DNA from: a virus
IMG/VR virus record: IMGVR_UViG_3300037189_003167
Span: 1 to 39,032 of that record
Strand: one strand, 5' to 3'
DNA length: 39,032 nt
Shown: positions 1 to 39,032 of the stretch, piece after piece
Layout of the letters: each line of letters starts with the position of its first letter
How positions within the stretch are numbered: the stretch's first letter is position 1
The notes under the pieces: model-generated
What the model saw: the letters and a program-made list of their open reading frames with translations, nothing else
The model's database searches: none
What the model was told of the DNA's origin: nothing
Translations under genes and position numbers: made by a program

Positions 1-125
1 CTTGTTTATTCCTTTTGGCTTGCGCTACTTCGGAGGTGCGGGTCACACCGAGGTTCTGTCTTTTCTTCCACGCTGGCGATACAACCACTTGCTACGGATG
101 GAGTCCGGTTGCCGCGCAAATGCAA

Positions 126-196
126 AAAGCCGTTACTACTGCACTGGGTCGTGTCCTCCAAGAATCCCTAGAGGCCAATGCATGAGTAACGGCTTT
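126..196. other. Long imperfect hairpin with 12-bp perfect outer stem
   Basis: AAAGCCGTTACT (126-137) is perfectly complementary to AGTAACGGCTTT (185-196). Inside it GCACTGG and CCAATGC pair with one mismatch, and CCTC/GAGG can form a third helix. Read on minus, the stem ends GGCTTTTTGC, a U-rich tail like that of a terminator, although the arm-to-arm loop (47 bases) is large for a simple intrinsic terminator. It could equally be a structured small RNA or a recombination/replication site. Confidence 0.5.
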
Positions 197-292
197 CAAT
201 CTATTGCACACGACTGCAACGGGGATCACTATACACCAATTTTTGTGGTGTGCAAGATCTTTTTGAAAAATATTTGTTGGTGGCTCACATGA
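182..292 (+). CDS. Possible 36-residue leader peptide
   Basis: This short frame starts at ATG 182 with GAGG eight to nine bases upstream, and reads MSNGFQSIAHDC... to a stop at 290-292. It has a Cys/aromatic-rich C-terminal half (FVVCKIFLKNICWW) that could be a short membrane helix. The start lies in the descending arm of the 126-196 hairpin, so folding would affect translation. The frame stays open upstream to position 2, but that extension has no ribosome site. I do not recognise it, and it may be chance. Confidence 0.25.
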   Translation: MSNGFQSIAHDCNGDHYTPIFVVCKIFLKNICWWLT

Positions 293-350
293 AGCAGTGT
301 GTTATGAAACAACCTTGGAGTTGAGCATACCGGCGCTAACCCGATAGACC

Positions 351-530
351 ACCAACACGGCTGGTGACTATTCCAAATAGTAGCTAGGAACAATCCCCAT
401 GCGTGTTAGTTGTTGGCCCCATGAATCCAGCAAGGGTAACCCGTTCATCGGCAGCGCTACCTTCACAGGGACAGTTTCGGGGCTTCCGCTACGCAGTTGC
501 CCTTCAGGTTTAACCAACACGGCTGGAGAC
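351..530. repeat. Direct repeat pair A (18 bp, 162-bp offset)
   Basis: accaacacggctggtgac at 351-368 recurs at 513-530 with one difference (t to a). The offset is exactly 54 codons. The box is a weak palindrome (CCA...TGG). With pair B it defines two degenerate units of this region. Confidence 0.6.
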
Positions 531-602
531 TGTGCGTGGTAACGGGCTTATCGTTCCTGCCCACGCCTACCTTGTTTGCCGAGATCAATCCCCATGCGCG
601 TT
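391..602. repeat. Direct repeat pair B (17 bp, 195-bp offset)
   Basis: caatccccatgcgtgtt at 391-407 recurs at 586-602 with a single difference. The offset is exactly 65 codons. A weaker third pair (435-450 and 538-553, 12 of 16 identical) lies between them. Confidence 0.6.
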
Positions 603-624
603 GACTCTAACAGCTGTTAAAGAA

Positions 625-646
625 GACCCCCAGTTTCCCAGGGGTC
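625..646 (-). terminator. Intrinsic terminator of the 684-998 gene
   Basis: On minus, the sequence folds into a nine-pair stem (GACCCCTGG with CTGGGGGTC, two G-U pairs) closed by a GAAA tetraloop, followed immediately by TTCTTT. It sits 38 bases beyond the stop of the minus-strand gene, as expected for a factor-independent terminator. Confidence 0.7.
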
Positions 647-683
647 AAGGACTCCGTAAAGAGCCAAGGAGAGAAGCACGGCT

Positions 684-998
684 TTATTCTACATGGATAA
701 TTTTTACCTGCCAACGGTTGTCCTTCTTATGCCAGCCGTGGACCTCGATCTTGATACCGGCGTCACGCACGATGTCCAGGTTCTCGTGCTCAAGGATCTT
801 CTTCAACCGGTCTGATGTGTGTCCCCAGCTCGTGGTCTGCACCCCAATCACCGCACCCTGCCCCAGGCACAGGATGTCAATGAAGCCAGCAAAGTCATTC
901 TTGCGCTTTGTGAAGGAGTTGTACCGCTCCACCACCTCTGCGTAGAAGCCGTTGTCCCTCATGTACTTGAGGCTGCGCTGCGTTGTTGTGACGGCCAT
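684..998 (-). CDS. Small PD-(D/E)XK/VRR-NUC-like phage protein, possibly degenerate
   Basis: This is a 104-residue protein starting MAVTTTQRSLKYMRDNG. I chose ATG 998 because GGAA lies upstream at a usable distance; the open frame extends 49 codons further but runs over the early-operon promoter and start. A conserved core, FAGFIDILCL...GVQTTSWGH, resembles the beta-hairpin of small VRR-NUC-like nucleases: D in FID, then Q and T where E-x-K is expected. Catalysis is therefore doubtful. A family of similar small phage proteins exists, of unproven function. It is alone on this strand on the left side, has its own terminator and is divergent from the early operon, so it is probably an independently regulated accessory gene. 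Confidence 0.65.
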   Translation of the reverse strand: MAVTTTQRSLKYMRDNGFYAEVVERYNSFTKRKNDFAGFIDILCLGQGAVIGVQTTSWGHTSDRLKKILEHENLDIVRDAGIKIEVHGWHKKDNRWQVKIIHVE

Positions 999-1018
999 AA
1001 ATTTATTTTTCCAAGTGA

Positions 1019-1048
1019 TTGCAATACATGATAAGATATGGGTACAAT
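1019..1048 (+). promoter_or_regulatory. Sigma70-type promoter for the early operon
   Basis: TTGCAA (1019-1024) and TACAAT (1043-1048) are separated by 18 bases, 36 bases before the GTG start of the nuclease gene. It lies in the 85-base gap between two divergent genes. This is the best match by eye; transcription start is not shown. Confidence 0.45.
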
Positions 1049-1083
1049 GTGTTGCACCACCCCAAATTTTACAGGAGAAAAGC

Positions 1084-1962
1084 GTGATCCTCACCAACAA
1101 ACACAACCTGCCGCAGACATTCGTTAACGTCCTGCGCCGCCCCACCTACTCCAAAGGTAAGGCCAACATTTCGGCTACCGAGCTGATCTCCTCGCCCCGC
1201 ATTGTCCAGCTCCGCAAGATCCACGCTGACGAGATTGAGCAGGATGTCAGCGAGATGGTCTGGTCCATCTTTGGTACGGCTATCCACGGCGTACTGGAGC
1301 ATGGCCGCGATGACAGCCACCTTGTTGAAGAACGCCTGCACACCACCGTTGACGGCTGGTCTATATCAGGTGCTATAGATCTGCAGATCATCAATGAGGA
1401 TGAAACCATAACCGTCAACGACTACAAGACTGTTGGGGCCTGGTCGGTGATGAACGAGAAGATCGACTGGGAGCTGCAGCTCAACATCTACGCATGGCTG
1501 GTCCGCAAGGTCAAGAAGTCGGACGTAAGCAAGCTGGAGATCGTAGCCATCATCCGTGATTGGAGCCGCCGTGATGCCGCCCTCAAGGCCAACTATCCCG
1601 ATGCGCCAGTCAAGGTTATCCCCATCCGGCTCTGGTCTTACGAGGAGCAACAGGAGTTCATTGAGAAGCGCGTTGAGCTTCACTCCAACGCCCTGTTTGA
1701 TCTTGAGACTGGTGATGAATTACCCCACTGCACTCCAGAAGAGATGTGGGAAAAGCAAACGACCTACGCGGTCAAAAAGATTGGTGGCGTCAAAGCCCGC
1801 AACGTCTGCGACACCATTGATGAAGCTCAGGCCAAGGTGGCTGAGTACGGAAAGGAGTACGAGATTGAGGTGCGCCCAGGTGAACGGACGCGCTGTGCCA
1901 ACTTCTGCTCAGTCAGTCGTTGGTGCAATCAGTACCAGGACTATCTTAAAACCAAGGAGTAA
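1084..1962 (+). CDS. Cas4/RecB-like PD-(D/E)XK exonuclease
   Basis: A 292-residue protein of the PD-(D/E)XK nuclease superfamily that probably resects double-stranded DNA ends. The visible motifs follow the RecB/Cas4 order: GTAIHGVLE (H68, E72), GAID (D99), NDYKT (D113 and K115), and the QLNIYAW helix (about 132-138). Near the C-terminus C271, C275 and C281 (C-x3-C-x5-C) resemble the three C-terminal cysteines that bind an iron-sulphur cluster in Cas4/AddB. The N-terminal partner cysteine is not seen; the ISATELISSPRI segment has none, so the cluster may be absent or incomplete. The start is GTG, chosen because AGGAG lies six bases upstream and the earlier ATG overlaps the divergent gene. The Erf-type annealing gene downstream suggests an exonuclease/annealase recombination pair. 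Confidence 0.85.
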   Translation: MILTNKHNLPQTFVNVLRRPTYSKGKANISATELISSPRIVQLRKIHADEIEQDVSEMVWSIFGTAIHGVLEHGRDDSHLVEERLHTTVDGWSISGAIDLQIINEDETITVNDYKTVGAWSVMNEKIDWELQLNIYAWLVRKVKKSDVSKLEIVAIIRDWSRRDAALKANYPDAPVKVIPIRLWSYEEQQEFIEKRVELHSNALFDLETGDELPHCTPEEMWEKQTTYAVKKIGGVKARNVCDTIDEAQAKVAEYGKEYEIEVRPGERTRCANFCSVSRWCNQYQDYLKTKE

Positions 1963-1964
1963 GA

Positions 1965-2132
1965 ATGAAAGATTTTTGGGGGCCAGCACTGGTCATTTGG
2001 ATTGCGGCTTCATGGCTCACACACATCTTTGTGTGCCTGAAGACTGCATCATGGGGATTCTTGTTGGCGGGGGCGATCCTGTTTCCCATCGCATGGATTC
2101 ACGGGACGGGCATTTGGTTTGGAGCATGGTGA
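1965..2132 (+). CDS. Small membrane protein, two predicted helices
   Basis: A 55-residue frame, MKDFWGPALVIWIAASW..., with AAGGAG five bases upstream and only two bases after the nuclease stop. Two hydrophobic stretches (about residues 6-26 and 31-47) separated by a short LKTA turn suggest two membrane helices, with seven tryptophans overall. Its stop overlaps the next start (TGATG). I do not recognise the family. Small early membrane peptides of phages often act on the host envelope or exclude superinfecting phage, but nothing here proves that. Confidence 0.7.
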   Translation: MKDFWGPALVIWIAASWLTHIFVCLKTASWGFLLAGAILFPIAWIHGTGIWFGAW

Positions 2133-2404
2133 TGGACGCACCACGCGAACAAATTATGGAGGCTTTGGAGGACGCTATGTTCTTGGAGCCTGATGGATAT
2201 GACGTAGCTATTGCTGGGATTGCAGAACGATGCGGGATGCACCCAGTAGTGGCCTACGACATGGAGAAGGTGATTGATATCTTGATGGCTGATGGCATGG
2301 ATGAAACCGAGGCCATTGAGTTTTTTGAGTTCAACACAATTGGGGCATGGATGGGGGACTTGACTCCCGTCTTTATTACTTTGATTAAAACTGGAGAGAA
2401 ATAA
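2132..2404 (+). CDS. Conserved phage protein of unknown function (90 aa)
   Basis: The protein starts MDAPREQIMEALEDAM. ATG 2132 is favoured because GGAG at 2121-2124 is seven bases upstream and the codon overlaps the preceding stop; GTG and ATG just upstream are too close to that site. The C-terminal part (EAIEFFEFNTIGAWMGDLTPVFI) matches a short pattern familiar from many uncharacterised phage proteins, in which a helix is followed by N-x-x-G-A-x-x-G-x-x-TP-x-F. It is acidic and soluble. Its stop overlaps the next start (TAATG). Confidence 0.75.
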   Translation: MDAPREQIMEALEDAMFLEPDGYDVAIAGIAERCGMHPVVAYDMEKVIDILMADGMDETEAIEFFEFNTIGAWMGDLTPVFITLIKTGEK

Positions 2405-2619
2405 TGGCAGCAGAACAACGCATTTACGTAGTCACCAATGGTGGCACACAACACCTCGTGCAGGCCGCAAGCCAGGCACAAGCCATCCGCCACATCGCTG
2501 GCAAAACCTTTGATGTACGCATCGCCAAGACCTTGGATGTTGCTCAGTTGATGAGCAATGGCGCGGTCCTTGAGACGGCGGTCAGCGTACCCGAGCAGGC
2601 AACTATCGAGGGAGTATGA
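2404..2619 (+). CDS. Hypothetical protein (71 aa)
   Basis: A small soluble protein, MAAEQRIYVVTNGGTQHLVQA..., with an alternating beta pattern followed by an Ala/Gln-rich helix (AASQAQAIRHIAG). The layout resembles a small 'RYVVT...LVxAxSxAQAxxH' family seen in phage and proteobacterial genomes, with no known function. It is coupled to the previous gene by TAATG. Confidence 0.7.
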   Translation: MAAEQRIYVVTNGGTQHLVQAASQAQAIRHIAGKTFDVRIAKTLDVAQLMSNGAVLETAVSVPEQATIEGV

Positions 2620-2620
2620 C

Positions 2621-3028
2621 ATGAAGGGACTACTGATTACTCTGTCAGTCGCAGCACTACTGACCGCCTGCAAGGGTGATGAAGTTAGCTTTGCCTCATT
2701 GGAAGAAGCCAAGGGAACAGCGCGTGAGAACGCAATGTGGAACGCACAACGCTATCGGCAAGAGAACGTCCTGTTTAAGGGTTGGGACATTGTTGGCCGG
2801 GGCGACTCAAGCCAGGACAACGCCTGCCCTCAAGGTGATGGATGGGCCACGATGGACTTTGTTGCCCCCAACAAAACCAGCTTGGTCAAAGTGAAGTGCT
2901 CAACCGTGTCGGCCAACACAAGCTGCCTGGAAGACGCTGACTTCAAAACCAAACCCTTTGCCTCGGACGATGGTCACTGCCAGCCCACCAACAAGGTGCC
3001 ATACCCCCTGCCAAAGATCGCAAAATGA
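2621..3028 (+). CDS. Predicted phage lipoprotein
   Basis: A 135-residue protein with a typical bacterial lipoprotein signal, MKGLLITLSVAALLTAC. The lipobox is L-T-A-C with C17 as the lipidation site, followed by K-G, so the mature protein should be membrane-anchored and exposed to the periplasm. Four further cysteines (NAC, VKC, TSC, GHC) could form two disulphides there. The start is supported by GGGAG upstream at 2610-2614. It lies in the early operon away from the lysis genes, so an Rz1 role is unlikely. A superinfection-exclusion or envelope-modifying role is possible but inferred only from location and signal. Confidence 0.75.
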   Translation: MKGLLITLSVAALLTACKGDEVSFASLEEAKGTARENAMWNAQRYRQENVLFKGWDIVGRGDSSQDNACPQGDGWATMDFVAPNKTSLVKVKCSTVSANTSCLEDADFKTKPFASDDGHCQPTNKVPYPLPKIAK

Positions 3029-3120
3029 TGGCACTCGACATCCTTATTGCATTAGGTGTAGCAGTACCTTGCGCGATCTGTTGGTTCCTTGGCTACAAGG
3101 CTGGACAAATGAGTAAGTAA
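3025..3120 (+). CDS. 31-residue single-helix membrane peptide
   Basis: MMALDILIALGVAVPCAICWFLGYKAGQMSK: one hydrophobic helix (about residues 4-22) followed by a positively charged tail, consistent with an inner-membrane anchor with a cytoplasmic C-terminus. ATG 3025 overlaps the lipoprotein stop (ATGA); the second ATG at 3028 is equally possible. Coupling suggests the peptide acts with the lipoprotein. No family is recognised. Confidence 0.55.
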   Translation: MMALDILIALGVAVPCAICWFLGYKAGQMSK

Positions 3121-3126
3121 TTTTCA

Positions 3127-3186
3127 GGGGTGTTGGCGTCGAGGTCATAGTTGCCTCCTGATTTGAAGGGTCAGACACAACACCCC
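3127..3186 (+). ncRNA. Candidate three-way-junction RNA in the erf-like leader
   Basis: GGGGTGTTG (3127-3135) pairs perfectly with CAACACCCC (3178-3186). Between them two adjacent hairpins can form: GAGG (3141-3144) with CCTC (3154-3157), and CTGA (3158-3161) with TCAG (3171-3174). The element ends eight bases before the AGGA ribosome site and 17 bases before ATG 3204. It is the only sizeable gap within the early operon (83 bases). It does not match the hammerhead core or any riboswitch I know. It could control translation or be an RNA processing site. Confidence 0.45.
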
Positions 3187-3203
3187 ACCTTTTAGGAAAA
3201 AAA

Positions 3204-3929
3204 ATGGTACATAACAAATTAATGGTCGCGCGGATTCGTCTGCAGGGAACCAAGTTGAAGAAGACGGGACAGAACAAGTTTGCTGGCTACAGCTACTTTG
3301 AGTTGGGCGACTTCCTGCCCGAGATCCAAAACATCTTTTCCGATGTTGGCCTGTGCGGAGTTGTCTCTTACACAACAGAGTACGCCGTGCTCACTATCAC
3401 TGATATAGATGATGGAACCGCCATCGTGATCACCAGCCCTATGGCTAAGGCCGAGCTGAAGGGTGCACACCCCATCCAGAACCTGGGTGCAGTTGAAACC
3501 TACCAGCGCCGCTACCTGTGGATGACTGCAATGGAGATCGTTGAGCATGATGTGCTGGACGCCTCCAAGCCAGCAGACGTAAAGGAAGAGCGCCCGGTTG
3601 CCAAAGAGCCATCAATCTTTGTGCCACGCCCTCCCATCGTCCAGGCACCAGCCAAGCGCGTGAAAGGTGATACATTGCCGCCTCCCTACGAGGAGAAGAA
3701 CCCCGAGTGGACCATCACCATCCACGCCGAGGATGCTGACGACCATAACAAGTTACTGTTGAGCGCGACCAAACTGAAGCTGAGCTACGCAACTAGCGAA
3801 GAGCAGGTCAAGGAAATGTTCAAGGTCAACCGCGAGTTGTACAGCGCAGTGAAAACTTCCCACCCCGAGGTCTATGACGAGGTCATGGACATGTTCAAAG
3901 AAAACAAAGCAAAATTTAAGGATCAATAA
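3204..3929 (+). CDS. ERF-family single-strand annealing protein
   Basis: A 241-residue recombinase of the ERF superfamily, which coats single-stranded DNA and anneals complementary strands during phage recombination. The family signature is clear: FAGYSYFELGDFLPEI (about 26-41), a GTAIVITSP strand (about 71-79) and GAVETYQRRYLWMTAMEI (95-112). A Pro-rich linker (about 130-165) joins this core to a charged helical C-terminal region (165-241), probably for partner contacts. ATG 3204 follows AGGA and an A-run; the start lies downstream of a structured leader. It works plausibly with the Cas4/RecB-like nuclease at 1084 and is coupled by TAATG to a small OB-like gene. Confidence 0.9.
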   Translation: MVHNKLMVARIRLQGTKLKKTGQNKFAGYSYFELGDFLPEIQNIFSDVGLCGVVSYTTEYAVLTITDIDDGTAIVITSPMAKAELKGAHPIQNLGAVETYQRRYLWMTAMEIVEHDVLDASKPADVKEERPVAKEPSIFVPRPPIVQAPAKRVKGDTLPPPYEEKNPEWTITIHAEDADDHNKLLLSATKLKLSYATSEEQVKEMFKVNRELYSAVKTSHPEVYDEVMDMFKENKAKFKDQ

Positions 3930-4183
3930 TGGACTACCCAAACAGCGGACTACTTCTCACCAACACGCGCAAGACTACCGACAAACAGCCAGACATGAAT
4001 GGCGACATCAAGTTTGAGCGGGACTATCTTCTGGCCATGATTGACGCCTCCGAGGATGAGGTTGTTGTGATCAAGCTTGGCGCTTGGTTGAAGAAGGACA
4101 AGAACGGCAACCGCATGATTTCCATTAAAGCGGATACCAATCCAAAACCGATGACAACGCAAAAGGATCCCTGGGATGACTAA
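3929..4183 (+). CDS. Small OB/ssDNA-binding-like protein
   Basis: An 84-residue protein with an N-terminal NSGLLLTNTRKTTDKQPDMNG signature. It resembles a family of small phage proteins (NSG-x-L-x-x-N-x-RK...PD-x-x-G) usually thought to adopt an OB-like fold. The C-terminus ends in an acidic tail, KDPWDD, reminiscent of the acidic tip through which single-strand-binding proteins recruit partners. It is coupled to the Erf-type gene by TAATG, so it may help the annealing protein handle single strands. Function is inferred from family resemblance, tail and context. Confidence 0.6.
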   Translation: MDYPNSGLLLTNTRKTTDKQPDMNGDIKFERDYLLAMIDASEDEVVVIKLGAWLKKDKNGNRMISIKADTNPKPMTTQKDPWDD

Positions 4184-4394
4184 AAGTAAAAAGCCAACTA
4201 CTGTTGAGGGCTGGGAGAAGGTCTGCAACAACCTTGATGCAGCTCTTCGGCTATCTATTCAGCAGGAGGAGGAGCTGATTGCAGCTCTTGAAGAGACTAA
4301 AGCCAACTACGATGAACTGAAAACTGCAATGATCAAAGCTGCTGGCATCATTAATTACCTGGAGATGAAGCTTGAGCGAGCCGATTCAGTTTGA
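4176..4394 (+). CDS. Coiled-coil hypothetical protein (72 aa)
   Basis: The protein starts MTKSKKPTTVEGWEKVC and is almost wholly helical: IQQEEELIAALEETKANYDEL gives heptad-like spacing from about residue 28 to 68, implying an oligomerising coiled coil. Its start overlaps the previous stop by eight bases, and its end overlaps the next gene by 23. No family is recognised. Confidence 0.65.
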   Translation: MTKSKKPTTVEGWEKVCNNLDAALRLSIQQEEELIAALEETKANYDELKTAMIKAAGIINYLEMKLERADSV

Positions 4395-4794
4395 GGGCAT
4401 CAAGACTGGGCTGAAACAGTCCAAGGACGGCTACGTGTTGACGATGGCCGTCCATCCCGATGACCTGCCAGATGACCTGATGCGTGACTTTGTTGGCTCA
4501 CGCTATGTGGTGGTCATGGTTCGGCTGGGTGATGATGAGCGGCCAATGAACCGTGAGCAAGAGTTCCCGGGCGACCATGCCGTGAAGATGGCTGGGATGC
4601 TGTGCCGTGACCCTGAGTTCTGGGAGTGGCTTAGCCAGAAGAAGCTCTTGGAAGATCAGAACGAGAAGGCATGTGCCGAATGGTTGAGCGACTATCTTGG
4701 TATTGAGTCCCGCAAGGAGCTGAAGACTGATGAAGACGCCCGAGCCCTATTTAATCGACTCAAAGAAGCCTTTGAGGCATGGAGGAAACAATGA
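4372..4794 (+). CDS. Conserved early phage protein, TTG start (140 aa)
   Basis: TTG 4372 gives MSEPIQFEGIKTGLKQSKDGYVLTM. It is preceded at seven bases by GGAG (4361-4364), and the first in-frame ATG would lose this conserved N-terminus. The N-terminal half looks beta-rich, with an HPDDLPDDLMRDFVGSRYVVV segment. The C-terminal half is helical and charged (FWEWLSQ, ALFNRLKEAFEAW). It resembles uncharacterised phage proteins found near Erf/ssDNA-binding genes. The end overlaps the next start by four bases (ATGA). Confidence 0.7.
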   Translation: MSEPIQFEGIKTGLKQSKDGYVLTMAVHPDDLPDDLMRDFVGSRYVVVMVRLGDDERPMNREQEFPGDHAVKMAGMLCRDPEFWEWLSQKKLLEDQNEKACAEWLSDYLGIESRKELKTDEDARALFNRLKEAFEAWRKQ

Positions 4795-5063
4795 AAAAAC
4801 TAGTACCGTACAGCGTGTACCTGCCGATTGAGCACTACGAGAAGATCAAGGTGCTGGCGCAGCAACGCAAGGCATCCTCTATGGTGCGTGACGCCATAGC
4901 AATGATCCTTGATGGCAACGATGCCTACAAGGCTGGATACAACAAGGCCCTGCGTGACTGCATCAAGTGCGTTGACCAGGTGGAGGAGATTGAGCATATT
5001 GCTGTTCGCAGCAAGTATCTCAACGACCTGCTTACTGACGCCATCAAAGAACTGGAGATGTGA
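4791..5063 (+). CDS. Ribbon-helix-helix DNA-binding protein
   Basis: A 90-residue protein starting MKKLVPYSVYLPIEHYEKIKV. The N-terminal 45 residues have the ribbon-helix-helix pattern: a short basic strand (PYSVYLP), helix A (IEHYEKIKVLAQQ), a short turn (RKAS), then helix B (SMVRDAIAMIL). The remainder is helical with two cysteines (C-x2-C). The dimer would bind DNA as a transcription factor, perhaps repressing early genes, or serve as an antitoxin-like protein, though no toxin partner is obvious. ATG 4791 is chosen over ATG 4779 because GGAGG lies at 4781-4785. Confidence 0.65.
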   Translation: MKKLVPYSVYLPIEHYEKIKVLAQQRKASSMVRDAIAMILDGNDAYKAGYNKALRDCIKCVDQVEEIEHIAVRSKYLNDLLTDAIKELEM

Positions 5064-5278
5064 TGGAAGAGTCATTTATCAAAATGCTACGCGCCGTTGA
5101 ATCAACCATCATGGATTCTCCTTGCGAGGATCCAATGGATGCCGTTATGGCACTTTGCTGCGTTATGTGCGACATCCTTGTGCAAATTAAGATGGACGAT
5201 GACCGCCAGGTCTGTAACGCTGTTTTAGTTACATTGAACTCATCAAGAGAAGCTTACAAGCTACACGAGGTCCACTAA
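5063..5278 (+). CDS. Hypothetical protein (71 aa)
   Basis: The protein starts MEESFIKMLRAVESTIMD and overlaps the preceding stop (TGATG), with GGAG five bases upstream. It is helical and acidic, with a CCVMC cluster around residue 32-36 and further cysteines (C21, C50). No metal-binding pattern is clear and no family is recognised. Confidence 0.6.
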   Translation: MEESFIKMLRAVESTIMDSPCEDPMDAVMALCCVMCDILVQIKMDDDRQVCNAVLVTLNSSREAYKLHEVH

Positions 5279-5472
5279 TGACTGAGCACGACCAAAACCT
5301 GCGCGATATCGCCGCGATGTTTGCAATGGCTGGTCTGCTCATCAGGGGGAAGCAAGATGCCAACATCATCAAGCTTTCTTTTGAATTGGCAGATGAGTAC
5401 ATGCTTGGGCGTAAACCTGATGGTGGTCTTGCCACAATCAAGAAGCGAAAAAAAGATGTACCGGAATCGTAA
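5278..5472 (+). CDS. Hypothetical protein (64 aa)
   Basis: MTEHDQNLRDIAAMFAMAGLLIRGKQD...: a helical N-terminal part followed by a very basic tail (IKKRKKDVPES), which might contact nucleic acid. It is coupled by TAATG and overlaps the following gene by 17 bases. No family is recognised. Confidence 0.6.
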   Translation: MTEHDQNLRDIAAMFAMAGLLIRGKQDANIIKLSFELADEYMLGRKPDGGLATIKKRKKDVPES

Positions 5473-5743
5473 GCTACTGGATGCGGCCCGTGAGTTGCCC
5501 TGCCAACACTGTGGTACTGAAGACGGTACGGTAGTGGCAGCTCACAGCAACCAGATGCGTGACGGTAAAGGACGCAGCCTTAAAGCCAATGACTACAGGA
5601 TTGCGTCATTGTGCTTTAAGTGCCACTCCGAGCTGGACCAGGGCGCTAATATGAGCCGAGCCGAAAGGCTGGAGATGTGGGAGGAAGCACACCGCCGGAC
5701 TATCGGTCAGCTCTTTGAGCGGGAGATCATTGGAGTTTTATAA
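5456..5743 (+). CDS. DUF1364/HNH-like zinc protein, putative nuclease
   Basis: A 95-residue protein with the arrangement C16-x2-C19 ... AAH30 SN ... C53-x2-C56-H57 ... D61. This matches the small phage DUF1364/HNH-type fold, in which cysteines hold a structural zinc and the AH/H residues form a beta-beta-alpha-metal active site. Such proteins are annotated as recombination-associated nucleases, but activity is often unproven. ATG 5456 is used because upstream codons belong to the preceding gene. It is the last gene of the plus-strand operon; its last 17 bases overlap the 3' end of the convergent giant gene, with no terminator between. Confidence 0.75.
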   Translation: MYRNRKLLDAARELPCQHCGTEDGTVVAAHSNQMRDGKGRSLKANDYRIASLCFKCHSELDQGANMSRAERLEMWEEAHRRTIGQLFEREIIGVL

Positions 5744-8700
5744 CCGACTTGTTAAAGTTGTCCATCAGCTCCTTGATTCGATCATCTTTGCGTTTGATCT
5801 GCTCGTCCGGAGCGTTTCTTTCTACCAAAGCCTTCTTCTCTTTCTTCAGGCGGACAATTTCATTTTCAACATAGTTAGCCCTGTTCCGCAATGCGGCTTC
5901 AGGGTTTTCTTTTATGTACTCTGCTACGCCCTTACCCTTCATGTCCTTGATGATGCGCTCGTGCTGCGACATATCCTTCAGGTTCTCGTAGAACTTGCCG
6001 GATATTGCGGCAGGAGTATTGATGTCACCATACAGCTTTCCAGCAACTGGAACTTGGTATGACTGGACCTCATCACCGGTAATTTTGGACTTGGCGTATT
6101 CGTAGCTCTGGATGCCCAGCTTACCAACTCCACCAGTGTATTGACCGGCAATATAGCTAAGCTGATCAGCGGTGGGGCTGATCAAGCCAATCCCCTTTTC
6201 CCCGCCACCAGTGACGTAGTTCAGCGCATAAGCAATCGCCTGACTCAATCCATTGGCTGAATCACGGCTGCGCTCGTAGCCCGGAGTAGGTTTCAGACCC
6301 CGGTCTTCCTTGGAGATGGGGCGACCAAAAGCATCTTTGTTTTCAGAAACCGCAACCAACGGATCAACAAGGGTTGGAGTTAGTGTTTGTGCAAAGGTGC
6401 TGGATCCAAGCGGGTTGAAGGTATCCAAGATAGAGGTAGCCAAGTAGGTTACGGTCTTCTTGATGTCGCGCTTACCCTTCATGGCTCCAGACTGAACCAT
6501 CATGTACTCAGACAACACGCGACCCAGGTTCGGGAACAAGTTGAAGCCAAGCGGCATTGGGATAGTCAGGTAGCCACCGCCACCGGTTGGAATGATCAGG
6601 TTCTTTTCCTTAATCCACTCGGATGGATCATCAGGTCCAAAGCCAGCCATCGCCAGAATTGCTGTTTGTGCAACACCAATCAATACCCCACCAGCAATAA
6701 TTTTCATGCCAGCCGGGCTAAGGCGAAGTTTTCCGTCTGCGTTGCGGGTAACAAGAGTCTGCGCCAACCTGGCGCTACCTTGCACAGCCGCATTGAAGAA
6801 CGCATAAAGAGCGCCAATCGTTTGAGTGCTTGCACCCTTACGGTTGAAGTTAACGGTCAGGTTCTTGGCAATGCTGGCCGCACGGTCTACGGACATGCCC
6901 GGAACATCAAGCGCTGCTTTAAAGGCTGACAGACGTACAGCATTCTCCATAGCATCGTTATAGTTGGAAAGCCAATCAGCAACTGCATCAACCGCCTTCT
7001 TCACATTGTTGCGGTTCAAACGTCCAAGCTCACGCTCAACAAGAGTTTCTTTCTCGTCGTTCTTGCTGAACTGATCGCGGAACCCTGTTGCACCACCAGC
7101 ATTCTGGTATTTCTCAAACAGATCCATCCACTTCTGCATCTCCGGAGTAGTAGCTGGTTTGCCGCGCAGATTGCGATAGATGGCCCGAACCGCAGAGCGG
7201 GAGTCGTTTACCACCTGAAACTTCTTGTCAGCAATTGGAGTGCTGGACAAGTTGATGGCCGCACTCTGCACATCACGGAAGAAGTTGAACGCGCCAAAGA
7301 CAGGGTTGTACTGAGTACTTACTGCCGCAATGAAGCGGGTAACCGCAGAAGCCTGCTTAATAAAACCATCCATTTGGGCGGCATCAAGATTCTTCAGTGA
7401 CTCCACCATCCGCAAGGCTGTCTTGTTGCCAGGGTTGAAGAATACATAGCGGTCTTCCCCATTAATCCTGACGGCCAGGACGTTAGGTGAATCGCGCAGC
7501 ATGGGGTTGATTTCATACTTAACCAACCCAGTCTGCTTATCCAGACGACCCGTCTTGGACTCTTGGATGATGTTTTCAGCATCACGCAATGTCATGTCCA
7601 TGTCCAGCATTTCATCAATAAGCTTCTGCTTGTTTTTGATGGCCTCTGGATTGATGGGCTTCCAGAAGTTGGTGTTGGGGTTCTGGATTGCCAAAGCGTA
7701 CAGCGCACGGCCAATCAAAGCCTTCTCCCCACGAACGACTACTTTCTCACGCTCCAGGGCCAGGTTACCCAAGATATTGACAACGGTCTTGTGAGAGCCA
7801 ATAGCGGCCTTAGAGGTTGAACCTTTGACATTGAAGCCACGACCCATGCCGCTGCTTGCATTGACAAACTCCAGCTCATCAGGATCGCGCTTCAGTGGCA
7901 CGTAAAAGGGTAGCTTTTCCCGATACGCATCAATGGTGCTTTGCTTTTCCAGACCGGTAGAAACCATGAGGTCTTGGGTTTCCTTGACCATTGCATCGAC
8001 CTTCTCCGCCAACTCTTCAAAATTCTTCTTGAGTTCTGGTTGGGTATCCAGATCCTGCATGTAATCATCAACTTCTGTGTCAAAGAGTCCTGAGCCGCCA
8101 TCCTGCATGTCAGGGCGTTGATTGCGCTCCGCAATAAATGCATTACGAATTTTTGCGTGGCGGTTGTGCAGGTACTCCTCAAACTGCAGAACTGTAATCT
8201 TGCGTTTGTTCATATCCTCCAACAGAGGACGGAACTCATCTTCAATGAAGTCCTTGGTCTGCTTGGCAACTCTACCGTGATAGAGTTCTTCTTTCAGGTA
8301 CGGATCCCAGTTGTCCTTGATGTCCACATTTTGCTTCTGGATGATCTCAAGGATGCGCTTGGTATCAATGTGCTTGTCTTGATACTTGTACAGGAAGGTA
8401 TCCAGCTTATTCAGCTCTGTTGGAGCCTGGAAAGAGGCCAATGGCGCTGGGTTGCCTTTATAGTTGACGGAGTAGAGGCCCTCTCCACCCGGGCTGAACT
8501 GACCACCAACAAACTTCTCAGCATTGCGGAGCAAGGCCAACACATCACCGTCAGAGAACTGAATGGTGAAGCCCAACTTCTTCAGGAAGTTACGCACCGC
8601 TTGGAATACCCGTTGGACCAACCCTTTGTGCAAGCCGCGCTCTGCCATGACGGCCACAATCTCTTTGGCCCGACTTTCAGCAGACAGACCGGGCTGTGTA

Positions 8701-11700
8701 CGGTCCACATGCTGTGCAACCTTCTGGATCATGCCAGAGTTCTTCTCAAGGGTCTGGATTTTCTTTACCAGATCCTTCATCATGTCCGGTCCAAGCATGG
8801 ACTCCAAGGCAGCGTGACCAATAGCCTCGTGCGCCAGTACTTCTTGCACACGCTTGGCATTGGGGAGGTTATCAGCCACCAGATACACGGTAGTACCGGA
8901 GTACCAAGCGCCTTCTACGTCTGATGGAGCTGCATCGTCCGGAAGGTTGTCGGCGGACTGCACAACATTAACAGTGATACCTTCGATTGGGAACAGTTGA
9001 GACTGCACAGCCTCAACGCTTTGCCCACCTTCGGCTACCGCCCGGGACAACATGCCCCGCTTGGACTCATTGTTTTGAAACTCTACCTTCATCACCTGAC
9101 GCGCCAATTCGGCTTCAGATGCACCTACATCAGCAGGGAAGTTTTTGTGCAAGAACTTGACCAGTTCTATAACTTTTTCAGGAGACTCAATGTAATACCC
9201 GGAAGGCATTTCATAGTCAGCGTTCCGTGTTTTTGGCAATTTCCCAACCAACAATTGTGCTTTTTCCACAAAATTGCTTGGAACATCTTTATTAAGGCTA
9301 ACTCTAAAACCATTGCTTGGGCGATAACCATCCAGCGTAAGCGCCCATGTGTTTTTCATTCCACGCAAAATCGTTGCCTCATATCGGTTAGCTTCCCGAA
9401 ATGGACCAAAGTCTGGAAGGTTGTCCAGCAAGAATGGCTTAACCTTGTCAGCCGCCTGTTTGTATGAATCAAACTGGGTGTCTTCATACTTCTGCCGCAA
9501 GAACTCATGCCATGCTGCCAGAACGTACTGCACAGACGACTCTGCATTACGCATCCGAACTGGCTGTGCACTCACGGGCAACGGTTTATATCTGGATGGC
9601 ATTACCACGCCAGTGATGGATGTTTTTTCTTTATCTAACTCCGATTCCGAGCCAACTGCTTTGTTGTCTTGCAATGTAAATTTTGCAATTTCCCCGCCAG
9701 AAAACTCAAACAGTTGTGCGGCCCGCAAAATATTTCCAAGCGCAATGTATCGTGTAGTGCGTCCACCTGTTACAGACCTTAAAGCAAACCACTGATCCAA
9801 CGGTGGAAAGTATGTTGGTCCTTCTTTATAAATGCTTTTACCTTCCAGTGTTGCCAAAGTAGGGGCAACCCGGCCATCAGGAATATTGCGTTTTAAGATT
9901 ATCTGGAAGTTTGATGGCGCATAAGGATTTCCAGTTTTGGATTTACCAATCCGGTTTTTATCCACCTTAATACCAATAACAACTGCACTGGCTGGAACGC
10001 CATGCATTTCAAACTTTTTAAACCCTTGTCCAATAGGGAAGTCATACGTTAATGCATCTATGGTTTTTTTTCTACGATCATTTAAAGTTGCAAATTGTTC
10101 ATCCAGCGCTTTTTTTAATTTTTGAAATTCAGCTCTATCTTTTTCAGTAGATTCTGGATCTGCAATTGATGCATCCAAAGCTTGCTGCTTCAAAATAATT
10201 TGATTACGTACTTCAACAAAAATGGTGTTGAGTTCAGCATCAATTTCTTTTACTACTTGGTCGGAGGTGCGGCCATTCAATGCTTGAGCAATGTCATCTT
10301 TAATTTCTTGCTGAGTAGGTGTTGAGCCAATAACGTCCACATTGAACTGGGCCATTACCACATCTGCCAAAAATGGATTGGAGTTGTCCAACCCCTCTTC
10401 AATCAAGTTCTCTTTAATGATTTCTGCATTCAAAGGAAGCACACGGCGCTGCAAGGCATTGGTGCCGGTAGAGTTGCGTAGTTCAATGTCAGCCAAGTAA
10501 GTGGCTTCAATGGAATCAAAAAACTCTTGCTGATCAACAACTGACAAAAGTCCAGCCGTTCCGGATGCTTTATGCGCCAAGTCCGTTCCGGCAGCTTTTT
10601 CTGGATTGGCATATTTAGGCGCACCCAAAAACTCATTAATTTCCGGATGTTCATTCAAGTATAAAGATGTAGCAACATCACCATACTGGTTGATAAAGTC
10701 AACACTAGTGTCAATCTGGGTGCTGCTAGATCCACCAGAAGTATTGGACTTTAAGCTGCCAAGCTTCTTTTGCAACATAGCCAGAATACGCCGCTCTGCT
10801 GGAATGCCAGTAGCCAGAATGGTAAAGGAGGGCCACTCAACTTGACCCGTCCTGTGAATACGGCCTAGCAACTGGATGAAGACGCTAATGTCTCCATGTG
10901 GCTGCATAACAATCATCCGGCGAGGACGCTGGTCAAATGCCTTTACAGATGCATGTAAAGAAATACCGGTAGCGCCAGCAGAGTTAATGATCAAGACATC
11001 AACTGGCCCCTTGTCAGAGTCTTCTCCGTCTTGGAATTGAGAAATAGTTTGTACGCGATCTGGTTGATTCAGCGTAATATATTTTGGAACATCACCACTG
11101 TAGTCAATGGCATTATTGCGTCCAGTAATTTCTCGGACTACTAAATGACGAGCTTTAACTCCAGCCGGGGCCTCATCACCAACATGGACTTTTCCATTAA
11201 TGTTCCAGACATATTTCTTCTGCAATTCTGCCCGTATGTAATCAATTGGAGCGGCAGATAAATCAGAGTGGAAACTCTTAATCATTTCAGCCACTTTGGC
11301 ATAACCTTCTTTTACATACCCTGGCAGCGCATCTACAGGAATATCAATCGGTTTATTTTTTGCCGGGTCTTTGGATGCTGACTGTAAGTTAGCTCTTAAA
11401 GTTGAGTTAACTGCACGTTGCAGCATGGTTTGCCAACCAAAATTCTGGATTTCAGAACCTACTGCAATATTTTCTTTTTTAACATAATCATCTAGTGCAG
11501 CACCGCTGGTACTCTTCAAGCCAACAACAACTTTTTCACCGTTGTTCATGTTGTCAACAATCATATTGATTGTTGTTTGAGTTTTAGTCGACAGCAATAA
11601 GTCAGAGATGTAGTTGTGGACTACGGATGTAAATGGATTAGCACTAACTCCACGGAATGCATTTGGACCTTCTGTACCAAATGTGGCTTCTGGTCCACCA

Positions 11701-14700
11701 AAAGTTTCCACCAGCATTTTTTGGGTTTCATGCTTTTTAACCCATTGCTTTAAAGCGCGATCTGCATTGACCAGTGACCGCAGAATGTTGGTAACTTTAT
11801 CAAACTCCCTGGAGTCACGCGGAGCATTTTCTTCATCTGTAAAAAAATTCATTTTTACGCCTTCATACGATCTCTCGCGGCGTAACATGGAACCAGATGC
11901 CACAAGCATCTCAGAAGATACTTGTTGCAGCACATCGGTCTTCACACCCTTACCAAACAATGCGGTCAACTCTTCTGGAGTGTTGGCTGCATAGCGCAAG
12001 TTGGTGTGGATGTACAGTGGCATGTTGTCTGGCCGCTTGGCAAACGTGGCGGACAGATACAGGGCGGATGGTGGCTTCCAGTTGTCGGGAGCATCTTTTT
12101 CTTTACCAAGTAAGTTTTTACCCGTCAGTAAGGACATGAAGAAGGCGTTTTGGCCCATTGAATCTTCATCATCGGATGGAACACCTGCTGCGTTATGGGC
12201 TTCATCCATAACCAACACAGCTTTACCAGCAGCAACCAAAGAAGCTATGGCTTGTTGTCGAGCTGGAGATCCTGCCCCGCCATTTAATTGAGAGTAGGAC
12301 GTAAACAATGCATCCATGCCCTTGGGCAATGCACCATTCTTGGTGATGTACTCAATTAATTTTTTGCTATCTGAACCTTTGTTCTGGAAAACAGGTTTGC
12401 TTTTACCACCGCCAAGATCTTTGGTAATAACTCCATCGGTATGGGTCATTCCAATCTTGATGTCTTCATGCCCAATGCTGGTCAGGTCTTCATACATGGC
12501 AGAGTACAAAGAGTCATTGAGGGTAACAAAAATTGGGATCTTCCCATTCTTCTTAGCCCATACCAACATTGCTGCAGCAGCGCGGCCTTTACCAACGCCA
12601 GTGTCATCACCAATGATGAATCCCTTGCCAAGCTTATTGGCTTGAATAGCCAGAGCCAGGCCATCAACTTGGTAGCCAGCCAAGCCAGAGTTACGGTCAT
12701 CTGTTGGTTGGCGCATTTGCTCCACGGAAGAGTAGCCCAACTCTTTGGCAACAAATTCATCGATGTCGCCAACTTGTGCTTCCAGATTTTCCAAAGCTGA
12801 ATAAGCATATTCCGATTGAGCGCGGGGCAAATAAATGCCGTCATTCGAGAAGCGTGACTTGCCCAAATAAACAACCCGTGATGCAGTGTCAATTGGCTCT
12901 CCCTGAACCGGAGTCTGGTTCCTAGGAACCTTCTTTTCTTTGGTGTACAAAGAGGCCGCAAAGGTATTTAAATGTTCTTTGATGGCGTTTCCATATCGCT
13001 GCACCAAAGTTTGATAAATTTTTAAAAACCGCTGCTTGACATCTTTTACCATGCCGGAAAGAGCATTCCAGAGCTGCTGAATAAATGGCTGAACATCAGC
13101 GTAATCATGCTGACCTTTACGTGAGTACTGGCCTTGATTATTTTTTTCATCCTTAGCCTGCTGGGCAGTACGACGAGCCGCATCATTTGTTTGACTATCC
13201 AGTCGCTCTTGGCTGTTGGGCGCAGTAGTAGTTTTACTGGTTTCCGCTGGCGCGGTCCCTTTCATGGCCGCATCTAACCCTTTGAGAATGGCTTCAATTT
13301 CAGGATTGCCCTGGAACTCAGGTGGGAGTTCTGTAGTCTTTGGCGCTCTGGGTGCGCGTGTTCCACCCTTGCCTGTGGAATCTCCTCTAGGTGTGCGTGG
13401 CCCCGCGGTGCGCGGCTTACTCTTGGGCGTTTCATCGTCACCCAAGTTGTCAATGAAGTTTAGTAAATCATCTAGGTCAGGAAGTCCTCCCAGTTCAGCT
13501 CCTGATCCTGGACCATTTCCTTGGCCTCCTTCGGTTCCGCTGGATCCGACACCACCGGATCCCCCTGATTGACCTTCTCCATTATCCGACTGTTGTTGTC
13601 CAGAACCATTTCTACCAGTTGCTCCGCGTCCCCCGGTTCCGGAAGTGCCAGTGCCCCCTCCTGTTGTAAGTAGTGGTTCGCCGACGCCAGCGCCCTCTCC
13701 AATCCCCAATCCTGCACCATTTTCATCATCTTCCAACGTATCGCCTGTTGGTACTCCTCCTCGTGGCTTATTTGCACCGCCAGTAGCTGGCCGTTTCTTT
13801 CCGGCACCCACCACGACTTTTTCGCTACGATTACTGGTTTGAACATATCTACTCCAAAGTTCATCAAATGTATTTATCCGATCAACCGTAAAGTTGGTTG
13901 GGTAAAGGTTTTCGGTTTGGTTGCGCCCAGCAATTACCAAAATACGCATTGGCGCAGAGGCACTTTGCGGATGGTACAAGTTGCCCGCAATTTCAAAATG
14001 GTCTGCTACGTTATAGTTGCTGTAGAGCCAATTTAAAAACTGCTTATCTGTTGAAGTAATGGTCCCCATGTTGGGATGCGCCTGTACCAACAATACGGCA
14101 CGGCCATCATTAGCTATGGCATGTAAAGACTCCGCAGCAATCTGTTGATCCAACGTGCCAATCTTGTATTCCTTGCCGTCCCAAGATTTAATATTGATGG
14201 CAGAAGATAGGGTACTAGCAGGGGGATGAGCCAAGACTACATCAACTTCTTGATTCTTCAGCTTGGCTACTTCTTCAGTAGCATCGCCTTCAACCACTTT
14301 GCCAAATTGCATTAACTGCAAGTTGTTGGCGCGGTGAGGATCAATTTCAAAGGTCGTAACATTGCGAGGGTTAGCCGAAACCACCAACATGCCGTTACCA
14401 CCAGTCGGATCAAGTACGGTAGTAGTAGATTTAACGCGGGCCAACATACCAGCCAAGAAGGCAATCGGCATTGGCGTAGAGTAAGAATTGTTGGTCTTAC
14501 TCAAGATGGACTTGATTTCCAGCATGGGCTGGTTTTTGTACATGCCAAGAATGTGGTCATAGATGGCTTTGGTGTCAGAGCCAGTTGTCCGCATGTCGGT
14601 GATGATCTGAGCAACATAGCGCACCGCTGCAGCTTCAAAGTCTTCTTGAGTTTGCTTGAGCTTGACCCGGTCATTTTCAAAGTCGGCAATTTTGTACTGA

Positions 14701-17700
14701 TCAATTTCACGCTTGTCTTTGATTGGATTGAAACCAAGCAACTCTGGTTTTTGCAAGTACGCTTTAATGCCGTACTCAATTAACTCACGGTTACTTTTCG
14801 GCCACCACCCTTGGCGCATGTGGTTAAACATGGACTCAGACATGGAGTCATTTTTAATTTCAGGCCATTTAAACAAGCCCATTTCATCCATGATTGCATC
14901 TACACGATTGGCAATATCCAGGATGCGCTCATTGACTTTTCCAATTTGTAGCCGGTAAGGAGTCAAAATCTCTTCACGACCCTCCCGGTACTCCATGGCA
15001 TCTTCAGCTTCTTGTTTGTTTTTATACCAAAACAGTGATCCACCATTTCTGGAACCCATGTTGTGCTGGTCCAAGATGGCGTAACCCAGCTCTTCAATGT
15101 GAACAATACGGGTTTCAGCTTTGTAAGTCTTTACTTTTAAAGTTTCCGGATCAATCTGGTCCAGCATCTGTTTAAAAATTTCATTCAGAATGGGACGCTC
15201 TGAACCAGATGGGTACGCTGTTCCAGCATATCCATTCGGTTTACTGATGTATCCATCGGCTACAGCCGGACCAACCAGATATGGTGACCCACCCTTGGAG
15301 GCGTCAAATAACATTGCCTCAAATCCACGAGACAACAATTCTTTGTTTGATGCCCAATAAATTGGCTCCCTGTTTTCTTCCCGATCTAAAGCACGGGCAT
15401 CACGCGCAAATTGTGTATCTTCAGTTGCATTGCTATAAATAGATGGGCGCTGACTGTATGGGCCTTGAGTAATGGCCGCAAACAGTGCCTTCTTTGGAGG
15501 TAAGTTACGGTTTTCAGTGGTGGAAGAAACATTTTTCAAAATGTTACGCAAAGTTTCTTCAACCAGTTCAAGCTTCATTTGAGCTTGAAGCATGGAGGCA
15601 GTTTCCTCCATTAGCGTCTTGCCGTTTTCAGTACGCTGCAAGTTAAAGTCCAGGCCATGTTGCCACTCATGCCCCAGTGATCCATCACCTTTAGTTTTTG
15701 TCAGGTTTATTTCATTAACCCATTTACCTTGGTTGTCTTTGGCAATGTAATGTGCTGCAGTTCTGCCGCCGCGGCCTTGCGCTCCAACTGCTAGTTTTAG
15801 TTGCTGACCCAACCCCAACATCTTGGGAGAGATGCCAGACAAATCAGCCAAGTCATGCATGGCGTCATAGATTGCATTTAAATGGTCTGCACGTTCAGTC
15901 TGGTTAACCCAATTACCAAAATCAATTCCTCCTGGGAAAAAGCCAAAGGTATCAATAAAATCCTGGACATCCGCAGGACGGCCTTGGCGGTGATCCCGCA
16001 TACCTCGGCGAATAATGCGTTCCATAGTTGGTGGAAATTCAGCATCTTTTTTAACAATACGTTTTGTTTGATCAGTGGAATCTTCATTGGCTGCAAACAA
16101 TGAATACAACCTGTCATTCAATTTAACCAAATCCAAATTTTTGTTATTGAATTTTGATGACAAATTTACGCCATCGTGCGTGTATCGTTCAGCTAATTTA
16201 CCGGAATACGGATCTTTAATATATTTTTCTTTGATTGCTGCATTTAATGCATCAACGCGGGAATGTTCATTAAAAACTTGTTGCAAGCCATTTAATGCTT
16301 CAACGTAATACTGAAGCAACATTTCTACTTCAGTATTTTTCCCCTGCGCCAAAGCCATTTTTATGGCTCCAGGACCTTGTGTTTTTGGAGTAATTGGTAG
16401 GCTTCCAATGGACTTGAGATTTTGCAACAGGAAATCTGCTGGAGTCACAAGGTAGTGTGCAAGACCCTCCTTGTACATCATTGCTCCAAACGAGTTATTT
16501 ACATTGGAGTGGATGTCAAGTAACGCATCTTTGCTGGCTGCTGCCAACATCTTGGAAATTGCTACATCAGTAGGATTTTTTGGTACTGGTGGAGCAGTTA
16601 CCTTACCTTTACGATTACCAATAAATTCAGCGCCGCCTCCTTGAATGCTGACTTTTTCCGGCTTGTATACCGCTGAAATGGTTACGCGCTCTGGGCCTGG
16701 TGTAGATGGATCATTGCTGGTAAAAACATCTGCACCGTTAATGGTAAAGCCATATTTCTTTAGTGCCGTTTCAATGGCGGCAACATCCTTCAACTCTACG
16801 GGAATGCGGATCAATCCTTCTGTCTGCATGGATGGAAAAAATTCTTCCGATACGGTTTTGCCATACAGTAGTTCCGCAACTTTAGCGGCATCACCCTCAT
16901 CCATTGCAACCTTCATTGGCTGCTTGTTGAATTCTTCCAGCTTTTTCTTACGCTCTTCTTCAGCCTTGTCAGCCGCAGCTTTTTCTTCCGCAGCTTTAGC
17001 TTTGGCCTCATCAGCCGCCTTCTTCTCTTCAGCGGCCTTAGCCTTCTCTTCGTCGGTCAGCTTAACCTTTGGGGGTTTGGCTGGACCAGCAGTAGTTTCC
17101 ACCGGGACATCAATAGTCTTGGCTTTGATTTTGTATTCCCAGGGAGCGGTGAAGTTTTTATTTAAATGTTCTTTGGCTTCCTGCTCTGTATCAAAATCAA
17201 TATTCACTGCGCGGCCATTTGCTTGCCGTCCAGATTTATACAAAATATGCCAAACTTGCTTTTGTTTGGTTTTAGCCGGCGTAGATGGGCCAGCAGTGGT
17301 CCCACCCTCGGCGGGCTTCTCTCCGCCTTCTTCAGGAGTTGCGGCAGGAGGAGTTGCGGGAGCAGCCCCCTCTTCTGTGGTTTCTGTTGGCGTAGCAGGA
17401 GTCTCTGTACCCTCTTCAGTTGGAGCTGTACCCTCAACAGGAGCCTCTTCAGTAGGCACTTCGGTTGGAGCTTCTTCAGCAGGAGCCGCACCTTCAGTCG
17501 ACTCTTCGGCGGGAGCTTCGGCAGGTGCCTCATCTGTAGGAGACTCTGGCGGCGCTTCTTCCGATGGAGCGTTCTTTGGCTCTTCAATCGGAGCTTGCTC
17601 TTCAGTTGGCTTACCACCGGCGGGGATGGATGGACCGGCAGTAGTTTCCGGTTTTTGCTCTATAACAGGGTTGATAGTTCCAATTAAACGAGCACCCTTT

Positions 17701-19445
17701 GGACGTTCAACATCGGCACCAGTAGTAACAATTTGACCTTGGTGCATCCATACTTTGATGGGCGTATTTTTTTCATTGGCTACTTCTTGCAACCTGCCAA
17801 CTTTGAAGTCAGCCAGTTCTTTTGTTCCTTGATAATCTTTACCCTTATACGTGGCATATGCCTCGTGGATTTTTTCAAGGTCGGTCTTTTCCGCCGGGGT
17901 TGCTGGAGGATTGGCCGGGGTTGCTGGAGGATTAAGCTCTGGTTGCTTGGGAGTAACAACTGGAGGTATAGCAGGACCGCCAGTAATTACTGGGGTTTCT
18001 GGTTCTGCTGGTCTTTGCGTTTCTGTTTGCTCGGCTTCAGGGGTTTCAATGCCACTTGGTTTTCCTTCGATTGCTGGTGGTTTAGGGAGGAGGTCAGTTA
18101 TATCTTGTGGCTGCTCAACAGTAACAGGTGTTACAGCAGGCGTACCAAGGATTTGATTGGCCTCATCAATCAGTTGCTGTTGGTCCTGGGACTCTTCGTC
18201 CGTGATCTCTTGCGGCGTCAATGTGGCAATGCCACCGGTTGGCGCGACGGGACCGGTTGGCGGGGTGACTTGGACCCCATCAATGTCAACACTACCATCA
18301 CTACGAGTTACCTTGATACTTGTTTTGCCACCCTGCTGCACGGTAGTCGTTGCAACGATAGGCGCGTTGGTTGGCGGAATAGGTGTAGCTGTTGGTAGAG
18401 AAGCCAGGCCACCTGGCGGGGTTTCCTCCGCTTCTTTGCGGCCAAATGCTACGTTGGTAGCGGCAGAGATACCAGCACCACCAAGACCACCTTTGAGTCC
18501 AGCATTGATAAAACGCTCAAAATTTTGCGCGGTAAAGAAGTCATTGTTACTGTCAACAAACTTTTCAGCAGCCGCACTGGACATTTCCTGGATGGCTTCA
18601 GTAGCACCCTCGGACACCATACCCTCAAGCGCACCTTTGCCTGCTCGTTTGTACCAAGCCCCAATGATTTCATTTTCAGGAATGCCAGCAAGCTTGGATT
18701 TACGCAGCAAATTAATGGGCGTAACAGCATCCAGGACGGAGTTAAATGCTCCAAATGCCAACGCCACTGGCAAGTTGTCGTAACCCTTTTCGTAAAGTCC
18801 TTGGTACACATCTGGGATGTTTTGAGCCGCAGAGCCAACCAATGCTCCGGCTACCTCGTACTTCAACGCTTCGCGCTTAGCTGCATCAACGCCCGCTTTA
18901 AGGGCAATGTCTTTGGCCGCTTCAGCGGTTACGCCTGCCGCCATACTGGTGGTTGCCGCCTTTTCCGCCGCAACTCTAGCAGCCGCTACAGCTCCACGGC
19001 CCGCAACTGCTGCTGCACCACCGGTAAACAAGCTTGGGATAAGAGTGGGGATTGCTTCACCAACAGCCTCAACAATGTACGTTAACGCATCACCAGCACC
19101 CTTGATGTTGGTAAACGAAGGTACAGCCGATGGATAGAGGGCTTCGGTTTCTTTTTGATACGCCGCAGCTTCTTTCATTTGCTGCTTGGCATAGTCATTG
19201 GCTCCAACAGCCTTCGCTATCATTGCGGGAGCAACATCCCCCGTAAGGGAAGCAAGGCCCCGGACACCACGCATTACCGCTGGGCCAAAAGCAGAAAAGC
19301 CAGTTTGAGGTTCGGGCGGAGCGGTAGCTACTTCTTCAGAAGCAATTGGCTGCGTATCAAGGTAGCTAAGAATTTTAGCTTTTGCAGCAGCCGGATCATC
19401 CGTTGAAATATCGTACTGCTGGCCCTTGTACTCATAAATTGGCAT
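5727..19445 (-). CDS. Giant polyvalent protein: methyltransferase-like plus Strawberry-notch helicase, DarB-like
   Basis: A 4572-residue protein (about 0.5 MDa), presumably packaged and injected with the DNA. In order: N-terminal MPIYEYKGQQYD module (1-32); small-residue hydrophobic segment (about 118-160); Pro/Glu/Ala-rich linkers (about 480-710) and an Ala/Lys/Glu coiled coil (793-835); an LPD1-like metalloprotease-type site, HEWQH (1259-1263); a methyltransferase-like domain with motif I DPTGGNG (1679-1685) and motif IV AHPPAS (1739-1744); a Gly/Ser-rich linker (about 1885-2030); and an SF2 Strawberry-notch helicase with GDDTGVGKGR (2279-2288), DEAH (2414-2417), SAT (2465-2467) and GRIHRTGQ (2861-2868). 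A second HExxH-type site, HEAIGH, lies at 3539-3544. The C-terminal region (about 4030-4300: NPVFGAFNFFRD, then a hydrophobic segment) resembles ejected internal virion proteins. Motif IV lacks the aromatic residue after PP, so methylation is doubtful. By analogy with P1 DarB, it may protect incoming DNA from restriction. Confidence 0.9.
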   Translation of the reverse strand: MPIYEYKGQQYDISTDDPAAAKAKILSYLDTQPIASEEVATAPPEPQTGFSAFGPAVMRGVRGLASLTGDVAPAMIAKAVGANDYAKQQMKEAAAYQKETEALYPSAVPSFTNIKGAGDALTYIVEAVGEAIPTLIPSLFTGGAAAVAGRGAVAAARVAAEKAATTSMAAGVTAEAAKDIALKAGVDAAKREALKYEVAGALVGSAAQNIPDVYQGLYEKGYDNLPVALAFGAFNSVLDAVTPINLLRKSKLAGIPENEIIGAWYKRAGKGALEGMVSEGATEAIQEMSSAAAEKFVDSNNDFFTAQNFERFINAGLKGGLGGAGISAATNVAFGRKEAEETPPGGLASLPTATPIPPTNAPIVATTTVQQGGKTSIKVTRSDGSVDIDGVQVTPPTGPVAPTGGIATLTPQEITDEESQDQQQLIDEANQILGTPAVTPVTVEQPQDITDLLPKPPAIEGKPSGIETPEAEQTETQRPAEPETPVITGGPAIPPVVTPKQPELNPPATPANPPATPAEKTDLEKIHEAYATYKGKDYQGTKELADFKVGRLQEVANEKNTPIKVWMHQGQIVTTGADVERPKGARLIGTINPVIEQKPETTAGPSIPAGGKPTEEQAPIEEPKNAPSEEAPPESPTDEAPAEAPAEESTEGAAPAEEAPTEVPTEEAPVEGTAPTEEGTETPATPTETTEEGAAPATPPAATPEEGGEKPAEGGTTAGPSTPAKTKQKQVWHILYKSGRQANGRAVNIDFDTEQEAKEHLNKNFTAPWEYKIKAKTIDVPVETTAGPAKPPKVKLTDEEKAKAAEEKKAADEAKAKAAEEKAAADKAEEERKKKLEEFNKQPMKVAMDEGDAAKVAELLYGKTVSEEFFPSMQTEGLIRIPVELKDVAAIETALKKYGFTINGADVFTSNDPSTPGPERVTISAVYKPEKVSIQGGGAEFIGNRKGKVTAPPVPKNPTDVAISKMLAAASKDALLDIHSNVNNSFGAMMYKEGLAHYLVTPADFLLQNLKSIGSLPITPKTQGPGAIKMALAQGKNTEVEMLLQYYVEALNGLQQVFNEHSRVDALNAAIKEKYIKDPYSGKLAERYTHDGVNLSSKFNNKNLDLVKLNDRLYSLFAANEDSTDQTKRIVKKDAEFPPTMERIIRRGMRDHRQGRPADVQDFIDTFGFFPGGIDFGNWVNQTERADHLNAIYDAMHDLADLSGISPKMLGLGQQLKLAVGAQGRGGRTAAHYIAKDNQGKWVNEINLTKTKGDGSLGHEWQHGLDFNLQRTENGKTLMEETASMLQAQMKLELVEETLRNILKNVSSTTENRNLPPKKALFAAITQGPYSQRPSIYSNATEDTQFARDARALDREENREPIYWASNKELLSRGFEAMLFDASKGGSPYLVGPAVADGYISKPNGYAGTAYPSGSERPILNEIFKQMLDQIDPETLKVKTYKAETRIVHIEELGYAILDQHNMGSRNGGSLFWYKNKQEAEDAMEYREGREEILTPYRLQIGKVNERILDIANRVDAIMDEMGLFKWPEIKNDSMSESMFNHMRQGWWPKSNRELIEYGIKAYLQKPELLGFNPIKDKREIDQYKIADFENDRVKLKQTQEDFEAAAVRYVAQIITDMRTTGSDTKAIYDHILGMYKNQPMLEIKSILSKTNNSYSTPMPIAFLAGMLARVKSTTTVLDPTGGNGMLVVSANPRNVTTFEIDPHRANNLQLMQFGKVVEGDATEEVAKLKNQEVDVVLAHPPASTLSSAINIKSWDGKEYKIGTLDQQIAAESLHAIANDGRAVLLVQAHPNMGTITSTDKQFLNWLYSNYNVADHFEIAGNLYHPQSASAPMRILVIAGRNQTENLYPTNFTVDRINTFDELWSRYVQTSNRSEKVVVGAGKKRPATGGANKPRGGVPTGDTLEDDENGAGLGIGEGAGVGEPLLTTGGGTGTSGTGGRGATGRNGSGQQQSDNGEGQSGGSGGVGSSGTEGGQGNGPGSGAELGGLPDLDDLLNFIDNLGDDETPKSKPRTAGPRTPRGDSTGKGGTRAPRAPKTTELPPEFQGNPEIEAILKGLDAAMKGTAPAETSKTTTAPNSQERLDSQTNDAARRTAQQAKDEKNNQGQYSRKGQHDYADVQPFIQQLWNALSGMVKDVKQRFLKIYQTLVQRYGNAIKEHLNTFAASLYTKEKKVPRNQTPVQGEPIDTASRVVYLGKSRFSNDGIYLPRAQSEYAYSALENLEAQVGDIDEFVAKELGYSSVEQMRQPTDDRNSGLAGYQVDGLALAIQANKLGKGFIIGDDTGVGKGRAAAAMLVWAKKNGKIPIFVTLNDSLYSAMYEDLTSIGHEDIKIGMTHTDGVITKDLGGGKSKPVFQNKGSDSKKLIEYITKNGALPKGMDALFTSYSQLNGGAGSPARQQAIASLVAAGKAVLVMDEAHNAAGVPSDDEDSMGQNAFFMSLLTGKNLLGKEKDAPDNWKPPSALYLSATFAKRPDNMPLYIHTNLRYAANTPEELTALFGKGVKTDVLQQVSSEMLVASGSMLRRERSYEGVKMNFFTDEENAPRDSREFDKVTNILRSLVNADRALKQWVKKHETQKMLVETFGGPEATFGTEGPNAFRGVSANPFTSVVHNYISDLLLSTKTQTTINMIVDNMNNGEKVVVGLKSTSGAALDDYVKKENIAVGSEIQNFGWQTMLQRAVNSTLRANLQSASKDPAKNKPIDIPVDALPGYVKEGYAKVAEMIKSFHSDLSAAPIDYIRAELQKKYVWNINGKVHVGDEAPAGVKARHLVVREITGRNNAIDYSGDVPKYITLNQPDRVQTISQFQDGEDSDKGPVDVLIINSAGATGISLHASVKAFDQRPRRMIVMQPHGDISVFIQLLGRIHRTGQVEWPSFTILATGIPAERRILAMLQKKLGSLKSNTSGGSSSTQIDTSVDFINQYGDVATSLYLNEHPEINEFLGAPKYANPEKAAGTDLAHKASGTAGLLSVVDQQEFFDSIEATYLADIELRNSTGTNALQRRVLPLNAEIIKENLIEEGLDNSNPFLADVVMAQFNVDVIGSTPTQQEIKDDIAQALNGRTSDQVVKEIDAELNTIFVEVRNQIILKQQALDASIADPESTEKDRAEFQKLKKALDEQFATLNDRRKKTIDALTYDFPIGQGFKKFEMHGVPASAVVIGIKVDKNRIGKSKTGNPYAPSNFQIILKRNIPDGRVAPTLATLEGKSIYKEGPTYFPPLDQWFALRSVTGGRTTRYIALGNILRAAQLFEFSGGEIAKFTLQDNKAVGSESELDKEKTSITGVVMPSRYKPLPVSAQPVRMRNAESSVQYVLAAWHEFLRQKYEDTQFDSYKQAADKVKPFLLDNLPDFGPFREANRYEATILRGMKNTWALTLDGYRPSNGFRVSLNKDVPSNFVEKAQLLVGKLPKTRNADYEMPSGYYIESPEKVIELVKFLHKNFPADVGASEAELARQVMKVEFQNNESKRGMLSRAVAEGGQSVEAVQSQLFPIEGITVNVVQSADNLPDDAAPSDVEGAWYSGTTVYLVADNLPNAKRVQEVLAHEAIGHAALESMLGPDMMKDLVKKIQTLEKNSGMIQKVAQHVDRTQPGLSAESRAKEIVAVMAERGLHKGLVQRVFQAVRNFLKKLGFTIQFSDGDVLALLRNAEKFVGGQFSPGGEGLYSVNYKGNPAPLASFQAPTELNKLDTFLYKYQDKHIDTKRILEIIQKQNVDIKDNWDPYLKEELYHGRVAKQTKDFIEDEFRPLLEDMNKRKITVLQFEEYLHNRHAKIRNAFIAERNQRPDMQDGGSGLFDTEVDDYMQDLDTQPELKKNFEELAEKVDAMVKETQDLMVSTGLEKQSTIDAYREKLPFYVPLKRDPDELEFVNASSGMGRGFNVKGSTSKAAIGSHKTVVNILGNLALEREKVVVRGEKALIGRALYALAIQNPNTNFWKPINPEAIKNKQKLIDEMLDMDMTLRDAENIIQESKTGRLDKQTGLVKYEINPMLRDSPNVLAVRINGEDRYVFFNPGNKTALRMVESLKNLDAAQMDGFIKQASAVTRFIAAVSTQYNPVFGAFNFFRDVQSAAINLSSTPIADKKFQVVNDSRSAVRAIYRNLRGKPATTPEMQKWMDLFEKYQNAGGATGFRDQFSKNDEKETLVERELGRLNRNNVKKAVDAVADWLSNYNDAMENAVRLSAFKAALDVPGMSVDRAASIAKNLTVNFNRKGASTQTIGALYAFFNAAVQGSARLAQTLVTRNADGKLRLSPAGMKIIAGGVLIGVAQTAILAMAGFGPDDPSEWIKEKNLIIPTGGGGYLTIPMPLGFNLFPNLGRVLSEYMMVQSGAMKGKRDIKKTVTYLATSILDTFNPLGSSTFAQTLTPTLVDPLVAVSENKDAFGRPISKEDRGLKPTPGYERSRDSANGLSQAIAYALNYVTGGGEKGIGLISPTADQLSYIAGQYTGGVGKLGIQSYEYAKSKITGDEVQSYQVPVAGKLYGDINTPAAISGKFYENLKDMSQHERIIKDMKGKGVAEYIKENPEAALRNRANYVENEIVRLKKEKKALVERNAPDEQIKRKDDRIKELMDNFNKSVIKLQ

Positions 19446-19453
19446 AACAAACC

Positions 19454-21058
19454 TTAATCAAGTTTAATTATTTTCTGTGGAGGAGGAGAGCTACCAAACA
19501 AACCGCTAAAGAACCCCGGCTTCTCTTTTGGCTGCTCAATCTTTGGCCGTGGAATTCTTGGAGGAGGTGTTATTTTATACATTTCGTATGCCTGATCATA
19601 CAGGTCATCAATCCTGTCTTGCAGCTTGTTCCACTCATCGCTACCAAACTCCAGATCTTTTTGCTTGAGCTCCAAGCTCTTAACCCTTTGTGGCATGGTT
19701 TGATTAATTTTACCAATAGCCCTATCTTCAGTGGTGGGCTTAGTTTCCCGCATAATTCTTAATTGTTCTGCACGGTTAGCAGCTTCAGCGGCCCATTGAG
19801 CCTTCTGGGCATCGTGGTGCCTTTGCATTTCAGCCAACGTAGCAGCAGCTTGATCAGAGCGGTTTTGAATTTCCCTGTTTTGATTGAACAAGGTGCCTGA
19901 TTTTTCAGCAGTGCCAATCTGCAGCGCTTGCTTCTTATCCAGACGATCAGCCATTTGCTTTTCAAAGTTAACCGCATCTGCAGTCCGGCCATCAATCATG
20001 GCTTTGGCATATGCCTGCTGCAGCACTCCAATTTCAGAGTCAAGCTTGGCGACTTCAATGAGTTGTTGGCGCTCCAGTGCCTGTTGAGCCTGCTGGCGTT
20101 TAACGTCTTCAGCCGTAAAGTTTGCGTAAGACTTACCAAAGCCGCCCAGGGCTTCACCCATAGCCATACCCTTATGGCCGCGAGTAGCTTCACCAGCAGC
20201 AATCAAAGCTTGGGATAGTCCAGCCAGACCCATACGGCCTTGGCCCTCTTGGAACTTATCCTTGTTGGCTTTGTTTTGCTCTTTCAGTTGTTGCGAAAGC
20301 TCCTTCAATTCAGAGCCTGGCATCTTGTTAACCAGTGCAGCCATCTCTGGATACTTGTCCATGATCTCTTTACGAACTACTTCTGGATTGCGTGGTTCTG
20401 CGCTGTCCAACTCACCGCGCAGTCCTTTTGACAAAATTGCTGCAATTTGTGGTTCAAGAGATCCAAGTCCGGCTGGGGCTCCTTGTGGTTTTGTAATGCG
20501 GTGCGGACCAGAGTCGCGCAAAGTTTCATCCAATGTAGAGGAGTCTGTTATCACCGCATCCAACCCAGTGTCACTTGATGGGCTGGCGTTAGGGTTGTAG
20601 CCCTCAACAAGATCTCCTGCAGCAAAGGCAACAATACCACCAGGGGCATAGTTAAACATCTCATCATCCACATGAAGACCAGCCAAGCCACCGCCTGCCA
20701 TGCCCGGCGGAGCGCCTGGCGGTTGCCCTTGAGGCTGTCCTTGAGGAGCTTGAGGAGCTTGTGATGGCAGCTGGGCAATACCTTGTGGGCCTTGGGGCAT
20801 CTGAGGGGCACCAGGAGGCATAGGTTGCCCAGGGGGCATAGGTTGTCCTGGAGGTGGTTGATGCGTGACTGCCGCTTCAAGCTGATCCTTGACGGATGCC
20901 GTCGGCTGCTGAGCCGCCCGCTGCTCCATAGACTTACGACGGTTCAACTCGCTCAGCGCCATGTATGGCGGAACTTGTGGGTTCTGCCCGTTGGCGTAAG
21001 ACATGATTGCCTGAGTAGGAAGGTCCTTCAGGTTTTCTTGAATTTGAATAAGATTCAT
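19454..21058 (-). CDS. Probable internal virion/ejection protein (534 aa)
   Basis: The protein starts MNLIQIQENLKDLPTQAIM. The N-terminal segment ending in PPYMALSELNRRK recurs in many phage structural proteins placed next to giant polyvalent proteins. Residues about 66-125 are Pro/Gln/Gly-rich with repeated PPGQPM units. After a Gly-rich stretch (GGIVAFAAGDLVEG) the rest is long, charged and helical (about 230-490), suggesting a rod or coiled coil. It lies eight bases before the giant gene and just after another helical protein, so it is probably part of the particle's ejected core. Confidence 0.65.
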   Translation of the reverse strand: MNLIQIQENLKDLPTQAIMSYANGQNPQVPPYMALSELNRRKSMEQRAAQQPTASVKDQLEAAVTHQPPPGQPMPPGQPMPPGAPQMPQGPQGIAQLPSQAPQAPQGQPQGQPPGAPPGMAGGGLAGLHVDDEMFNYAPGGIVAFAAGDLVEGYNPNASPSSDTGLDAVITDSSTLDETLRDSGPHRITKPQGAPAGLGSLEPQIAAILSKGLRGELDSAEPRNPEVVRKEIMDKYPEMAALVNKMPGSELKELSQQLKEQNKANKDKFQEGQGRMGLAGLSQALIAAGEATRGHKGMAMGEALGGFGKSYANFTAEDVKRQQAQQALERQQLIEVAKLDSEIGVLQQAYAKAMIDGRTADAVNFEKQMADRLDKKQALQIGTAEKSGTLFNQNREIQNRSDQAAATLAEMQRHHDAQKAQWAAEAANRAEQLRIMRETKPTTEDRAIGKINQTMPQRVKSLELKQKDLEFGSDEWNKLQDRIDDLYDQAYEMYKITPPPRIPRPKIEQPKEKPGFFSGLFGSSPPPQKIIKLD

Positions 21059-21083
21059 GTTGTTCTCTTAACTCAGTAAGTTA

Positions 21084-22205
21084 TTAGGGTCCAAAAATGG
21101 ATTTATACCAATCGGAAGAGGTAACAGCATCCTTGGCCTTGCCAACCCCGCTATAAAGATCTTGCAGCAACTCATCTGTGCTCTTGTATCCTGCTGCGGA
21201 TGCAATTTGCCCAAGCCCACCTGTACCAGCAAGTAAGGCCCCGAGGTCAGTCATATCCCCTGGAGTGTTTGTAACGGCGGCAATTGGAAGTCCAGCCAAC
21301 ATATCTTTTTCAAACTTCAACTGTTCTTTTGGATAGTCGCGCTGCTTTTCAAACTCAGACTTATCTGCAGCAATACCCTCTGCAGTAATGCCTCGATCTA
21401 TTGCGCCACCAGCAAGCTGTGCATTGAGATTACTCAATGTAAGTTGATTTTGTGTATTAGCCAAACTACCTTGCGCTTGAGCGGCGGCAAGAGCTGCATT
21501 TTGAGCGTCAATATCATATTTAGATCCATACTGTTTGGACCTTTCGGTTTCTTGCTGTGCGCTCAATCCGTACTGCGCTTGGTTTTGAGCCTCTTGCACT
21601 TTGCGGTTTTGCTCAGCATTAAACTGGGCCATAGCTTTATCGTAGGCGGTGTTATATCCGGTGTTAATTAAATTTTGAGATTTTTCCAGCAGGTTCCGGT
21701 TTTCCTCTCCCTGCAAAATAGCTTGACGGCCACCACCATAAGCACCAGCCTGCGCCATCCTTGACCCAGTCATCATGTTATTGATCTGCGCTTGTCGTTG
21801 AAGCTCTTTCAATTGAGCGTCAAGTGAAGCTTGCAGATATGGATTCATGTAAGCCTGGGCTTGAGTCGCATCAAAAGCAGAGCTTACGGGAGCCGCATAT
21901 TGGTTGGTGAACTTAGTTGGGTCGTAACTCAATCCCTGCAAATTTGTTGCAACATTACCAGCAGTTTTAGTTGCATCCGCCGCACCGGTTGGAACTGTAA
22001 GCCCAGCCAGTCCCGTAAATGCCGTGTTCTGTAAATCAGATGCACCAGCGGTCAGTGGGCCTTGGTATGTCTGGTAGCCCTCTCCGGACAATGCCTTGGC
22101 TTTACCGAGCATGTCGGTGGTGTATTCCCCAGCCCAGTTTGCAAGACCTTGGGAGTTAGTTCCACCAGTGGAGAGGTTGTTAGTGAGTGCTGGTTGATCT
22201 GCCAT
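21084..22205 (-). CDS. Helical internal virion-like protein (373 aa)
   Basis: The protein starts MADQPALTNNLSTGGTNSQG, with AAGGA upstream. The middle (about 110-290) is Gln/Ala/Asn-rich and helical, with MTGSRMAQAGAYGGGRQAILQGEEN as a recognisable centre: this A-G-A-(F/Y)-GG-x-R segment recurs in uncharacterised phage internal proteins. No enzyme motif is seen. With its neighbours it probably forms the set of proteins ejected before or with the DNA; this is from context and composition. Confidence 0.6.
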   Translation of the reverse strand: MADQPALTNNLSTGGTNSQGLANWAGEYTTDMLGKAKALSGEGYQTYQGPLTAGASDLQNTAFTGLAGLTVPTGAADATKTAGNVATNLQGLSYDPTKFTNQYAAPVSSAFDATQAQAYMNPYLQASLDAQLKELQRQAQINNMMTGSRMAQAGAYGGGRQAILQGEENRNLLEKSQNLINTGYNTAYDKAMAQFNAEQNRKVQEAQNQAQYGLSAQQETERSKQYGSKYDIDAQNAALAAAQAQGSLANTQNQLTLSNLNAQLAGGAIDRGITAEGIAADKSEFEKQRDYPKEQLKFEKDMLAGLPIAAVTNTPGDMTDLGALLAGTGGLGQIASAAGYKSTDELLQDLYSGVGKAKDAVTSSDWYKSIFGP

Positions 22206-22214
22206 GATGATTCC

Positions 22215-23894
22215 TTAAGCAGGTAAGTACTTAGCTGCGTTTGTATTGGCAGCAACATTTTTGGTTTTGCGGCGCGTCTTCTGGATGCGGTCCATCATTT
22301 CATACAGACGTTGAGCGCCAGCTTCTGTAGAGCCATTTCCAAGTTCAGACACAATCCGAGCCGGTATAACAAACTCACCCGTAGCAAGGCGGGCCGGTTG
22401 CTTTTGACCAATTATGGCAGGAATGGAATCAGAAACACCATCGCCCGGGCCTTTCAGCAAGCGCCCACCATCCGAGTAGGAGCCGAGATTTGATTGCCCA
22501 GGAATAGCGCCACCACTGTTAAAGCCCTGCATGGATGGACCATACAAACTTTGAAGCCCTGATGTTTGAGGCAGAGAGCTTTGAGTGATCCCGTTTTGCT
22601 CCACCCCGCCATCACGAGACGGGTATCCTTGAACAGGGTAGTTGTTACCTTGATCTGTGTTCAGTGAAATATTAAATTGCGGCGCTTCATTGCCAATCTC
22701 ACCGCCACTAGCAAGACCCATCAATCCACCCTTGGCTGCGGCCTGCACTGGGGTGTAAACCATAGGGCTGAAATAAGTGACCCCACCTTGACCTGGACGG
22801 TAGGGCTTTCCATCAATCCCAGCTCTTGTTTCGCTTACGGGCTTTTGCGTTCTAGAAGCTGTGTACTTCGGTACGGTTCCTTGGTAAGAGCTGTTTCCGC
22901 CGCCACCAGTCAATCCCTTCCCTAGAGCTACAGCGCCTGCTCCAACTCCTGCGGCCTTAAGTAGATCTGCAGCAGCCTTGGCATCTTTAAGTCCTTGAGC
23001 AATCTGTGCAGCGGTAAGGGAGGTGGCCGTGCCCACGCCAGAGGCAGCAGCCAGTGCATCTCCTGTTAACGCTCCGCTTGCAGCGCCAGCAGCGCCAGCA
23101 GAACCTGGACCCATGCCTGACGCGACCATCTCATTGATGGAAGGCACTGCAGATCCTGCGGCCCCCAAAGCACCCAGACCTGCGGAGCCAACCCCTCCTG
23201 CAGCAGCTAACGCCTCCCCCGTCAATACGCCACTTGCAGCACCTGCGGCACCAGCCGATCCAGGAGCCATGCCAGCCGCAATCATTTCATTGATAGATGG
23301 GACGGTAGAACCAAGAGAGCCAATGCCACCGGCAGAAGCGAGATCTGCAGCACCGGTAGTAGCTGCAAGTTCTGCCCCTGGTGCGCTACCAGCAGTAAGA
23401 ATCGACTCAATCCCAGATGCCCCGCCCTCCAAAGCACCCGAAGCTAAAGCATCACCCCCTCCTCCGCCTAGAAGCCCTTCACCACCAAAATTTGCACCCC
23501 CAAGTAGTGCCGCACCACCAGCAAGAATACCGGCGTTTAAAAGATTTTCACCATTCTTGTGAATAAATCTTGTTAAAAAATCTCCGCCACCGCCAGATTG
23601 ACCGACGCCAACAAATTTACCACTTGGGTCGTATTCGTTAAAAGTGCCGTCACCCAGATCTTTGGTAAAACCATTTGCTTCGTAGGACGCATCACTTGAT
23701 CCGCCCTGCCCAACACCACCACTTTGTTTAATATTGGGTATTAAAGCACCAGACTTAACCAGCTCCTGCATTTCTGGTGGAAGAGCAGAAATTGCCGCCT
23801 TAATAGCAGCCTCTCTACTTCCGTATCCACCACCCACATTTGGAGAGTAATTTACCGGTGTTTGAACCGGAACATAATCTGCGCGTCCTGGCAT
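22215..23894 (-). CDS. Ala/Gly-rich virion protein with GEFVIPA C-terminal motif (559 aa)
   Basis: An N-terminal segment (SREAAIKAAISALPPEMQELV) is followed by a Gly/Ala/Ser-rich region holding a tandem 52-residue duplication beginning VPSINEM. The C-terminus carries DGVSDSIPAIIGQKQPARLATGEFVIPARIVSELGNGST, a pattern widespread in phage tail or internal proteins (GDG-x-SDSIPA...GE-F-V-(I/V)-PA...LGNG). Ten hydrophobic Ala/Gly segments could insert in a membrane. A role in the DNA-ejection apparatus is likely from neighbours but not proven. Confidence 0.6.
   Translation of the reverse strand: MPGRADYVPVQTPVNYSPNVGGGYGSREAAIKAAISALPPEMQELVKSGALIPNIKQSGGVGQGGSSDASYEANGFTKDLGDGTFNEYDPSGKFVGVGQSGGGGDFLTRFIHKNGENLLNAGILAGGAALLGGANFGGEGLLGGGGGDALASGALEGGASGIESILTAGSAPGAELAATTGAADLASAGGIGSLGSTVPSINEMIAAGMAPGSAGAAGAASGVLTGEALAAAGGVGSAGLGALGAAGSAVPSINEMVASGMGPGSAGAAGAASGALTGDALAAASGVGTATSLTAAQIAQGLKDAKAAADLLKAAGVGAGAVALGKGLTGGGGNSSYQGTVPKYTASRTQKPVSETRAGIDGKPYRPGQGGVTYFSPMVYTPVQAAAKGGLMGLASGGEIGNEAPQFNISLNTDQGNNYPVQGYPSRDGGVEQNGITQSSLPQTSGLQSLYGPSMQGFNSGGAIPGQSNLGSYSDGGRLLKGPGDGVSDSIPAIIGQKQPARLATGEFVIPARIVSELGNGSTEAGAQRLYEMMDRIQKTRRKTKNVAANTNAAKYLPA
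22992..23303 (-). repeat. Tandem 156-bp in-frame duplication
   Basis: Two copies of a 52-codon unit (VPSINEM...PGSAGAAGAASG...LTG) start at 23303 and 23147 on minus, exactly 156 bases apart. The second copy diverges at its end. It duplicates an Ala/Gly-rich segment of the 559-residue virion protein. Confidence 0.75.
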
Positions 23895-23895
23895 A

Positions 23896-24195
23896 TTAAA
23901 CCTTCACTTTCAGTACATTGTTTGCGGTGGTGTCATAGTAAATATCACCAAGACGCAAGTTAGCAAGATTGGCTTCAGTTGGCAAACTGGGTGTAGTTGA
24001 CCCGGGGTTAGGGTAAAAACTTAATCCAGAAACAACGGATGTGCCGCTAAATTGTGAGGCTGCAGAAATAGGCCCCGCATTATCAATCTGATTAAAATAC
24101 AACCGCAATATGTTGATGAACTGATTCATCATCTGGCTGTCGTACTCTTCAGTAGCATTTGGCAGTCGAGGTGCTATAACATTCTTTTGAGCCAT
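23896..24195 (-). CDS. Small virion protein (99 aa)
   Basis: The protein starts MAQKNVIAPRLPNATEEYD. A helical segment (QFINILRLYFNQID) is followed by a Ser/Gly-rich stretch and a C-terminal LRLGDIYYDTTANNVLKVKV hairpin. The last part resembles a short pattern (L-R-x-GD-x-Y-x-D-x-T-x-N-V-L-K-V) common in small phage structural proteins adjacent to tail-nozzle genes. The function is unassigned; it is probably a minor tail or stub protein. Confidence 0.65.
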   Translation of the reverse strand: MAQKNVIAPRLPNATEEYDSQMMNQFINILRLYFNQIDNAGPISAASQFSGTSVVSGLSFYPNPGSTTPSLPTEANLANLRLGDIYYDTTANNVLKVKV

Positions 24196-24197
24196 GA

Positions 24198-26585
24198 TTA
24201 CCGCCTTCCGTCTGCGCGAATATCAATACGAGGAGCGCCAAGCTGCCACTGCGTACCGAGCGTGTTGCACGTAATCTTCATTGACATTTGTCGACCACGC
24301 ACACGAATGTTCAACTGCCCAGTAAAGATGTCCGGATCTTGCGGGTAAGTGTACAGTGGCGCAATTCCATTCTTGGCTGTGTTAACAGTCTGCGTTCCAG
24401 TGGAGCTTGTTCCACCTACGGAGATTGGGCTGTTATAGCTGGATCCAGAATTCTGCAATGGCTGCAACTGTATCGTTAAGCTTGGCTCTGTTCCATCTGT
24501 AGAACCACGGAATGTCAAGTCAGGCAGCATCCGCCACACAAAAGCAAAGTTGTGTCCATCATCAATATCAAACTGCGATGTAGTGATAAATGATTCCATT
24601 GGAACCAGGGTTCCGCTAGTGCCATCATCCACACCATACTCCTGGTTAACAAGGTTATTGGAGTAAGTGGCGGCAACAGGGTAGCTGCGTAGTCCAGTAT
24701 CAATCCATGCGGTTCGACCAAGAGAACCGTAATACCAAACATCTTCAAAGTAGTTGTAGACAACGTACCGGTCTATTTGGTTTGAGTTTTCAGTGCAGTA
24801 AAACCACCAGACTTCATTAAAGCCTTCGTTGGTGCTTGAATACACCTGATCAAACTGAAGTGGGTTAATGTCGCTGTAAATGAACTGGCGCAAGTCACAT
24901 CGCAATGTTTGGACCCGGCCATCGTATTTGTAGAATTTATCCACACCCATCCAGTAAACCACATTAGCAGCCACCGCCATAGCATTCGGACCTGCAATGG
25001 ATACATTGTCTGCAAGCAACTGTGTGTTAAACACATTGGGTGGACCGGCATACTGCATGGAGTAAATTGTGGAATCAGTCCAAACCACAATCTCTTGTCG
25101 GCTTTGCAGTGCGGTGACAATTCTTGATCCATGTGAAAAACGAACCGACCCAGCCTCGGTGGTGGCGGATGGTTGCCACTCAACCAAAGACTCCTTGTCA
25201 GACCATCGGATCAACATTGGATCCAGGGTTGTGCTGCCATAGTCATTGGTTCCAAAAACAATGGTTATGCGGCTCACATCGGAGATGAGCAGGTAGTTTT
25301 GATACAGCGGAACAGAACTTGCGCCGTTAAGGCTGGATAGCGGTATTCCACGCACCGATACACTATTCACACCAGACTGTGTGCCTGATGTGTTAATTGT
25401 CGTAGACAGCGTGTAGGTAAGTCCAGTTGGAGTTCCAGCTGTAGTTGTAACCCCGGAACCTCCAGCCGTAGTGGATAGCGTAAACGTAGTAGAGCCATTG
25501 GTGGCAATAATGTAGTACGTTGTTGGGTTGGCATATCCTGTAATGGATCCTGTGCCGCCATAGGTTCCGATAATCGTCAGGGATTGACCGATAGCTAGGG
25601 GAACGCTTGAGGCGGTACAACTAAACTGACCTGCCGTACCAGTAATTACCACGCCAGACAATACCGCACTTGATGTGGCCGACGTTGCCAGATTAAATGT
25701 GGTTGAGGTTAAATACTTAATGTAATAAGTGGTTCCAACCGTCAATCCAGTGGGTAGCGCTCCAGTGGTTTGGAGCTGAATAGCCGTGTTATTTACTATT
25801 GTGAATGTACTTGTAACTACCGCTGGGCTTGCAATAGTTATAGTTACCGCTGGAGAGCTAATTCCTATGTTTGCATTCCAAAGATACAAAGCCCCGCCGC
25901 GTGGGCCGTACACCAGGTCCTGACCAAAGTTGCTGGCGTTCCAAATGCGTATGGAGTCTGATGCTGTGGAGCCAACGCCCCAGGTTCCACCACCCCAAGG
26001 TCCGGCACCCCAGCCAGATAAGGGGACCGCATACTCGGGACCAACCGAAACCTGGTAAACGGCATATACAGTACCACCACCAGTTGCCCCAGAGGTAGCT
26101 GCTGATGTTGAGGTAATGGTGTAGGTGGTGGCCCCGGTTGATGCGGTTATTTGATATTCACCGCCAATCGTAATTCCACCAACAGTAACAGATGGGGAGA
26201 ACGTAACAAAATCACCGTTACTATACCCACCAGAAGCATCTGTTACTGTAATTGTTGTTGATAGATATACCGTAGTGAATGGGTTGGTAAGAGTGGACTC
26301 AGCTCGAATTGGTGTAATGTCGTAGTAAGCTCCACCATTCTCAATGTAGTACTTGAGGTTTGTGCCAACGCCCATTAAGTTTTGTGCACCAAGAGTTACC
26401 CAGTTCCATAAAGACCTGCAAACACCCAAAAATGTACTGGCAGAAATTTGCAGCCAGCCACCGATTTTTTCAGGCGTACCTTGACGAAACCGAACCAGGT
26501 TCGATTCATAGTAGCCACCCTCATTGGTGTAGCGCGTGTTCTCACGGTTAACACCAGGCTTGAGGGAAATCTTTTTTAGTGGCAT
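24198..26585 (-). CDS. Tail-hub/nozzle-like beta-rich protein (795 aa)
   Basis: The N-terminus, MPLKKISLKPGVNRENTRYTNEGG...VRFRQGTPEKIGGW, matches a common podovirus structural pattern (PGV...VRFR-x-G-x-PEKIGGW) often annotated as a tail nozzle or gp10-like stabilisation protein. The C-terminal half (LIRWSDKESLVEWQPS, IVVWTDSTIYSMQY, YVVYNYFEDVWYYG) has the Trp/Tyr blades expected of a beta-propeller. Between about residues 100 and 400 lie inserted Thr/Ser-rich beta repeats with recurring TTYYI...TTFTL pairs, probably surface-exposed. It likely closes the tail and gates DNA. The assignment is by pattern only. Confidence 0.65.
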   Translation of the reverse strand: MPLKKISLKPGVNRENTRYTNEGGYYESNLVRFRQGTPEKIGGWLQISASTFLGVCRSLWNWVTLGAQNLMGVGTNLKYYIENGGAYYDITPIRAESTLTNPFTTVYLSTTITVTDASGGYSNGDFVTFSPSVTVGGITIGGEYQITASTGATTYTITSTSAATSGATGGGTVYAVYQVSVGPEYAVPLSGWGAGPWGGGTWGVGSTASDSIRIWNASNFGQDLVYGPRGGALYLWNANIGISSPAVTITIASPAVVTSTFTIVNNTAIQLQTTGALPTGLTVGTTYYIKYLTSTTFNLATSATSSAVLSGVVITGTAGQFSCTASSVPLAIGQSLTIIGTYGGTGSITGYANPTTYYIIATNGSTTFTLSTTAGGSGVTTTAGTPTGLTYTLSTTINTSGTQSGVNSVSVRGIPLSSLNGASSVPLYQNYLLISDVSRITIVFGTNDYGSTTLDPMLIRWSDKESLVEWQPSATTEAGSVRFSHGSRIVTALQSRQEIVVWTDSTIYSMQYAGPPNVFNTQLLADNVSIAGPNAMAVAANVVYWMGVDKFYKYDGRVQTLRCDLRQFIYSDINPLQFDQVYSSTNEGFNEVWWFYCTENSNQIDRYVVYNYFEDVWYYGSLGRTAWIDTGLRSYPVAATYSNNLVNQEYGVDDGTSGTLVPMESFITTSQFDIDDGHNFAFVWRMLPDLTFRGSTDGTEPSLTIQLQPLQNSGSSYNSPISVGGTSSTGTQTVNTAKNGIAPLYTYPQDPDIFTGQLNIRVRGRQMSMKITCNTLGTQWQLGAPRIDIRADGRR

Positions 26586-26603
26586 AACTCATTTTCCCAT
26601 GAA

Positions 26604-27032
26604 TCAGGCAAATGCGCGAGTGCCTGCTTTGTCAATGATGAGTGCTTGTCGGCGGGGGGAGTGACCAATGTCATTTACTACACTGATATGCGTCCAAGCA
26701 TCAAACTCCCTGATGATCTGGTCAAAAGGAAGCTTGGCAGCAATGACAGCACGAACCACCTGGTCTGGAGTCATGCCTGGGACGCGGATGTCTGCGGCGC
26801 AACCCAGTCGATGCTGGCTGGTATCTTTGGATCCGACGGCGTCATTGACCTGCTTGCTGCGGAAAGCAGAGTTGACCATGATGGGCTTACCTCCGATGGC
26901 AGACTTGACCTGCTCCAATAATTCAGCAACGCGAACCAGATTTGCAAGCTCTTGGTCATTGGGTGTGTTGTCAAACTGACGGTGGTCTGTGTGGGTTAGT
27001 TCTGCAAGGGTGAAGTGTTCTGTTAAATTCAT
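26604..27032 (-). CDS. M15-type endolysin (Zn D,D-peptidase)
   Basis: A 142-residue peptidoglycan peptidase of the M15A group, which cleaves peptide cross-links at the end of infection. Zinc ligands are H74 in SQHRLGCAAD, D81 at its end, and H115 in WTHIS; E109 is in place as catalytic base, and NSAFRS (54-59) is the substrate loop. It spans the whole single-domain length, with no signal peptide, so it depends on the upstream holin, whose gene it overlaps (ATGA). Confidence 0.88.
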   Translation of the reverse strand: MNLTEHFTLAELTHTDHRQFDNTPNDQELANLVRVAELLEQVKSAIGGKPIMVNSAFRSKQVNDAVGSKDTSQHRLGCAADIRVPGMTPDQVVRAVIAAKLPFDQIIREFDAWTHISVVNDIGHSPRRQALIIDKAGTRAFA

Positions 27033-27526
27033 TTCAAAACCCCTTTTGTCATGGTGTCCGTCTTGTCTTTACTGGACTTGCTGGAGCCGTAAAAAAACGA
27101 AATGATGGTAGCCACGGCAGTACCCAGCAAAAAGCCAAGGATGATGTTACCGAAGTCCTTGCCGCTGGCTGGAACCTGCCCAAACGTGATGGCAAAAAAG
27201 TAGGCCATTGAACCTACCGACCAGAACCATGCAAACCAATAGATGAAGTGCTTGGCAAACTTATCGTCTTGGTTCAGCGCAGTTTCCTGCATATGCCGAG
27301 CAGAGTCGCGGTCAGCGTTCTCCAACTCAAACTGCTTGAGGTCTAGTTCAGCCAGTTTGGTCGCCGCTTCCGGGTCTCCTGCGATTGCTTGCGCCACGGC
27401 TTTAACGTCATCAGCCACGCCAAACTTGTTGGCAATAGCGGTAACAGCAAGACCACCAAGAGGCCCTCCAACAGCAGTTGCGACAGCAGGAGCAATGCCT
27501 TTAAGTATTCCAAGTAGTTCATTCAT
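27029..27526 (-). CDS. Holin of the three-helix GTA type
   Basis: A 165-residue protein; I start it at ATG 27526, three bases after the previous stop. It has an N-terminal Gly/Ala-rich hydrophobic segment (GIAPAVATAVGGPLGGLAV), a soluble charged middle (AELDLKQFELENADRDSARHM) and two C-terminal helices (HFIYWFAWFWSVGSMAYFF and IILGFLLGTAVATIISFFY), ending in a basic/Ser tail. This fits the GTA_holin_3TM layout. It would open the inner membrane for the M15 endolysin encoded immediately after it. Confidence 0.75.
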   Translation of the reverse strand: MNELLGILKGIAPAVATAVGGPLGGLAVTAIANKFGVADDVKAVAQAIAGDPEAATKLAELDLKQFELENADRDSARHMQETALNQDDKFAKHFIYWFAWFWSVGSMAYFFAITFGQVPASGKDFGNIILGFLLGTAVATIISFFYGSSKSSKDKTDTMTKGVLK

Positions 27527-27527
27527 A

Positions 27528-27995
27528 TTATTTCCGCATAAAGTCAATGTATTCCATAGTGCCCCACACGCCCAGTGTAATCACCAGGGAGATGAGGATC
27601 ACCAACAATACCATTTCAATAACTTCTTCAATTTCTTTCTTGCGCTTGGCTTTTTCTTTTTCCATAGCCGCTTCCTCCGCTTTGCGATTTTGCACCAGCT
27701 TATTCCGCTCCACCAAAAGGGCTTCCCATACGTCCGCGTGTCCTGACCAAATTAATGTCCGCTTAATCTCGTCCTCGGCGTCTTGCAGTTGCTTAGCCCT
27801 AAGTACGTTCTCAAGCGCCTGCGCGGTGTCCGACTTGCCCGGTTTCACCGCTGCCTTGGCAACAACGTCCTTGGCCTCAAAAAACTTCATCAGGTCACCG
27901 GAGATGGCTCCAATGTCCTTGCCCATCTTGATCGCGGCCTGGATCCCCTTGATGGCCGCTTGGGCTGTGGCGAAAGCGGTAATCGGGTCAATCAT
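27528..27995 (-). CDS. Coiled-coil protein with C-terminal membrane anchor (155 aa)
   Basis: ATG 27995 begins MIDPITAFATAQAAIKGIQ, just after the upstream stop; the longer frame overlaps the preceding gene. The N-terminal half has an FATAQAAIKGI helix and an AISGDLMKFFEAKD segment, then a long charged coiled coil (about 80-125) rich in E and K, and finally one C-terminal membrane helix (VIEMVLLVILISLVITLGVWG). It is a frequent uncharacterised phage protein. Being next to holin and endolysin, it may be a lysis factor (spanin-like), but the anchor is at the wrong end for a usual i-spanin. Confidence 0.6.
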   Translation of the reverse strand: MIDPITAFATAQAAIKGIQAAIKMGKDIGAISGDLMKFFEAKDVVAKAAVKPGKSDTAQALENVLRAKQLQDAEDEIKRTLIWSGHADVWEALLVERNKLVQNRKAEEAAMEKEKAKRKKEIEEVIEMVLLVILISLVITLGVWGTMEYIDFMRK

Positions 27996-27996
27996 G

Positions 27997-29139
27997 TTAG
28001 AACAAAAAGAAGAAGTTTCCGTTTGCGGCGCTGGTGTAGTTGATGACAATCACGCCGTTAGAACCAGCTCCTGAAGCGCCGGGGGTTGTGGACCCGCCGA
28101 TACCACCAGAGCCGCCGCCGCCATAACCACCGCCAGACCCACCAGCAGGGTTTGTTACCGTACCCACTCGCCCCGCACCACCACCGCCGCCACCAGAGTA
28201 TTGGCCTAGAACACTCGCGTCAGGTCCCGCGCCGCCCGCACCGCCCGTGCCGCTTGCACCGGCATAACCACCGCCACCACCAGCACCATTGGAGCCAGCG
28301 CCCCCTGCTTGTGACCCTGATGTACCACCTGAACCCGGGGAGCTTCCAGAGTAACCTGACGCTCCACCTGCTGCTCCGTTTGATCCCGAGCTTGTTGCAC
28401 CTACAGACCCAGCTCCGGTTAAGCCACCGGCACCGCCGCCGCCCATGCCCCCCGGAGAACTACCAACAGCCCCTCCTGCGCCACCGTTACCGGCATAGCC
28501 GCCAGCACCGCCGCCGCCAGCACCGCCAGTACCACCTGCACCAGGTTCCCCACCATTCCCACCCGAGTATTTTGTAGTCCCGTAACCCGATGCCGCAGCC
28601 CCACCCGCGCCACCCGAACCTGAAACTCCAGCGCCTCCGCCTTTAGCAAGAGCTAGATACCCTGTGATGGTCGTGGAGCCTGCGCTTGACGATGCGGAGA
28701 CGGTGTAAGTACCAACCCCACCAGAACCCGTGCCAAATGCCGTGATGTAAGACCCCGCCGTTACGCTCGTCCCCGTAATGTACGAGCCGACATAAAGGGT
28801 GCCAGACGTTACTCCGGTAACCGTTAACGTGGTTGACGAGATTGAGCCGGTTACAACAGCCGCACCGAGGTAAGTGTCGCCGCCCGCTGTACCGTCGGTT
28901 GAGGTAGCGCTTTTAGCCCCTCCACCAGCACCAATTGCAATGGTGATGGACTGCCCCGCAGTCAGCGCTGCTACCGTATTTCTTGAATACCCTCCGCCAC
29001 CGGCAGCGGCAGAGCCGTTACCGTTACCACCAACACGCCCTGAGCCACCAGCACCGATGACTTCAAGGGTCGCGCCTGAGCTTGTCCAGTCGCTTGGGAC
29101 CGTCCACGTTGTCCCGCTTGTTAAGACGACTGTAGTCAT
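27997..29139 (-). CDS. Gly-rich tail-fibre/tip protein (380 aa)
   Basis: The N-terminus ([28 protein letters not shown]) is a short beta domain shared with the 633-residue protein in this window. A beta-rich insert ([21 protein letters not shown]) is followed by about 200 residues dominated by Gly (polyGly-II-like GGAGGxGG runs), ending in [19 protein letters not shown]. Such domains occur in receptor-binding tail fibres and tips. It is coupled to the small 61-residue gene by TAATG. Confidence 0.7.
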
Positions 29140-29324
29140 TACAAATCACTCCATTCGGGAGGGTTGGGGTTGACGAACCCTGTGCCCGTGTACACCCAGC
29201 CAATATCGCAATCAATGTCATCAACTGCGACCAATACCCCATTCTCCACAGGGCACGGCGCGTCCACATCGGCAACGATGATGTTGACAACTACGTTGTT
29301 TACGCAGACAGCACACTTTGACAT
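29139..29324 (-). CDS. Small tail-fibre-associated protein (61 aa)
   Basis: [19 protein letters not shown]... with four cysteines and a terminal [20 protein letters not shown]. The IGW-V-Y-x-G-x-F-V-N-P-N-P pattern is common in short proteins or fibre C-termini at phage tail-fibre loci, usually taken as assembly or fibre-binding modules. AAGGAG sits at a good distance from the start. Its stop overlaps the start of the Gly-rich fibre gene. Confidence 0.6.
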
Positions 29325-29333
29325 GCCGTCTCC

Positions 29334-30485
29334 TTACGCGGTAGCAACACAACGCCACTTGCTAGTAGCCACGTTCCAGACAAAGCCAACATCAAGTCGG
29401 TTGGTGGTTACCGTGGTGGTGGGCAGTGTGACTGTGGAGGACTCGAACGAAGCGCCCCAAGTAATTGCAATAGCGCCCGTACCAGTTATGGAAATCCACA
29501 GCTTCTGGCCGTTGACCGGGGTTCCGGTCAGGTTGGTGGTAAACGAGGTAATGGCTGCGGATTGCGCCGTGATAACCACTATGTCGTAGCTGTCGGTGTT
29601 GATGGTAGGCGTGGCGCTGTTAGCGGTGCTGGCAAGGACGCGGGGGTTGATCCGGCCAACAAAGCTGGTTGACGCCGTCAGGGTAGTGAACGCGCCTGCA
29701 GCCGCTGCTGTGCCGCCGATAGCCGGGGGGCTTGCTAGGTAGGTAGAAAAACCTGTCCCGCTTACCGTAGACGAGGCAGACAGCGTAGTGAACGATCCAG
29801 CCGCAGCAGCCGTACCGCCAATGGCTGGAGGGCTTGCCAAGTAAGTGGTGAACCCTGCCCCACTCACCGTGCTGGATGCGCTAAGGGTTGTGGCGGCAAC
29901 TGGCCCGGCAAAGCTCGATGTGAGCACCGTGCCGTTAAATGTCATGTTGGCAGAGTCAACCAGCAGTCCACCGGTGGATGCATAGGTCACACGCCCAGAG
30001 GTAAGCCCGGAGTCTGTAACAGAGGTAGCTGTGACTGAAGTGAATACACCAGGACCAGACACCCCGGAAATCTTTACGAAGTCAGTTCCATTCCAGGCAA
30101 CAAGTGCTCTCTCGCCATTGACAAGAGCCACGCCTGAAGTTGCCGCGCCTTTTACCGTAAGTGCAAAGCCGCCGGTGGTATCGTTGTTAATGATGTACCA
30201 CTTGCTGGTACTTGGGACAATCAGGTTACGCGCAGCAGTCATCAGGCCGCTTACGTTCAGAATGGCGTACTGCGAGGTTGTTGAGGTGATGTTTGTTCCA
30301 GAGCTTGTTCCTTGGGTAGGTGCAAGCGTCACATCAGAAGCAGTTACAGTTACCGCCAAGCCGCCAGCAATAGCAATGTCCAGATACGACGAGATGCCGT
30401 TGTTTACATCACTTCCCCAGGTTCCAGATTCCGTACCGTTTACGGGCTGCGCCAGGTTCAGTAAAGATGTGTAATTGACAGCCAT
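29334..30485 (-). CDS. Tail-fibre protein with tandem 34-residue repeats (383 aa)
   Basis: The N-terminus (MAVNYTSLLNLAQPVNGTESGTWGSDVN) is typical of phage fibre proteins that attach to the tail. A middle beta domain (WYIINNDTTGGFALTVKG) is followed by two tandem 34-residue units (TTLSASSTVSG...YLASPPAIGG) of a triple-helix-like shaft, and a C-terminal beta domain (IVVITAQSAAITSF...FVWNVATSKWRCVATA), probably receptor-facing. It lies between two other fibre-like genes. Confidence 0.75.
   Translation of the reverse strand: MAVNYTSLLNLAQPVNGTESGTWGSDVNNGISSYLDIAIAGGLAVTVTASDVTLAPTQGTSSGTNITSTTSQYAILNVSGLMTAARNLIVPSTSKWYIINNDTTGGFALTVKGAATSGVALVNGERALVAWNGTDFVKISGVSGPGVFTSVTATSVTDSGLTSGRVTYASTGGLLVDSANMTFNGTVLTSSFAGPVAATTLSASSTVSGAGFTTYLASPPAIGGTAAAAGSFTTLSASSTVSGTGFSTYLASPPAIGGTAAAAGAFTTLTASTSFVGRINPRVLASTANSATPTINTDSYDIVVITAQSAAITSFTTNLTGTPVNGQKLWISITGTGAIAITWGASFESSTVTLPTTTVTTNRLDVGFVWNVATSKWRCVATA
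29688..29891 (-). repeat. Two tandem 102-bp repeats in the fibre gene
   Basis: On minus, the units begin at 29891 and 29789, each encoding TTLSASSTVSG...LASPPAIGGTAAAAG(S/A)F. Protein identity is near-complete while third codon positions differ, so the duplication is not recent. A partial third unit (TTLTAS) follows. Confidence 0.75.
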
Positions 30486-30494
30486 AGCTAATCC

Positions 30495-32396
30495 TTAAGT
30501 GTTAACGTCTACCCATCCTGGGTCTTGAGGGTTGTTTACAGCATCCCAGCCTGGCGCTTGGGTATTGCTAACACCACCCCAATTTGAATTTTGATTGTTA
30601 CCAATGCCATTCCAGTTTGGATTCTGCGTGTTACCAACAGCACCCCAATTCGAAGCTTGCGTGTTGCTAACATCAGTCCAGTTTGATGTTTGGGTATTGC
30701 CAACAGCAGTCCAATTTGCTGTTTGCAAGTTGTTTATAGCACCCCAATTTGACGTCTGAGTGTTGCTAACATCGGTCCAATTCAAAGTTTGCATGTTGCT
30801 TACAGTGCTCCAACTTGACGTTTGCGCGTTACCAACATCATCCCAGCCAGGGGTTTGTGGTGTTGGTATCACCCTCCAGCCAACAGATACAACCTGACCA
30901 ATATAGCCGTTTGCATACGTCCCTGTAAGTGCCTGCGTTACAGCATAAGAGGCAAACCCAGACGCTGATCCTGATCCTACCACAGATGTAAGGCTTGGCG
31001 TTATTCCATACACTAGCGTTTGAAGGACTCCTGTAGAGGGGGCAGAGGTAAGCTCCGCACCCAAAGACATGGTTGTGTCTGAGGCATAGCCGGAGGCTGT
31101 GACTGCTGTTATGTCAAAAGTTATAGTTGTTGAAAATACAACAGTGCCCAGCAGCCCTGATGTAGCTACACCAGAAGTAGCTAAGGAAACCGCATATGCC
31201 GGAAAGGCTACTTGCCCGGCAGCACTTGTGTTTGAGATAGGTGATGTAAGCGCATACACCGGTGTAGCTGTTTGTCCGAGCGCGCTTGTGCCTGTAGTGG
31301 AATTGGTTAAAGCATAAATGGGTGTTGCGGCAAAACCAGATGCAATAACCCCGGTTGCATTTACCTGCACATCAGAAGCGTAGGTTTCAGTTCCCGCGAA
31401 ACCGCTCGCCGTATTATTGCCAAGGAGCGTTGAATAGGTGTACCTCGGGGTAGAGGAAAAACCAGATGCAGCTGTAGAAGTTATAGCTACACTCTTTGAA
31501 AAAACAAGTGCACCCAAACTGCCAGAGGCTGATGCGGATGTTAGAGCTACAGTTACAGTTGGGATTGGGGTGTAATTGATGATGATAATACTTGCACCAC
31601 CAGCTCCACCCGTTGAAATAACGGAAGAAGCACCACCGCCACCACCGCCGCCATAAGTTCCACCAGCACCGCCAACAGTAGTTCCTGTACCATCACCAGC
31701 ACCGCCCCCACCACCACCAGAGTAAACAGAAGTGCCATTTCCGCCCGCGCTACCTGAATTAGATGCGGCACCACCCGTACCTCCAGCGCCAGCGCCTGTT
31801 CCTGCAGTTCCGCCTGTTGCAGAGGTACTGGACCCAGCCGTTCCACCATTACCGCCTCCGCCGCCTCGACCTGTTGTCCCAAGTGTTGCAGTGTTTGCAC
31901 CACCTGCGCCGCCATTTCCATTAGGTCCAGCCGCACCACCACCTCCACCACCGGCAGCAGTAGTTGAAGTTCTTCCTAAACCGCCGTTACCACCAGCCCT
32001 TGAAATTGTAGTGTAAACAGCGCCAGCTATTTGAGCGCCGCCATACGGACCACCTTGACCACCATTTAAACCATTAGTGCCATTAGCCGCAAATACTAAA
32101 CTACCAATAATTGGTAATCCAGTGCAACCGTCAATCGCAACAACTCCATACCATAAATAGCCAGAGCTATAAATTTTGTCAATTACATATCCAGCGGCAT
32201 CTGCTGCTTTAAGCGGTACATTAGTTGCTAGTACGTATGCGCCGCCACCACCACCGGTACCTGAAAAAGCTGCATCTCCATTTCTTCCACTTCCTCCAGC
32301 ACCATATATTTCAATGGTATTTGCAGCGTCATTCCAATCAGCCGGAAGATTCCAAGATTGAGGAGTATTTGTTGGGTAAAGAATTATTTGCGCCAT
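30495..32396 (-). CDS. Modular tail-fibre protein: Gly-rich head, beta repeats, Trp repeats (633 aa)
   Basis: The N-terminus (QSWNLPADWNDAANTIEIYGAGGSG) is paralogous to that of the 380-residue fibre protein. Residues about 100-285 are Gly-rich. About 285-510 hold degenerate repeats of roughly 27-30 residues with SA-x-GQ/GF and TPVYALT motifs. The C-terminus has ten 11-residue repeats W-x2-(V/I)-x-N-x-Q-x3 and a partial one. Mosaic structure of this kind marks receptor-binding fibre genes that change by domain shuffling. It is coupled to the cupin gene upstream by TAATG. Confidence 0.7.
   Translation of the reverse strand: MAQIILYPTNTPQSWNLPADWNDAANTIEIYGAGGSGRNGDAAFSGTGGGGGAYVLATNVPLKAADAAGYVIDKIYSSGYLWYGVVAIDGCTGLPIIGSLVFAANGTNGLNGGQGGPYGGAQIAGAVYTTISRAGGNGGLGRTSTTAAGGGGGGAAGPNGNGGAGGANTATLGTTGRGGGGGNGGTAGSSTSATGGTAGTGAGAGGTGGAASNSGSAGGNGTSVYSGGGGGGAGDGTGTTVGGAGGTYGGGGGGGASSVISTGGAGGASIIIINYTPIPTVTVALTSASASGSLGALVFSKSVAITSTAASGFSSTPRYTYSTLLGNNTASGFAGTETYASDVQVNATGVIASGFAATPIYALTNSTTGTSALGQTATPVYALTSPISNTSAAGQVAFPAYAVSLATSGVATSGLLGTVVFSTTITFDITAVTASGYASDTTMSLGAELTSAPSTGVLQTLVYGITPSLTSVVGSGSASGFASYAVTQALTGTYANGYIGQVVSVGWRVIPTPQTPGWDDVGNAQTSSWSTVSNMQTLNWTDVSNTQTSNWGAINNLQTANWTAVGNTQTSNWTDVSNTQASNWGAVGNTQNPNWNGIGNNQNSNWGGVSNTQAPGWDAVNNPQDPGWVDVNT
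30498..30845 (-). repeat. Ten 33-bp repeats encoding W-x-x-V-x-N-x-Q units
   Basis: Tryptophan codons recur every 33 bases from 30845 down to about 30513, followed by a partial last unit (WVDVNT). Consensus: W, small or acidic pair, V/I, S/G/N, N, T, Q, T/N/A, S/P, N/G. It forms the extreme C-terminus of the fibre. Confidence 0.85.
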
Positions 32397-32683
32397 TATG
32401 CATTTACCATAATTCCTTGGTTTGGAACTATATTAACAATAATGGTTCCATCTTCCAAAGCTTCAATTTCATGCGCTGTATTTGCTGGCATTTCATAAAA
32501 CATGCCGCTTGGTATAACAAAAGAATTTTCATCAATTGTAATTTTGCAGGATCCAGTTTGGCATACAGTTCCATGAGAAAAAAGATGTGTATGCATTGGT
32601 ATACCTTCACCGGCATTAGCTTCATATATATTAATCACCACACCAAGGTATGTAATACTTGATAAGCGATTAGCAATACGCAT
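32396..32683 (-). CDS. Cupin-fold protein (95 aa)
   Basis: The cupin signature is visible in GEGIPMHTHLFSHGTVCQTGSCKITID (motif 1, H-x-H with glycine spacing; metal-ligand-like H31, H33 and perhaps H37) and PANTAHEIEALEDG (motif 2, H70). Such small barrels bind metals or sugars. Sitting between a decoration-type protein and tail fibres, it may be a sugar-binding or modifying virion component, or may simply be acquired cargo. Its ribosome site overlaps a hairpin (32689-32703). Confidence 0.6.
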   Translation of the reverse strand: MRIANRLSSITYLGVVINIYEANAGEGIPMHTHLFSHGTVCQTGSCKITIDENSFVIPSGMFYEMPANTAHEIEALEDGTIIVNIVPNQGIMVNA

Positions 32684-32688
32684 ACAAA

Positions 32689-32703
32689 CTTCCCTCTGGG
32701 AAG
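32689..32703 (-). promoter_or_regulatory. Perfect hairpin over the cupin ribosome site
   Basis: On minus, CTTCCC-AGA-GGGAAG folds into a six-pair stem with a three-base loop; the GAGG-like ribosome site nine bases before ATG 32683 lies partly in its descending arm. It may limit translation or ribosome loading. As it is followed by TTTG only, it is a weak terminator. Confidence 0.4.
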
Positions 32704-32710
32704 CGACAGG

Positions 32711-33187
32711 TTAGGTTGTAACCAAGCGCAGTAAAGCAGTCCCAGCCGCATTGGCAGGCATCGTGATGGTGATGTTCCCTGCAGTGATGGTCTGAGAGCC
32801 AAACGTGTGGACACTGACGGCCTTATTGGACTGGGTGGAGTTGTAGAGCAGCACAGTATCAAACGCCGTGCTAATCGTCACTGTAGTCCAAGTAAAGCTT
32901 GCAGACGGCGTCCAGTATCCTGTTCCTGCAGTAGTCGAGGTATTTGTTGATGCCGGGGCTGTTGCATTTGTTACTGTAGTACCGCCCGCTGTATAGCCCG
33001 TGCCAGAAACTTCACCAGTAGCTGAGTAGGCCGTAGTTGCTGCGTTTACAGTAGCTGTGGTGTAGTACAAGGCCGCCTTGAAGGTGTCTGCTGCGGTTGT
33101 TCCACGAGTAGGTGCAACGCCAAAATTATGCGTAGCAGTCATCAGTTCACCAAGGAACGAGGTACACATTGATTGGGTATTTGCCAT
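32711..33187 (-). CDS. Beta-rich virion protein, paralogue of the 138-aa gene (158 aa)
   Basis: The protein starts MANTQSMCTSFLGELMTATHN. AAGGA lies upstream. Shared with the 138-residue protein at 33385-33801 are SF...EL, a GYTAGGTT strand, YNS(T/S)(Q/K)SNKA, a FGS turn and ITMPAN near the C-terminus. The fold looks like a Thr/Ser-rich beta barrel, as in phage head-decoration or tail-shaft proteins. Its exact virion role is unknown. Confidence 0.65.
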   Translation of the reverse strand: MANTQSMCTSFLGELMTATHNFGVAPTRGTTAADTFKAALYYTTATVNAATTAYSATGEVSGTGYTAGGTTVTNATAPASTNTSTTAGTGYWTPSASFTWTTVTISTAFDTVLLYNSTQSNKAVSVHTFGSQTITAGNITITMPANAAGTALLRLVTT

Positions 33188-33196
33188 GATATTTCC

Positions 33197-33388
33197 TTAA
33201 ATGGTGCCAGCTTCGCCAGTAGTAAGCCCCGGCATCTTTTTCAGTGTTACATGAGCGGAACGATGAACAAGCTCATCGTCTAGCCAGTACTCTACCCAGG
33301 TTGTGTACTCATTTTCATTATCAACAACCCCTGCTTTCCTGTTAAGCAAAGAATCATCCATGTCGCCTTTAGTGGTGGTAACAATCAA
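33197..33388 (-). CDS. Small conserved phage protein, TTG start (63 aa)
   Basis: MIVTTTKGDMDDSLLNRKAGVVDNENEYTTWVEYWLDDELVHRSAHVTLKK... starting at TTG 33388, supported by GGAG seven bases upstream and by overlap of the TTG with the previous stop (TTGA). The VDNE-x-E-x-TTWVEYW-x-D-x-ELVHRS-x-H-V core is a short conserved pattern in uncharacterised podovirus genes beside decoration proteins. Confidence 0.65.
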   Translation of the reverse strand: MIVTTTKGDMDDSLLNRKAGVVDNENEYTTWVEYWLDDELVHRSAHVTLKKMPGLTTGEAGTI

Positions 33389-33801
33389 TTTGAACTCCGT
33401 ATTAATGCGGTGGTTGAGGTATTAGCTGGCATAGTAATCAAGAACGTAGTAGTTGAAGACTTGTCAGATCCAAAGTCAATAACAGCAATTGACTTATTAC
33501 TCTTGCTTGAGTTGTAAATTAAAGCGCAGCGGGCGGTGATAGACCCAGTCCAACTTGTGTTGGCAAAGTTTACATAAGCCGTGTATCCAGAGCTATTAAC
33601 TGTAACACCTGTTAGTGTGTTTCCACCAGCCGTATACCCGGAAGCTACAACCTCATTGGAAGTTGTGTACACAGTAGTGTCTGGTCCAATATTGGCATTA
33701 CCTGTGTACAGCGCAATCTTGATATTATCTGTCAACAGGTTATGCACAGCCTGGTACAGCTCTTCTTTGAAGCTGGTGGTTTGGGTTTGAATGATAGCCA
33801 T
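33385..33801 (-). CDS. Beta-rich virion protein (138 aa)
   Basis: MAIIQTQTTSFKEELYQAVHNLL... A paralogue of the gene at 32711-33187 (same GYTAGG, YNSSKSNK and ITMPAN blocks), shorter by 20 residues. The start overlaps the adaptor gene stop (TGATG). Likely a decoration, head or tail surface protein, assigned only by composition and position. Confidence 0.65.
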   Translation of the reverse strand: MAIIQTQTTSFKEELYQAVHNLLTDNIKIALYTGNANIGPDTTVYTTSNEVVASGYTAGGNTLTGVTVNSSGYTAYVNFANTSWTGSITARCALIYNSSKSNKSIAVIDFGSDKSSTTTFLITMPANTSTTALIRSSN

Positions 33802-34463
33802 CAGTTAACCTTCGCCCTTAGTTGACCACTGCGATAGGCATCCTGGCGCTCCATACCATCACCCAGACGTTTAGCAAGCGCAAGTGCTTCCATGTACTTT
33901 TGGTTGTACAGGGTAATCATGTCGGCCTCACCCTTCATGTAGGTGTAAGCCTCAACCAGAGCACCATACAAAAGCACCGAGTCAAAGTTATCGCCAAGCC
34001 AAGTTGTGGAGGCGGTAGTGATTGACTCTGGGTAATAGTAGTAATGCAGCTCCGTGCTATATACAGCGTCCGGGGTTGGCCCAAGAATCAGTGTCAACTC
34101 ATTGGTTATAGTTCCAGAGTTTACGGTTGGGCCAAAAATTGCGTAATACTTTGGAGTGCCCGTGCTTGCTGGGTTTGGATATGCTTCACGCATGAAGTTA
34201 ACATCTTTGTTGAGTAAGTATGTGTAACTTCCACCAGCCTGGGGATAGATTGCCAAAGAGTAAGGTGCCAGGAAATCATCTGGGCAGGAAATATACTTGT
34301 TGCCGGATGTGATTGCTCCCGTTACGTTTTTACGCAACGAGGGGAACTGAACTGAGTTATAGATGCGTTGCTCTGCCTGCGTAATAAACAGGTTTACATC
34401 CACCGTTTCAAAGGTGTTCTCCGTGTAATCGGAAATCGCAACTACAAGCGCAGCGTAGTTCAT
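33801..34463 (-). CDS. Head-tail adaptor-like protein (220 aa)
   Basis: ATG 34463 gives MNYAALVVAISDYTENTFETVD, coupled to the previous stop by ATGA. The first 60 residues fit the short helical bundle of phage adaptor proteins (NYA-x-L-x-x-x-I-x-DYTEN...FIT-x-AEQRIYN). A beta insert (ISCPDDFLAPYSLAIY) and a C-terminal helix (LLYGALVEAYTYMKGEADMITLYNQKY) complete the pattern. The protein probably sits under the portal and links the head to the tail. Confidence 0.65.
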   Translation of the reverse strand: MNYAALVVAISDYTENTFETVDVNLFITQAEQRIYNSVQFPSLRKNVTGAITSGNKYISCPDDFLAPYSLAIYPQAGGSYTYLLNKDVNFMREAYPNPASTGTPKYYAIFGPTVNSGTITNELTLILGPTPDAVYSTELHYYYYPESITTASTTWLGDNFDSVLLYGALVEAYTYMKGEADMITLYNQKYMEALALAKRLGDGMERQDAYRSGQLRAKVN

Positions 34464-34741
34464 GCCATCGGACCTCTGGACATTGTGCCTTTGGTAGCGC
34501 AACCAGTACCGCGCATTTTGATGCCGGAGGTTTTGATTGGCTCATTGCCAGCAGACTTACTGATGTTGCCAACGCTCACATCAATATTCTCAAGCTTGCT
34601 TTTGTTGGGAGGAAAGCCGGGGTTGGTTCCAAACTCCACCGGTGCCTGGGTCATTTTCTTGCCAGACATGGTGTGCGGCTGCGCGTACACATCAGCAGAA
34701 CCAACCTCTTTGCCCATCATTTTTTTACTAAATGTAGCCAT
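34460..34741 (-). CDS. Small basic virion protein with GCATKG-type motif (93 aa)
   Basis: The protein starts MATFSKKMMGKEVGSADVYAQPHT. The C-terminus, GIKMRGTGCATKGTMSRGPMA, resembles the ADGIA-x-KGKT motif of three genes further right (see findings) and is common in small phage virion-type proteins. Unknown function, basic, probably disordered in part. Confidence 0.6.
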   Translation of the reverse strand: MATFSKKMMGKEVGSADVYAQPHTMSGKKMTQAPVEFGTNPGFPPNKSKLENIDVSVGNISKSAGNEPIKTSGIKMRGTGCATKGTMSRGPMA

Positions 34742-34749
34742 GATTGACC

Positions 34750-34941
34750 TTACTTTTGATTGTTTGCACGGGCCATGTTGCGGCCAACAGCTCGCATAGC
34801 TTTACCGGTGACGCCACCTTTTTTGAGTTTCAAGGAAGTGCCTTTGCCGCCCTTGTGCTCTTGAGCGTCATGCTGCTTGAATGCTTTTTTGATCATGGCT
34901 TTGTCTTGCGCCATGTCCATCTTCATGTTTTCTTTAGCCAT
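34750..34941 (-). CDS. Small Lys/Gly-rich protein (63 aa)
   Basis: MAKENMKMDMAQDKAMIKKAF...KLKKGGVTGKAMRAVGRNMARANNQK. KGG followed by a helical GRNMARA end is typical of tiny basic phage proteins packaged with DNA or built into the head-neck; a DNA contact is inferred from charge only. Confidence 0.6.
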   Translation of the reverse strand: MAKENMKMDMAQDKAMIKKAFKQHDAQEHKGGKGTSLKLKKGGVTGKAMRAVGRNMARANNQK

Positions 34942-34950
34942 AATTTACTC

Positions 34951-35340
34951 CTACGAAACCGTTACTGTTACTGTACCAACACTTGTGGTTCCAACCAAGT
35001 AATTGGGCGTTAAGGTTGCATCAAATTGGCTGGAACCACCAACTGGATTCCAACCCCATTGAATATCACGAGATCCACCAGTATTAAATCCGGAAGTGTT
35101 AAGACCGGCGGAAACATAGGTTGTATCTGGCCTTGGTTGATACACTGCTTGTGGATCATTAACTGGGTACATGCCCAATTGAAGCTGCGGCTGGTCTGGA
35201 TCCCAGCATACTTCACACACCTTCAATTGATACAGTTTAGTCTTTATAACCTCAATCTTCAACTGCTTAAGCTTGAAACGCTGGCCGCACCTATCACACT
35301 CGGCAATCGAGTATTTGCCTGATGCGTATGGAGAAGCCAT
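34951..35340 (-). CDS. Zinc-ribbon virion protein (129 aa)
   Basis: The protein starts MASPYASGKYSIAECDRCGQRF. Two CXXC pairs (C-D-R-C at 15-18, C-E-V-C at 42-45) make a zinc ribbon, followed by WDPDQPQLQL. The second half is Gly/Thr/Asn-rich and ends in a beta strand. The same layout (YASG...CDRCG...VC-x-x-C-W-(D/E)-P-x-x-PQ) occurs in small phage structural proteins. Coupled to the adaptor gene at 35340 by TAATG. Confidence 0.65.
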   Translation of the reverse strand: MASPYASGKYSIAECDRCGQRFKLKQLKIEVIKTKLYQLKVCEVCWDPDQPQLQLGMYPVNDPQAVYQPRPDTTYVSAGLNTSGFNTGGSRDIQWGWNPVGGSSQFDATLTPNYLVGTTSVGTVTVTVS

Positions 35341-36269
35341 TAATAGCCGCCACCAATGTATGCAATTCTTGGAGCAAGCCGCAACGTAGCTTTTTCATGG
35401 TCTTCGCCAGCAGCCAGCTTAAATTGCTCATCATAAACAGCCTTCAACATATCAAGGCGGTTCTGAAACTCAGGAACCTTCATGGCTATGTAGTAGGCCA
35501 AGCCAGCCGTAACAGCAGGCAGGAACCTGAAATTCATATCGGCAGTGTTGCTACCATCCCCAGCATCCTGAACCCGACGCAGGCGGTAGTACACAAACTG
35601 GTATGTCTGAGATCCATCTGGCGTAGGCCACACCGTTATGGCCGGGAGCTGTGGAACACTAACAGCAGCGCCAGCCGTATGAGATGCTGCGGTGGTATTG
35701 TTCTGACCACGAAACACTCCGCCAAGCGTGTTACCTGAGATGTAGGTGTAGTAAATGTCCTCTGAGTCCAGGCGGATGTAGCCAGACCCGGCAAGCCCAA
35801 CAACTGTACTGAGTGTTATAGACGTATCCGTGGAGGAGATGGTTGAGCTAAGCGTTGCGCTGGTAGGGTTCACCTGGCCTGAAAGACGCTGTATCCATAC
35901 TTGGATTGGACGCCCTTGAGTCAACTTGTTGGGGATTGTTGCGTAAGTGGATACGCTAATCCTGGTAATGCTCAAATCGGATTGAGTGGATGCTACGTTG
36001 GGCTGAGTACGGATCACATGATCAAGTAGATCAATCGTGTCTGTAGGTAGCGCATACGTATTCAAGCCCTGGGTCAAGGTTATGGTCCCAGTCTCAATCG
36101 TCCACATGTTTAACCCGCGATTGGCCCACTCAATGGTCATAAGGTTCATTGACCTACGTGCAGTACGCAAGTCATAACCAGACCTCATCTCGCGGCCAGC
36201 TCTCTCCCAGGCTTCTTCAGCAAGTTCTACAAACTCAAGATTGAAGGCGGTGGAGCCGGAGGTGGTCAT
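35340..36269 (-). CDS. Larger head-tail connector-like protein (309 aa)
   Basis: The protein starts MTTSGSTAFNLEFVELAEEAWERAG. The N-terminal helices, LRTARRSMNLMTIEWANRGLNMW, followed by TITLTQGLNTYALPTDTIDLLDHV and a C-terminal YQFVYYRLRRVQDAG, match a common podovirus connector-type protein often placed near adaptor genes (P22 gp4-like in pattern). A central Gly/Thr-rich beta section is interposed. It probably joins the tail or stabilises packaged DNA. No tail tape-measure is nearby. Confidence 0.6.
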   Translation of the reverse strand: MTTSGSTAFNLEFVELAEEAWERAGREMRSGYDLRTARRSMNLMTIEWANRGLNMWTIETGTITLTQGLNTYALPTDTIDLLDHVIRTQPNVASTQSDLSITRISVSTYATIPNKLTQGRPIQVWIQRLSGQVNPTSATLSSTISSTDTSITLSTVVGLAGSGYIRLDSEDIYYTYISGNTLGGVFRGQNNTTAASHTAGAAVSVPQLPAITVWPTPDGSQTYQFVYYRLRRVQDAGDGSNTADMNFRFLPAVTAGLAYYIAMKVPEFQNRLDMLKAVYDEQFKLAAGEDHEKATLRLAPRIAYIGGGY

Positions 36270-36271
36270 GT

Positions 36272-36484
36272 TTACTCAGCCTTGGATTTTTTGGCCTTGA
36301 CGGGCTTTTCTTCTACGGCTTGAACCTCTTGGGCCACGGGGGTTAATTGCCCCTCAACCTTGGCGATCAATGCATCTAGTGCAGGGTCGGAAGATCCAAA
36401 CATGGCTGAATACTGCGTTGCTTTGTTACGCAATGCAGTAATAACCAATGCATCTTCTTCAGTGGTCAATGTGAATTGGGACAT
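36272..36484 (-). CDS. Small acidic/Lys-rich protein (70 aa)
   Basis: MSQFTLTTEEDALVITALRNKATQY... A helical N-terminal part and an extended AVEEKPVKAKKSKAE C-terminus. AAGGAA precedes ATG 36484. No family is recognised; its location suggests a minor neck or head component. Confidence 0.55.
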   Translation of the reverse strand: MSQFTLTTEEDALVITALRNKATQYSAMFGSSDPALDALIAKVEGQLTPVAQEVQAVEEKPVKAKKSKAE

Positions 36485-36493
36485 GTTGTTTCC

Positions 36494-36727
36494 TTACTTC
36501 TTTGCAGTTTTTGCTGAATCAATGAATGCTTGATCTGTGGGTGCGCCTTTAGCGCCTGGCTTACGCATCTTTGCTCCACGTTTCCGCTTGGCGTTAATGT
36601 TGGCGTACAAACCAACCGGACCACCTTTTGCGTACTCCGTGAAGTCAGTGTTGTCACGGCGGGCAACCTTCCTGGCTGATGGCATTTTAGAGGGATTGAT
36701 GTCCCCCATGCCGCGACTGGCTCTCAC
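36494..36727 (-). CDS. Very basic MRASRGMGD-type virion protein, GTG start (77 aa)
   Basis: GTG 36727 overlaps the previous stop (GTGA), giving MRASRGMGDINPSKMPSARK, then YAKGGPVGLYANINAKRKR and KPGAKGAPTDQAF. This sequence type is widespread among phage virion-associated proteins. Strongly positive charge and KGG suggest contact with DNA or assembly inside the head. Confidence 0.7.
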   Translation of the reverse strand: MRASRGMGDINPSKMPSARKVARRDNTDFTEYAKGGPVGLYANINAKRKRGAKMRKPGAKGAPTDQAFIDSAKTAKK

Positions 36728-37083
36728 TTGCGACCCCTAGCCATGCCGCCACCACACATAACCATCGTGCCCTTTGTCTTGCCACGTTGAGCAATACCAT
36801 CAGCGCGTCTGGATGCGGTCATGCCGCCCTTGGCGTAGGTATCACCCATAGCGTTAGTTTTGCTGTCGCTGGTAGCGGCGTCAGGGTTTTTAGGACGACT
36901 TGCTACTCCGTAGTTGACGGCATTGCCAGAATTTTTTAATTTACCAGCTATTCCATATTTTGTTTGCGGAGTGCTTTTTTGCACAGGCTTTCCATCCACA
37001 CGGATCAAGCTTTCGTAATCCTCAAACTTTGTATTTTTGGATCCAACTGGCTCATCCACGTTTTGGGGGGTAGCGTTTGCCAT
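36724..37083 (-). CDS. Basic virion-type protein with ADGIA-GKT motif (119 aa)
   Basis: The protein starts MANATPQNVDEPVGSKNTKFED. It has an acidic/hydrophilic N-terminal half and ends YAKGGMTASRRADGIAQRGKTKGTMVMC, then GGGMARGRK. The C-terminal segment is shared with the two genes to its right. No catalytic residues are seen. Confidence 0.65.
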   Translation of the reverse strand: MANATPQNVDEPVGSKNTKFEDYESLIRVDGKPVQKSTPQTKYGIAGKLKNSGNAVNYGVASRPKNPDAATSDSKTNAMGDTYAKGGMTASRRADGIAQRGKTKGTMVMCGGGMARGRK

Positions 37084-37085
37084 GA

Positions 37086-37538
37086 TTAACACATCTTTCC
37101 ACGAGTTTTACCTTTGGTGGCAATACCATCAGCTCTGCGTGATGCGGAACTAACAGCTCCTCCAGACTTAAACCCAAATGCCGAACGAAATCGTTCATTT
37201 ACGGAACGCGAATCAGTGGTTCCTTCACGAGATTTGTTTTTTGCAGCCTTTAGACGATCATTAACCGACATTTGAGTTACATCAGTTGGGGTGGAGGTGC
37301 TTGCAGGCGCTTTGTATTTACTACCTTCATTTGAATAATTTGAAGTATAGGTTTTAGCCGCTGGCTTAGCTGCTGGTTTGGGTTTTTTAACAGCAGGTTT
37401 ATTTTCGGATGCCGCTGGACTATAAGCTTTCAGAGCGGAAGTATCATCCTCTTGATCAGCGGCTGCTTTTTGCGCTGCAATGGCATCTTCAACTCCAGCC
37501 ATTTCATCATAGTCATCATAATTTGATTGAGTAGCCAT
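37086..37538 (-). CDS. Virion-type protein with ADGIA-GKT motif (150 aa)
   Basis: ATG 37538 is coupled to the previous stop (TAATG). N-terminal acidic section (SNYDDYDEMAGVEDAIA), Lys/Pro/Ala-rich linker, then NDRLKAAKNKSREG and the C-terminal SRRADGIATKGKTRGKMC tag. Low-complexity and probably disordered. Function unknown. Confidence 0.65.
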   Translation of the reverse strand: MATQSNYDDYDEMAGVEDAIAAQKAAADQEDDTSALKAYSPAASENKPAVKKPKPAAKPAAKTYTSNYSNEGSKYKAPASTSTPTDVTQMSVNDRLKAAKNKSREGTTDSRSVNERFRSAFGFKSGGAVSSASRRADGIATKGKTRGKMC

Positions 37539-37933
37539 TAGCACTTCCCGCCTTTCTTCATAACAATTTGTTTGGTTGTAGTTTTGCCTTTGGTTGCAAC
37601 GCCATCAGCACTTTTGTGGCCAGCAGCCAATCCGCCGCCAGCCATCTTTTTAGTAGCGCCACCTTTTTTCATGCCAGGAGCCATAGCCGGAGCTGCAGGC
37701 ATCGGGCGCTTCATAGGGGCGCGAGAAGCAGCAGCCTTAGCAGCCATCATTTGCATTACGCGAGGATCCATTTTTGTAGCCATAGTATCACCACCTTTAG
37801 AGAATTTTTTGCCTTTATCGGCATTGTTAAAGTCTTGCCCCACGGACTGTGAGACTCCTACTTTCTTGGCAAAAGCAGGGCTATGGGCCACAGCAGCCAT
37901 GAAATTGTGTTGCTTCTTACTAACCGAAGGCAT
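37538..37933 (-). CDS. MPSVSKKQHNFM-type basic virion protein (131 aa)
   Basis: The N-terminus, MPSVSKKQHNFMAAVAHSP, is a familiar start of small phage and plasmid proteins (DUF3008-like pattern with AFAKKVG...DF). A repeated KGG/KKGGATKKMAGG region follows, ending SADGVATKGKTTTKQIVMKKGGKC. The same ADG(I/V)A-x-KGKT motif recurs in the next two genes. Confidence 0.65.
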   Translation of the reverse strand: MPSVSKKQHNFMAAVAHSPAFAKKVGVSQSVGQDFNNADKGKKFSKGGDTMATKMDPRVMQMMAAKAAASRAPMKRPMPAAPAMAPGMKKGGATKKMAGGGLAAGHKSADGVATKGKTTTKQIVMKKGGKC

Positions 37934-37934
37934 A

Positions 37935-38735
37935 TTACTTCATTCCAACTTGCTGCATCAAATTGTTGGATTGCAGTGGTTGCAAGGGTTGAGTCATAGG
38001 TCCACTCAAATTCATGGGAGGATTGCTTGGAGTACCCTGCATGGTATTTTGAAATTTACCCAAGCTCATAGGAGGAGAGCCTCCATATTGGGAAGGTTGC
38101 ATTCCAGGTTGTGGAGATGGCTGGTTTAATCCAAAATCCATACCCGGCTGCATGGGCTGCATTGGTTGAGTTAAACGATCACCATAATTTGCAGGCTGCA
38201 TGGGCTGCATTGGTTGGTCATTTGGACCAAGACCATACAACTGCTGCTCAGAAAGTTTTTTCTGCAGTTCTTGCTGGCTTAAACCTGGCTTCATTTCGGG
38301 TTGTTGACCCGCTGTTTTTTGCATTTGCTGGTATTGCATCATTGCAGCGTATTGTGCTGCCTTTGCTTTTTCCTGGTCATTGCTAAACATATCCAGGCCA
38401 GTGCCAGCGGATTTTGGCATCAGTCCAGGCATCATCTCAGGTTGTGGAGTTTGACCCAAAAATGTGGTACCAGGACGCTGCTGCTCTTGTTGTTGAGCTT
38501 GACGCAAAAACTGTTGGTAACCTTGAGGGTTAGCAGCGATGGCGCGTGGATCAATACCTGGAGGGAGCATACCAAAGTGACTGCCACCAAAATGACCATG
38601 ATGCTGGTTCATAAAACCACGCAAGCTTGGAGGAGATGGGCGCATCTGCGTGGTCGTTGCTGGCTGAGCAACTTGAGGCATACCACGGTTAATGTTGGTA
38701 AGCTTATCGTAGGGGCTTGGTGGAACCATTGCCAT
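37935..38735 (-). CDS. Gln/Pro/Met-rich low-complexity protein (266 aa)
   Basis: ATG 38735 (MAMVPPSPYDKLTN) is preceded by AAGGAT. The longer frame upstream has no ribosome site. Strongly Gln/Met/Pro-rich with QPMQPMQP tandem units; a 23-base direct repeat (38146-38168 and 38194-38216) underlies these. A long charged stretch with no enzymatic motif. Probably a scaffold, linker or accessory virion component. Confidence 0.55.
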   Translation of the reverse strand: MAMVPPSPYDKLTNINRGMPQVAQPATTTQMRPSPPSLRGFMNQHHGHFGGSHFGMLPPGIDPRAIAANPQGYQQFLRQAQQQEQQRPGTTFLGQTPQPEMMPGLMPKSAGTGLDMFSNDQEKAKAAQYAAMMQYQQMQKTAGQQPEMKPGLSQQELQKKLSEQQLYGLGPNDQPMQPMQPANYGDRLTQPMQPMQPGMDFGLNQPSPQPGMQPSQYGGSPPMSLGKFQNTMQGTPSNPPMNLSGPMTQPLQPLQSNNLMQQVGMK

Positions 38736-38745
38736 GATGTATCCT

Positions 38746-38931
38746 TTATTTTTTGCGTCGGATGAGGTCAACAAAGTCTTTACCGGTCACCATCTCAGCG
38801 ATACGCATGACCGCAAGAATTGCTCCGATAAGGCCAAACACCGGCGAAATGAACTCAAGAAACGCACCAATTGCTGCTATAGGAGCAAGAATGTCGATGG
38901 CGTTTTTAAGGGTGTCGTGATGTTCAGTCAT
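38746..38931 (-). CDS. Small membrane protein (61 aa)
   Basis: MTEHHDTLKNAIDILAPIAAIGAFLEFISPVFGLIGAILAVMRIAEMVTGKDF... One or two hydrophobic helices between residues about 13 and 45 and a basic C-terminus (LIRRKK). Small proteins of this layout occur in phages upstream of structural genes and are sometimes called holin-like. A three-helix holin is already present elsewhere, so this may be a second one or a virion membrane peptide. Confidence 0.6.
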   Translation of the reverse strand: MTEHHDTLKNAIDILAPIAAIGAFLEFISPVFGLIGAILAVMRIAEMVTGKDFVDLIRRKK

Positions 38932-38932
38932 G

Positions 38933-39025
38933 TCAGCAGTTCCAAGCTTTAAGACTCTTGTTGATACGCGAGTTCGGGTCGTTGGCGGTTTTGGCGCTGG
39001 TAAGCTTCTTCTTCATTCCAGACAT
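38933..39025 (-). CDS. Short basic protein or end of a gene beyond the window (30 aa)
   Basis: MSGMKKKLTSAKTANDPNSRINKSLKAWNC, ATG 39025 to TGA 38933. The frame continues to the window edge, so it may be the end of a longer gene. It ends one base before the next start (TGACATG). Resembles small Lys-rich phage virion-type proteins; too short for more. Confidence 0.4.
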   Translation of the reverse strand: MSGMKKKLTSAKTANDPNSRINKSLKAWNC

Positions 39026-39032
39026 TCTTGCA

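What the first reader, a model, noticed from the sequence alone, without database searches (positions are those of the whole stretch)
36724..37933. A shared ADGIA-x-KGKT tag on three successive virion-type proteins
Proteins of 131, 150 and 119 residues differ in their N-terminal parts but end with SADGVATKGKT, RADGIATKGKT and RADGIAQRGKT; a fourth gene at 34460 has GTGCATKGTM. A common C-terminal tag on unrelated bodies suggests a packaging or assembly signal that delivers different cargo into the particle.
Basis: partly seen in the sequence, partly recalled or inferred. Interest (0 to 1): 0.6.

Follow-up and report, generated by a model that had tools for sequence, protein, structure and literature searches.

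The report
Shared terminal tag on phage head-region proteins
A group of freshwater phages ends many otherwise unrelated small proteins, made from one gene cassette between the capsid and neck genes, with the same short peptide, which most likely works as a docking label that recruits them to the growing virus particle; if so, it is a new, testable 'luggage tag' for phage cargo.

Summary
Window ORFs 37538-37933, 37086-37544 and 36724-37092 (minus strand) carry near their C-termini a GG-rich linker plus (S/R)ADG(I/V)AxxGKT. It is far more than chance and far wider than this window. In 171 loci I found 455 tags, about 90% within 20 residues of the stop, on bodies that fall into 126 BLAST clusters. 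A set retrieved by capsid protein instead of by tag gave 77 tags on 45 body clusters, all downstream of the capsid gene.

Synonymous sites are scrambled between tags of one genome while the peptide is kept, so selection acts on the peptide. The tag is a clean, optional extension: it is present or absent after the same DUF6321 domain, and replaced by another tail on the same body in an isolate. It also occurs at the N-terminus of one family. It is tied to one capsid lineage (40 of 41 loci) and one cassette between capsid/cement and neck adaptor.

Best explanation: a portable virion-recruitment tag, working like T4's capsid targeting sequence or encapsulin cargo-loading peptides, but not a member of either. 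Recruitment itself is inferred; nobody has shown a tagged protein in a virion. The fourth gene cited (34460) is a single conserved family, not the tag.

The parts
37538..37933 (-). Tagged protein 1, 131 aa. N-terminal 'SKKQHNFM' domain (phrog_16759, as in phiKZ 165.1), low-complexity middle, then the tag
   Evidence: (phrog_16759 E=7e-22; also N-termini of 'virion structural protein' phrog_22033 and phrog_25121); body cluster 0
37580..37612 (-). Tag 1: SADGVATKGKT, preceded by GGGLAAGHK and followed by TTKQIVMKKGGKC-end
   Evidence: sequence
37086..37544 (-). Tagged protein 2, 150 aa (ATG) or 152 aa (GTG), low-complexity body
   Evidence: body cluster 4
37104..37136 (-). Tag 2: RADGIATKGKT followed by RGKMC-end
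   Evidence: sequence
36724..37092 (-). Tagged protein 3, 119 aa (ATG) or 122 aa (GTG), predicted disordered along its whole length
   Evidence: mean pLDDT 54.7, pTM 0.10; body cluster 7
36775..36807 (-). Tag 3: RADGIAQRGKT followed by KGTMVMCGGGMARGRK-end
   Evidence: sequence
36494..36727 (-). Cassette gene without tag: 77-aa RGMG/GLYANI protein; homologue lies beside DUF6321 between scaffold and capsid genes in T7-like marine phages
   Evidence: (phrog_16028, phrog_11180); marker
35340..36269 (-). Neck adaptor (SU10_adaptor, annotated Pam1-type in relatives), downstream border of the main cassette
   Evidence: PF24175 E=2e-9; 96 of 96 tag loci
34750..34941 (-). 63-aa protein: tagless homologue of the N-terminally tagged ~61-aa family; same C-terminal half (GRNMARANNQ), different N-terminal half
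34460..34741 (-). 93-aa protein ending RGTGCATKGTMSRGPMA; NOT a carrier of the shared tag (single-body family)
37935..38774 (-). 279-aa Met/Gln/Pro-rich untagged protein at the upstream end of the cassette
   Evidence: no Pfam or PHROG match

Best explanation
The motif (KGG-linker + S-A-S-x-R-A-D-G-[IVC]-A-x-[KR]-G-[KH]-T-[KR]-G) is a short, portable terminal peptide read by a partner protein in the head of one phage lineage. Small, mostly disordered, basic proteins from the cassette between cement and neck adaptor are captured through it during head assembly and so enter the virion, most likely the head interior, where they could act on packaged DNA or be delivered to the host. SHOWN computationally: one tag on many unrelated bodies; almost always terminal; gained, lost and exchanged as a unit; purifying selection on the peptide and not on the DNA; confined to one late cassette and to one capsid lineage; tag predicted unstructured even behind a folded domain. 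INFERRED: that the tagged proteins are in the virion; that the tag is sufficient for recruitment; that the receptor is the capsid, scaffold or portal of that lineage; interior rather than exterior location.
For: Bodies: 126 clusters from 415 distinct tagged proteins; 105 representatives align with 7% mean column identity, yet the tag D, G, G and T are invariant. Position: 410 of 455 tags lie within 20 aa of the C-terminus and 22 at the N-terminus of a ~61-aa family. Modularity: the tag follows the terminal W-N-C of DUF6321 in 29 proteins and is absent from 43; homologous bodies in L118 and phage DSL-LC04 (E=5e-27) carry different tails. Selection: within-genome tag pairs (484) agree 0.81, 0.82 and 0.44 at codon positions 1, 2 and 3; same-codon fraction 0.477 against 0.464 expected; pN/pS of tag 0.22-0.32 against 0.40-0.72 for bodies in 9 of 10 clusters. 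Place: in 25 long records (23-65 kb) the significant matches sit in one stretch of at most 4.7 kb; 40 of 41 tag loci with enough upstream DNA have an MCP at 81% identity or more, and 96 of 96 with enough downstream DNA have the adaptor. Unbiased set: 77 tags, all downstream of the MCP, in 20 of 23 MCP-to-adaptor loci, 45 body clusters. Up to six consecutive tagged genes with six bodies (L105). Virion link: the N-terminal domain of the 131-aa protein heads CBB_322, detected in CBB virions with 30 peptides (PMC5259590).
Against: No virion proteomics of any phage that carries the tag was found; the virion link runs through another domain in a distant jumbo phage. No structural, binding or packaging data. 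Lineage restriction is also what a lineage-specific gene family without a receptor would show. Loci were mostly retrieved with tag queries, which inflates tag conservation; the MCP-retrieved set and the synonymous-site test reduce this problem but do not remove it. The DUF6321 cluster is as conserved as its tag (pN/pS 0.20 against 0.23). Relatives with capsids 62-63% identical (DSL-LC04, HTVC023P) have equivalent small genes without this tag, so the tag is not needed for the head type as a whole.
Confidence: 0.5

Rival explanations
1. The tag is a basic nucleic-acid-binding tail: the small proteins coat or condense phage DNA (or mRNA), and the tag binds phosphate through Lys, Arg and backbone amides without a dedicated protein receptor.
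For: Tag net charge about +22 per 100 residues against +5 for bodies; neighbours (DUF6321, GLYANIH proteins) are basic and head-linked. In T4 heads only lysines of the internal proteins contact DNA phosphates (PMC3012670).
Against: Charge alone does not explain near-invariant D, A, I/C/V and T, nor G, G and T at fixed spacing in 415 distinct proteins, nor the strict link to one capsid lineage.
Confidence: 0.2
2. The tag acts during assembly but is not a virion label: it recruits small assembly factors to the scaffold, to the phage GroES or to the portal, or protects them from proteolysis, and they are absent from mature particles.
For: The head operon encodes its own GroES and a probable scaffold; bodies are largely disordered, which suits transient factors.
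Against: Very fast turnover of bodies under a constant tag is unusual for essential assembly factors; the domain shared with virion protein CBB_322 argues for a particle component.
Confidence: 0.15
3. The tag anchors decoration proteins on the OUTSIDE of the head or at the neck, comparable to Hoc-like or fibre anchors.
For: The cassette follows the cement gene and a 944-aa virion structural protein (phrog_5838 family) and precedes the neck adaptor.
Against: Bodies are short, basic, low in hydrophobics (21%) and predicted disordered, with no fibre or carbohydrate-binding domain; basic disordered tails suit the DNA-filled interior better.
Confidence: 0.1
4. The shared sequence is a DNA-level repeat that serves recombination and gene shuffling in the cassette, and the peptide is incidental.
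For: The cassette is clearly shuffled and its modules recombine.
Against: Tags within one genome share codons no more than codon usage predicts (0.477 against 0.464) while the peptide is kept.
Confidence: 0.02
5. GxxxxGKT is a Walker A nucleotide-binding loop, so the proteins are small P-loop NTPases.
For: G-I-A-Q-R-G-K-T fits the literal pattern GxxxxGK[ST].
Against: No P-loop family match in Pfam; no Walker B or fold; motif is 5-20 residues from the C-terminus, sometimes at the N-terminus; predicted unstructured; natural variants read GHT.
Confidence: 0.01

Closest known systems
T4 capsid targeting sequence (CTS) of the internal proteins and Alt
   Same: One short conserved terminal peptide on a highly diverse set of small proteins that are packaged in the head; the CTS encapsidates them into the scaffolding core and will package foreign proteins (PMC3012670).
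   Different: The T4 CTS is N-terminal and is removed by the prohead protease (own knowledge); here the tag is mostly C-terminal, has a different sequence and a different head type, and no peptidase was recognised among head genes. Packaging is unproven here.
Encapsulin cargo-loading peptides (CLP)
   Same: Short, usually C-terminal peptide of about 10 residues, in some cargo N-terminal, shared by unrelated cargo encoded near an HK97-fold shell gene, and sufficient for loading (PMC7355545). The phage tag shows the same C- or N-terminal freedom and sits beside a capsid gene.
   Different: The shell here is a phage major capsid protein in a genome with terminase and portal, not an encapsulin; the tag differs in sequence; shell binding is untested.
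DUF6321 (PF19846), DUF5872 (PF19197), GLYANIH and SKKQHNFM small basic proteins of aquatic phages and jumbo phages
   Same: These bodies or their homologues sit in the same cassette; DUF6321 and SKKQ proteins are among the tagged bodies.
   Different: They are known families found without the tag in hundreds of phages (527 records for DUF6321); the tag is an added extension restricted to one capsid lineage.
Planktothrix phage Pag-Yong1 / Synechococcus phage MinM2
   Same: Sequenced relatives (MCP 70% identical). In Pag-Yong1, UMO75986.1 (308 aa), two genes upstream of the adaptor, ends ...YASGGMIGRDGCAKRGRTKGRFI (E=1.5e-8). MinM2 and Pra-JY27 have the same genome length and the same MCP match.
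   Different: Only one tagged gene, against typically 2 to 5 in the uncultured freshwater clade.

Membership tests
T4-type capsid targeting sequence | Short conserved terminal peptide shared by otherwise unrelated proteins | tested here: met
T4-type capsid targeting sequence | N-terminal position | tested here: not met
   410 of 455 tags C-terminal, 22 N-terminal
T4-type capsid targeting sequence | Removed by a phage prohead protease during maturation | tested here: inconclusive
   No peptidase match in Pfam among TerL-to-cement genes of L175; the MCP has partial matches to PHROGs named 'head maturation protease', apparently through capsid regions of fused proteins
T4-type capsid targeting sequence | Tagged proteins are inside the virion; tag sufficient for packaging | not testable with these tools
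   needs virion proteomics or fusion experiments
Encapsulin cargo-loading peptide | Cargo genes adjacent to the gene of an HK97-fold shell | tested here: met
   MCP matches Phage_capsid_4 and Mu gpT families; first tag a median 2.3 kb after the MCP. The HK97 fold is inferred from these families.
Encapsulin cargo-loading peptide | Shell is an encapsulin (no terminase or portal) | tested here: not met
   terminase and portal present
Encapsulin cargo-loading peptide | Peptide binds the inner shell surface | not testable with these tools
   no complex prediction available; no PDB chain matches the tag profile
P-loop NTPase (Walker A) | GxxxxGK[ST] in a P-loop fold with Walker B | tested here: not met
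   literal pattern only; no family match, disordered, terminal, GHT variants
Pam1/HTVC023P-type head gene module | Gene order terminase, portal, GroES, scaffold, capsid, cement, small genes, SU10/Pam1-type adaptor | tested here: met
   126 and 45 body clusters; 7% mean column identity

The most novel reading that the evidence does not exclude
A position-independent cargo-loading peptide for a phage head: an abundant freshwater phage lineage carries a rapidly changing set of small proteins (1 to 6 per genome, over a hundred body families) that are loaded into the head through one conserved terminal peptide and delivered to the host, analogous to but independent of the T4 internal-protein system.
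Probability: 0.3. Interest if true: 0.85.

Novelty: new variant of a known kind. Interest (0 to 1): 0.62.

Why it matters
Phages bring proteins into the cell with their DNA, but in most phages there is no sequence rule for recognising such cargo. A portable terminal tag, if it is a loading signal, would allow cargo to be predicted by sequence search in a common group of uncultured freshwater phages, point to a fast-changing pool of candidate host-directed proteins, and give a handle for loading chosen proteins into phage heads. Even if packaging is wrong, one peptide kept under selection on many unrelated bodies in a single cassette needs an explanation, and a relative in culture (Pag-Yong1) makes it testable.

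Tried and rejected
tblastn of the bare tag or of the 122-aa protein against 50,697 phage records found essentially nothing: too short and low-complexity; profile searches worked. No PDB sequence match for tag, 131-aa protein, capsid or adaptor. Foldseek of the DUF6321 model against the PDB gave no match, as expected for a model of pLDDT 62. P-loop NTPase: rejected (GHT variants, no fold, terminal). Shared full-length fold: rejected. Recombination repeat: rejected. The 34460 gene as a fourth tag carrier: rejected (single-body family). The S-CREM1 virion proteome paper does not list ORFs in its text, so it could not show whether its DUF6321 protein is in virions. Literature searches for this tag, DUF6321 or DUF5872 as virion components gave nothing useful. 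L091 is the one tag locus with enough upstream DNA but no matching capsid gene (a 559-aa frame in an 8.6-kb contig of a Patulibacter MAG); it looks odd and I put no weight on it.

Full report
WHAT IS THERE. The window is a 39,032-base virus record (IMG/VR); a 62.7-kb record is 99% identical at the query protein (L001). On the minus strand three consecutive, overlapping genes (37538-37933, 37086-37544, 36724-37092) encode 131-, 150- and 119-aa proteins (ATG starts) with near-identical peptides close to their C-termini: SADGVATKGKT, RADGIATKGKT and RADGIAQRGKT. Shuffling the three proteins never approached the observed three-way similarity (28 against a maximum of 17).

HOW WIDE IT IS. In 171 loci I counted 455 tags: 410 within 20 residues of the C-terminus, 22 at the N-terminus of a separate ~61-aa family (MAYTKSADGIAKKGKT...), 23 others, mostly 21-34 residues from the end. 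After removal of tag and linker, 415 distinct proteins fall into 126 BLAST clusters, most of them singletons. Aligning 105 representatives gives 7% mean column identity with invariant D, G, G and T in the tag and near-invariant GG upstream. Locus L105 has six consecutive tagged genes with six different bodies.

CONTROL FOR ASCERTAINMENT. Because those loci were mostly found through the tag, I repeated retrieval with the major capsid protein. Of 23 loci running from capsid to adaptor, 20 carry at least one tag under the pattern used; all 77 tags lie downstream of the capsid gene, none upstream, on 45 body clusters. Under a narrower pattern, three loci (L208, L239, L276) looked untagged. Reading them showed a GHT form of the tag in two (RGDGIASKGHTRGKMV in L208, RADGCVTKGHTKGKFV in L239) and a degenerate form in the third.

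THE TAG IS AN OPTIONAL, EXCHANGEABLE EXTENSION. DUF6321 proteins (PF19846) normally end in W-N-C or W-K-C; in these loci 43 end there and 29 continue with a GG linker and the tag or a near variant. The ~61-aa family has either the tag or a different N-terminal half on the same C-terminal half; the window's 34750-34941 gene is a tagless member. The body of L118 3784-4110 matches a DSL-LC04 protein (E=5e-27) that ends with another basic tail, TSKGQGRVIRSKKTRIC.

SELECTION ACTS ON THE PEPTIDE. For 484 within-genome tag pairs, identity at codon positions 1, 2 and 3 is 0.81, 0.82 and 0.44; where the residue is the same, codons agree in 0.477 of cases against 0.464 expected from usage. So the tags are not recent DNA copies or recombination repeats. 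Within body clusters pN/pS of the tag is 0.22-0.32 and of the body 0.40-0.72, except in the conserved DUF6321 cluster (0.23 and 0.20). The absolute tag values are biased by retrieval; the synonymous scrambling is not.

STRUCTURE. AlphaFold gives the window 119-aa protein no structure (pLDDT 54.7, pTM 0.10). For a tagged DUF6321 protein it gives a moderately confident helical domain (block means 60-81) and a disordered tag (residues 86-107 below 50). Bodies are small (median 109 aa), 70% disorder-promoting residues and 21% hydrophobics, and basic; the tag is more basic (+22 per 100 residues). Apart from DUF6321, only two isolated weak Pfam hits appear among 105 tagged representatives.

GENOMIC PLACE. 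In 25 records of 23-65 kb the significant tag matches lie in one stretch of at most 4.7 kb. Gene order is constant: terminase, portal, a 65-aa gene, GroES, probable scaffold, two genes, capsid, cement, often a large virion protein, then the cassette, then the adaptor. Of tag loci with at least 6.5 kb upstream, 40 of 41 have a capsid protein at 81% identity or more, and 96 of 96 with at least 3.5 kb downstream have the adaptor. Sequenced relatives with this head type include Pag-Yong1/MinM2 (capsid 70% identical, one tagged gene in Pag-Yong1), DSL-LC04 and HTVC023P (62-63%, none).

LINK TO VIRIONS. The first 46 residues of the 131-aa protein are a known small domain (phrog_16759; PHIKZ165.1; also between portal and capsid genes of Stenotrophomonas phage BUCT555). 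The same domain begins the 847-aa CBB_322 (E=2e-9), which was found in purified CBB virions with 30 unique peptides and 43.6% coverage (PMC5259590). DUF6321 and GLYANIH genes lie together between scaffold and capsid genes in T7-like marine phages. This supports a particle function for cassette proteins but is indirect.

INTERPRETATION. The pattern (constant terminal peptide, quickly changing bodies, late head-neck cassette, one capsid lineage, N- or C-terminal freedom) is what a recruitment tag would look like. T-even internal proteins are described as a highly diverse set sharing only a capsid targeting sequence (PMC3012670), and encapsulin cargo-loading peptides are short, mainly C-terminal but sometimes N-terminal, and sufficient for loading (PMC7355545). 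The phage tag works like these by analogy; it is a member of neither (position and sequence differ from the CTS; the shell is not an encapsulin). I put 0.5 on recruitment into the virion, most likely the interior; 0.2 on a receptor-less nucleic-acid-binding tail; 0.15 on a non-virion assembly role; 0.1 on exterior or neck anchoring.

LIMITS. Gene starts were chosen by a simple rule, so body lengths are approximate. BLAST clustering of low-complexity bodies overestimates the number of truly unrelated families; 126 should be read as 'many', not as an exact count.

Noticed in passing
window 5727-19445 (-): A single 4572-aa ORF, apparently a giant polyvalent-type protein (helicase-like and methyltransferase-like stretches by eye); such phage proteins are predicted to be packaged and injected (PMC5512222). 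It does not end with the tag.
   Followed up: no
L083 13659-14003 and L191 near 3843: A second kind of basic terminal tail, RGxG(R/K)V(I/M)...(R)KKT(R/K), in DSL-LC04 (replacing the tag on a homologous body) and in phage 023Pt_psg01; possibly an alternative tag class.
   Followed up: partly
L080 2211-2693 and window 34750-34941: The module AQDKAMIKKAFKQHDxQEHKGGKGTSLKL occurs both in the middle of a tagged SKKQ protein (L080) and as the N-terminal half of the window's untagged 63-aa protein: short modules, not only tags, are shuffled in the cassette.
   Followed up: partly
window 22215-23894 (-): 559-aa protein with a C-terminal stretch GPGDGVSDSIPAIIGQKQPARLATGEFVIPARIVSELGNGSTEAGAQRLYEMMDRI that looks like a recurrent module; KGG/GGG repeats resemble the linker before the tag.
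   Followed up: no
window 33385-33801 and 32711-33187 (-): Two neighbouring paralogues of phrog_644 (unknown function) downstream of the tail-type gene 33801-34502.
   Followed up: partly
window 32396-32683 (-): A 95-aa protein that looks like a small cupin, inside the structural region.
   Followed up: no
window 30495-32396 (-): 633-aa glycine-rich protein whose C-terminal part is built of repeats of the type SNTQTSNWTDV.
   Followed up: no
window 34460-34741 (-) and homologues: A 93-aa family with its own strongly conserved C-terminus RGxGAATKGxMxRGPMA (137 family members in these loci, plus 5 cases on a second body); resembles the tag in place and composition but sits almost always on one body.
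   Followed up: partly
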